NCBI GenBank assembly: GCA_963921795.1
Contig: OY997647.1
Coordinates: forward strand, 56,806,668 to 56,870,667
Origin: Nannobrachium achirus
Lineage: Eukaryota > Chordata > Actinopteri > Myctophiformes > Myctophidae
DNA length: 64,000 nt
Direction of reading: 5' to 3'
Made by a program: the position numbers and the translations under genes. Shown here one piece after another: positions 1-64,000 of this stretch. The notes beneath the pieces are model-generated. The model saw only the letters and a list, made by a program, of their open reading frames with translations. It was not told where the DNA came from and did not search any database. Numbering within the stretch: the stretch's first letter is position 1; every line of letters starts with the position of its first letter.

Positions 1-3000
1 GGAAAAAATAATTTTAATTTTCCGACCTACGGTTCAACAGTTACAGGCCAAAACGTAAAGTGGCCTGTTATAGCGCCACCATGAGGCCGAGTGATGTAAT
101 TATTTTTTGATTAATTCTTACAATCATTATGAACCTCCTCTCCAAGTCTTGAAACTGTAGCCCCTATGGTTTGCGAGAGAAAAATAATTGAATGTGAATT
201 TTTGCTTTCTCCCATTATAAGTCAATGGGGACAATTTAATTCACTAATAAATTAATATAAATTAAACTATAGAACCTTTCTCTTAGCAAGTTACTAGCAC
301 ACCATTCCCGAGTAAGCCGGTCGATTTGACATATGGCGCGAGTGTGTGGTGCAAAAACTGTGGGAGGAGTAGCGTGCCAAACTTTGGGGAAAAGCATGGA
401 CATACATACATAAATATGAGCGATTGCAATAAGTTGCCAATGCTATGCATAGGCACACTTAACTAGAATTGACAGAGTCAATTTTGACAAGTGTGCCTGC
501 AGTGCGCGACCTTGTGCAGCGGTTTGGACGGTGAGACAATCCGCCAAGCCCGTGTTTCGTTGTGAGAGGGTCGGTCCCCGTGAAAAACGCGTTCTGGCAC
601 GAAACGGTTACGTTTCGCGCGTTTGTGACGCCCCCTATGGGTCGAAGTGGAAATGCTTTTGGGGAAACGTTGAGTATGCCACCCGCGACCTGTGGTTAAA
701 ATTCAGTGTTGACTTGACCTTTTGTTTGTGATTTATGGCTCTCGTTTGCGAAACGGGCCCCTCCCGCTAACTTTGGAAGGCCGTTACCAACGAATGGTAT
801 GGACTATCGAAATATCCTTTGACTATGTTTATTGCATGCCTTCATAGATCATGTGTACCGGTTTTTAAGACATTTGAAGAAAATTTGTAGCAAAAGGAGT
901 AAAAAGTGTGTTTAGGAGAAAATTCAAGATGGCGGAAAATCTTCCCATGTGCAAATTGGCGTATCCTATATGGAGAGATGCGTCGTGACCCAAGGAATCC
1001 AGGGAAAAAAGAATTGTAATTCTGTGACCTACGGTTCAAGAGTTACGAGGCAAGCGGTCCGTTATAGCGCCACCATGTGGCCAAGTGGAAATGCTTTTTG
1101 GGATTCGTTGAGTATGCCACCCCCGAACTGTGGTTGAAATTCAGTGTTGAATGGACCTTTTGTTTGTGATTTATGGCTATTGTTTGCAAAACGGGCCCCT
1201 CCCGCTAACTTTGGAAGCACGTTACGAATGAACGGTATAGACTATCGAAATATCCTTTGACTATGTTTATCGCGTGGCTTCATAGATCACGTGTACCGGT
1301 TTTTAAGACATTTGAAGAAAATATGTAGGAAAAGGAGCAAAAAGTGTGTTTCGGAGAAAATTCAAGATGGCGGAAAATCTATCCTGGCGCAAATGGGCGT
1401 GGCCTATATGGGGAGATGCGTCTTGGCCCAAGGAATCCGGGGAAAAAATAAGTTTAATTTTCCGACCTACGGTTCAACAGTTACAGGCCAAAACGTACAC
1501 TGGGCTGTTATAGCGCCACCATGAGGCCAAATGACGCTATTATTTTTTATTTATTCCTTGTAATCATTATGAACCTCCTCTCTGAGTCTTGAAACTGTAG
1601 CCCCTATGGTTTGCGAGAGAAAAATTATTGAATGCGATTCCCATTATAAGTCAATGGGGACAGGTAAGGGTTAATTAATTTCTTAATAAATTCATATCAA
1701 TTAAACTATAGAACCTTTCTCTTAGCAAGTTGATAGCACACGATTCCCGCGTAAGCCGGTCGATTTGACATATGGCGCAAGTGTGTGGTGCAAAAACTGT
1801 GGGAGGAGTAGCGTGCCAAACTTTGGGGAAATACATGTGTGTGTCCATGTCTGGCTTAAGTATGAGTGATAACAATAAGTCTGCCCATGCTATGCATAGG
1901 CACACTTAACTAGAATTGACAGAGTCAATTTTGACAAGTGTGCCTGCAGCTCGCTCAACGCGCGACCTCGTGCGGCGGTTTGGACCGTGAGACCGTCCGC
2001 CGAGTCGTCCGCGTTTCGTCGTGAGAGGGTCGGTCCCCGTGAAAAACACGTTCCGGCACGAAACGGTTACGTTTCGCGCGTTTGTGACGCCCCCTATTGG
2101 TCGAAGTGGAAATGCTTTTAGGGATTCGTTGAGTATGCCACCCCCAACCTGTGGTTAAAATTCTGTGTTGACTCGACCTTTTGTTTGGGATTTATGGCCA
2201 TCGTTTGCGAAACGGGCCCCTCCCGCTAGCTTTGGAAGCGCGTTACGAACGAACGGTATGGACTATCGAAATATCCTTTGACTATGTTTATCGCGTGGCT
2301 TCATAGATCATGTGTACTGGTTTTTAAGACATTTGAAGAAAATATGTAGGAAAAGGAGCAAAAAGTGTGTTTTGGAGAAAATTCAAGATGGCGGAAAATC
2401 TATCCCTACGCAAATGGGCGGGGCCTATATGGGGAGATGCGTCTTGACCCAAGGAATCCAGGGAAAAAAGAATTTTCATTTCCGATCTACGGTTCAAGAG
2501 TTACGAGGCAAGTGGTCCGTTATAGCGCCACCATGTGGCCGAGTGGAAATGCTTTTGGGGATTCGTTGAGTATGCCACCCCTGACCTTTGGTTGAAATTC
2601 AGTGTTGACTCGACGTTTTGTTTGTGATTTATGGCTATTGTTTGCGAAACGGGCTCCTCCCACTAACTTTAGAAGCGCGTTACGAACGAACGGTATGGAC
2701 TATTGAAATATCCTTTGACTATGTTTATCGCATGGCTTCATAGATCATGTGTACCGGTTTTTAAGACATTTGAAGAAAATATGTAGGAAAAGGAGCAAAA
2801 AGTGTGTTTCGGAGAAAATTCAAGATGGCGGAAAATCTATCCTGGCGCAAATGGGCGTGGCCTATATGGGGAGATGCGTCTTGGCCCAAGGAATGCGGGG
2901 AAAAAATAAGTTTAATTTTCCGACCTACGGTTCAACAGTTACAGGCCAAAACGTACACTGGGCTGTTATAGCGCCACCATGAGGCCAAATGACGCTATTA

Positions 3001-4825
3001 TTTTTTATTTATTCCTTGTAATCATTATGAACCTCCTCTCCGAGTCTTGAAACTGTAGCCCCTATGGTTTGCGAGAGAAAAATAATTGAATGCGATTCCC
3101 ATTATAAGTCAATGGGGACAGGTAAGGGTTAATTAATTCACTGATAAATTCATATCAATTAAACTATAGAACCTTTCTCTTAGCAAGTTGATAGCACACG
3201 ATTCCCGCGTAAGCCGGTCGATTTGACATATGGCGCGAGTGTGTGGTGCAAAAACTGTGGGAGGAGTAGCGTGCCAAACTTTGGGGAAATACATGTGTGT
3301 GTGTGTGTCTGGCTTAAGTATGAGTGATAACAATAAGTCTGCCCATGCTATGCATAGGCACACTTAACTAGAATTGACAGAGTCAATTTTGACAAGTGTG
3401 CCTGCAGCTCGCTAAATGCGCGACCTTGTGCGGCGGTTTGGACTGTGAGACCGTCTGCCGAGTCGTCTGCGTTTCGTCGTGAGAGGGTCGGTCCCCGTGA
3501 AAAACGCGTTCTGGCATGAAACGGTTACGTTTCGCGCGTTTGTGACGCCCCCTAGGGGTCGAAGTGGAAATGCTTTTGGGGATCCGTTGAGTATGCCACC
3601 CCCGACCTGTGGTTGAAATTCAGTGTCGACTCGACCTATTGTTTGTGATTTATGGCTATCGTTTGCGAAACGTGCCCCTCCCGCTAACTTTGGAAGCGCG
3701 TTACGAACGAACGGTACGGACTATCGACATATCCTTTGACTATGTTTATCGCATGGCTTCATAGATCATGTGTACCGGTTTTTAAGACATTTGAAGAAAA
3801 TATGTAGGAAAAAATGCAAAAAGTGTGTTTTGGAGAAAATTCGAAATGGTGAAAAATCTTCCAATGTGCAAATTGGCGTGTCCTATATGGAGAGATGCGT
3901 CGTGACCCAAGGAATCCAGGGAAAAAAGAATTTTAATTCTCCGACCTATGGTTCAAGAGTTACGAGGCAAGTGGTCCGTTATAGCGCCACCATGTGGCCA
4001 ATTGGAAATGCTTTTGGGGATCGTTGAGTATGCCACCCCCGACCTGTGGTTGAAATTCAGTGTTGACTGGACCTTTTGTTTGTGATTTATGGCTATTGTT
4101 TGCAAAACGGGCCCCTCCCGCTAACTTTGGAAGCGCGTTACGAACGAACGTAATGGACTATCGCAATATCCCTTGAGTATGTTCATTGCATGGGTTCATA
4201 GATCATGTGTACCGTTTTTTGTGCAATTTGAAGAAAATATGTTGGAAAAGGAACAAAAAGTGTGTTTTGGAGAAAATTCAAGATGGCGGAAAATCTATCC
4301 TGGCGCAAATGGGCGTGGCCTATATCGGGAGATGCGTCTTGACCCAAGGAATCCAGGGAAAAAATAATTTTAATTTTCCGACCTACGGTTCAACAGTTAC
4401 AGGCCAAAACGTAAAGTGGGCTGTTATAGCGCCACCATGAGGCCAAATGACACTATTATTTTTTATTTAATCCTTGAAATCATTATGAACCTCCTCTCCA
4501 AGTGTTGAAACTGTAGGCCCTATGGTTTGCGAGAGAAAATTAATTGAATGTGAGTTTTTGCCATTCCCATTATAAGTCAATGGGGAGAAATTAATGCACT
4601 AATAAATTAATATCAATTAAACTATAGAACCTTTCTCTTAGCAACTTACTAGCACACGATTCCCGCGTAAGCCGGTCGATTTGACATATGGCGCGAGTGT
4701 GTGGTGCAAAAACTGTGGGAGGAGTAGCGTGCCAAACTTTGGGGAATCGTATGGACAGACATAAATAAATAAATAAATATGAGCGAGAACAATAAGTGGC
4801 CAATGCTATGCATAGGCACACTTAA
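1..4825. repeat. Satellite-like array, ~1,458-bp higher-order unit
   Basis: Successive copies lie 1,458 bp apart: the same segments recur at 1291 and 2749, 2312 and 3770, 1675 and 3133. Each unit holds two diverged ~0.4-kb half-units, both with the blocks GACGCCCCCTA-GGTCGAAGTGG, GGGCCCCTCCCGCTAA, AAATTCAAGATGGCGG and TATAGCGCCACCATG. A ~0.6-kb spacer separates them, with CCCATTATAAGTCAATGGGG and TCTCTTAGCAAGTT. Short frames of 77-85 codons recur in the half-units. Differences between copies change amino acids freely, so I do not call them genes. The array starts before the window and ends at the junction with the 819-bp units. Confidence 0.9.
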
Positions 4826-7125
4826 CTAGACACTGTACCAATTGAAACTTGAAAGGCATAGGCTACAGATTACATAACTGCACGGACCATCAGAAAAAGT
4901 CACTGACGTGGGCAGAACTGCTGCTGTTGAGCCGACTATAGTCCAAATGTTTTATACTTCCACCACGGACAATTCCACAACTGACAAACAACTGTCTGCT
5001 TAGGGGCCAGGGCCTAGACTTGCTATTTCTGTATACATAGACGGATACATAATATAAAGATTGGAATCTTGGGGTATACATAGACAGATACATAATAATA
5101 TCTGGAATTTCCATAACACTTTTACAGTTCACTACAGTAAGGCACAGAACGGTACCATAAAAGTACAGTACACTACCATACAGTACAGTACAGAAGACAC
5201 AGTACACTACAATACAGTAACGTACAGCACACTACAGTACGGTAAGGTACAGTACACTACAGCACAGTAAGCTACAGCACAGACAGTACAGAAGATACAG
5301 TACACTACAATACGGTAAGGTACAGTACACTACAGCAAAGTAAGGTACAGTACAGTACAGTACAGTACAGAAGACAGAGTACAATACAGTACGGTACGGT
5401 ACAGTACAATACAGTGCAGTAAAGTACAGCACAGCTCAATCGCAATGCCTGTGTCTGAAACGCGTTCTGCCACGAAACGGTTACGTTTGGCGCGTTTGTG
5501 ACCACAGAACAGTACCATAAAGTACAGTACACTACCATCCAGTTCATTACTATATCAGAACCGCCAACCAACACATTAATATTATCCACTCACTCACACC
5601 ATCGCCTCACACAACAGGTAAAAAAGCATGGTCCATTAATTAGGCTAGACACTGTACCAATTGAAACTTGAAAGGCATAGGCTACAGATTACATAACTGC
5701 ACGGACCATCAGAAAAAGTCACTGACGTGGGCAGAACTGCTGCTGTTGAGCCGACTATAGTCCAAATGTTTTATACTTCCACCACGGACAATTCCACAAC
5801 TGACAAACAACTGTCTGCTTAGGGGCCAGGGCCTAGACTTGCTATTTCTGTATACATAGACGGATACATAATATAAAGATTGGAATCTTGGGGTATACAT
5901 AGACAGATACATAATAATATCTGGAATTTCCATAACACTTTTACAGTTCACTACAGTAAGGCACAGAACGGTACCATAAAAGTACAGTACACTACCATAC
6001 AGTACAGTACAGAAGACACAGTACACTACAATACAGTAACGTACAGCACACTACAGTACGGTAAGGTACAGTACACTACAGCACAGTAAGCTACAGCACA
6101 GACAGTACAGAAGATACAGTACACTACAATACGGTAAGGTACAGTACACTACAGCAAAGTAAGGTACAGTACAGTACAGTACAGTACAGAAGACAGAGTA
6201 CAATACAGTACGGTACGGTACAGTACAATACAGTGCAGTAAAGTACAGCACAGCTCAATCGCAATGCCTGTGTCTGAAACGCGTTCTGCCACGAAACGGT
6301 TACGTTTGGCGCGTTTGTGACCACAGAACAGTACCATAAAGTACAGTACACTACCATCCAGTTCATTACTATATCAGAACCGCCAACCAACACATTAATA
6401 TTATCCACTCACTCACACCATCGCCTCACACAACAGGTAAAAAAGCATGGTCCATTAATTAGGCTAGACACTGTACCAATTGAAACTTGAAAGGCATAGG
6501 CTACAGATTACATAACTGCACGGACCATCAGAAAAAGTCACTGACGTGGGCAGAACTGCTGCTGTTGAGCCGACTATAGTCCAAATGTTTTATACTTCCA
6601 CCACGGACAATTCCACAACTGACAAACAACTGTCTGCTTAGGGGCCAGGGCCTAGACTTGCTATTTCTGTATACATAGACGGATACATAATATAAAGATT
6701 GGAATCTTGGGGTATACATAGACAGATACATAATAATATCTGGAATTTCCATAACACTTTTACAGTTCACTACAGTAAGGCACAGAACGGTACCATAAAA
6801 GTACAGTACACTACCATACAGTACAGTACAGAAGACACAGTACACTACAATACAGTAACGTACAGCACACTACAGTACGGTAAGGTACAGTACACTACAG
6901 CACAGACAGTACAGAAGATACAGTACACTACAATACGGTAAGGTACAGTACACTACAGCAAAGTAAGGTACAGTACAGTACAGTACAGTACAGAAGACAG
7001 AGTACAATACAGTACGGTACGGTACAGTACAATACAGTGCAGTAAAGTACAGCACAGCTCAATCGCAATGCCTGTGTCTGAAACGCGTTCTGCCACGAAA
7101 CGGTTACGTTTGGCGCGTTTGTGAC
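4826..7125. repeat. Three tandem copies of an 819-bp unit
   Basis: Copies begin at 4826, 5645 and 6464, exactly 819 bp apart, and look identical apart from a ~15-bp loss in the TACAG-rich part of copy 3 near 6900. Each unit has a unique part (GCTACAGATTACATAACTGC, ATACATAGACAGATACATAA), a TACAG/TACAC pentanucleotide tract, and an embedded ~50-bp piece of the surrounding satellite (ACGAAACGGTTACGTTTGGC). In copy 3 that piece runs straight into the satellite at 7125. Near identity implies recent triplication. Diverged relatives occur at 41.87-42.97 kb and 43.83-44.1 kb. Confidence 0.93.
5145..5435. repeat. TACAG pentanucleotide tract (copy 1 of 3)
   Basis: Degenerate TACAG/TACAC/TACGG repeats such as GTACAGTACACTACAG. 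Because they contain many GTAC palindromes, long Tyr/Cys/Leu-rich frames appear on the minus strand; these are artefacts of composition. The same tract recurs in the next two 819-bp copies and, diverged, at 41868-42025 and 48055-48200. Confidence 0.9.
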
Positions 7126-10100
7126 GCCCCCTAGGGGTCGAAGTGGAAATGCTTTTGGGGATTCGTTGAGTATGCCACCCCCGACCTGTGGTTGAAATTC
7201 CGTGGTGACTCGACTTATTGTTTGTGATTTATGGTTATCGTTTGTGAAACGGGCCCCTCCCGCTAACTTTGGAAGCGCGTTACGAACAAACGGTATTGAC
7301 AATCAAAATATCCTTTGACTATGTTTATCGCCTGGCTTCATAGATCATGTGTACCGGTTTTTAAGACATTTGAAGAAAATATGTAGGAAAAGGAGCAAAA
7401 AGTGTGTTTTGGACAAAATTCAAGATGGCGGAAAATCTATCCATACGCAAATGGGCGTGGCCTATATGGGGAGATGCGTCATGACCCAAGGAATCCAGGG
7501 AAAAAATAATTTTCATTTTCCGACCTACGGTTCAAGAGTTACGGGGCAAAACGTAAAGTTGGCCGTTATAGCGCCACCATGAGGCCGAGTGATGTCATTA
7601 TTTTTTGATTAATTCTTACAATCATTATGAACCTCCTCTCTAAGTCTTGAAACTGTAGCCCCTATGGTTTGCGAGAGAAAAACAATTGAATGCGATTCCC
7701 ATTATAAGTCAATGGGGAAAATTAATTCACTAATAAATTAATATCAATTAAACTATAGAACCTTTCTCTTAGCAACTTGATAGCACACCATTCCCGAGTA
7801 AGCCGGTCGATTTGACATATGGCGCGAGTGTGTGGTGGAAAAACTGTGGGAGGAGTAGCGTGCCAAACTTTGGGGAAAAGTATGGACAGACTTAAATACT
7901 AGAATTGACAGAGTCAATTTTGACAAGTGTGCCTGCAGCGCGCTAAATGCGCGACCCCGTGCGGCGGTTCGGACCGTGAGACCGTCCGCCGAGTCGTCCG
8001 CGTTTCGTTGTGAGAGGGTCGGTCCCCGTGAAAAACGCGTTCCGGCACGAAACGGTTACCTTTTGCGCGTTTGTGACGCCCCCTAGGGGTCGAAGTGGAA
8101 ATGCTTTTGGGGATTCGTTGAGTATGCCACCCCCGACCTGTGGTTGAAATTCGGTGGTGACTCGACTTATTGTTTGTGATTTATGGCTATTGTTTGTGAA
8201 ACGGGCCCCTCCCGCTAACTTTGGAAGCGCGTTACGAACAAACGGTACGGACTATCGAAATATCCTTTGACTATGTTTATTGCGTGGCTTCATAGATCAT
8301 GTGTACCGGTTTTTAAGACATTTGAAGAAAATATGTAGGAAAAGGAGCAAAAAGTGTGTTTTGGACAAAATTCAAGATGGCGGAAAATCTATCCATACGC
8401 AAATGGGCGTGGCCTATATGGGGAGATGCGTCATGACCCAAGGAATCCAGGGAAAAAATAATTTTCATTTTCCGACCTACGGTTCAAGAGTTACGGGGCA
8501 AAACGTAAAGTTGGCCGTTATAGCGCCACCATGAGGCCGAGTGATGTCATTATTTTTTGATTAATTCTTACAATCATTATGAACCTCCTCTCCAAGTCTT
8601 GAAACTGTAGCCCCTATGGTTTGCGAGAGAAAAATAATTGAATGCGATTCCCATTATAAGTCAATGGGGAAAATTAATTCACTAATAAATTAATATCAAT
8701 TAAACTATAGAACCTTTCTCTTAGCAACTTGATAGCACACCATTCCCGAGTAAGCCGGTCGATTTGACATATGGCGCGAGTGTGTGGTGCAAAAACTGTG
8801 GGAGGAGTAGCGTGCCAAACTTTGGGGAAAAGTATGGACAGACTTAAGTAAGTAAATAAATAAATAAATATGAGCGATAACAATAGCCTGCAGTGCAGCT
8901 CCTAAATGCGCGACCTCATGCAGCGGTTTGGACTGTGAGACCATCCGCCAACTTGTCTGCGTTTCGTTGTGAGAGGGTTGTTCCCCCTGAAAAACATGTT
9001 TTGGCACGAAACGGTTACATTTTGCGCGTTTGTGACGCCCCCTACGGGTCGATTTGGAAATGCTTTTGGGGATTCGTTGAGTAAGCCACCCGCGACCTGT
9101 GGTAGAAGTTCAGTGTTGACTCGACGTTTGGTTTGTGATTTATGGCTATCGTTTGCGAAACGGGCCCCTCCCGCTAACTTTGGAAGCCCGTCACAAACAA
9201 ACGCTATGGACTATCGAAATTTCCCTTGACTATGTTCATGCCATGGGTTCATAGATCACGTGTACCCATTTTCGTGACATTTGAAGAAAATATGTAGGAA
9301 AAGGAGCAAAAAGTGTGTTTTGGAGAAAATTCAAAATGGCGGAAAATCTATCCTGACGCAAATGGGCGGGGCCTATATGGGGAGATGCGTCTCGACCCAA
9401 GGAATCCAGGGAAAAAAGAATTAAAATTTTTCGACCTACGGTTCAAGAGTTACGAGGCAAGTGGTCCGTTATAGCGCCACCATGTGGCCGAGTGGAAACG
9501 CTTTTGGGGATTCGTTGAGTATGCCACCCCCGATCTGTGGTTGAAATTCGGTGTTGACTCGACCTATTGTTTGTGATTTATGGCTATTGTTTGCGAAACG
9601 TGCCCCTCCCGCTAAGTTTGGAAGCGCATTACGAACGAACGGTATGGACTATCGAAATATCCTTTGACTATGTTTATCGCGTGGCTTCATAGATCAAGTG
9701 TACCGGTTTTTAAGACATTTGAAGAAAATATGTAGGAAAAGGAGCAAAAACTGTGTTTTGGAGACAATTCAAGATGGCGGAAAATCTATCCCTACGCAAA
9801 TGGGCGTGGCCTATATCGAGAGATGCGTCTTGACCCAAGGAATCCAGGGAAAAAATAATTTTAATTTTCCGATCTACGGTTCAAGAGTTACGGGGCAAAA
9901 CGTAAAGTGGGCCGTTATAGCGCCACCATGAGGATGAGTGATGTAATTATTTTGTGATTTATTATTAAAATCATTATGAATCTCCTCTGCAAGGTTTGAA
10001 ACTGTAGCCCCTATGCTTTGCGAAAGAAAAATACTTGAATGTGAATTTCTGCTTTCTCCCATTATAAGTCAATGGGGACAATTACGTTTTGCGCGTTTGT

Positions 10101-13100
10101 GACGCCCCCTACGGGTTGAATTGGAAACGCTTTTGGGGATTCCTTGAGTAAGCCACCCGCAGCCTGTGGTTGAAATTCAGTGCTGACTCAACGTTTTGTT
10201 TGTGATTTATGGCTATTATTTGCAAAACGGGCCCCTCCCGCTAACTCTGGAAGCCCGTTACGAACGAATGGTATGGACTATAGACATATCCCTTGACTAT
10301 GTTCATTGCATGGGTTAGTAGATCATGTGTACCCATTTTTGTGACATTTGAAGAAAATATGTAGGAAAAAATGCAAAAAGTGTGTTTTGGAGAAAATTTG
10401 AAATGGTGAAAAATCTTCCCATGTGCAAATTGGCGTGTCCTATATGGAGAGATGCGTCGTGACCCAAGGAATCCAGGGAAAAAAGAATTTTAATTCTCCG
10501 ACCTATGGTTCAAGAGTTACGAGGCAAGTGGTCCGTTATAGCGCCACCATGTGGCCAATTGGAAATGCTTTTGGGGATCGTTGAGTATGCCACCCCCGAT
10601 CTGTGGTTGAAATTCAGTGTTGACTGGACCTTTTGTTTGTGATTTATGGCTATTGTTTGCAAAACGGGCCCCTCCCGCTAACTTTGGAAGCGCGTTACGA
10701 ACGAATGTAATGGACTATCGCAATATCCCTTGAGTATGTTCATTGCATGGGTTCATAGATCATGTGTACCGTTTTTTGTGCAATTTGAAGAAAATATGTC
10801 GGAAAAGGAACAAAAAGTGTGTTTTGGAGAAAATTCAAGATGGCGGAAAATCTATCCAGGCGCAAATGGGCGTGGCCTATATCGGGAGATGCGTCTTGAC
10901 CCAAGGAATCCAGGGAAAAAAGAATTTTCATTTTCCGACCTACGGTTCAACAGTTACAGGCCAAAACGTAAAGTGGGCTGTTATAGCGCCACCATGAGGC
11001 CAAATGACACTATTATTTTTTATTTAATCCTTGAAATCATTATGAACCTCCTCTCCAAGTGTTGAAACTGTAGGCCCTATGGTTTGCGAGAGAAAATTAA
11101 TTGAATGTGAGTTTTTGCCATTCCCATTATAAGTCAATGGGGAGAAATTAATGCACTAATAAATTAATATCAATTAAACTATAGAACCTTTCTCTTAGCA
11201 ACTTAATAGCACACCATTCCCGAGTAAGCCGGTCGATTTGACATATGGCGCGAGTGTGTGTTGCAAAAACTGTGGGAGGAGTAGCGTGCCAAACTTTGGG
11301 GAATCGTATGGACAGACATAAATAAATAAATAAATATGAGCGAGAACAATAAGTGTCCCATGCTATGCATAGGCACACTTAACTAGAATTGACAGAGTCA
11401 ATTTTGACAAGTGTGCCTGCAGCTCGCTAAATGCGCGACCTTGTGCGGCGGTTTGGACTGTGAGACCGTCTGCCGAGTCGTCTGCGTTTCGTCGTGAGAG
11501 GGTCGGTCCCCGTGAAAAACGCGTTCTGGCATGAAACGGTTACGTTTCGCGCGTTTGTGACGCCCCCTAGGGGTCGAAGTGGAAATGCTTTTGGGGATCC
11601 GTTGAGTATGCCACCCCCGACCTGTGGTTGAAATTCAGTGTCGACTCGACCTATTGTTTGTGATTTATGGCTATCGTTTGCGAAACGTGCCCCTCCCGCT
11701 AACTTTGGAAGCGCGTTACGAACGAACGGTACGGACTATCGACATATCCTTTGACTATGTTTATCGCATGGCTTCATAGATCATGTGTACCGGTTTTTAA
11801 GACATTTGAAGAAAATATGTAGGAAAAAATGCAAAAAGTGTGTTTTGGAGAAAATTCGAAATGGTGAAAAATCTTCCAATGTGCAAATTGGCGTGTCCTA
11901 TATGGAGAGATGCGTCGTGACCCAAGGAATCCAGGGAAAAAAGAATTTTAATTCTCCGACCTATGGTTCAAGAGTTACGAGGCAAGTGGTCCGTTATAGC
12001 GCCACCATGTGGCCAATTGGAAATGCTTTTGGGGATCGTTGAGTATGCCACCCCCGACCTGTGGTTGAAATTCAGTGTTGACTGGACCTTTTGTTTGTGA
12101 TTTATGGCTATTGTTTGCAAAACGGGCCCCTCCCGCTAACTTTGGAAGCGCGTTACGAACGAACGTAATGGACTATCGCAATATCCCTTGAGTATGTTCA
12201 TTGCATGGGTTCATAGATCATGTGTACCGTTTTTTGTGCAATTTGAAGAAAATATGTTGGAAAAGGAACAAAAAGTGTGTTTTGGAGAAAATTCAAGATG
12301 GCGGAAAATCTATCCTGGCGCAAATGGGCGTGGCCTATATCGGGAGATGCGTCTTGACCCAAGGAATCCAGGGAAAAAATAATTTTAATTTTCCGACCTA
12401 CGGTTCAACAGTTACAGGCCAAAACGTAAAGTGGGCTGTTATAGCGCCACCATGAGGCCAAATGACACTATTATTTTTTATTTAATCCTTGAAATCATTA
12501 TGAACCTCCTCTCCAAGTGTTGAAACTGTAGGCCCTATGGTTTGCGAGAGAAAATTAATTGAATGTGAGTTTTTGCCATTCCCATTATAAGTCAATGGGG
12601 AGAAATTAATGCACTAATAAATTAATATCAATTAAACTATAGAACCTTTCTCTTAGCAAGTTACTAGCACACCATTCCCGAGTAACCCGGTCGGTTTGAC
12701 ATATGGCGCGAGTGTGTGGCGCAAAAACTGTGGTCTGTGAAACGTGTCAAACTTTGGGGAAAAGCATGGACATACATACATACATAAATATGAGCGATTG
12801 CAATAAGTTGCCCATGCTATGCATAGGCACACTTAACTAGAATTGACAGAGTCAATTTTGACAAGTGTGCCTGCAGCTCGCTAAATGCGCGACCTTGTGC
12901 GGCGGTTTGGACTGTGAGACCGTCTGCCGAGTCGTCTGCGTTTCGTCGTGAGAGGGTCGGTCCCCGTGAAAAACGCGTTCTGGCATGAAACGGTTACGTT
13001 TCGCGCGTTTGTGACGCCCCCTAGGGGTCGAAGTGGAAATGCTTTTGGGGATCCGTTGAGTATGCCACCCCCGACCTGTGGTTGAAATTCAGTGTCGACT

Positions 13101-13990
13101 CGACCTATTGTTTGTGATTTATGGCTATCGTTTGCGAAACGTGCCCCTCCCGCTAACTTTGGAAGCGCGTTACGAACGAACGGTACGGACTATCGACATA
13201 TCCTTTGACTATGTTTATCGCATGGCTTCATAGATCATGTGTACCGGTTTTTAAGACATTTGAAGAAAATATGTAGGAAAAAATGCAAAAAGTGTGTTTT
13301 GGAGAAAATTCGAAATGGTGAAAAATCTTCCAATGTGCAAATTGGCGTGTCCTATATGGAGAGATGCGTCGTGACCCAAGGAATCCAGGGAAAAAAGAAT
13401 TTTAATTCTCCGACCTATGGTTCAAGAGTTACGAGGCAAGTGGTCCGTTATAGCGCCACCATGTGGCCAATTGGAAATGCTTTTGGGGATCGTTGAGTAT
13501 GCCACCCCCGACCTGTGGTTGAAATTCAGTGTTGACTGGACCTTTTGTTTGTGATTTATGGCTATTGTTTGCAAAACGGGCCCCTCCCGCTAACTTTGGA
13601 AGCGCGTTACGAACGAACGTAATGGACTATCGCAATATCCCTTGAGTATGTTCATCGCATGGGTTCATAGATCATGTGTACCGTTTTTTGTGCAATTTGA
13701 AGAAAATATGTTGGAAAAGGAACAAAAAGTGTGTTTTGGAGAAAATTCAAGATGGCGGAAAATCTATCCTGGCGCAAATGGGCGTGGCCTATATGGGGAG
13801 ATGCGTCTTGACCCAAGGAATCCAGGGAAAAAATAATTTTAATTTTTCGACCTACGGTTCAACAGTTACGGGCCAAAACGTAAAGTGGGCTGTTATAGCG
13901 CCACCATGAGGCCAAATGACACTATTATTTTTTATTTAATCCTTGAAATCATTATGAACCTCCTCTCCAAGTCTTGAAACTGTAGCCCCT
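7126..13990. repeat. Satellite-like array, second block
   Basis: Same family as 1-4825. Segments recur at 11785 and 13239 and at 12188 and 13642 (1,454 bp apart). These copies are nearly identical to 3.4-4.8 kb, while the 7.1-10.7 kb part is more diverged and has shortened spacers (for example around 7890 and 10080). The mix of near-identical and older copies suggests unequal exchange and local homogenisation. The array breaks off near 13990-14020 inside the spacer, where a different sequence starts with CAGCAGCAGCAG. Confidence 0.9.
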
Positions 13991-14020
13991 ATGGTTTGCG
14001 AGAGACAAATTATTGAATGT

Positions 14021-14330
14021 GCAGCAGCAGCAGTTCCTGGTGTGTCAGGTGACTCACTGTTACTGGGGGAGAATTTCTTGGGTAGAGCGACATCTATGGA
14101 TGGGGACCTACAGATAGGTTCTAGAGGCTTCCAGCCTACCGCACTTCCAGGGGGTGGGAGGGGGCAGCGGCCTTCGGCCGCTGCCTGAGCACGCAAGTCC
14201 GGCTTGGTGCCGTCCCCCCACCTCGGCGCCTGACTCTGGCTGGAGCTTTCAAAGAAAAAAAAGAAAAAAAGCCAGCTGTTGATTTGACCTGCGCAGCCTG
14301 CGTGCGTGCGTGTGTGCGTGCGTTCAGTGC
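14021..14330. other. Non-satellite insertion, unassigned, with perfect GC hairpin
   Basis: GC-rich sequence unlike the flanking satellite. A perfect 10-bp hairpin with a TTC loop lies at 14163-14185 (arms GGCAGCGGCC and GGCCGCTGCC), followed by an A-rich stretch and a GCGT/GTGC run near 14300. The minus strand is open over about 85 codons with a Pro/Ser-rich product. It could be part of the non-LTR element whose tail-like sequence follows, but I cannot show this. Confidence 0.4.
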
Positions 14331-14334
14331 AATG

Positions 14335-14445
14335 TGAATTATTGATATAGGACTGTCATAGGTATACAGTGTCATTGACAGTACAGTCACTGGTACAAGC
14401 TCAACTAAAAGGTGATCCTAGAAAAGACTAAGTCAGGGGGAAACA
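14335..14445 (-). mobile_element. Non-LTR retrotransposon 3'-region fragment
   Basis: The reverse complement matches part of the elements at 50.6-50.9 kb and 55.06-55.3 kb: blocks CTTAGTCTTTTCTAGGATC, CCTTTTAGT and CTTGTACCAGTGA occur in the same order. Similarity fades after about 70 bp and no tail repeat is present, so this is a degraded fragment. Confidence 0.55.
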
Positions 14446-14509
14446 ATTTAAAAAATAAAACAATAAAAACAGCCGATCTACAAGGCTGCATGTGGGCTTG
14501 TGGATCAGA

Positions 14510-14868
14510 TGATGAATACATTTTAATACTAACAATACTTTTACTCTTTGGCATTTTTACTTATACTCTTTGGTATTTTGAGTTCTCTTACTCAAATATT
14601 TTTGTACTTCATATTGAGTACTTTTCAAATCTTAACAAGTACTTTTACTTCGAATACTTTAATGATAATGTTTTACTCTTTGGTATTTTGAGTACATTTA
14701 CTCAAATATACTTTTACTTCACAATGATTACTTTTGATACTTTAACAATACTTTTACTCTTTGGTATTTTTGAGTACTTTTACTCAAATATGTTTTACTT
14801 CATAATGAGTACTTTTATATTCTTAATCAGTACATTTACTTTTAATACTTCATTGATACTTTGTGCCC
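14510..14868. repeat. AT-rich imperfect tandem repeat (ACTTTTACTC/GAGTACTTTT)
   Basis: Repeated ACTTTTACTCTTTGGTATTTT and GAGTACTTTTACTCAAAT words. The open frame of about 200 codons over this region is a by-product of the repeat and its Leu/Phe/Tyr-rich product is not credible as a gene. The satellite resumes at about 14870. Confidence 0.75.
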
Positions 14869-14869
14869 T

Positions 14870-16060
14870 TGAGAGGGTCGTTCCCCCTGAAAAACGTGTT
14901 CTGGCACGAAACGGTTACGTTTCGCGCGTTTGTGACGCCCCCTATGGGTCGAAGTGGAAATGCTTTTGGGGATCTGTTGAGTATGCCACCCGCAACCTGT
15001 GGTTGAAATTTAGTGTCGACTCGACCTTTTGTTTGTGATTTATGGCTCTCGTTTGCGAAACGGGCCCCTCCCGCTAACTTTGGAAGCGCGTTACGAACGA
15101 ACGGTATTGACTATCGAAATATCCTTTGACTATGTTTATCGCGTGGCTTCATAGATCATGTGTACCGGTTTTTAAGACATTTGAAGAAAATATGTAGGAA
15201 AAGGAGCAAAAAGTGTGTTTTGGAGAAAATTCAAGATGGCGGAAAATCTATCCTGGCGCAAATGGGCGTGGCCTATATGGGGAGATGTGTCTTGACCCAA
15301 GGAATCCAGGGAAAAAAGAATTTTAATTTTCCGACCTACGGTTCAACAGTTACAGGCCAAAAGGTAAAGTGGGCTGTTATAGCGCCACCATGAGGCCAAA
15401 CGACAGTATTATTTTTTATTTAATCCTTGAAATCATTATGAACCTCCTCTCCAAGTCTTGAAACTGTAGCCCCTATGGTTTGCGAGCGAAAAATAATTGA
15501 ATGTGAGTTTTGGCAATTCCCATTATAAGTCAATGGGGGAAATTAATTCACTAATAAATTCATATCAATTAAACTATAGAACCTTTCTCTTAGCAAGTTA
15601 CTAGCACACCATTCCCGAGTAAGCCGGTCGATTTGACATATGGCGCGAGTGTGTGGTGCGAAAACTGTGGGAGGAGTAGCGTGCCAAACTTTGGGGAAAA
15701 GCATGGACATACATACATAAATATGAGCGATTGCAATAAGTTGCCAATGCTATGCATAGGCACACTTAACTAGAATTGACAGAGTCAATTTTGACAAGTG
15801 TGCCTGCAGTGCAGCTCCTAAATGCGTGACCTCGTGCAGCGGTTTGGACCGTGAGACCATCCGCCTAGTTGTGTGCGTTTCGTTGTGAGAGGGTCGTTTC
15901 CGTGAAAATCGCATTTTGGCACGAAAGGCTTAGGTTGCGCGCGCTTGTGATGCCCCCTACGGGTCGAAGTGGAAATGCTTTTGGGGATCTGTTGTGTAAG
16001 CCACCTGCGACTAGTGGTTAAAATTCAGTGGTGACTTGCCCTTTTGTTAGTGATTTATGT
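14870..16060. repeat. Satellite-like array, third block
   Basis: One further unit of the same family (half-unit from GAGAGGGTCGTTCCCCCTG, spacer with CCCATTATAAGTCAATGGGG, then a diverged half-unit at 15.87-16.05 kb). It ends in a T-run near 16060, before a G-run (about 16112-16122) and a (TG)n tract. Confidence 0.85.
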
Positions 16061-16148
16061 TTTTTTTTTTTACTGAAGTGTTGTTGTACATGTTGTTGTC
16101 TGAGACAGCACGGGGGGGGGGGGCAGTTTTCTTATAAGTCTTGAAAAA

Positions 16149-16150
<2 letters not shown>

Positions 16151-16209
<59 letters not shown>
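16151..16209. repeat. (TG)n microsatellite
   Basis: About 29 uninterrupted TG dinucleotides, immediately before the first copy of the ~1.9-kb tandem unit. Confidence 0.95.
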
Positions 16210-23147
<6,938 letters not shown>

Positions 23148-23212
23148 AGGGGGGCGGGGAGGGGAGGGGCAAGGAGGGGTGGGGCTTATGCAAACTTTAC
23201 CCTATAATTGAG
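23148..23212 (+). promoter_or_regulatory. Candidate promoter of the Helentron gene
   Basis: A run of GC boxes (GGGGCGGGGAGGGGAGGGGC) is followed by the octamer-like TTATGCAAA and the TATA-like CCTATAATTG at 23201-23210. The next credible splice donor on the plus strand is CAAG|GTAAGA at 23324/23325, giving a plausible short untranslated first exon. Inferred from motif order only; there is no transcript evidence. Confidence 0.4.
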
Positions 23213-23239
23213 AGACACACACACTCACAGAGACACACT

Positions 23240-23324
23240 CACCTAGTGCTGCCAGAGCCTATAGCATAACGGATTCCTGCCTGCATCTTCTTCACTCTTT
23301 GGCGACTTCAGAGAGAAATCCAAG
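23240..23324 (+). other. Probable 5' untranslated exon
   Basis: The right edge is a consensus donor (CAAG|GTAAGA). The matching acceptor would be the pyrimidine-rich CTGTCTTTCTAAGTGAACAG ending at 24998, 14 bp before the start codon at 25013. The left edge is only a guess from the TATA-like box. The intron would be about 1.67 kb and contains a (TG)n tract at 24165-24198 but no recognised gene. Confidence 0.35.
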
Positions 23325-24161
23325 GTAAGACACTGCTGATTCTAAGACTACTTTTTATTAACCAGTCTTTACTAGCCACTGTGGACAGAGCGGCTGTGGG
23401 CCCCTGTGACACAGTTAGTTTTGCCTTTTTTGTTGTGAGTTGGAATTGTTGACATTTTGGTAAAGGATTCCAATAAGATCAACATTTAAAAATGATTGCT
23501 TATACTCTAGATGTTTTACAAATGAGGTTTACTCTAATAGCTACATCATTATTATTTTATTTATTCTTTACATTAGAATAGTTCATTTGTCTAATGTTGT
23601 TAAATGAGAAACACAGATGTAGTCAAAAGAATGACACAAAAGAATGAGACAAACACTGCAGCAAATATAATGTGAAATGTTTATTTCCAAACTATAATTT
23701 AATAGGTTTACTATCAGCAGCTTGTGGCAGCCTTGCCTATGCCTTTGTGCAATGTATTTGTGGTACAGGAAGACAGTAGCTTTAAGTTCTATTTAATGTC
23801 TAAATTATATGTATTGTGTAAATGTCAATTAAGTTAGAAGTGTAAATTCATAGCATAACACCTTTATATCAATGAGAAGGTGGAAAATTAATTAACAGTA
23901 TTACCTTCAAATCAGTGGTTAAAATGGAGGTTTTAGAAGTCTGGCTGGGTTTCACAGAAAGAGTGCTGTATGAACGTCTTTCAACTGTTAGAATGCCACA
24001 TTCACGCCTTTGTATGACTGGGAGGCACACATGTTAATGAGCTGCAGGGGGTTAATGGCTTCTGGGTTAGAATCCATGTGTGGTGTTAAAGAGCCCATGG
24101 CAACCTTTAAATCATATGGGCCTGTTGGATACAATGGAAATACTGCAAAGTATAGAGAAAC

Positions 24162-24202
<41 letters not shown>

Positions 24203-25012
24203 GCGCCCCCTTTGCCAACAAAACATGGGACATTGCTTATTTATTTCACTATAACATGCATCTGTACGTTTGTAACTCACTGTCTTTTGTTCATTTAATG
24301 TGCAACTCTGTGGAGCATTTTGGCCATTTCACCACTCACGAAGTTGTACTGCAAACTTTTGGAAATATAAGAGGTTGTTTAAAAACACCTTTTTTTATCT
24401 GGGCAATCATATTACACTCTTGATAGGTGAGCAGGCTGTGTTTTATCCAGATATTGTCTGGCTGGGTGTAGTTATGTCAGACATAGGAGGTGTCTTTCCA
24501 GCATGGGTCATTGGAATAAGCATTTAGTTAAATCTTTATTAACAAAGTATTGTGAATAGGTTCAGTGTCAGCAGATTGTGGCAGCTTTGCCTGTGATTTA
24601 ATGTTCAAATTAAGTGTATTGTGTAATTCCATTGGAACTTTGCTTAATGTCTTTCTATTCTGTGTGTTATATCCCTAGGGACTCCTGGACACAGTCTGCT
24701 TTTACAGAGAGTGCTCCTGCTTCAACAGACTTGTGCCTGCTGTTAGGTGGTATATGCATCACACATCAAAGAATATATTGTAACATAAAATACACACCTA
24801 GACACACACAGACTTTCTATCTCTCTGTCTAACTCTGTCTCTCTCTGAGTGTCTCTCTTTTTCTGTCTGTGTCACTGTGTCAGTCTTTGTCAGTATCTTC
24901 TCTATCTCACTGATCTTATTATATATTGCTTGTCCCAGGTTCTTAATTGTATTGTTAGTAAAACTTTTGGTTTGAGTTCTGTCTTTCTAAGTGAACAGGT
25001 ACTAGCAGAAAG

Positions 25013-25542
25013 ATGCCGAGACGAGGCAAGCGGTCTACAGCAGCTGTGCAGAGCCATGCCAGAAGGGCTGCAGGTGTAGCTTCTGGAACCGGCTCAGTAG
25101 CACTGCCTGGCGAGGTAAATACAATGTTACAACTGAATGTTGAAAGTGTTTGTAGCAAGAAAGTACTGATCTTATGTCAGTTCTCTATGTTGTCATTTTG
25201 GATCAGAGTATATGTCGACATGTTTTCTTATTCTTTTTTTGGGTGTTTTGTTTTGTAGATGGGAAACATTGTGCAACCATTAGTCCAGGTAGATGTGAAA
25301 CAAAGAACTTCTTCACCTTCCTCCTCACCACCGCGCAAGGTATATTGCAGTGATTTATTTGTGGGTATCACATAATATGTGAAGTTATGCAAATCTTCTG
25401 TTGGGAAATGGATTAACTTACAGGATAACTTTTGCAGTGGAAAAGTTAGTTATGCGAACTTATAATAAATGCTTCCATCAAACAGGTGGCTCGCCTTTGT
25501 AAGTCTCCTGGAGAGAGCAGCCAGACTGCAATGGTGGAACAG
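25013..25542 (+). CDS. Coding exons 1-3: basic N-terminal region
   Basis: Exons 25013-25114 (34 codons, starting [20 protein letters not shown]), 25259-25339 (27 codons, ending in a run of Ser and Pro then RK) and 25486-25542 (19 codons). Donors read GAG|GTAAAT, AAG|GTATAT and CAG|GTATGC. The product is rich in Arg, Lys, Ser and Pro, looks disordered and could hold a nuclear localisation signal. No domain recognised. A long intron (25543-26179) follows. Confidence 0.7.
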
Positions 25543-28500
25543 GTATGCTATTTCAGAATCTTCATTATTGTGGCAGTCAAAACACCACTTCATACTGTAT
25601 GTTACACAGTGCATCTTTTTTTTCATTACACTGAAAAGAGGACAAAGCACTCTGGCTGTGTTCATGTCTTTTCACAGATATCTGATGTTGTGTTTTGAGC
25701 GAGATGGTTCTGTTAATAGAGCACTTGACTGCTTGAGCAATATGAAGGCACTACACCTGTGTCAAACTTTTATTCAGCAAAACGTGATCCAGCCTTACAA
25801 TGTCACATGTTCCGTGCATTCCGACAACACAGGGATGGTGACAGAACTTTCGTTTAAACACCCAGTACAGAAATTCAATCATGGCTAGACTTTTCTCCCT
25901 GCTGCTTGCTTGTTGGGTTAAGTGGCATTTCAAGTAACAGACTCATCTCCTAGCTTTTGCTGTGTCCTGAACTTTCACCCTTCAGACTTCTGCTAAAATC
26001 ATTTCAATGACATCTCATTCCCCTTTCGTCATCTATATTGATTGTTCATTTAGTGAGATTATCTTGGTTCTTTTATTGATGTATTAGGTGCTTATTGTAA
26101 ATCACTTTGGATTAATATGTCTGTGAAAATGGCAAAAATGTACTGTCAACACATCTTCCATCTGTTTGTGTGTTTTTAGCTACCACCGGGTGGCACAGGC
26201 ACACGTCACTCCGTCAGGAAGTGGGAAAATTCACAGGTGACAGGAAAGCAGTGGAAGTCTGTCTTCCCAGTAGACTTGTCAAAGAAAAAGGTACTTTCAT
26301 TTATTTGTGTATTAATTGTTGGGGAGTCAATGTGATTGTGAAGCAAAAAGCATTGATTTGGTTCTGTTTCTTGTCTTCCCTTGAAATAGTTTGCACTCGT
26401 CATTGGGGATTCTCATCTACGCTCGATTGTTGATGGATATGTCAACATGCCAAAGTCTGATGTCAGCTTTGGTTTCATGTCCTACCCTGGAGCAAAAGCA
26501 GCAGAGTTGAACCTTGAAGTGAACCAGGCTGACGTGCCACATGTGCCGGACATGGTCTGCATTATGGCTACTAGTAACAACATTAGTGGTCACAGTCCGA
26601 GTCAGGCAGGACATGACTTCCGCCAGCTGCTGGAAACAGCCAAGTTGCGCTGGAACCATGTAAGTGGTTTGTTACAATACTTTTTTCTATTGTGCTAATT
26701 TTAATGCTTGTCAAAGTTTGAGAAGGAGTTGTTTTTGACATTCAACACTTGTGTTTTTTATAGGTTTTCGTGCTTGACTTTCCGCCGCGCTTGAATGTGG
26801 CCATTGGACACCAGAACGCTCTTCGCGATGCGTTTAAAAGTGCAGCAAATTTCTGTGGTGAGTAATGGAAATGCATACATAACAGATAATGTGTGGTTAG
26901 GTTGATGTAACAATGTGAGTCATTGTCCGCTTGTACACCGCATAGTTGTGACAAATAGTCCCTAAAAATAGGGATGCAAGGGTTGTAGTTGTCGCGGGCA
27001 TTTTGAACCATTTGAGGGCAGATTCATCTTTCAGTGTATTACACTACATGTACAGTAGATACCACCATATTTGTTGTTGTGGGGTATTTTTTGAATAATA
27101 TTGTTTGTGAATGTGATGTGATGGTTGCTTATCTGACCTATGATCTGTTTATATTTAGATGTGACCTACACTGGTATCGCAGATCTGTTCCCACTGACAC
27201 AGTCTGAACTCTGGTGTCGTGACAACGTAAGTGTAATCGGTGTTTTAAAAAGCCACATGAAGATTATGCATTATTTTAGATGATATGAACACAACATAAC
27301 ATATGGAGTAATGACATCTTACAATGTATATTGGATTGTAAATATTTGTTTTGTCTCTCTTAGATTCATCTTAGTGATTCTGTTGGCCAGGCTGTTTTTG
27401 CACTTGCAATTGTCATGGCAGTTGAAAACGCATTGCAGCGTACAGTGCAGACACCACAGGTTTGTCCACACATCTTACAACTACATAAATACAAGGTAAA
27501 ATGACATGGTTCCTATTTTCTAGTCTGTAAAATTTTTTGTCTTTGTATGTGTAGGGGTCTCCGAAGAAGTTGCATTCCAAGCCAGCACTCATCCCACCAA
27601 CACCTATACGTACAGTGTCTCCAAGAGTGATTGTCAGTCGAGAAGTGCGTGTTCCACGCTCACCAACTGTGAAGGTAAGTGTTGAATATTGTCACTGCTT
27701 TGTGAAAAGGGATACTCTGTTATGTTATTAAATAGGGATGTTTGATATTATTGGCTGATATTTGTATAAAAACAAATGTCTGAATAGCAGTTGGGCTTTC
27801 TGGAAAAAAACACATTGCATTTTTACTTGAGGTGATTCTTTTTAGTAGTTTAAATCATTTTCAAAATGATAATTACCTAACAAACAGTTTGGGACATACA
27901 AGGGTTCCACCCCACAACAACTATATATCAGTATTGGTTAATATTTGTATTGGACAGGAGCAGATGGATGTATGGCTTAATGGTCAAAGGATAATATCAC
28001 ATATTCTTAGTATTCACATTTCACTCATCACTCTGCATTTGTCATTTCAGCTGAGTCAACATCCTGTACGTCCTGCTCATTCTGCTTGGGTCTTACAGCA
28101 GCAACAGCAGCAGCAACAGGTTAGAACCGTCTTGATACTTACTGTTAGGGCCAAGTGTGTGTTCTACTCACTTTGTTTTATTTAGGAGTAGCAAACATTG
28201 TTCTCAATCAACTGCGCACATAGCTTTGACTACTGAACCAAACATGTGTTCTATTCCACAAACATGCAGTCCATTGACAGCCTCACATGATGTATGAACT
28301 GTACAGATACTCACATGAAGTGTGTGTGTGTCTATGTTTTTTGTATAGCCTGGCAGTGTCAGATGGATGACATGGATACATACATGACTCTATGAGATTA
28401 TACCCATTGCAGAGTTTGACTATAGGCGGAGAGCATGAGAAATACAAAAAGAAAATGAAAATTTATATTTATGGCACATTTAATAATTGTATTGTCTTTC

Positions 28501-31500
28501 TTTCTTGCTTTCATGCTTTCTTTCTTTCTTCCTTCTTTCAAAAGGATGGCTCACCAGAGAGTTCAATCCCCCGCAATCCTGTGTGGTTTTGCCCTAAAGT
28601 CTTGGATGCTATGGAAACCTTCCAACCATCCAACTCAAACAGCCCTGTGGAGTGCCGAGGTTTTCCAAAGGCCAGCCAGGTAAATGGAAAGCAAAGTGTA
28701 TCTGTTGTTTAGGCCTTATTTAATGTAGACACATACAAAATATCAAAATTATGCAAGAAACTACACACAGGGTTTCCACTGTCCTGGCTAACAAAGGTTT
28801 TGTTTGTTTCTATGTGCAGGCAAGCCCTCCAAAATCACCTCGGAAGTATCTGCACAGACCACTGTCAACACCGCCTCTCTTCCGAACACTGCCTGTGAGA
28901 TGTGACGTGCCTTCTGCCAGGGTAAGGACATGTGACAGTTATATGTTTCTAGGTATTTGACATGCTGTGAGACATTTACATAGCTTGGTGTGAAGTTATA
29001 ATGTATGTAGATGTGTTAAAGCTCCATGCGAGAGTGATAGGAAACAGTCTGTGCAAGCAGTGCAGCCCTTAAATGATCAGATGTACAACCTCACAAGGTC
29101 TTGCGTCTTCATTGCATAGTACAACCACAGTCTACTACTGTAGTTAAGTTCTACGCAGTCTTATACTGATTGTCATTGAGACTTGAGCAGTACAACCACA
29201 GTCTTCTGAGTGAGACTGGGGCTCATTGCAATAAAAGAGGTTGAGCATGTTTGGTGGAGCATAGGAACATGTACGTTTGCGCTGTCATGCCTAATAAAGG
29301 TTTTGTTTGTTTCAATGTGCAGGCAAGCCCTCCAAAGTCACCGCGCAAGTGTTTGCGCAAATCACACACAACACAGCGTCTCTCCCCAACACTGCCTGTG
29401 AGATGTGACATGCCTTGTGCCACGGTAAGGGGATGTGAAAGTGATATGTTTCTACTTATTTGACATGCTCTGACACATTTACACAAACAGTATGCGCATG
29501 CAGCCAGTCCTGAAATTATCAGATATACAACCTCACAAGATGTTGTCTCTAAATTGCAAAGCTATGCATAGTACAACCACAGTCTACTGCTGTAGTTAAG
29601 TGCAACCACAGTCTTATACTGGTACTCATTGAAAGAATAGCAGTACAAGCACAGTCAAGCTGGGGTCATTGCAATTAAAAAGGTTCAGTATATCTGCTAA
29701 AGCATAGCAACATGTATGTCAAATCTGTTGCTACCTACACACAGTTTCCACTGTTATGAATTGTCATGATATGAACATTGTTTGTTTTTGTGTATAGGAT
29801 GAGTGCTGGGACTTACCGCTCTCATCTACTGAGTGGCCACCACTGCCTTCTCCAGGACATGCTGTGAGCTGCAGCCTGGACGTACCCCTGTCATCTAGTG
29901 TTGTGGTGAGGAGATATGACTTCTAAGTGTGTTACAAAAGAAATGTTTTTCTGATCTTTATTTGAGTGTTTATTCTTTATTTTTGGGGGGTAAATTCACT
30001 CAGTGTGACAGCAAATCGCTTGTTACTTCGTCAGTGCATCTGTCTGTGACACGTCACACTTTTGCCCTGTTAATATCTCTCCAATGGTTGCACTGATCCA
30101 TGCCAAATTGTGCACACATAATCCTTGTCTGCCAAATCACAACCTCCACCCATTAATTCCCACATGACCCTCTTCTAGCGCCACCCTGAGGCCGATTCTT
30201 GCAAAACACATTTTTGAACACGACTGCTACAGTTTTTGCCCTAAAATCACACTAATCGGTACACAGTATGTCTACACTCATGACATCAGCATGGATCTGT
30301 CCCATATAGCGCCACCTTCAGGCTGATTTTTTACAATGTATTGACAATAGCTTATAACATTACCACTACATAGGATCCACTGGGACATAGGTTCTACTCA
30401 AAAGTAACTGTTTTGGACATGTATACAAATAACAAAACTATATCACTATTATGGATGTGTTGATTTGACATTTATCATTGTTTTTGTTTGTTTTTTTTGT
30501 CAACAGATGGAGACGGACTGTTTCATCCATGAAGTTCATCTTCCCGGTCAACCACCCACTGTTGTAAGAGCATCTTCTTGCCAAGGCGAGATATTGGACA
30601 ACATATTGGACGACCCAAACGACCCCAACTCCAAAAGGTCAAACAGTCAGTGCACATGCATGGCACTGACTTTTCTGGCTCAACAACATGAGGGAATGTG
30701 TTTTGACACACCCTCCCTTGACAATGTGCTTGAAAATGGAGATATTCTCTATAAAGGCGTTATAACACAGCATCAGTACGACAACAGGCTTGTACTACCA
30801 TACTTAGCCATAGAGGAGTTACCAAAACAGGTTTTCACGGAAAGCAATGTTTATAGTGCGTTGTGGGATAACTCTGATATTAAGGCTGGTTTTGTAAAAA
30901 GTTCTGCTTGTAAAAGTGAAAGGACTAGTGAACGTTTGCCGTATCTTGAGGAGAGTCTGCAGTGCTTATCAGAGAATGTAACCTATGCTATCCTTATAGT
31001 AGCTCCTGAATGCTTTGCATTGTTCCGTGACACATCAGGCCGCTATGGATTTTTTGACTCTCACTCCAGATGTGCCATGGGTTTGCCACAACCTCAAGGA
31101 AAAGCAATACTGCTGATTTTCAATGATCTGCGTGGTTTGCTTGGCCATCTGCACAAACTTTTTGAAGAGCGCCCTCTTGATGTGATGTTTGAGCTTTTGC
31201 CTGTCTCATTTCGGATTGATGATGGGACTCCTGGACCATCAACAGCTATGTCCATGTCAGCAGCTAGAGCAGCAACTGACCATGTTCTGTGTGAGACCCC
31301 TGGACCATCAACGTACGTGACAAGCACAGCGGCAATCAACTGTTGCTCCAGTGACACCCCTGTGCAGTCAACCGAAGTGACTGCTCTGCCAGCAATCGAC
31401 CGTAGCTCCAGTCAGACCCCTAGACTGTCACCCAATGAGACAATCACAGCAGCATTGCCAAAACTGCGAGTTTTTGACTTATGTGTAAGGAGTGGAAGAA

Positions 31501-34500
31501 GGCAAGATAATCAAAGTTGTCAAGCAGTCAGAGCCAGTATTTGTCAAGGGGACATTGTTGGACAGCACCTGAACAAACAGTGCAGCTGCATGGCGCTCAC
31601 ATTTCTTGCTTACCACAATGACGGAGTGGATTTCAACACACCTTCACTTGACAAAGTACTTTACCAGGGAGATGCGCTGTACAAAGACTTAATACGGCAG
31701 CCGCAGTTTGACCAACTGTTACAGGAACAGTGTTATCTATTGTCCATGGAGCAGCTACTCTATGCCAAGCATATTTCCACCAACCAAAATGTTTACAGTG
31801 TACAACTGGACATGGCAAAGCTTAAAGTTGGTCCCCTGGAAAACACAAAAGGGAAAAACTTGTCACTTGCTGAACAACTGCAGAAGAGTCTGTTAGAGGA
31901 GGGGGTCAAGCATGCCTTGTTGATGGTAACCCCTGAATGCTTTGGAGTATTCCGCCACAGTTCAGGTTGCTATGGATTCTTTGACTCCCACTCGAGGTCT
32001 GCAGCCGGTTTGTTTGTTCTTGGAGGCAAGGCCATTATGTTGACTTTCCAAGACCTGAGTGCTCTGCTCTGTCACTTGCACAAAATCTTTAAAGACCGTC
32101 ACCCTGGTGTTTCATATGAGCTCATGCCTGTTGCATTTGAACTGGACAATATCGGCAATACAACACCAGCAGAAGCAACACATGCAGCAGCTGTTCCCAC
32201 ATATACGCTTTCCAAACTAAATAAATCAAGGCGTAGAAAGAACAAGCGGAAACTCATGCAGAAACAGGAAGAGTGCCTTGAGCAAAATGTACCTCATGCA
32301 AACAAGACCTCTAATCCTCTCAAGGGCTTGAGAACCTCTAATCCTCTCCTATATTATAAAATGAGATATAGAATTCCTGAAGTTTGCCGGAAGACACTTG
32401 TGGCACGAAGAAACAGATGGATCACCGATGCTGTTTTCCGCGCTAGAGTCAAAGCCTACCGGTGTGAAAGGACTCAAAACTACCCAGAATTCAAGTGGCG
32501 CCATAAACAACAACAACGTGACCGTAAAAGGCTTAATGACCCAGAACGCAGGCAGCGCCATATAGCGCAAAAGGTCCAACGCCAGCGTGAAAGGCTTAAT
32601 GACCCAGAATTCAGGCAACGGCATATGCTTCAAAAGGCCAAAAACCAGCGTGACAGGCTTAATGACCCAGAATTCAGGCAACGGCATATGCTTCAAAAGG
32701 CCAAAAACCAGCGTAACAGGCTTAATGACCCAGAATTCAGGCGCCACCATATACAACGATGTGCCGAAAGACAAAAACAGAGACGCGATGTTGATGTCAT
32801 ATTTCGAATCCGTCACAAGTTGCAGTGTGCCATGAGAATAAAGAGGAAATCCATACACATTGTAAACCGTCACTTGCGATTAACAATGGAAGCTGCCATG
32901 GAAGAAGCCATATCAGCATTTCGAGAAAGCGTTAAATATGGGCCTACATACGTCTGTACCGTGTGCCACAGAGCCATGTTCTCCAATCAGGTCCGTTGCT
33001 GTAACAGAGACACATACAAGAAAAACCCTTCCGTGGTAACTGCTTGCTTAACAGGCAAGTATGTGCACACATGCAACACTGAATGCTCAGACCCATGCAA
33101 CGTTGCACAAGAGAGGAGACACGAGTACATCTGCCACTGCTGTCACAACAACTTGGATATCGGCAAGATGCCATCCATAGCAGCTGCTAATAAGCTGGAA
33201 CCAGCACCTGTTCCCCCAGAGTTGCAATTGTTGAATATGCTGGAAAGGCAGATGATTGCAAAGTTCTTACCCTTTGCAAAAATCATTTCCTTGCCTAGAG
33301 GACGGCAAAAGGCAGTGCATGGTGCTGTGGTGTGTGTCCCGTCGCAAGTGGAAGCTTTGGTAAACGCTCTTCCGAGGTCCAGCAATGACGACCAGCTGTT
33401 GCATGTTAAACTGAAGCGACACATTAACTTCAAGGGCTATCAATTCTTCTACACGGTAAACATGACAAATGTGTTGGCGGCGCTGAGAGAACTCAAACAA
33501 ACGCATCCAGAATACTATGACATTGTCATAAACGATAATGCTACGTTTGACCGTTTCCAAGATGAGCAGTCAGGCGATGAAGATGCAACAGAGGAAACCC
33601 CTGCTGCCTTCACAGATGGCCAGCAGCAGGAACCCTTACATGCCATCACAGATGAGCCTCAAGCGCATGACGAACTCCCACCCAGTCCGTCCACTGCTGG
33701 AACAACAGATGAACAGCCGCAGCAGGAGCTTAGACCCGGTCTGACCTTTGACACATGCATGCAGCCTCCAAACATAGCACAGGAGATCTTATCATTCGGT
33801 GAGGGAATATTCAGCATTGCACCAGCACAAGGAAACAGGCCGGTAGGTATTTTCGCTGTCAGCAACCTGGAAAGCATGGCCTTCCCTGGGCATTTCCCAG
33901 ACGGTCGGAACACATTGCATGAGGTCAGAGAAGTCAAATTATCCCCAAGTAGATATTTCAATGCCAGGCTCTTTTCTGTCGATACCCGCTTTGCCACCGA
34001 CCAAACTTACCTCTTTTATGCGCAGATGGCAACAGAAACACACATGGCTACTAATAGCATGTCCATCCAGGTACGGAAGGGGAAAAAATATACCAGGGAT
34101 GGACGGGTTCTGTCAAACAAAATGCTTCAGGATAAGGAAGAGGTAGAAACACTTGTACGCAACAAGGACGCAACACGCTTCATGCAGCCCCTTAGAGGAA
34201 CTCCGTCCTTTTGGGAGAAAGCGCTTAGAGACCTTCTCGCTATGTCTAGACAGATCGGCAGGCCCAATTGGTTCGTCACGCTAAGTGCTGCGGAGATGAG
34301 GTGGCCAGAACTCATCAACATCATAAAAGCGCAACAAGGTGAACAAGGGGACTATTCACAGCTGGACTGGGTTGCCAAATGTCAAATCATCCGGACCAAT
34401 CCAGTCACACTCATGCGTATCTTTTCACACAGATTTGACAGGGCCATAGATTTTCTTCACTCACCTGCTAGGCCAATCGGTGAGGTTGTGGATTACTTCT

Positions 34501-37500
34501 ATAGGGTGGAATTTCAGGCCAGGGGAAGTCCCCACGTTCACATGATGGTATGGATCAAAGACGCACCGACGTGTGATGACCCGCGCGTCATCAAGTTCAT
34601 AGACACCTACGTCAGTTGCAAAATGCCTGACCAGTATGCAGACCCAGAGCTGCACAAAATTGTTTCTGAAGTTCAAATGCACAGCCGAAGCCACTCCAGG
34701 TCATGTAAGAAAGGAAACGTCAGTTGTAGATTTGGGTTCCCCAAATTACCAATGGACAAGACAATCATCACTGAACCGCCACATGACATCGAAGATGGCA
34801 GTGACGATGAGGCCGAAAAAGCTGAAAGCAGTGGTGGGCAGACAGCCCAACCACATGCACCTTTAAATGATGCCAAAGGTGACAACAAGGACCAAAACCA
34901 TGAAAACGTTGGTGGCAAGAAAGGGCAAAGGCAAAAAGGCAGGAGGCTCGAAACTAAAGAACAAATGCAAGCCAAAGAAAAGCTGGCACCCCTGAGGGAC
35001 ATGCTCTGTGACCCAAAAGCCTCATTCAAAGATTTGCCTGACCTGTTGGGCAAATGCAACATGACTGCAGAGGAATACCGGGAAAACGTGGACAACCTTA
35101 CCACTGCACGCAGCATTCACCTGGAACGCCGTCCTGATGAATGCTGGATAAATCCGTACAATCCCCCTCTGCTGCGAGTGTGGGATGCAAATATGGATAT
35201 CCAATACATACTGGATGATTACAGTTGTGCACAGTACATGATGGGGTATGTTGCAAAGCCGGAACATGAAATGTCCCAACTCCTTACCGAAGTGGTAAAA
35301 GAAGTTCGCAAGTCTAACCCCAACGCCAACAAAATGGATGAAATGAAACATATCATGCACACATACGTCCAGCACAGAGAGGTCAGCGCCCAGGAATCTG
35401 TCGCCCGAGTATGCAGTCTCCCACTTAAAAAGTGCAGCCGTCAAGTAATTTTCTTACAGACAGACGAGGATGGCCTGCGAATGAGTCAGCCCATGAGCAA
35501 ACTGAATGGGTTGGACCCAGACTCACAAGACGTGTGGATGGCAGGGATTCCTGAGAAGTACCTGAACAGGCCTCAGGAGCCAGAATTTGAACAGTTGTGT
35601 ATGGCCACGTTTGCCTCGGAATACAGGGTGGTGTACAAACAAGGGGGCGAAAACACAAAAGCACTGCTGAATGACATGGGCTTTGTTCAGAAACGAACTA
35701 AGCTCGATAAGGTGGCCATCATACGTTTCACACGTTTCTCTGAGCAGAAAACCCCAGAAAAGTTTTACAGACGGATGTTGAAACTGTACATGCCCCACAG
35801 AGAAGACGCCCAACTGAAAAGCAAGAGCTGTCCCACTTATGAGGAGTTCTACAAAAACGCTCACGTGCTTGTAGGTGAAAAACATAGGACACACTGGTCT
35901 GTGAAAAACATTGTTGATCAAAACAAAGCCAAATATGAAGGCCAGGGCAAAACAATTGACCAAGCTCTGGAAATGTTGCAAGCACACCAACCTATCCTTG
36001 ATGCATGGAAAACTTTTGATGCAGATGCAGAAGATGTTTCCCTCAAGCAGCGAACAGCCAGCGATCTACAAGAGAAAGACGCCGTACCAGACTACCAAGT
36101 GCAGGCCAACAACGGTAGGGCAATGCCAGGAATTGATGCTCCTGAATTGAATCCAGACTATGTCAGAAGCATGTTTCAAGGCCTCAACGAAATGCAAGCG
36201 TCCATTTTCTACACTGTGCGTCAATGGTGTTTGAAACGTGTCTGGCGACAGGAGCCTGCTCCGTTCTACTATTTCATCTCTGGGGGTGCTGGCTGTGGCA
36301 AGTCTCATGTCATCAAGTGCATATATCATGAGGCTACCAAGATTCTGCGCAAACTTCCCTACTTTCTCAATGAAGCAGACATGACCCAGCCGGCAGTTCT
36401 GCTGGCAGCGTTTACCGGCACCGCAGCTTTCAATATCTCTGGGAGAACCCTGCACTCATTGCTGAAGCTACCACAAAGTATGAAGGGCCCGTATAAATCG
36501 CTTGGAAATGCACTGGATGGGATGAGGGCAGCACTGTGGACTGCAGAGATCTTAATCATTGATGAGATATCCATGGTTTCTAACGACATCTTTAACTACG
36601 TCGACTTAAGACTCCAGCAAATCAAAGGCAACAGGAAACCCTTTGGTGGAATGTCTGTCCTGGCGGTCGGAGACTTCTACCAGCTGGCACCAGTTTGTAA
36701 CACAACGCTCTGCAATGCTGATGAGGTTGTGCGTGGTGTCTGGGCAAATTTTCTGCTGGCCGAACTTACAGAAATCATGCGTCAAAGAGATGATCGCATT
36801 TTTGCCGAACTCTTGAACAGGTTAAGAGTAAAGGAAAAGTCTGATCCTCTCAGTGCTGAAGACAGGGCTCTGCTCACACAGGCTTGCACAGAAAGAGAAG
36901 ACGGCCCATATGATGTCCTTCATATATTTGCTAGAAATTCAGAGGTCAAGACCCACAACAAAAAGGCTATAGCAACTCTTGGCACACCCATTTTCAGCGT
37001 TATGGCCCAAGATTTCTACAAGGACAGATGCTCAGGTCAAATGAAGCCGCTGGCCAAGGCCAACGAGAACGGGACCCAAAGCGACTTGGCAGAAATTCTC
37101 GAAGTTGCGGAAGGAGCGCGGGTCATGGTCATTAGGAATCTGGATGTGGAAGACGGGATCGTGAACGGCACGTTTGGAACGATAGCCAACATTGTTTTAA
37201 CCACTGCAAACGGATGTACGGTTGTGGACTTACTTGGCCTCAGATTGGATAGTCCCACAGCAGGTCAGAACTTCCGCAGGAAGATTCAAGGCCCAACAGA
37301 TGATTTGGTGTACATTCAAAGGTCTGAGGAGAACCTGGCCAACAAATCACTGGTGCGACGGCAGTTCCCCCTGAAACTGGCTTTTGGGTGTACAACCCAC
37401 AAAGTTCAAGGCATGACCGTCAGTTCTGCAGTGGTGTCTATGAAGATGATGCAAAACTCTGGAATAGCTTACGTTGCACTGAGCCGAACAACCTCGCTTC

Positions 37501-38336
37501 AAGGGCTCAGAATCAAACACTTTGATGAAAGCAAGATTTATGCCAACCCAAACATAAAAATGGCAATGCAGAACATGAATCGCGCTTCCTTCCAAGTGAC
37601 GAGACCACTGATGCATTTTGTGGAACAGTGGTCCGGGGGTCCCACATTAACCATTGTCCATCACAACACACAAGGACTGATGTCACACATTCACGACGTG
37701 AAGGCTCACCACGAGTTCAAACACGCTGATTTGTTGTTGATGACAGAAACTCATTTGTCTGGTAATTCCATTCCCACACAAGTTGAGCTGGACGGATACC
37801 AGTTGGTTACACATAACAGACATGGGTCTTATACCAGCGCCAACACTCAACACATTGCTACAAAAAAGGGAGGTGGAGTTGCAGTCTACTACAGGAGCAG
37901 TCTTCAAGCAGACCCTTGTAGGTTGGTTGAAAATGTCAGCGATGTGGAGTTTGCAGTTGTCAGAGTTGAGGCCCCAGTGAAAGCGCTCATAGCCACTGTC
38001 TACAGACCTCCAAAATACAAGGACAGCGACTTTTGTCTCAACCTTGGACGTCTCTTAGACTCTTTGGCCCTGATGGACTGCCAACCAATTGTTGTCTGTG
38101 GTGATTTCAATGAGGACCTCCTCAAGATGGGACACAAACCTGTTAAGGAGCTCTTTGAGTCCAAAGGCTACAGCCAGCTTATCGCCACTGCAACAACCCA
38201 AGAGCAGACCCTGATTGATCACATCTACATATCACAACCACAGACTTGCCTTCAGAAGGGTGTACTGCACACCTACTACAGTTACCATGATGCAGTATAC
38301 TGTGTCTTGACTTCAGCAGCACCAATTATGGAGTGA
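25013..38336 (+). CDS. Helentron (Helitron2) replicase, spliced, 15 coding exons, ~3,114 aa
   Basis: Large multidomain protein for rolling-circle transposition. Exons: 25013-25114, 25259-25339, 25486-25542, 26180-26290, 26390-26659, 26764-26857, 27159-27226, 27364-27459, 27555-27674, 28051-28119, 28545-28679, 28820-28921, 29323-29424, 29798-29905, 30507-38336. Every intron is GT-AG; all are phase 0 except the one after 26857 (phase 1). The 15 exons join without a stop or frameshift (505 + 2,609 residues). Order: basic N-terminus, SGNH hydrolase, Ser/Pro linker, two C76-like cysteine-protease domains, basic 21-residue repeats, Cys/His cluster, HUH Rep, Pif1-like helicase, EEP endonuclease. Rep-helicase-endonuclease is the known Helentron plan; SGNH and the doubled protease are additions. 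The start at 25013 is the first ATG after a good acceptor. An open frame this long argues for a recently active or constrained copy. Splicing is predicted from sequence only. Confidence 0.85.
26180..26290 (+). CDS. Coding exon 4: linker before the SGNH domain
   Basis: 37 codons in phase 0 between acceptor TTTTTAG and donor AAG|GTACTT. The product, starting [15 protein letters not shown] and ending in a Lys run, has no recognised domain of its own; it leads directly into the first SGNH block. Confidence 0.7.
26390..27459 (+). CDS. Coding exons 5-8: SGNH/GDSL-type hydrolase domain
   Basis: Four exons (26390-26659, 26764-26857, 27159-27226, 27364-27459) encode about 176 residues with the blocks of the SGNH hydrolase fold. 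Block I is VIGDSHLR with the nucleophile Ser at 26411-26413. Block II Gly lies in SYPGAKA. Block III Asn is in ATSNNIS (first Asn at 26576-26578). Block V is DNIHLS, with Asp at 27221-27223 at the end of exon 7 and His at 27367-27369 at the start of exon 8. All catalytic positions are therefore retained, split by a phase-0 intron. Family members are esterases, lipases or acetylhydrolases; an SGNH domain is also known in ORF1 of some CR1-like LINEs. The substrate cannot be read from sequence. Confidence 0.8.
27555..28679 (+). CDS. Coding exons 9-11: Ser/Pro/Gln-rich linker
   Basis: Exons 27555-27674 (40 codons, with GSPKK, PPTPIR and PRSPTVK), 28051-28119 (23 codons ending in LQQQQQQQ) and 28545-28679 (45 codons, DGSPESS to FPKASQ). 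All are phase 0 with consensus borders; the exon-11 acceptor follows a long CTTT pyrimidine run. The product looks disordered and carries repeated SP/TP dipeptides that could be phosphorylation sites. Confidence 0.7.
28820..29424 (+). CDS. Coding exons 12 and 13: tandemly duplicated exon
   Basis: Exons 28820-28921 and 29323-29424 are both 102 bp and phase 0 and encode related peptides: [26 protein letters not shown] and [26 protein letters not shown]. Intron sequence on both sides is also duplicated: TTTTGTTTGTTTCWATGTGCAG before each, ATATGTTTCTA..TATTTGACATGCT after each, then GTACAACCACAGTCTACT near 29120 and 29573. The duplication therefore covers at least 400-500 bp of genomic DNA. Confidence 0.75.
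29798..29905 (+). CDS. Coding exon 14: linker to the large exon
   Basis: 36 codons between acceptor TTTGTGTATAG and donor GTG|GTGAGG, with peptide [17 protein letters not shown]. It joins in phase 0 across a 601-bp intron to 30507. That intron holds two copies of a TAGCGCCACC-type repeat (30176-30200 and 30308-30330), related in core sequence to the satellite half-unit end. Confidence 0.65.
30507..31230 (+). other. Domain: C76-like cysteine protease (deubiquitinase-like), copy 1
   Basis: Residues 1-240 of the large exon. The putative nucleophile is the first Cys of [10 protein letters not shown] (codon 30651-30653). The Asp/His pair is in GFFDSHSR (His codon 31062-31064). The order Gln-Cys, ~135 residues, then Asp-x-His, with the hydrophobic strand [14 protein letters not shown] between, resembles the herpesvirus-tegument-type N-terminal protease fold (peptidase C76, Herpes_teg_N), a deubiquitinase family that I recall also being annotated next to Helitron domains in animal genomes. 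Assignment rests on motif recognition. It is not the OTU protease reported in many Helentrons. Confidence 0.65.
30507..38336 (+). CDS. Coding exon 15: protease-Rep-helicase-endonuclease, 2,609 codons
   Basis: Single exon open for 7.8 kb. The reading frame extends upstream to an ATG at 30465, but those 14 codons (Phe/Val-rich) are the pyrimidine tract and CAACAG acceptor of an intron, so the exon is placed from 30507, where ATG GAG ACG follows the AG. If this exon were used alone, 30507 would also be a good start. Stop TGA at 38334-38336. All core Helitron motifs are present without frameshift; see the domain entries. Confidence 0.93.
31230..31460 (+). other. Domain: Thr/Pro/Ser linker with four short repeats
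   Basis: Between the two protease copies the protein repeats TPGPST, TPGPST, TPVQST and TPRLSP every 25-30 residues, each followed by an Ala/Thr-rich stretch. It is probably a flexible spacer. Internal repetition suggests it grew by local duplication. Confidence 0.7.
31460..32175 (+). other. Domain: C76-like cysteine protease, copy 2
   Basis: A clear homologue of copy 1: Cys in [10 protein letters not shown] (codon 31581-31583) and Asp-Ser-His in GFFDSHSR (His codon 31989-31991), with shared landmarks [30 protein letters not shown] and ELMPVAFEL. The two copies are diverged along their length but both keep every putative catalytic residue, which argues that both are functional rather than one being a decaying duplicate. 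Confidence 0.65.
32205..32905 (+). other. Domain: highly basic region with 21-residue repeats
   Basis: Lys/Arg-rich, starting [10 protein letters not shown]. Four 63-bp repeats begin at 32530, 32593, 32656 and 32719, each encoding [11 protein letters not shown] followed by a basic helix such as [10 protein letters not shown]. Repeats 2 and 3 are almost identical at the DNA level. A likely role is nucleic-acid binding or nuclear import. Confidence 0.75.
32945..33535 (+). other. Domain: Cys/His cluster and Helitron N-terminal conserved region
   Basis: [26 protein letters not shown] and ICHCCHNNL form a zinc-binding-like cluster (about 32950-33150). Next comes the block [20 protein letters not shown] (about 33270-33330) and a block ending [13 protein letters not shown]. 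This arrangement precedes Rep in many animal Helitron proteins (DUF6570-like). An acidic/Pro/Gln-rich linker follows (33545-33770). Confidence 0.7.
34060..35265 (+). other. Domain: HUH Rep endonuclease (Helitron_like_N)
   Basis: Motif 1 is in [18 protein letters not shown] (about 34260-34313). The metal-binding motif is [10 protein letters not shown] with the two His at 34533-34535 and 34539-34541. The catalytic tyrosine motif is YMMGYVAK, matching the Helitron form YxxxYxxK, with Tyr codons at 35235-35237 and 35247-35249. Between them lies a charged, probably disordered insert (about 34790-34985). The domain nicks and joins one strand to start and end rolling-circle replication. All catalytic residues are retained. 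Confidence 0.93.
36140..37580 (+). other. Domain: Pif1-like SF1 helicase
   Basis: Walker A GGAGCGKS at 36282-36305; [13 protein letters not shown] (motif Ia region); Walker [11 protein letters not shown] with Asp-Glu at 36561-36566; GDFYQLAPV (motif III); LTEIMRQ with Arg (motif IV); [31 protein letters not shown] (motif V) and [13 protein letters not shown] (motif VI). This is the complete Pif1/RecD2-type set seen in Helitron RepHel proteins. It would unwind DNA ahead of or behind Rep during transposition. Confidence 0.95.
37640..38330 (+). other. Domain: AP-endonuclease-like (EEP) C-terminus
   Basis: Endonuclease/exonuclease/phosphatase fold of the kind carried by Helentrons and LINEs. Landmarks: [19 protein letters not shown] (metal-binding Glu), [29 protein letters not shown] (Asp/Asn at about 38102-38110), LIDHIYIS and [10 protein letters not shown] at the C-terminus. 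The last motif is usually Ser-Asp-His; here the residue before His is Tyr (codon 38283-38285), so activity is uncertain. Its presence at the C-terminus places the element in the Helentron group rather than canonical Helitron1. Confidence 0.85.
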
Positions 38337-38995
38337 TGTGGTTGATGGGATTGCTTTCAGATGACGCTGACCCTATAAAGAGTTAAATTTGTGTATAGCA
38401 TTGGGGCACACATCGTCGGCAGTACAGAATGTCTACTTTGCCTCTCATCAACATGCCTGCCACTTTGACAGACAGTTATCTAACGTCATTGAGTTATCAG
38501 GGTCTCAGCAAAAAGTTGGCCATCTGCAACTTTATAATGTAAGGCAGATCGTTGCACATCAGGCAACTGAAGCATTGCCCTACCTGCGAATGATTACATG
38601 ATGTAATATCAATCTCTTACAGACCTATGTGCTGCCAAATGGCACACACTCGATCTGCCTTGCCTGCTGTATCAAATTTTATTTAAAGACCAAAAGTAAG
38701 AGTACAAGCTATTAGTAGATACATATAACTGAACCAAACAATTGCATGATGGCCAAGGGTGAAATTACATTTCAATATCTTCAATGTCACAGTGTCAAGG
38801 TTAATCTGTTTTGGAACCTATGTCTTGTACATGTGCCGAGACTGTGACCCACTACAAGGACAGAGAGGATGAGGAGAGAAATGTGGAAGTGTACAACCAC
38901 TTTTATTAAAGGAAAATAAAACATTCTATGTCCTTGATTATGAGTCCACAAGACTAATTCAAAACACCATCTCATGTTCATTGTTATGTTTAACT
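38337..38995 (+). other. 3' untranslated region with poly(A) signal
   Basis: No further coding similarity follows the stop. The first good AATAAA on the plus strand is at 38915-38920 (GGAAAATAAAACATT). Others occur in the repeat that follows (for example 39391-39396). Confidence 0.5.
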
Positions 38996-39009
38996 ATCCA
39001 ATGAATGCT

Positions 39010-39790
39010 TGCCAGGTCTATTTCCACTGTACCTATTAAAGTTTCTTTGTAAAATGATGTTACATTCTATTCAGATTCAGATTGAGAAAGAAAGAAAAAC
39101 ATGTTTCTTGTACTGTACCACTGGACATCTATTCTGTTTGGTCATTGACTTAATATACAGTAAGAGAAAAACGAACTTACACTGTGTGGTCTCCTTTAAT
39201 GTGTGAGACTGCTTTAATCATTCTTGGGGAAACTTTCTGATTCACATGGTATTTAAGGACCAAAAGTCATGTCTATGCTCATTGATTTAATATACAGTAA
39301 GAAACAAATGAACATGCTTGAGAAGTCTGTTTACACTGTACCTATTAAAGTTTATTTGTGAAATGATGTTACATTCTATTCAGATTGAGAACGAAAATAA
39401 AAACATGTTTATTGTACTGTACCACTGGCCATCTATTCTGTTTGCTCATTGACTTAATACAGTAAGAGAAAAACAAACTTACACTGTGTGGTGTCCTTTA
39501 TTGTGTGTGACTGATTTAATAAATCTTGGGGAAACGGTCAGATTCACATGAGATTATTTGTGAAATGATGTTACATTGTACTCAAGAGTCAGAATGAGGC
39601 AGAAAAGAAAAACATGTTTATTGTACTGTCCCACTGAACATCTATTCTGAATTCTCATTGATTTAATATACAGTAAGACAACTTACATTGATTTAATATA
39701 CAGTAAGACAACAAGGGACTTACACTGCGTGGTCTCCTTTATTGAGTGGGAGTGCATTTAATCATTTTTGAAGAAATGGTCTGTTTCACA
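39010..39790. repeat. Tandem repeat downstream of the Helentron gene
   Basis: Units with TGTGAAATGATGTTACATTC, ACATGTTTATTGTACTGT, CATCTATTCTGTTTGCTCATTGACTTAATA and CTTACACTGTGTGGTCTCC start near 39037, 39348 and 39555 (spacings about 310 and 207 bp, the last truncated). A short TTGATTTAATATACAGTAAGACAAC unit is further doubled near 39660-39712. Confidence 0.8.
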
Positions 39791-40934
39791 TGGGATATAA
39801 GTATGAAAAATGAAAGTACAAGGTCTGAGAACATAGAAATATAATTGAACTAAACAATTGCATGATGGCCCATTTGCTTAGATACTCATGTCCCATACGA
39901 ATACATATTCAACTAAAGTTAAACTTAAGGTAGGGTAAATGTTTTCTTTAGATTCAACATCAATACATTTATGGGTCTTAAAATCAATGCGATTTGAGTT
40001 ATAAAGGAAAAACAACATTTTTGGACGGACATCTTGGATTTCAGGGGCCGCCATCTTGAAATTTTGCTTGGCTACCGCTATTTTTGAAAAGAGTGGGAAT
40101 CAAAGCGTATATGTACCAAGTTTCATGCTTGCATCCCAAAGTGAACGATTCTTTTGAAATCACCCATTAATCTGCTTAGCTAATACAACAATTAAACTAG
40201 GAGATAGATTGTCAGGGTTTCAGTTATCTTTTTTCAAATATTTCACATATTCTATTCTATCGACATTTTCTTGAACATTTAGAACTCTCATGAAAACCAG
40301 AGCTGAGCCATAGATCTGTCCTATCCACACACAGTTTGCAGACTGAACTCCACAGCAATAAATGCTCTGCACTGTGTGTGGAGGCCTATAGGCCTGTAAT
40401 GTCAGGGGAACCACTCTAACAAAATGAATTGCTGCTCTGACATCATGCTTTGACTTCACTGTGATGTCACATTAACAGAATCACTTTTATGGCCAGACAT
40501 GGAGTTCCCTGATGTCATTAATATTAAGCCCAGATCTAACAAGACTTCATATGGGAATGCTCATATATGGAAGCCACATCAGCCATATTCCAATCCATAC
40601 ATGGCCAAGACGGACAGCCAAGACAGCCCATATCTGTGTGGCTGGTTCTGTACAGACAAGAATATCCATGTATAGGCATAAAAGCGTATAATGTCAGATA
40701 ACATAGCCATCCCAGGAGTTTCACATGAAATAACTGAATAAGTATGTTTGAGCTCTCACAGCATTTTTCCATATACAGTACATTGATCTCCATATAGAGT
40801 ATACCCTGGTCTCCATATGGGTAACCGGTCCGATATACATCACTGGCCACATAGCCAAGACATGGGCCGAGGCTGCTTGTTACCCTGAGCGTCTTACTAG
40901 TTTAGAAACGGGCAGTACGCAGGACTGTTGAGTA
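39791..40934. other. Dispersed repeats between two parts of the 3' tandem repeat
   Basis: No gene seen. 39880-39990 (CATATTCAACTAAAGTTAAACTTAAGG) resembles 47690-47770. The CATCTTGGATTTCAGGGGCCGCCATCTTG stretch near 40030 looks like common vertebrate repeat debris. 40497-40600 (GTTCCCTGATGTCATTAATATTAAGCCC, CATATATGG) resembles 56262-56325. Because the 3' repeat resumes at 40935, this may be an insertion, but no ends were found. Confidence 0.4.
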
Positions 40935-41190
40935 CCGAAAGCGTACCAAAAGTAATTTCTATGCTCATTGATTTCATATACAGTATGCCAAAAACTAACA
41001 TGCTTCACTGTACCCATTGAAGTTTCTTTTTGAAATGATGTGCCATTCTATTCACATTCAGATTGAGAATGAAAAGAAAAACATGTTTATTGTACTGTAC
41101 CACTGGACATCTATTCTGTTTGCTTATTAACTTAATAGACAGTAAGAGAAAAACAAACTTACACTGTGTGGTCTCCCTCGTCTTCCCGCT
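40935..41190. repeat. Displaced copy of the 3' tandem repeat
   Basis: Matches the 39-kb repeat in order: TCTATGCTCATTGATTT, CATTGAAGTTTCTTTTTGAAATGATG, ACATGTTTATTGTACTGTACC and CTTACACTGTGTGGTCTCC. It then breaks off. It marks where the repeat block continues after about 1.1 kb of other sequence. Confidence 0.75.
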
Positions 41191-41696
41191 TGATATAGGC
41201 TAATCACAAGTTCACAACAGGCAACAACTTTCTCAATTCTTCCTTCTAAAAACAGGCCAGCAGTGAGTGACTGAGTCTGATTTTAGGCTGATTTTAGGCT
41301 ATACATTATTGTGGCTGCGCTGGACTGGTGTACCGAAAATAGCCAAAGTAAAGCTCAGACACAGTCACAACAGCATGATGACAGATTCATGCACTCGACA
41401 TGTGAGCTTGTATATCTGCTATTTTCTTCCACCACTTTACACAGCATAACTTATTATAATTAGGCATATATAACACTACAGTTCATAATGGGAATATCCT
41501 ATGATCTTGATTGAAATATCAACACATTCACGAGCCAGTCGGACGCCAACGTGGCTGTGTCAATGACACCGTAAAGACGCAGAGCAAGGCGACGCAGCCA
41601 GTGGAGCCCTACGCAGCCAACATGTTGTCTAAACAGAGGCGTTCTCAAGGCTGTGTTATATCTCATGAAATATTCATGCGATTACGTCGCCATTGT
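41191..41696. other. No gene recognised; half-copy of the AAATAGCAGATCTACAAGC hairpin
   Basis: 41402-41426 reads GTGAGCTTGTATATCTGCTATTTTC, the right arm of the dispersed hairpin. A 70-codon frame at 41511-41723 has no recognised similarity and runs into a satellite fragment. Confidence 0.4.
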
Positions 41697-41835
41697 AAGG
41701 CAGATCAGAAAGAAAGTTACTAGCACACCATTCCCGGCCAAGCCGCACGTGTTGCTGTATATATTGCAAGGGTGGCGTTAATGGTGGGGGACTAGTAGCG
41801 TGGGAAACTTTGGAGAATCGTATGGACAGAAAGAA
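41697..41835. repeat. Diverged fragment of the satellite spacer
   Basis: GTTACTAGCACACCATTCCCG, then AGTAGCGTG, AACTTTGG and ATCGTATGGACAGA, in the same order as in the satellite spacer (for example 4641-4765), with substitutions. This is an old copy outside the main arrays. Confidence 0.7.
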
Positions 41836-41867
41836 AGACAAAGGTAAATAAATACATAAATAAGGCA

Positions 41868-42025
41868 CAGTACACTACAGCACAGTCAGGTACAGTACAG
41901 TACATTACAGTACAGTACAGTACAGTACAGTAAGGTATAGCACAGTACAATAAGATGCAGTACAGTACAGTAAGGTACAGTACAGCACAGTAAGGTACAG
42001 TACAGTACAGTAGACTACAGTAAGG
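41868..42025. repeat. TACAG pentanucleotide tract
   Basis: GTACAGTACACTACAGCACAG and similar, as in the 819-bp units. It leads at 42080 into the same unique sequence (CCATCGCCTCACACAACAGG, CACTGTACCAATTGAAACTTG) as the 819-bp unit, so this is a diverged relative of that unit. Confidence 0.85.
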
Positions 42026-42077
42026 AAGCAGGCGTGGACTCTAGATGTGAGCAACCCGAAGGGCTGCGAACTTCTAG

Positions 42078-42970
42078 TATATCACAACCGCCAACAAACA
42101 CATTAATGTTATCCACTCACTCACACCATCGCCTCACACAACAGGTAAAAAAGCATAGTCCATTAATTAGGCTAGACACTGTACCAATTGAAACTTGAAA
42201 GGCGGAAGCAAAAGATTACATAAGTGCACAGACCATCAGAAAAGTCACTGACGTGAGCTGAACTGTTGCTGTTTAGCCTAATATAATCCAAATGTTTTAG
42301 ACTTCCACAACTGACATCCAACTGTCTGCTTAGGGGCCAGGGCCTAAACTTTCAATCATGATTTCACCTGTCTTTTATGACATCATCACAGTGTCAGCAA
42401 ATGAATCAATCAAATATTTTCATTTTTGTCTCACCGCAGCAGAAATATTGCAGGAAGAAATTATGACACAATTCATCTATAAGCAAAAGCTCTATCTGAA
42501 GGCCTGTGTCGTGTGAGTGTCTTATGATATTTGGTATCATGTCGTATTTTTCAGACTAGTCCACAATAAAACTAAACAGCTCTGGCCACCACTTGACTCA
42601 GATCAGTATCACAGCATGCCTGGTCGCACTGACTCACCTTACAACCCTCTGCTAAATAGTTGACTCTCTTTCATAGATCCTTTGTGCATAGTGTTATTGC
42701 AAAGTAGCAAGTACCACTAACTTCAACTTCCTACTAACAACCTGTGTGTTTCTGTGTGTCTGTCTGAGTCCATCAGCACACCACAAGAGAAATGAAAACG
42801 TCCATGCTGTACGCTAAAATGGATGCGTTTTACGGAACACAGGACAAATAATAAATTATGACACAATTCATCACCCCCAACAAACACATTAATGTTAGCC
42901 ACTCACTCACACCATCGCCTCACACAACAGGTTAAAAAGCATGGCGCATTGATTTGGCTAGACACTGTAC
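42078..42970. repeat. Two partial relatives of the 819-bp unit
   Basis: CACTCACTCACACCATCGCC..CAACAGG..GGCTAGACACTGTACC occurs at about 42114-42185 and again at 42899-42970. In between are CTGTCTGCTTAGGGGCCAGGGCCTA (~42331) and a CTGTGTGTTT..CAGCACACCACAAGAGAAATGAAAACGTCC block (~42740-42870) that recurs at 43905-44110. No gene seen. Confidence 0.7.
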
Positions 42971-43588
42971 TAGGGATGTTAATCGACGCATTATTGGCGA
43001 ATCGACGCGTCGCGGCCGAAAATCGACGCGTCGATCGACTTTTTTCACTTTTTTTTTTCGCTAAGCAGCAGCTGAGAGGAGAGCAGCACAACGGCGCATT
43101 ACTTTAAACAACACAACGTATGCTGCACCGGTGCACCCATCAGAACTTGCATCAAAGCCCTAATAATAATGATAATACATGATTGCTCTTCATTGTTAGC
43201 ATGGAGTCTGTTCTCTAGAGACTAGAAGCGGAGTGACAATAAGTCCATGGAACGTGCAGGAGCGCTGACCGCTCGCTCTCATATATCCCCGGTGTGTCGC
43301 ATTAACGTTAACGACGAGTAGTGTGGTTTGTGATCATCGCACACAACGGCGACGCTGCCATTAACAAGCGAGCTTTCGTGTCAAGCGTGCATGCAGAGGC
43401 AGGAGGTAAACAAAAGCATCCAGTCCATAGAGATACAGTCAGGCAAGTCAGCGCGCACTGCTATGACGCGCACATCAGCACGGTCCAGCAGTGTTTCTCA
43501 ACCAGTAGTCCGCGGACCTGACTAGCGCCGCATGCATGTGAATGCACAACACATGCAGGCGGCATGCACTCGTCTCCGACACAGACAG

Positions 43589-43623
<35 letters not shown>

Positions 43624-43824
43624 CACACACACACACGGTCCTCTCACATATGGAAAACATTAACGCTTATAACGTTTTTGAACGATTAAAACCTTTTTTG
43701 GGGGAAAAACTTTTGAAAAATAAAAAAATATATATATTTTTCGACTTTTCGACTCGTACTTTTTGAGTCGCGGTGAGCGTGAGTCGATCGACGCGTCGAT
43801 TTCCGATTTTTTTTCACATCCCTA
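42971..43824. mobile_element. Non-autonomous hAT element, 854 bp, 8-bp TSD CACTGTAC
   Basis: Ends are TAGGGATGT and ACATCCCTA, perfect 9-bp inverted repeats, flanked by CACTGTAC at 42963-42970 and 43825-43832. The uninterrupted target, CTAGACACTGTACCAATTGAAACTTG, is visible in the 819-bp units (4826, 5645, 6464), which fixes both ends. Subterminal ATCGACGCGTCGAT motifs lie at both ends. Internally there is a (CA)n tract (about 43588-43636) and no transposase-like frame. Confidence 0.93.
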
Positions 43825-44165
43825 CACTGTACCAATTGAAACTTGAAAGGCAGAGGCTAGAGATTACATAAGTGCACAGCACTAACTTCACCTTCCTACT
43901 AACAAGCTGTGTGTGTGTGTGTGTTTGTGTATGTGTCTGTCTGAGGACATCAGCACACCACAACAGAAATGATGTGTGTGTGTGTCTGTCTGAGGGCGTC
44001 AGCACACCACAACAGAAATGAAAACATCTATGCTGTACGCTAAAATGGATGCGTTTTAGGGAATACAGGACAAATAATAAATTATGACACAATTCATCTA
44101 TAAGCAAAGCTCAATCTGAATGCCAGTCTCTGTGTGAGTGTGTTATTGCGACCGTAGGTCCCATT
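43825..44165. repeat. Continuation of the 819-bp-unit relative after the hAT insertion
   Basis: CACTGTACCAATTGAAACTTGAAAGGCAGAGG continues the unit broken at 42970. A CAGCACACCACAACAGAAATGA block is doubled (43951 and 44000). 44146-44185 (TTATTGCGACCGTAGGTCC..AAAACCTCC) resembles the right edge of the window at 63962-64000. Confidence 0.7.
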
Positions 44166-44184
44166 TACTACCAAAACCTCCACA

Positions 44185-47100
44185 GGCTGGCGTCTGTGAC
44201 GCCCCCTACGGGTCAAACGCAACCTTGTGTAGCGGTTTGGACGGTGAGACAATCCGCCAAGTTGTATGTGATAAGTTTAGAGAGGGTCGTTCCCCCTGAA
44301 AAACGCGTTTTGGCACGAAAGGGTTACATTTGGCGCGCTTGTGACGCCCCCTACAGGTCGAAGTGGAAATGCTTTTGGGGATCCGTTGAGTATGCCACCC
44401 CCGACCTGTGGTTGAAATTCAGTGTTGACTCTTCCTATTGTTTGTGATTTATGGCTATTGTTTGCGAAACGTGCCCCTCCCGCTAAGTTTGGAAGCGCGT
44501 TACGAGCAAACGGTATGGACTATCGAAATATTCCTTGACTATGTTTATCGCGTGGCTTCATAGATCATGTGTACCCATTTTCGTGACATGTGAAGAAAAT
44601 ATGTAGGAAAAGGAGCAAAAAGTGTGTTTTGGAGAAAATTCAAAATGGTGAAAAATCTCGCAGTGTTCGAATTTGCGTGGCCTATATGGAGAGATGCGTC
44701 GTGATCCAAGGAATCCAGGGAAAAAATAATTTTAATTCTCCGACCTACGGTTCAAGAGTTACGAGGCAAGTGGTCCGTTATAGCGCCACCATGTGGCCAA
44801 GTGAAATGCTTTTGGGGATTCGTTGAGTTTGCCACCCCCGACCTGTGGTTGAAATTCAGTGTTGACTGGACCTTTTGTTTGTGATTTATGGCTATTGTTT
44901 GCCAAACAAGCCCATCCCGCTAACTTTAGAAGCGCGTTACGAACGAACGGTACGGACGATCAAAATATCCCTTGAGTATGTTCATTGCATGGCTTCATAG
45001 GTCAGGTATACCACTTTTCGTGACATTTGAAGAAAAAATTTAGGAAAATGAGCAAAAAGTGTGTTTTGGAGAAAATTCAAGATGGCGGAAAATCTATCCT
45101 GGCGCAAATGGGCGTGGCCTATATGGCGAGATGCGTCATGACCCAAGGAATCCAGGGAAAAAAGAATTTTAATTTTCCGATCTACGGTTCAAGAGTTACA
45201 GGCCAAAACGTAAAGTGGGCTGTTACAGCGCCACCATGAGGCCAAATGACACTATTATTTTTTATTTAATCCTTGAAATCATTATGAACCTCCTCTCCAA
45301 GTCTTGAAACTCTAGCCCCTATGGTTTGCGAGAGACAAATAATTGAATTTGAGTTTTTGCCATTCCCATTATAAGTCAATGGGGGGAAATTAATTCACTA
45401 ATAAATTAATATCAATTAAACTATAGAACCTTTCTCTTAGCAAGTTACTAGCACACGATTCCCGAGTAAGCCGGTCGATTTCACATATGGCGCGAGTGTG
45501 TGGTGCGAAAACTGTGGGAGGAGTAGCGTGTCAAACTTTGGGGAAAAGCATGGACATACATACATAAATATGAGCGATTGCAATAAGTTGCCAATGCTAT
45601 GCATAGGCACACTTAACTAGAATTGACAGAGTCAATTTTGACAAGTGTGCCTGCAGTGCGCGACCTTGTGCAGCGGTTTGGACGGTGAGACAATCCGCCA
45701 AGCCCGTGTTTCGTTGTGAGAGGGTCGGTCCCCGTGAAAAACGCGTTCTGGCACGAAACGGTTACGTTTCGCGCGTTTGTGACGGCCCCTATGGGTCGAA
45801 GTGGAAATGCTTTTGGGAAAACGTTGAGTATGCCACCCGCGACCCGTGGTTAAAATTCAGTGTTGACTTGACCTTTTGTTTGTGATTTATGGCTCTCGTT
45901 TGCGAAACGGGCCCCTCCCGCTAACTTTGGAAGGCCGTTACGAACGAACGGTATGGACTATCGAAATATCCTTTGACTATGTTTATTGCATGCCTTCATA
46001 GATCATGTGTACCGGTTTTTAAAACATTTGAAGAAAATATGTAGGAAAAGGAGCAAAAAGTGTGTTTTGGAGAAAATTCAAGATGGCGGAAAATCTATCC
46101 ATACGCAAATGGGCGTGGCCTATATGGAGAGATGCGTCTTGACCCAAGGAATCCAGGGAAAAAAGAATTGTAATTCTGTGACCTACGGTTCAAGAGTTCC
46201 GAGGCAAGCGGTCCGTTATAGCGCCACCATGTGGCCAAGTGGAAATGCTTTTTGGGATTCGTCGAGTATGCCACCCCCGAACTGTGGTTGAAATTCAGTG
46301 TTGAATGGACCTTTTGTTTGTGATTTATGGCTATTGTTTGCAAAACGGGCCCCTCCCGCTAACTTTGGAAGCACGTTACGAATGAACGGTATAGACTATC
46401 GAAATATCCTTTGACTATGTTTATCGCGTGGCTTCATAGATCACGTGTACCGGTTTTTAAGACATTTGAAGAAAATATGTAGGAAAAGGAGCAAAAAGTG
46501 TGTTTCGGAGAAAATTCAAGATGGCGGAAAATCTATCCTGGCGCAAATGGGCGTGGCCTATATGGGGAGATGCGTCTTGGCCCAAGGAATCCGGGGAAAA
46601 AATAAGTTTAATTTTCCGACCTACGGTTCAACAGTTACAGGCCAAAACGTACACTGGGCTGTTATAGCGCCACCATGAGGCCAAATGACGCTATTATTTT
46701 TTATTTATTCCTTGTAATCATTATGAACCTCCTCTCTGAGTCTTGAAACTGTAGCCCCTATGGTTTGCGAGAGAAAAATTATTGAATGCGATTCCCATTA
46801 TAAGTCAATGGGGACAGGTAAGGGTTAATTAATTTCTTAATAAATTCATATCAATTAAACTATAGAACCTTTCTCTTAGCAAGTTGATAGCACACGATTC
46901 CCGCGTAAGCCGGTCGATTTGACATATGGCGCGAGTGTGTGGTGCAAAAACTGTGGGAGGAGTAGCGTGCCAAACTTTGGGGAAATACATGTGTGTGTGT
47001 GTGTGTGTGTGTGTCCATGTCTGGCTTAAGTATGAGTGATAACAATAAGTCTGCCCATGCTATGCATAGGCACACTTAACTAGAATTGACAGAGTCAATT

Positions 47101-47482
47101 TTGACAAGTGTGCCTGCAGCTCGCTAAATGCGCGACCTTGTGCGGCGGTTCGGACTGTGAGACCATCCGCCGAGTCGTCCGCGTTTCGTTTTGAGAGGGT
47201 CGTTCCCCCTGAAAAACGAGTTCTGGCACGAAACGGTTACGTTTCGCGCGTTTGTGACGCCCCCTATGGGTCGAAGTGGAAATGCTTTTGGGGATCTGTT
47301 GAGTATGCCACCCGCAACCTGTGGTTGAAATTTAGTGTCGACTCGACCTTTTGTTTGTGAGTTAGGGCAATTTTTTGCCAAACGGGCCCCTCCCGCTAAC
47401 TTTGGAAGCGCGTTACGAACGAACGGTATGGACTATCGAAATATCCTTTGACTATGTTTATCGCGTGGCTTCATAGATCATG
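44185..47482. repeat. Satellite-like array, fourth block
   Basis: Same family as 1-16 kb. 45580-46000 is nearly identical to 425-845, and 46370-47100 to 1195-1935. A (TG)n expansion in the spacer at 46988-47014 distinguishes this copy from the one near 1832. The block stops at 47482 in the middle of a half-unit (CTTCATAGATCATGT), where unrelated sequence begins. Confidence 0.9.
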
Positions 47483-48054
47483 TAATATTTCCTCAAAACA
47501 TTAAGGCCTAGCCTAGACCCTATTCATATTAACCTGCATACATTTGTGTTACTTTTTGTGTGCATCCTGCTCCCACTGTGTCTGCATGCATGATGCACGA
47601 CAAAGCTAACAGCAAAGCCGACGAACACTTTCATGTTATCCACTCATGCAACAGGAAAAAAACACTTCAAATCAATAGTTAGTCATGGCCCATACCAATA
47701 GACATTCAACAGAACTTACACTTAAGGCAGGATAAGTCTTTCTCTTTGGTTAAATAATAACAATGTAAAAATGATGTTTTAAGCTTTACAAAGAAAAAAA
47801 CAATATAATACCTCACAAACATTGACCCGATCCATGCCAGATTTTACACACACTCCCCTTGCCTAACATACTACAACCTCCAAGGACCCCCGGAGCCCAG
47901 ATGTAACACATGACCAAATGTGCAAAAATGACCAAATGAACACCCCAACGGGGCTGCTCACGGCCATTTCCCGGGGACCACCCACTCCTGGTGCTCCAGA
48001 ACGGATGCAAAAGTGGTGGCGCCCCCAGTGGAGGACCCCCTGCCACTGCAGCGC
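47483..48054. other. Non-satellite insertion, unassigned
   Basis: No gene recognised. 47690-47770 resembles 39880-39990. 48013-48033 (GTGGCGCCCCCAGTGGAGGA) closely matches the reverse complement of the vertebrate CTCF core motif. It is followed by a TACAG tract and then the satellite resumes. Confidence 0.4.
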
Positions 48055-48200
48055 ACATAAAATGCACAGCACAGTAAGGTAAAGTACAGCACAGTGCAGT
48101 AAGGTACAGCACAGTAAGGTATAGCACAGTACAATAACATACAGTACAGTACAGTAAAGTACAATACAGCACACTAAGGTACAGTACACTACAGTAAGGA
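48055..48200. repeat. TACAG pentanucleotide tract
   Basis: ACAGCACAGTAAGGTAAAGTACAGC and similar, ending CTACAGTAAGGAAGCAAGC. The phrase CTACAGTAAGGAAGCA also ends the tract near 42015-42030. Confidence 0.85.
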
Positions 48201-48202
48201 AG

Positions 48203-50608
48203 CAAGCGGTTCAAACTGTGAGACCATCCTCCGAGTCGTCTGCGTTTCGTCGTGAGAGGGTCGGTCCCCGTGAAAAACGCGTTCTGGCACGAAGCGGTTA
48301 CGTTTCGTGCGGTTGTGACGCCCCCTAGGGGTCGAAGTGGAAATGCTTTTGGGGAATCGTTGAGTATGCCACCCCCGACCTGTGGTTGAAATTCAGTGTT
48401 GACTCGACCTATTGTTTGTGATTTATGGCTATTGTTAGCGAACGGGCCCCTCCCGCTAACTTTGGAAGCGTGTTACGAACGAACGGTACGGATTATCGAG
48501 ATATCCTTTGACTATGTTTATCGCATGGCTTTAAAGATCATGTGTACCGGTTTTTAAGACATTTGAAGAAAATTTGTAGCAAAAGGAGTAAAAAGTGTGT
48601 TTAGGAGAAAATTCAAGATGGCGGAAAATCTTCCCATGTGCAAATTGGCATATCCTATATGGAGAGATGCGTCGTGACCCAAGGAATCCAGGGAAAAAAG
48701 AATTGTAATTCTGTGACCTACGGTTCAAGAGTTACGAGGCAAGCGGTCCGTTATAGCGCCACCATGTGGCCAAGTGGAAATGCTTTTTGGGATTCGTTGA
48801 GTATGCCACCCCCGAACTGTGGTTGAAATTCAGTGTTGAATGGACCTTTTGTTTGTGATTTATGGCTATTGTTTGCAAAACGGGCCCCTCCCGCTAACTT
48901 TGGAAGCACGTTACGAATGAACGGTATAGACTATCGAAATATCCTTTGACTATGTTTATCGCGTGGCTTCATAGATCACGTGTACCGGTTTTTAAGACAT
49001 TTGAAGAAAATATGTAGGAAAAGGAGCAAAAAGTGTGTTTCGGAGAAAATTCAAGATGGCGGAAAATCTATCCTGGCGCAAATGGGCGTGGCCTATATGG
49101 GGAGATGCGTCTTGGCCCAAGGAATCCGGGGAAAAAATAAGTTTAATTTTCCGACCTACGGTTCAACAGTTACAGGCCAAAACGTACACTGGGCTGTTAT
49201 AGCGCCACCATGAGGCCAAATGACGCTATTATTTTTTATTTATTCCTTGTAATCATTATGAACCTCCTCTCTGAGTCTTGAAACTGTAGCCCCTATGGTT
49301 TGCGAGAGAAAAATTATTGAATGCGATTCCCATTATAAGTCAATGGGGACAGGTAAGGGTTAATTAATTTCTTAATAAATTCATATCAATTAAACTATAG
49401 AACCTTTCTCTTAGCAAGTTGATAGCACACGATTCCCGCGTAAGCCGGTCGATTTGACATATGGCGCAAGTGTGTGGTGCAAAAACTGTGGGAGGAGTAG
49501 CGTGCCAAACTTTGGGGAAATACATGTGTGTCTCCATGTCTGGCTTAAGTATGAGTGATAACAATAAGTCTGCCCATGCTATGCATAGGCACACTTAACT
49601 AGAATTGACAGAGTCAATTTTGACAAGTGTGCCTGCAGCGCGCTAAACGCGCGAGCTCGTGCGGCGGTTCGGACCGTGAGACCGTCTGCCGAGTCGTCTG
49701 CGTTTCGTCGTGAGAGGGTCGGTCCCCGTGAAAAACGCGTTCCGGCACGAAACGGTAACGTTTCGCGCGTTTGTGACGCCCCCTAGGGGTCGAAGTGGAA
49801 ATGCTTTTGGGGATCCGTTGAGTATGCCACCCCTGACCTGTGGTTGAAATTCAGTGTTGACTCGACCTATTGTTTGTGATTTATGGCTATTGTTTGCGAA
49901 ACGTGCCCCTCCCGCTAAGTTTGGAAGCGCGTTACGAACGAACGGTATGGACTATCGAAATATCCTTTGACTATGTTTATCGCGTGGCTTCATAGATCAT
50001 GTGTACCGGTTTTTAAGACATTTGAAGAAAATATGTAGGAAAAGGAGCAAAAAGTGTGTTTTGGAGAAAATTCAAGATGGCGGAAAATCTATCCTGGCGC
50101 AAATGGGCGTGGCCTATATGGGGAGATGCGTCTTGACCCAAGGAATCCAGGGAAATGTTTTTTTTAATTTTTCGACCTACGGTTCAACAGTTACGGGCCA
50201 AAACGTAAAGTTGGCCGTTATAGCGCCACCATGAGGCCGAGTGATGTAATTATTTTTTGATTAATTCTTACAATCATTATGAACCTCCTCTCCAAGTCTT
50301 GAAACTGTAGCCCCTATGGTTTGCGAGAGAAAAATAAGTTTTGTGATTCCCATTATAAGTCAATGGGGAAAATTAATTCACTAATAAATTATTATCAATT
50401 AAACTATAGAACCTTTCTCTTAGCAACTTGATAGCACACGATTCCCGATGAAGCCGGTCGATTTGACATATGGCGCGAGTGTGTGGTGCCAAAACTGTGG
50501 GAGGAGTAGCGTGCCAAACTTTGGGGAAAAGTATGGACAGAAAGACTTAAATAAATATATATGAGCGATAACAATAAGTCTGCCCATGCTATGCATAGGC
50601 ACACTTAA
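48203..50608. repeat. Satellite-like array, fifth block
   Basis: About 1.6 units. 48538-49620 is almost identical to 849-1931, with only scattered substitutions. The block ends at CACACTTAATTAAC (about 50610). Confidence 0.9.
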
Positions 50609-50631
50609 TTAACAATAATGCATTGCACCTG

Positions 50632-50930
50632 TGCAGCTGACCTTCAGAACCTGGGAATATACCATTTTGTAGACTTACTGTTTTCTTTTTTTTTGTTCTT
50701 TCATTTTCTTTTCTTTACATATCTACTGCATAGTACTGTGTTCTATTCGTCTGTCATTCAATGTTATATGAGATACTTAAATGGTTTCCTGTGGAAATAA
50801 GCTTAGTCTTTTCTAGGATCTCCTTTTAGTAGACCTTGTACCAGTGAACTGTACCATCATGAAACTGTACCTTTTCCTATGCAAACTTCTAATAAAGTCA
50901 TCAATCAATCAGTCAGTCAGTCAAGATGGA
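50632..50930 (+). mobile_element. Non-LTR retrotransposon 3' end
   Basis: Ends AACTTCTAATAAAGTCATCAATCAATCAGTCAGTCAG, an AATAAA-like signal followed by a 4-bp tail repeat typical of LINE 3' ends in the L2/Rex1/CR1 range. It shares GTACCAGTGAACTGTACCATCATGAAACTGTACCTTTTCC with the inverted copy at 55.1 kb. A ~30-bp block (GTGGAAATAAGCTTAG...) present here is missing there. The 5' part is truncated and no reverse transcriptase is present. Confidence 0.75.
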
Positions 50931-51593
50931 GAGAATACAAGTGTGGAGAATATACACTACAGTAATTATAATACCTTGTTAAAGTGATTTTGTTATGTGT
51001 AGTTATTTTACTGTAATTTAACAACATAATAAGCAGCACAGATAGACAAAGAGACATTCATGGATTTATATTTAAAAGTAACTTTTATTTCCCCCTGGAT
51101 GGACCCAGGGTATGGCAGCTGCATACCCCTGCCATACCCAATTGACGCCCCTGCTGCAGCCAGAGTCGTTATCGAGGTCCCTCCCCCCCCCCCCCCCCCC
51201 TGCTTTCAGTGGCTGGACAGCAATACAATACAAGAGAGACGTCTATTTTAGTTTATGGCTGATGTCATAATGTAACCAGTGCCCTGACGTGAAGATATGT
51301 TGCACTGTCAAAGTAATGTAAAATAACATCTGGAATTCAATTTAAGAAAGACGTAAAAGGCTGAATCCTCCCATGCCCAAGTAATAGAGTTCAGGAATGT
51401 TGTTTTCAAAACATAATTTAAAGAAAATATAAAATAGTCCCGCACTGCAGCTTCCATGCAAAAAAATAATATGTATTAAGGCTACTGCCAATGTTTCAAT
51501 GTTTACAGTATGTTTTATGAGAGCGAATAATGAAACAACACGAGCGCCAATGGTATTTCAGGGGGCGAATTTCAGCAGGTGTGTTAAATTAGC

Positions 51594-51624
<31 letters not shown>

Positions 51625-51782
51625 CGCGTGTGTGTGTCCTTCGCACATCTCGAGAACCATTCATCCAATGGACTGCACACTTAGCAGGTGTATTGTTGAC
51701 GACCAAAGGGAGTGAAGTTTGGAAAGTGATGTCGATCAGATGAGAGGTTCTCCAGAACACTGCGAGCAGAGTGCAGACCAGG
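50931..51782. other. No gene seen; simple repeats
   Basis: Contains a run of about 20 C at 51181-51200 and a (TG)n(CG)n(TG)n tract at 51594-51637, able to form Z-DNA in principle. Otherwise unassigned AT-rich sequence. Confidence 0.5.
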
Positions 51783-52215
51783 GACGTGCAGAGAATGTTA
51801 GAGAGGCAGGGGCTGAACTTTCTGAAAGGGCCTTTTGGTGGAAATATCGAAAATAGCAGACCTCGCGCTGCGACGCGCTGTGAGCTTGGAGGTCGGCTAT
51901 TTTGACTGCTTGATATCACACTTCACTTAACTAAGCATAATCAAGTGAGTTCTGGAGATGTGGCGTAACGGCTTGGATTTCTACACAGAGGGCAATTCTT
52001 TCAACATAAACTGCTGTATTCAAGTTTAGGAGAGTTTGGACAAGGCAATTCTCTTGAACGCTGCCTTCAGGTATGGCATGGAAAGAGGACATTTGCATTT
52101 CTTTCACCATAGTGAAAACTGCGTTCATGATCTGGAGAGGGCACTTTTTTCAGACAGATAAAAGGGCAGGGGCTCAAGCCCCCTTTGATGTCTATGTGTG
52201 CACGTGTCTGGTGCA
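51783..52215. repeat. Dispersed repeat, copy A (hAT-like start CAGGGACGTGC)
   Basis: Aligns with 54105-54500 over about 420 bp (GGGCCTTTTGGTGGAAATATCGAAAATAGCAGACC, TTTGGACAAGGCAATTCTCTTGAA, GATAAAAGGGCAGGGGCTCAAGCC). It starts with CAGGGACGTGC, the same terminus as the hAT element at 53256, but no matching right terminus was found. A hairpin lies at 51850-51903. Confidence 0.7.
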
Positions 52216-52579
52216 GACATACCGTGGATCTCATCGTCCCACTCCGAACAGGCACTGCACTAGAATATCATTTAAATAGCAAAAAATAAAATAAAACATC
52301 TGAGACATTATGATCTCTGAAGAAGAAAAAAAGTAATTCAAAACATAATTTCTCATAGCTTTTTGTTTACCCGATTCATCGTTTTCAATAGGGAAGTGAG
52401 TAACATGATTACGTTTGAAAAATGTTGATTCCATAACTCATGCAAAACTCACAGTACAATCAGTAGAGTACCGTATTTGTTATAATCAGATCGCTGTACT
52501 CCATATGTACTCCATTAAGGCCCCATCCCAGGGAGGGCACGCTCTCTCGGTTTTGATGCCTTTAAATAGCCCCTAGTTA
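52216..52579. other. No feature recognised
   Basis: AT-rich sequence without recognisable coding content, tandem repeats or transposon ends. The following transposon begins after its 8-bp target copy at 52580. Confidence 0.4.
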
Positions 52580-52587
52580 CACAAGTA

Positions 52588-53150
52588 CAGGGGCGTCACA
52601 GGGGGTAGGAAAGTGGGACTGAGATACTAGGGCCCAAGGTGGTGGAGGGGCCATAATTATTTTATACTATAGCTATTGAAAAATAGCAGATATACAAGCT
52701 CACAGTGCGGCACCGAGTGCCGCGCTGCGAGCTTGTAGATCTGCTATTTTTGAAAAGTCGTAAAAATGGGTGCAAATCTTTGAATACGTGTTTTTTAAGC
52801 GAACATTTGTGACTCAAATTTTGCTTCTGGGGGGTCCCTGGAACTCAATATTTTGAGATGGGGTTCCGTGGCCAAAATACATACCATTTTGGGGGTCCTG
52901 CACATGAAAAGGTTTGAGCTCCACTGACAACATAGAAACATAGGTTTTTCAAAAATTCTCAGAAGGATTTGAAATATTCAAAGATTTTCATGATTTTTCA
53001 AAAAATAGCAGATCTACAAGCTCGCAGCGCGGCACTCGGTGCCGCGCTGTGAGCTTGTATATCTGCTATTTTTCAATAGTTAAAGCACAGGGGGCCCGGC
53101 CCGCAGTGAATCCTTGTACCCAGGGCCCAGAATTTGGTGCGACACCCCTG
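52588..53150. mobile_element. Non-autonomous hAT element, 563 bp, TSD CACAAGTA
   Basis: Termini CAGGGGCGTC and GCGACACCCCTG form imperfect inverted repeats. CACAAGTA flanks both sides (52580-52587 and 53151-53158). Each end carries a subterminal double hairpin (52679-52751 and 53001-53074) of the AAATAGCAGATCTACAAGC family in opposite context. There is no coding capacity. Relatives lie at 56697-56951 and 62526-62943. Confidence 0.92.
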
Positions 53151-53255
53151 CACAAGTATGAGAGGTCTTGATGTGTGCAGACAAGGCTATCTGTGGGCAT
53201 GGTACTATCTGGACCAGCGGAAGGAAGAGGATTACATTCCTTGCAGTGTGATGGG

Positions 53256-53942
53256 CAGGGACGTGCTGGGCCCCTGATTCAGCCCGGGAAAAAGAGTTGG
53301 AGAGGCCCTCATTGCGCACTATCGCTAGCGCTGCTGTAGTCTGGTAGGATTCACCTTGAAACATGGGCTGCATATTGTTGTAGTGTTTTTGGTTGGTTTC
53401 TGTTCTGAATGTTTTGACGGTTTGCACAGGGCTCTACTTCCTGTATTGTCCCAGCTCAGATTCTGAGCCTGGGACAACTTCCTGCCCAGGAATATCATAG
53501 TTTTGGCCCAGAGGTTCTTCTCGCCCCCCTAGTGGCGAGAAAAAGAACCTCTGGGAACTCAGATCGGCGCTGCTGCGGCTACTAAAAGATTTGCCATTTC
53601 AGATCATGACAAGTGACACTGACAAGCCAGTGGGCCAATTACTGTTCATGATTTATATTTTGTCGTTGTCGGGTGAAAACCTTGTATGTCCAAAACCGTT
53701 TGTTTTGTATTTATCATTTTAAAAATGATTTAAACTAGTGAAAACAGACGATCTAAGCACACAACGCCGAGGCGTTGTTGTGTGGTTGTAGATCTGCGGT
53801 TGTAGATCTGCTGTTTTCCCAAAATGGAACGAAGGCCGACATTTTATTTTAAATATTTTCCTAATGGCCGGCCGGGACCGGCCGGGAATGAACCGGCCGT
53901 TCGGGAGTTGTCCCGCTTTTCCCAATGGCCAGCACGTCCCTG
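53256..53942. mobile_element. Non-autonomous hAT element, 687 bp, TSD GTGATGGG
   Basis: Termini CAGGGACGTGCTGGGCC and GGCCAGCACGTCCCTG are near-perfect inverted repeats. GTGATGGG flanks both sides (53248-53255 and 53943-53950). Inside are a stem-loop at 53507-53555 and a half-copy of the palindromic element family described at 61986 (53658-53820). Confidence 0.93.
53507..53555. repeat. Stem-loop with CTCF-like loop sequence
   Basis: Arms CCCAGAGGTTCTT and AAGAACCTCTGGG with an inner CTCGCC/GGCGAG pairing close a loop of CCCCTAGT. The segment CGCCCCCCTAGTGGCGAG resembles the reverse complement of the CTCF core. The structure is certain; any function is not. Confidence 0.8.
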
Positions 53943-54094
53943 GTGATGGGAGTAAAGAGGCTCTGATTTGAGACTGTCTCCACGTCTTATCACGCCAGTA
54001 TAGCATGTGTCACTGATAAAGGTCATTACTGGCCCATTCAGACACTTATCTCCTCTGGCTCTTCTCTTGACCTGCCATTATGTCTACCTTTGCT

Positions 54095-54505
54095 GCAGGG
54101 ATCATGCAGAGAATGTTAGAGAAGTTTCTATAAGGGCCTTTTGGTGGAAATATCGAAAATAGCAGACCTCCAAGCTCACAACTGAGCTTGGAGGTCGGCT
54201 ATTTTTCAGTGTGTGATAGGTCTACCACACGGAACTAAGCATAATCAAGTCAATACTGGAGATGTGGTTTACGGCATGGATTTCTACACATAAGATGCTG
54301 CATTCAAGTTCAGGAGAGTTTGGACAAGGCAATTCTCTTGAATGCTGCCTTGTATTTGTATGGAAAAGGGGGCATTTGAATTTCTTTCACCATGGTAAAA
54401 AGTAACTGCATTCATGGTCTGGAGAGGGCACTTTTTACAGACTGATAAAAGGGCAGGGGCTCAAGCCTCCTTTGATGTCTATCTGTGCACTTGCCTGCTT
54501 TGCTG
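54095..54505. repeat. Dispersed repeat, copy B
   Basis: Aligns with 51783-52215 (see that entry). The hairpin at 54156-54205 is here a cleaner palindrome (AAAATAGCAGACCTCCAAGCTC / GAGCTTGGAGGTCGGCTATTTT) than in copy A, so the two hairpins diverged independently. Confidence 0.7.
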
Positions 54506-55059
54506 TAGTATCCTCAGTGTTTACTTAATCGTAACCAAAAATGTACAATCGTAACCAAATGGACCGACCCTAGCAAAGGATACACGAACTGCACAATACA
54601 TCGTAAATGTATCGTCATCTCAGTATCAACATGCCCAATATACATTATCGCCAAAAGGCTGCGTCATGAACTCCAATAAATGGTATCTTTACGTGCCATG
54701 TATTCACAATCTGTATCTCATTTGACCAATGACTCTGTCTGCGCCCTGTTTATTATTTAACTTATTTTCAGGTTTTTATTCATTTCAACAATCTAGGTAT
54801 AATTAAGGATATTTTTGTTTAGGTTTAAGGGAAGTTAAGTTGGTGGTATATATCCATTGGCAGTAGCAGGTCTTTTTTCAGTGTGTGCATAGAGTGGGCT
54901 TTTCATTCTCTGGGTTCTATGTTAGCAGCAAACCCAAGGCAGAAAGACATTCAAACTGTATATACTTCAATATTTGTTTACTTAGCGAGTCATATTGCAA
55001 TATTCAACAATGTTATCGCATATTGCATGTTTTCATAATATTATGCAACCATAAAATGA
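54506..55059. other. No feature recognised
   Basis: AT-rich, unassigned sequence. Short frames only; none has recognisable similarity. Confidence 0.4.
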
Positions 55060-55300
55060 TTGATTGATTGATTGATTGATTGAAGACTTTATTAGAAGTT
55101 TGCATAGGAAAAGGTACAGTTTCATGATGGTACAATTCACTGGTACAAGGTCTACTAAAAGGAAACCATTTAAGTATCTCATATACATTGAATGACAGAC
55201 GAATAGAACACAGCACTATGCAGTAGATATGTAAAGAAAAGAAAATGAAAACAACAAAAGAAAAAGAAAACAGTAAGTCTAAACAAACAGAAAGTATATA
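55060..55300 (-). mobile_element. Non-LTR retrotransposon 3' end, inverted
   Basis: Starts with TGATTGATTGATTGATTGAAG (the tail read on the minus strand), then matches the reverse complement of 50640-50900. Same family as 50632-50930; 5' truncated. Confidence 0.75.
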
Positions 55301-56255
55301 CAAAGAAGGGGCAGGGGAGGGTAGGGCTGGGACTTGCAGTGAAATGATTGATACCTTTTCTATAACATAGATAGTGTTCCGTTTGAATTGCTCTGTGAAA
55401 AATATTGTCTGTGTCTGTTTTACGCTCTGTTGCTCTTACCAAGAGGGGTAATTCAAGAAAGGACTAAAGCATCTTTGTACAGACAGAACTGAGGACACAA
55501 CAACACAAGCACTTTGCTGGGGTTTTTGATGTTTGTTCTATGTCATTGACAACTGCATGGGTCCGAAATGCAAATCACATGTGTCCCTGATATTCTTATT
55601 GTTCGGAGTGGACAATAGATTTGCCTCCTGCATTTCATTAAACTGTCTGCTAAACAGACTTTGTGAGTACATAGCCTACAGTCCACGGCCTGCTTTGGCC
55701 TCAGTCTCTCAGCTACATAACCACAGGGAGAGGGTTCCTGGGGACAATTATGTATTCACGTTTAGTTAGCAGAGAACCACAATGGAAATGAGTCCTGGAC
55801 TTCATTGTGTTTTATCCTTGATTGTTTTATTATTGCATAATGTGTGGGTTACTGTATATGCAATCAAAATAAACGCAACTCATAGTGCTTTTCCACTACA
55901 CTGCTTGTGTCATTAGAAATAGGATTCCCTCAATGTCAGTGATTTGATTTTCATTTGGATCCCCGATCCCCATCTGAAAACATCTCGTGCCAGGGACCCC
56001 CATGCAGTCTTTGTGCTTTGTGAAAACTAGACTACTCGGGAATGGGGTAATTTCTATGTTCCCCGGGTTCTATGTTCCCGACAATGCAAATTGGAAATAC
56101 ATTTACCATGAAAATCTGCAGCTCATGTGCGTCAGTCATTCTGTGTCACACCTCAAGTCACGCTCCATATATGGCAAAGACAGAATTTATTTGCAAGTGT
56201 GACTCGCATCACGGCAACGACACTTGCTAATTCATTCTGTCCTTGTCCATTTTAT
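55301..56255. other. No gene recognised
   Basis: Unassigned. 55935-55985 (TTTTCATTTGGATCCCCGATCCCC) looks like old repeat debris. Short frames on both strands lack recognisable motifs. Confidence 0.4.
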
Positions 56256-56261
56256 GCTCAT

Positions 56262-56330
56262 ATATGGAGATCCCTGATATCATTGATATTAAGCCCATAT
56301 CTGGGAATGCCCATATATGGACATATTGTG
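56262..56330. repeat. Dispersed repeat related to 40497-40600
   Basis: TATGGAGATCCCTGATATCAT, GATATTAAGCCCATATCTGGG and CCCATATATGG occur in the same order as in the 40.5-kb copy. Confidence 0.55.
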
Positions 56331-56479
56331 TCAGTCTCTGTTGTTTCAGCACTTCGTCCCTTAGGGCGTCTTGGTGTACCCGTTTCCAGAGTAGTACCGT
56401 TGTACATGTCTTAATGTCTCCCTGGGACCAAGTCGTATGAAAATACATTATGAATTAACCAATAACAGAAAGTCTTATT

Positions 56480-56690
56480 TAATACTTAAAAATGACAATC
56501 TACAAGCTCACGCCGCAGTGCAACACAGATTGTTAGCCATTGTTTGGGAAACACCGCAGTCCGTAGGCCAAACTAGTGAGGATTCTTTCTGTCAATCTTC
56601 AGTAGTCGGCAGTATGTTCACGTCACCTTTTGGTATCACCTCAGCTCGCTTGGAACCTCAGCGGAGGTGATACAAAATAGTACCAGGTAC
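56480..56690. other. Transposon end debris with inverted repeat
   Basis: 56626-56673 folds back imperfectly: GGTATCACCTCAGC opposes GCGGAGGTGATAC, around GCTTGGAACCTC. It resembles the end of a common fish MITE rich in GCTCG/CTTGG words. 56489-56520 is a left half of the AAATAGCAGATCTACAAGC hairpin. Confidence 0.45.
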
Positions 56691-56696
56691 TGGGTA

Positions 56697-56951
56697 CATG
56701 GGCGTCACAAGGGGGGAGGGGGGGGGAGTGGGACTGAGTTACTAGGACCCAAGGTGGAGGGGCCTTAATTATTTTATACTTTAGCTATTGGATATATTCA
56801 AAGACTTGCACAACTTTTCACGATTTTTCAAAAATAGCAGATCTACAAGCTGGCAGCGCGGCACTCGGTGCCGCGCTTTGAGCTTGTATATCTGCACAAA
56901 ATGAGAGTGAACCCTTGTACCCAGGGCCCAGAATTTGGTGCGACGACCCTG
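56697..56951. mobile_element. Non-autonomous hAT element, 255 bp, TSD ACTGGGTA
   Basis: Same family as 52588-53150 with an internal deletion. It keeps the left subterminal part (GTGGGACTGAGTTACTAGG), one double hairpin (56831-56896) and the right end (CCCAGGGCCCAGAATTTGG). Degraded termini CATGGGCGTC and GACGACCCTG are flanked by ACTGGGTA (56689-56696 and 56952-56959). Confidence 0.88.
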
Positions 56952-56959
56952 ACTGGGTA

Positions 56960-57330
56960 TTACTTTAGCCCAATGGCAAATCCAAAACGGCAAGTAGGCA
57001 TGTCGAGTTGAGCTGATTCCATGCAGTGGAAAAGTGCCAGAAAAAACTCCCCTGACTAATATAGAATTCTGGCAGGGAGACTTTTACAAGCTGCTGGATG
57101 CCTTCGCAGACCCACATATTTATGAATCTGGATGTTATAATGCCGTGTAACAGATTCAGACTCGATATGACCGAATGACCGTGAAAAGGGTCAATGTTTA
57201 CGCGCACATTCACACTAATAAACATATCTCAACCTCAATTGATTAAAGCTTCAATCCAGTTTTATTTGTCATACCCGGATTCGAGTCCCGGGCTCCCGTG
57301 TGAGAGACTACATTTCCACCACCACTTGCA
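56960..57330. other. No gene; tRNA-like T-arm fragment
   Basis: 57270-57295 reads ACCCGGATTCGAGTCCCGGG, matching a tRNA T-arm (loop TTCGAGT) and a pol III B-box. No D-arm or anticodon arm precedes it at the right distance, so it is at most a tRNA-derived SINE or pseudogene remnant. Confidence 0.35.
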
Positions 57331-57460
57331 TTTCGTCGTTGTCGGGTGGAAACCTTGAATGTCCAAAACCGTTCGTTTTGTATTTATCGTTTTAAAAATT
57401 ATCTAAACCAGTGCCTGGCACACAACGCCTCGCACCGCGAGGCGTTGAGTGCTTGTAAAT
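57331..57460. mobile_element. Left half of the TCGTCGTTGTCGGG palindromic element
   Basis: TTTCGTCGTTGTCGGGTGGAAACC, then CAAAACCGTTCGTTTTGTATTTATC, then the inner GC hairpin CAACGCCTCGCACCGCGAGGCGTTG (57423-57447). It matches the full element at 61986-62250, but the right arm is lost. Confidence 0.8.
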
Positions 57461-57562
57461 TCTGAATTCTGGACTTCTATTTGTAATAACAGAGTAATTC
57501 TACAATGCAGTATTGATACTTTTACTTAAGTAGAAAATGTGAGAACTTTTCCACCACTGATG
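57461..57562. repeat. Fragment of a common fish 'AAGTACTTTTCCACCACTG' repeat
   Basis: GATACTTTTACTTAAGTAGAAAATGTGAGAACTTTTCCACCACTG, the end of a widespread fish repeat. Other parts lie at 60650-61140, 61620-61660 and 63535-63575. Confidence 0.65.
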
Positions 57563-58332
57563 ACTAACACTATCAAAATACTGTTTCATTCATTGAAATT
57601 AGTTCTAGATTGCAGCTTTAAGGCAAACGCACCATGGCTGTACTGACTTCCATTTAAGTGCCTATAATATTCTATTAATCAGAGTGAAGTCGTAATCTAG
57701 ATGAGAACATGAAGTGCAGCGAAGTGAAGATGATTGTTGAAAACCTACCCTTTACAAGAAGGAATTTTACTAAATGCTCATAGCTGAGGTTTTTTGTATT
57801 AAAAACTGAAATAGCTGCAGGCTGGACTCATAAACAGAGGTTATTGTGTGTTGTCAAATGTGTAATCATGCAAATATTTCTATCAAACTATCACCTTAGG
57901 CTGATTATTCACATTAGCCAGAGTACACAGTAAAATCCTCATCATTAATTTAAGTCAGAGAATGCAAAAACTCTATTAACTCTCTGAGTTCAATTAGGAT
58001 TGAGCGTCTCACTGTTTGCTGTGTGCTCTGTTTATTTAAATGATGGCCAGAGACAACACAGAGTAGCTTTGAAAATATCCACAGTATTAACAATTCCAGA
58101 CTCCCAGCAGCATAAACAGTAGTTTGCACAGTGAAATAATTTAGACACTCCATTATAGTGACTAGAAATAGAGATATGAATGCTGTGCCACACAGTAAAA
58201 CCCAGAGTGTCAACTTAACTGAGAATATAAAAGACTTTATAGTTAAATGAACGGTCTGGATTTTACCATGAGGCTGTGGAGGAAATTGACAATATTGAGT
58301 CATATCTTTCTTTCCTGCTCCAGCTCGACCCT
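57563..58332. other. No gene recognised
   Basis: Relatively repeat-poor stretch. A 117-codon minus-strand frame at 57950-58303 with several hydrophobic segments has no recognised similarity, and I do not call it a gene. Confidence 0.4.
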
Positions 58333-58340
58333 ATGGCAAC

Positions 58341-58777
58341 TAGGGCATTCACGAATAGTGATTTTTAGTATTTGAATTATTTGACCTCAAAGTATTCGAA
58401 TAGTCGAATATTCGGTTGCGAGGCGTTGTGAGCATGTAGATCGTCTATTTTCACAATATTCATCTGTGGAACCGAGTCACATTAAATGTAGTACCTACAA
58501 TTCCAAGTGCTTGTCAGGGTGGGGGTCCCCAGTTCAAATATGTTTATTTTGGGGGTCACGGCCTAAAAAGTTTTGAGAACCCCTGGTATTAACAAATTCA
58601 TCCACCAGAGGCATTGACAACTCATTCTTATGACTTCCTATCTAGACAAGCTTTATAAACTATATATTTTTTAAAGAGAAAACAATAAAAAAAATAAGCG
58701 AATATTCGATTGTTTGGTGAACAACGTCAAATAGTGACTTTGATATTCGAATATTCGAATATTTGGTGAATGCCCTA
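58341..58777. mobile_element. Non-autonomous hAT element, 437 bp, TSD ATGGCAAC
   Basis: Termini TAGGGCATTCAC and GTGAATGCCCTA are perfect 12-bp inverted repeats with subterminal ATTCGAATATTCGAA palindromes. ATGGCAAC flanks both sides (58333-58340 and 58778-58785). Inside is foreign debris: a right half of the dispersed hairpin (58416-58455) and a hAT-type right end AAAGTTTTGAGAACCCCTGG (58568-58588). Confidence 0.93.
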
Positions 58778-58789
58778 ATGGCAACTTTG

Positions 58790-59180
58790 ACCGGCGTTGT
58801 CAGAGCTGTGTACATGTGGCGTTGTCAGAGCTGTGTACATGTTCAACGTTACAGACTCTGGGGTGCCGTGGGGACGCTCATTGCTGGAGAAGAACAATGT
58901 GTTCTCACAACAATCCCGGCGTGACAGGCGCCGTCACCGAGCGAGCGGGCGGCCGGGCGCCCTCCAACAGAGAGTCGTTAAAACCGTCCGCGTTGGCCTC
59001 CCAGTCCCAGCGCCACACGGGGATGAATAACCTCACAGTCAGACTCGCGCCTCCCTCCCTCCCCCCCCCCCTCCCCCCGTGGCAGCTCAGTCATTCTGAG
59101 ATTTAAAAGCGGCTCCCTCCCTCGCCTGTTTCTCATTCATCTCAGGCGTCAGGCAGCTGAAATTTTGCGGAGAGAGAGAG
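58790..59180. promoter_or_regulatory. CpG-rich island-like segment
   Basis: CpG-dense core (GGCGTGACAGGCGCCGTCACC..GAGCGAGCGGGCGGCCGGGCGCC, about 58915-58960), a C-run near 59065, TATA-like ATTTAAAAG at 59100 and a (GA)n run at 59170. It starts with a ~22-bp tandem duplication (GTTGTCAGAGCTGTGTACATG at 58797 and 58821). This composition differs sharply from its AT-rich surroundings and fits a CpG-island promoter or first exon, but no coding exon is evident. Confidence 0.4.
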
Positions 59181-59398
59181 AGAGTTGTTTATTTATTTTT
59201 GGTTTGAGAGCATTCATTGCTACGCTGATGCGATGAGATGTCTCCCCCCCCCCACACACACACACACACACAAAACAACCCGAGGGCTGAGCGCTATACT
59301 GTAACTGCTGTTTAATCTCCGCTCCGCAGTGGTGGAGGATTTCTTACTTGAAATGAGAAAAGTAGCATAGCAATGTAGAAATAGGCCTACTCTAGACC

Positions 59399-59503
59399 AG
59401 GGGTCTTCAACAGGGGTTCCGGGACCCCTGGGGGGTCCTCAGAGTTACTACAGGGGGTCCTCCAAATCTTTGTGTCATAGAGCCTTTTTTCTCCTTTTTT
59501 ATA
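59399..59503. mobile_element. hAT-type left end (partial)
   Basis: CAGGGGTCTTCAACAGGGGTTCC..GGGGGGTCCTC is the typical start of a vertebrate hAT element. The matching end may lie near 60640 (GGGGTCCTGGCCTGAAAACG), with the piggyBac-like element inserted between, but the terminal bases and target duplication are not preserved. Confidence 0.5.
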
Positions 59504-59507
59504 TTAA

Positions 59508-60511
59508 CCACTTGAACCCTAGCGTCCATATTCGGAGAACTTTAGCCAAAAATAGCAGATTGGCTATTTTCGGCAAAGAGGTTTGGTGTAGAGGGGTAAA
59601 AGAGCAGATTAGTAACAGTGAAAGGTCAAATTTATTAAAGGAGTGGCGACAACGGCCGAAATTTAACATTATGATACAGTAGGTCACGTGGTCTTTCTCC
59701 AAACAGTCTGAAAGGCGGGCCGTATCAGTTAGTAGTGAATGTATACTTCGTCCGTCGTGCGGTGCTGCGCAATGTATACTTCGTCCGTCGGTGCCGCGCA
59801 CAACGTGATGCCTTGTTGTTGGCGTGTAGCCCGGCTAGCGCTGCACCGCACGGCTATTTGCGAGAGCTATTGTGTGTGTACACACACACACACACACACG
59901 CGCGCGAAAGCACACACACACAGGCTACACACACACAGAGTGTATGAGCCACGGACCTCCTCTGCGGAGGAGGAGATCGCTGGACCCTCGTTCTATGCTT
60001 GCTCCGGTGTCCCGGGTGCTCCAGTCAGGTTTAGGGCAAGAGACAGCAGGGTATGGCCGACAAAACCGTCTCATAGACGGGGAGAAGCGTGTTGACCCTC
60101 GTAACTAATCTCTGACACCTTTTTTGAAGAAGACATGTACTTTTTTATCGGTCTAACCATTGATTTTATAGCGAATGCTATATAATTTTTACCCCTAGAA
60201 CTGATAGTTTTAAAGTTGGTTTAGAAAGTCGGAAACACACCTCGGACAGCTTTTGTTGGGTCAGTTTCAAAAGATAATGATATGGATGCTCGACTCCACC
60301 CCTCCCCCCCATATTAGCCCAATCAAATTAATGTATTGCCGTTACTGTACAGAAAGTACTACTTTCAGTACAGTAACTACAATAAATTAATTTGATTGGG
60401 TAATTTAACATGGGGGTACATGACATCATTACAAAAATGTGCTAATTTGATAGCAATAATTAGCTGTTTTGGCCATGTCACCAGACCTTCAAGTATTGAC
60501 GGTTCAAGTGG
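59508..60511. mobile_element. piggyBac-like non-autonomous element, 1,004 bp, TTAA TSD
   Basis: Termini CCACTTGAACC and GGTTCAAGTGG are perfect inverted repeats, flanked on both sides by TTAA (59504-59507 and 60512-60515), the piggyBac signature. Inside are a short AAAATAGC..GCTATTTT palindrome at 59551-59572, a (CA)n tract near 59880 and a large palindrome at 60313-60403. No DDE transposase is seen. Confidence 0.88.
60313..60403. repeat. Long palindrome inside the piggyBac-like element
   Basis: Arms GCCCAATCAAATTAAT and ATTAATTTGATTGGG with an inner pairing GTTACTGTAC..GTACAGTAAC. It may be a separate fold-back insertion, bounded by TTA and TAA. Confidence 0.75.
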
Positions 60512-60644
60512 TTAAATATCTGAAAACACAAATTGACATCCAAAATAAACTGAAGATTGTGCCGTCAAACAATGAAAATATATGGAATCTATGAAAAGGT
60601 TGTGGGGGTCCCTGCTTCATCTCTCTCTCAACTAAGGGGTCCTG

Positions 60645-61140
60645 GCCTGAAAACGTTACTAGTAAAAGTCGTGCATACCAAATTTTACTAGAGTAAAAAT
60701 ACAAAATTAGCGCATCAAAATATACTTGAAGTACTGTACCAAAGTAAAAGTACTAAAATATTTCAAACTTTTTCGAAAATAGCCCATCTACAAGCTCACA
60801 ACGAGTCGCATGGCAACCCTTGTGAACCTATAGAACTGTCTTCAAATAGCCAAAGTATAAATTAGGGCTTAGAGGACAACTTTGTTTTTTTACAACAAGG
60901 GGGGCATTTATGCATTAAAATCTCTAAAATGATAGAAAGAAGTAAATGAAAACATTTTAACACTCATCTATTCTTTTCTCTAATGAGTATCTAAAATGTG
61001 GACCATGTTGTAAAAAAACAAATTTGTCCTTTAATTGGTTCATGTATATCTGTAATAATAAACTAAATCTACCAAGTAACACATTCAAATCATTGTAGTG
61101 GAGTAAAAAGTATAGTATTTGTCTCTCATATGTAGTGTAA
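60645..61140. repeat. Fish 'AAAGTAAAAGTACT' repeat, left part
   Basis: TACTTGAAGTACTGTACCAAAGTAAAAGTACT and related words. The repeat is interrupted at TAA (61138-61140) by two small elements and resumes at 61619 with TAATACAGTATAAGAG..GTACTTAGTTACTTTCCACCA. A half-copy of the dispersed hairpin lies at 60775-60811. 60925-61010 resembles 21410-21480. Confidence 0.6.
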
Positions 61141-61465
61141 AGCCCTTTGCACACAGGACAGTTGCGTTTTTTTAGTTTGCGGCATGAATAAAACGCATTG
61201 GATTTGGTGTGCAAGGCTGTGCGGAATCGGCGCTGCGGATCCAAAAAGGAGTCATAAAAGGAGTGATGAGTTTTTTACCGCATGCGACAAGACGCACGAA
61301 TCGAACTGGTTTCGATCGAGAAAAAAACGCACGGCGGCAGCCACTCGTCGCACGGCTAATTCGGAGCCGGTGTGCATGAGGTCATAGAGAATCATTGTTT
61401 TGTTTTCAAAAAATTATATTGTCCGTTTTATCCGTGCGGTTAAACGCGCCTGTGTGCAAAGGGCT
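61141..61465. mobile_element. PIF/Harbinger-like MITE, 325 bp, TAA TSD
   Basis: Perfect inverted termini AGCCCTTTGCACACAGG and CCTGTGTGCAAAGGGCT, flanked by TAA at 61138-61140 and 61466-61468. A 3-bp TWA duplication is the PIF/Harbinger signature. CG-rich interior without a transposase frame. Confidence 0.88.
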
Positions 61466-61468
61466 TAA

Positions 61469-61618
61469 GGGTGCCCTCACACCAAAATACCTAGAGTGGA
61501 ATCCGCCAATGCATTTCAATGAGAATGTAGCGTTTTTTGCAGAAATCCAAAAAACGCTCAATTCTCATTGAAATGAATTGGCGGATTCCACTCTAGGTAT
61601 TTTGGTGTGAGGGCACCC
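61469..61618. mobile_element. Fold-back MITE, 150 bp, TAA TSD, directly abutting
   Basis: Almost entirely palindromic: arms of ~58 bp beginning GGGTGCCCTCACACCAAAAT and ending ATTTTGGTGTGAGGGCACCC. TAA at 61466-61468 (shared with the previous element) and 61619-61621. It would fold into a near-perfect hairpin as RNA. Confidence 0.9.
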
Positions 61619-61659
61619 TAATACAGTATAAGAGTAAATGTACTTAGTTACTTTCCACC

Positions 61660-61980
61660 AGTGTGTTTAATCAGCACTGAGCTGTAAATCTGAGACGGAT
61701 CGCTGAACGGTCCGACCGGAGAGAACAGTCCAGCCTGCAGAACTGTCAACTGGCTCTGAATTACCACAAACAAGTCTGGGATTGATTTCACCCCGTTGTC
61801 TGCAACGGTCATTATTTCATCACCGAAAATGATATTAGAAGGCCAATAAATTCCCTGCAATCCGCTGTGGAACACAACAGGGAGTTCCCAGAAACCCCCC
61901 CCCCCCCCAAAATGTCAATTGCTTTTACATTTCTTTTGCTTGTGGGGGGTGGGGTGGGGGTCTGCATGACGCAGATGTGA
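61660..61980. other. No gene recognised
   Basis: A 75-codon minus-strand frame (61648-61875) has no recognised similarity beyond chance. C-run at 61896-61906. Confidence 0.4.
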
Positions 61981-61985
61981 GTTAT

Positions 61986-62250
61986 ATATCGTCGTTGTCG
62001 GGCGGAAACCTCGTATCTCCAAGTTTCAAATGTGTACGTTCTTTTGCAAAGTAAAGCCCTGCTTCATCATCCAAGGCTGTCGCACAAAAGTAGTGAAAAC
62101 AGCCGATCTACAAGCACACAACGCCTCGCGGTGCGAGGCGCTGTGTGCTTGTAGATCTGCTATTTTCACTAGTTTAGTTCATTTTTAAAATGATGAATAC
62201 AAAACGAACGGTCTTGGACATACAAGGTTCCCACCCGACAACGACGATAT
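61986..62250. mobile_element. Palindromic element (fold-back MITE), full copy, 265 bp
   Basis: Outer arms ATATCGTCGTTGTCGGGCGG and CCACCCGACAACGACGATAT, next TTTTCACTAGTTTAG/AGTGAAAAC, then the double hairpin 62092-62170 at the centre (inner arms ACGCCTCG/CGAGGCG). Left-half copies lie at 53658-53820 and 57331-57460. I could not define a target duplication. Confidence 0.8.
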
Positions 62251-62259
62251 CCTCTCTGC

Positions 62260-62497
62260 CTGAATGAGCGCTTTGGACCTTTGTTTCTGTCAGCTCCTGA
62301 GATTAATGACAGCAATAAGCCCGGGTCTCATTATGGCGTCATGAACCCTTACTAGCAGGAAAACCTTGTCTGAATCACTAAAGCCCCCCTGGCAGGTTCC
62401 ACTCACGACAATGAGGCTGCAGAACGGAGGGCTGGCCGGCTGGGGGACTGCTGGGGAAGGAAGGATGCTGGAAGGTCCACTCATCCCGACAATGCAC
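62260..62497. other. No gene recognised
   Basis: A 100-codon minus-strand frame (62290-62592) overlaps the following transposon and has no recognised domain. Confidence 0.4.
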
Positions 62498-62525
62498 GTC
62501 ACAAGCCCTCCTTGAGTAACAAGAC

Positions 62526-62943
62526 CAGGGGTGTCGCACCAAATTCTGGGCCCTTCATGGGTACAAGGATTCACTGTGGGCCCCCCGCACAATTATTTTG
62601 TGCTTTAACTATTGAAAAATAGCAGATATACAACTTACAAGCTCACAAGCTCATGTTTCTATGTCAGTGGTGCTCAAACCTTTTCATGTGAAGGCCCCCC
62701 AAAATGATATGTAATTGACCACGGACCTCCATCTAAAAATATTTAGTTCCAGGGACCACCCAGAAGAAAAACTTGTTCGCTTATAAAATACATATATTCA
62801 AAGATGTGCACACGTTTTCACAACTTTTCAAACATCTACTATTTTTCAATAGCTAAAGTATAGAATAATTAAGCCCCCCCCCCCCACCTTGGGCCCTAGT
62901 AACTCATTCCCACTCCCCCCCCCCCCCCCTTGTGACACTCCTG
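62526..62943. mobile_element. hAT-like element, 418 bp, between 28-bp direct repeats
   Basis: Inverted relative of 52588-53150: it starts CAGGGGTGTCGCACC and ends TTGTGACACTCCTG. The flanks are not an 8-bp duplication. Instead 62498-62525 and 62944-62971 are 28-bp direct repeats with one mismatch, each abutting the element exactly. Hairpin halves remain at 62614-62650 and 62828-62850. Confidence 0.8.
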
Positions 62944-62971
62944 GTCACAAGCCCTCCTTGAGTAATAAGAC

Positions 62972-63530
62972 GCAGTGGCACAGATCTCGATGCAATTACG
63001 TTATGCTGTCAATCCGATGTGCTCCATACCCGCGTACGAGTGTGCGTGTGGACAGAACGAAGTTAGTGGGACACAGCAAGGGGTTAATCCTCCGTAATGA
63101 GAGGGAACGAATCTATTCACTTGAAAGGTTCTCGCACGCTCGCTCTCTTGGCCTCGCTGTGTTATCACTTATCAGAGTGAATATTAAGGCCAACTAAGTA
63201 ATTAGCTTGTTCCATTAATGGCCCTTTTACTGGTTTGGGAGGAGAAAGTACTAGCACAGCATGTTCTCCCCCACCCCAAAGAAATGTATCCATCCATAGG
63301 CCAGTATGGAAGTATACTATATATCTTCAGTTATGTTTTTTAGCTGAATTGAAAGTCTCCAATCTTGTCACCGGAGGCTGGACTACTTCACTGGTATTAT
63401 AAATGGAGAGACGCGGTTTCTGGGTTCTTCTGATGCATCGTTGATCTATTCCTGGGGTCAGAGGATGTGAAGCGTGAACTCTGTAGTAGGTTATATTTGG
63501 AGAGTGAGTTGGAGGCCTGCAGTGGTGTAA
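62972..63530. other. No gene recognised
   Basis: Unassigned, moderately AT-rich sequence. A short plus-strand frame ending near 63197 has no recognised similarity. Confidence 0.4.
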
Positions 63531-63531
63531 A

Positions 63532-63576
63532 GTAACTAAATATATTTACTCAAGTACTGTACTTAAAGGAGTAGTT
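63532..63576. repeat. Fish 'GTGTAAAGTAACTAAATA' repeat, left end
   Basis: CAGTGGTGTAAAGTAACTAAATATATTTACTCAAGTACTGTACTTAA is the start of the same common fish repeat as at 57.5 and 60.7 kb, cut off by the palindromic element that follows. Confidence 0.65.
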
Positions 63577-63965
63577 CACCACTTTTCAACCTGTCTTCAT
63601 ATAATAGGTCTTCACTAATGTTCATGATAAAATAGCACAATTCTTTTCTATTCAGTCTGGGTCTCATAGGAGAGCTGTCAAATCCTTCCGACCGGTGACA
63701 TCATCGTTTGACAAAAAAAAAATTAAATAATATTTTGAAAAAAAAAAAAAAAAGATTTTTATTATCACGAGAACAATGGCTTCCACTTTAACATTGCAAC
63801 TTTTTCAGGAATAGAAAGCCTGCAGTTTCTATTAGCTTGCATTTCCCATTGATGATGTCACCGGTAGGAAGGATTTGACCCACCCACAGCTCTCCTATGA
63901 GACCCAAACTGAGTAGATTTTTTTTTTGATATTTTATCATGAACATTAGTGAGGACCTATTATTG
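63577..63965. mobile_element. Large fold-back element, ~390 bp
   Basis: Left arm AATAGGTCTTCACTAATGTTCATGATAAAATA and CTCATAGGAGAGCTGTCAAATCCTTCC (63604-63690). Right arm GGAAGGATTTGAC..AGCTCTCCTATGAG and TATTTTATCATGAACATTAGTGAGGACCTATT (63867-63963). The start AAAGGAGTAGTTCACC is a familiar fish MITE terminus. The right end is probably cut by the next repeat. Confidence 0.8.
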
Positions 63966-64000
63966 CGACCGTCAGGTCGCAGTTTAGTATGAAAACCTCC
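63964..64000. repeat. Edge repeat TTGCGACCGTCAGGTCGC (partial)
   Basis: ATTGCGACCGTCAGGTCGCAGTTTAGTATGAAAACCTCC aligns with 44147-44185 (ATTGCGACCGTAGGTCC..ACCAAAACCTCC). The first part is itself a hairpin (GCGACC..GGTCGC). The window ends inside it. Confidence 0.55.

What the first reader, a model, noticed from the sequence alone, without database searches (positions are those of the whole stretch)
25013..38336. Apparently intact, 15-exon Helentron with an SGNH hydrolase and two tandem C76-like cysteine proteases
Fourteen upstream exons, all with consensus borders and compatible phase, connect without a stop to a 7.8-kb exon with every Rep and helicase motif. The predicted order SGNH - protease - protease - Rep - helicase - EEP nuclease is richer than the Rep/OTU/helicase/EN plan usually described for Helentrons. 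Such a protein could combine an esterase and two deubiquitinase-like activities with rolling-circle transposition.
Basis: partly seen in the sequence, partly recalled or inferred. Interest (0 to 1): 0.92.

Follow-up and report, generated by a model that had tools for sequence, protein, structure and literature searches.

The report
Fish Helentron with built-in SGNH esterase
A jumping gene in a fish genome appears to encode one very large protein that joins an esterase and two ubiquitin-cutting enzymes to the machinery that copies the element, so a gene once described as a captured passenger may be part of the transposon itself.

Summary
Fifteen GT/AG exons (25013-38336) join into 3,114 codons plus a terminal stop. 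Exon 15 encodes two tegument-like cysteine proteases (VTD; both match PDB 8ADD, a zebrafish Helitron VTD), DUF6570, HUH Rep, Pif1 helicase and an EEP nuclease, key motifs intact. Upstream exons encode an SGNH hydrolase with its catalytic residues. In the raw DNA upstream of exon 15, N-termini of 22 relatives hit only exons 4-9 and 11; an N-terminal motif supports exon 1. Exons 10 and 12-14 lack support. The modules are known: SGNH 'texim' genes beside fish Helitrons (2014), a two-VTD zebrafish Helentron (2022). Not found in print (six searches): texim as the 5' exons of the Helentron gene. Of 33 SGNH-bearing relatives, 14 have SGNH-VTD-DUF6570-Rep-helicase-nuclease in one protein model. Among the 48 sequences compared, only the window has SGNH plus two complete VTDs. 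No transcript or termini were available, so fusion in this species and full intactness remain unproven.

The parts
25013..25114 (+). exon 1, start codon, N-terminus MPRRGKRS...
   Evidence: GT donor and phase; similar N-terminus in P0004, P0005, P0006, P0038, P0047; 0 of 22 in tblastn
25259..25339 (+). exon 2
   Evidence: supported only by joined-protein alignment with P0005 and P0006; 0 of 22
25486..25542 (+). exon 3
   Evidence: exon 2/3 join SPPRK-VARL resembles relatives such as P0002 and P0004 by eye; 0 of 22
26180..26290 (+). exon 4, conserved GTG.RH region and start of SGNH domain
   Evidence: tblastn 20 of 22; the two misses, P0009 and P0010, are models that start later
26390..26659 (+). 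exon 5, SGNH residues Ser125, Gly151, Asn180
   Evidence: tblastn 22 of 22
26764..26857 (+). exon 6, SGNH
   Evidence: tblastn 22 of 22
27159..27226 (+). exon 7, SGNH, holds Asp260
   Evidence: tblastn 18 of 22
27364..27459 (+). exon 8, SGNH, begins with IHLSD (His263)
   Evidence: tblastn 7 of 22; His in 34 of 34
27555..27674 (+). exon 9, end of SGNH region and linker
   Evidence: tblastn 6 of 22
28051..28119 (+). exon 10, Q-rich linker (unverified)
   Evidence: splice sites and phase only; 0 of 22
28545..28679 (+). exon 11, linker with SIPRNPVWF motif
   Evidence: tblastn 17 of 22
28820..28921 (+). exon 12, linker (unverified, duplicated)
   Evidence: duplicate of exon 13; 0 of 22
29323..29424 (+). 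exon 13, linker (unverified, duplicated)
   Evidence: 0 of 22
29798..29905 (+). exon 14, linker (unverified)
   Evidence: 0 of 22
30507..38336 (+). exon 15, 2,609 codons plus stop: VTD1, VTD2, DUF6570, Rep, helicase, EEP nuclease
30564..31232 (+). VTD1, tegument-like cysteine protease, C and D-x-H present
   Evidence: Pfam Herpes_teg_N 4.1e-06 when cut out; 8add_A 1.4e-29
31527..32162 (+). VTD2, second tegument-like protease, C and D-x-H present
   Evidence: 8add_A 5.5e-23; no Pfam match; 45% identical to VTD1
32523..32769 (+). 63-nt repeats within the frame, coding basic 21-residue units
   Evidence: the repeat finder D9
33162..33539 (+). DUF6570
   Evidence: 1.9e-19
33954..34550 (+). Rep (Helitron_like_N), HUH histidines at 34533-34541
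   Evidence: 2.1e-32; H1343 and H1345 invariant
35235..35249 (+). Rep tyrosine motif, Y1577 and Y1581 of the exon-15 protein
   Evidence: invariant in 9 sequences
36183..37187 (+). Pif1-like helicase with Walker A/B and 2B domain
   Evidence: PIF1 1.5e-21, Pif1_2B_dom 6.8e-06; motif residues invariant
37662..38249 (+). C-terminal EEP (AP-type) endonuclease
   Evidence: Exo_endo_phos 3e-11; N2387, E2414, D2533, D2571, H2572, H2594 invariant

Best explanation
This is the coding body of a Helentron (rolling-circle DNA transposon) of a ray-finned fish. Its one intron-rich gene encodes, in order, an SGNH esterase of the 'texim' kind, two tegument-like deubiquitinases, DUF6570, HUH Rep, Pif1 helicase and an AP-type endonuclease. 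The SGNH exons are the 5' part of the transposon gene, not a neighbouring captured host gene. Shown here: the open joined frame, domain identities, catalytic residues, and the same fused order in protein models of other fish. Inferred from known families: Rep nicks and joins single strands, the helicase drives rolling-circle strand transfer, the nuclease nicks T-rich targets, the proteases remove ubiquitin from transposition proteins or host restriction factors, and the SGNH domain binds or cleaves lipid esters, perhaps at membranes in germ cells, by analogy with the ZfL2-1 retrotransposon esterase. A short SGNH-only splice form may be made as well.
For: Open 15-exon chain. tblastn of 22 relatives hits only predicted exons upstream of exon 15. 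33 of 47 relatives carry SGNH; 20 of the 33 also carry Rep (partial, 43 bits, in P0023) and 14 carry SGNH, VTD, DUF6570, Rep, helicase and nuclease. One of the 14 is Xiphophorus hellerii P0006; texim was described in that genus. SGNH: G151, N180, H263 in 34 of 34, D260 in 33 of 34, S125 in 31 of 34 (one Leu, two models cut short), window included. An SGNH fold is predicted for the Clupea relative P0040; Foldseek's top hits include SGNH esterases, best E 4.1e-06. Both VTDs match 8ADD and keep C/D/H. SGNH and Rep+helicase distances correlate, Mantel r 0.333, p 0.0001, n 18.
Against: No RNA. The fused relatives are database protein predictions and may chain neighbouring ORFs. Platyfish texim was defined with RT-PCR and RACE products as its own gene, about 1.3 kb, and an SGNH-only 517-aa model labelled isoform X2 exists in Festucalex. 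Exon 15 opens with an ATG right after the acceptor. Exons 10 and 12-14 lack support. The window's SGNH has the longest terminal branch in its tree (0.87) and departs from four columns conserved in at least 31 of 34. Deep nodes of the SGNH and Rep-helicase trees disagree, e.g. P0004; the Mantel test does not remove shared host ancestry. Pfam at E up to 0.01 flags neither SGNH nor VTD in P0006; they are recognised by my own profiles. No termini found.
Confidence: 0.72

Rival explanations
1. Two genes: a texim-like SGNH gene carried beside or within the element as its own transcription unit, and a Helentron ORF that starts at its own ATG at 30507.
For: Tomaszkiewicz 2014 describes texim as its own gene 5' of the Helitron ORF. 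Of the 12 hits to the 505-aa upstream query 10 show SGNH and none of the other domains, though that search admits only short proteins. Exon 15 begins with ATG. Polyadenylation-like hexamers lie in introns 12 and 13.
Against: 20 of 33 SGNH relatives are joined to Rep in one model. The join stays open. P0002 has no Met in the 100 residues before its VTD; P0005 has one about 25 residues before. No AATAAA or ATTAAA in intron 14.
Confidence: 0.2
2. One locus, two products (compatible with the best explanation): alternative splicing or polyadenylation yields both an SGNH-only protein and the full transposase.
For: SGNH-only 517-aa P0036 (isoform X2) aligns over residues 1-513 at 82% with residues 1-586 of the 3,236-aa P0029 of the same species. 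TeximY is reported with 15 exons and the Helitron in its last intron, i.e. 14 exons upstream, the number predicted here.
Against: No transcript seen. P0036 and P0029 carry different locus names, so they are different loci. The equal exon number was not tested by alignment, and four of the 14 exons here are unverified.
Confidence: 0.5
3. A domesticated host gene derived from a Helentron rather than a mobile element.
For: No termini found; only one copy lies in the window; domesticated VTD genes are known in insects (PMC9741609 passages).
Against: Rep, helicase and nuclease motif residues are kept; the nearest relative found, P0001, is 72% identical over exon 15. The own genome could not be searched, so copy number is open.
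Confidence: 0.1
4. The SGNH exon chain is a chance assembly of ORF fragments.
For: Exons 10 and 12-14 are unsupported.
Against: Exons 4-9 and 11 are hit by relatives, best E 7e-33, and nothing else upstream is hit.
Confidence: 0.02

Closest known systems
DrT1 Helitron/Helentron of zebrafish (Erven et al. 2022, PMC9741609; PDB 8ADD)
   Same: Two VTD domains, no OTU, AP-type nuclease; both VTDs active deubiquitinases in vitro (abstract, passages and section 8 read).
   Different: No SGNH mentioned in the passages read. In my domain tree its VTD2 groups with P0020, while the window's VTD1 and VTD2 group with each other and with P0001 (support 0.83), so the doubling may be independent; DrT1-VTD1 was not in the tree.
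texim genes of platyfish and other fish (Tomaszkiewicz et al. 2014, PMC4021074)
   Same: SGNH hydrolase in many exons 5' of a Helitron ORF; the Xiphophorus hellerii relative P0006 aligns with the window over residues 1-386.
   Different: Published as a separate captured gene, not as the first part of the Helitron protein; no texim sequence from that paper was compared here.
P0001, unnamed ENA protein of 2,795 aa
   Same: 72% identity to the exon-15 protein, the highest of the eight aligned; two complete VTDs.
   Different: No SGNH in the deposited model; its contig is only 11,121 bases, so absence from the element is not shown.
Uncharacterized fish proteins, e.g. P0005 (Doryrhamphus), P0006 (Xiphophorus hellerii), P0022 (Salarias)
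   Same: SGNH-VTD-DUF6570-Rep-helicase-nuclease in one model.
   Different: One VTD instead of two; 7 of the 14 full models list an OTU domain (PF02338) in their precomputed Pfam lists.
ZfL2-1 ORF1p esterase of a zebrafish non-LTR retrotransposon (PMC3905857, outline and abstract read)
   Same: SGNH esterase as a module of a transposable element.
   Different: Retrotransposon; a profile of ten short SGNH relatives matched no solved structure by sequence at E up to 1.

Membership tests
Helentron | HUH Rep with two catalytic tyrosines | tested here: met
   Helitron_like_N 2.1e-32; H1343, H1345, Y1577, Y1581 invariant in 9; which residues are catalytic is recalled
Helentron | Pif1-like helicase | tested here: met
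   PIF1 1.5e-21; Walker A and B residues invariant
Helentron | C-terminal AP-type endonuclease fused to Rep-helicase | tested here: met
   Exo_endo_phos 3e-11 after the helicase
Helentron | Subterminal inverted repeats, 3' palindrome, insertion in T-rich target | tested here: inconclusive
   exact inverted 11-mers between 21405-25012 and 38337-41710: 2, shuffle mean 3.9; 12- and 13-mers 0; palindrome and target not examined
VTD / C76-like deubiquitinase | Homology to a proven VTD, with Cys and Asp-x-His | tested here: met
   8add_A 1.4e-29 and 5.5e-23; C, D, H in both
VTD / C76-like deubiquitinase | Deubiquitinase activity | not testable with these tools
   needs an assay
SGNH hydrolase | Catalytic S, G, N, H | tested here: met
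   S125, G151, N180, H263, with D260
SGNH hydrolase | SGNH fold | tested here: inconclusive
   met for relative P0040 (mean pLDDT 75; top Foldseek hits include SGNH esterases; TM-score by query 0.39-0.52 among the 50 listed, by target up to 0.72); the window's own domain was not folded
texim | SGNH exons 5' of and beside a Helitron ORF in fish | tested here: met
   exons 4-9 encode SGNH, the Helentron exon starts at 30507
texim | Separate, testis-enriched transcript | not testable with these tools
   no RNA data
OTU-bearing Helentron | OTU domain | tested here: not met
   no OTU among Pfam hits for the exon-15 protein at E up to 1 or for three of its pieces at E up to 10; the whole-protein scan also missed VTD1, so a diverged OTU elsewhere is not fully excluded

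The most novel reading that the evidence does not exclude
'Texim', described as a gene captured by fish Helitrons, is really the 5' exon set of the Helentron's own multi-exon gene: a transposon that by alternative splicing makes a short SGNH esterase and a giant esterase-deubiquitinase-transposase, with deubiquitinase capacity varied by doubling VTD or adding OTU modules. The window would be the first seen combination of SGNH with two complete VTDs.
Probability: 0.5. Interest if true: 0.66.

Novelty: new variant of a known kind. Interest (0 to 1): 0.5.

Why it matters
If the SGNH exons are part of the Helentron gene, published cases of a 'captured' sex-linked gene (platyfish, guppy) need re-reading as pieces of a transposon, and texim copy number or Y-linkage could reflect element activity rather than selection for male function. 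It also makes testable why rolling-circle transposons keep an esterase and deubiquitinases together with the transposase.

Tried and rejected
Pfam on the whole exon-15 protein gave no Herpes_teg_N at E up to 1; cut out, VTD1 is recognised but VTD2 is not, and VTD2 is identified through 8ADD. A strict letter pattern for VTD catalytic residues gave false 'None' entries; reading alignment columns corrected this: 34 of 41 domains have C, D and H, five of the others are models cut short before the Cys, and P0024's first and P0032's VTD are degenerate. The idea that OTU-bearing relatives have dead VTDs was dropped (10 of their 11 domains keep C/D/H). By the numbering in PMC9741609 (C322, D451) the 8add letters as printed put one residue fewer between Cys and Asp; I did not resolve this and rely on the conserved Cys and D-x-H columns. 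The terminus search found nothing above chance (one search lists 25 of 139 inverted pairs without a control). A viral-contig scan matched 53 stretches, none confirmed. Literature searches for a printed SGNH-Helentron fusion: 30 of 44 papers listed; 5 of 1,793; 15 of 16; 15 of 327; 15 of 369; 15 of 17; none seen in listings, abstracts and the parts read. Rfam and tRNA scans of the window were empty. Selections: one search kept 18 sequences (17 relatives and the window) with SGNH and with Rep and helicase stretches over 150 aa; one search used 22 of the 33 SGNH relatives, first 620 residues each; one search aligned 10 of the 12 hits, where only the 7,991 candidates sharing most words had been scored.
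Full report
What is there. The 44 of 47 relatives that carry an organism name in the search tables are ray-finned fish; the window's species was not identified. Fifteen exons between 25013 and 38336 join into an open frame of 3,114 codons plus stop, every intron GT..AG and phases compatible. The last exon, 30507-38336, is 2,609 codons plus stop. hmmscan gives DUF6570 (1.9e-19), Helitron_like_N Rep (2.1e-32), PIF1 helicase (1.5e-21), its 2B domain (6.8e-06) and Exo_endo_phos (3e-11), in that order along the protein. Before them lie two tegument-like protease domains, 45% identical to each other: VTD1 hits Herpes_teg_N at 4.1e-06 when cut out, and the two hit PDB 8add_A, the zebrafish Helitron VTD, at 1.4e-29 and 5.5e-23. 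Cys and Asp-x-His are present in both. HUH histidines, two tyrosines, Walker A and B residues and nuclease residues are invariant in an alignment of nine; which letters are catalytic in Rep, helicase and nuclease is recalled family knowledge.

The upstream exons. The joined 505 residues match PF19040 (SGNH) only weakly, 0.0038, below cut-off. Relatives settle the identity: several list Lipase_GDSL_2 (precomputed lists; the matches of P0005, P0037 and P0040 have E 7.6e-07 to 2.3e-05 but lie below the family's cut-off). Over 34 aligned SGNH domains, the window included, G151, N180 and H263 are present in 34, D260 in 33, S125 in 31 (one Leu, two models cut short). A model of the Clupea relative P0040 (mean pLDDT 75; 125 of 285 residues at 90 or more) resembles SGNH esterases, thioesterase I and PAF-acetylhydrolase; best E 4.1e-06, 78 matches at E 0.001 or less, modest TM-scores. 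A sequence profile found no solved relative.

Is the exon chain real? I searched the raw window with the first 620 residues of 22 relatives. Between 24000 and 30506 they hit exons 4 (20 of 22), 5 (22), 6 (22), 7 (18), 8 (7), 9 (6) and 11 (17) and nothing outside predicted exons. Fifteen of the 22 had been found through exon 15 or P0005, seven through the joined protein. Exon 1 is supported by the N-terminus MPRRGKRS, similar in P0004, P0005, P0006, P0038 and P0047, and by joined-protein alignments with P0005 and P0006 that start at residue 1. Exons 10 and 12-14 rest on splice signals and frame. Exons 12 and 13 are a duplicate pair whose 18 differences fall 4, 10, 4 on codon positions, with the exon no better conserved than its flanks. 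Introns 7 to 14 are all in phase 0, so skipping whole exons among 8-14 would not break the frame.

Is SGNH part of the transposon? Of 47 relatives from three searches, 33 carry SGNH. Twenty of the 33 also carry Rep, and 14 have SGNH, VTD, DUF6570, Rep, helicase and nuclease in one model. The third search admits only short proteins and the second started from an SGNH region, so these shares are not natural frequencies. Two complete VTDs occur only in the window and P0001; P0024 has one complete and one degenerate. SGNH and Rep+helicase distances over 18 proteins correlate (Mantel r 0.333, p 0.0001). Pairs P0002/P0006, P0005/P0010, P0026/P0029 and P0032/P0034 recur in both trees; P0021/P0022 pair in the SGNH tree, but the Rep-helicase tree puts P0032/P0034 between them; deeper nodes disagree (P0004, for example), so module exchange or noise is possible, and host ancestry was not removed. 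In the unrooted Rep-helicase tree, 8 of the 11 models without SGNH lie together (six carp, goldfish or loach by name, two unnamed); the other three (P0001, P0003, P0008) sit beside SGNH carriers and may be cut short.

What is already known. Tomaszkiewicz et al. 2014 (PMC4021074; passages and the whole Results section read) describe texim, an SGNH gene family of fish next to Helitrons, as captured and mobilised; teximYa and teximYb have 15 exons, and the Helitron lies in the last intron of teximY/1, which leaves 14 exons upstream, the number predicted here (not tested by alignment). Its transcripts are enriched in testis for several copies; texim2 and texim3 were highest in brain in one population. 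A guppy paper repeats the capture view (PMC7643365, passages). Erven et al. 2022 (PMC9741609; abstract, passages, section 8) report VTD domains in Helentrons, including zebrafish DrT1 with two active VTDs and no OTU. Thomas et al. 2014 (PMC4067079; passages and one section) discuss OTU proteases as possibly helpful captured modules and describe Helentron termini. Two reviews by title (PMC6431247, PMC5718144; passages) mention GDSL esterases in rotifer retroelements and OTU proteases in Helentrons; the passages seen do not join SGNH to Helitrons. Schneider et al. 2013 (PMC3905857, outline and abstract) show that an SGNH esterase of a zebrafish retrotransposon is active and binds phospholipids. 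I found no printed statement that texim and the Helentron proteins are one gene (only parts of the longer lists were shown).

How it most likely works. Rep nicks and transfers one strand, the helicase unwinds, the nuclease opens T-rich targets; these steps are inferred from the families. The two VTDs probably remove ubiquitin, as DrT1's do in vitro, protecting transposition proteins (a role Erven et al. suggest) or blunting host control (inference). The SGNH domain probably acts on or binds lipid esters, perhaps helping the complex associate with membranes in germ cells (inference by analogy). Whether all travel as one polypeptide, are cleaved apart, or are also made as a short SGNH form is open.

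Limits. The genome behind the window could not be searched, so copy number, age and termini are unknown. The inverted-repeat test found fewer matches than shuffles. No RNA was available. The fused relatives are database protein predictions.

Noticed in passing
1-16059 and 44218-50611: A tandem array with a unit of about 1.46 kb (pairs about 77-97% identical) flanks the Helentron region on both sides; a diverged fragment (70-72%) lies at 41711-41854. The unit phase at 16059 and at 41711 does not join simply, so a clean insertion into the array is not shown.
   Followed up: partly
16151-21404: Three tandem units of about 1.9 kb, 95-99% identical, with long TG microsatellites, lie 5' of exon 1.
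   Followed up: no
39000-41176: Repeated segments of about 130-260 nt, 71-91% identical, lie 3' of the last exon; polyadenylation-like hexamers occur from 38905 on.
   Followed up: no
32523-32769: 63-nt repeats code basic 21-residue units between VTD2 and DUF6570; similar repeated units are seen by eye in relatives P0002 and P0005.
   Followed up: no
28772-29483: A 209-nt segment with exon 12 is duplicated 503 nt downstream with exon 13, 85% identical.
   Followed up: yes
4826-7125: An approximately 0.8-kb unit, 98-99% identical between its copies, interrupts the left tandem array; parts of it recur at 42075-42970.
   Followed up: no
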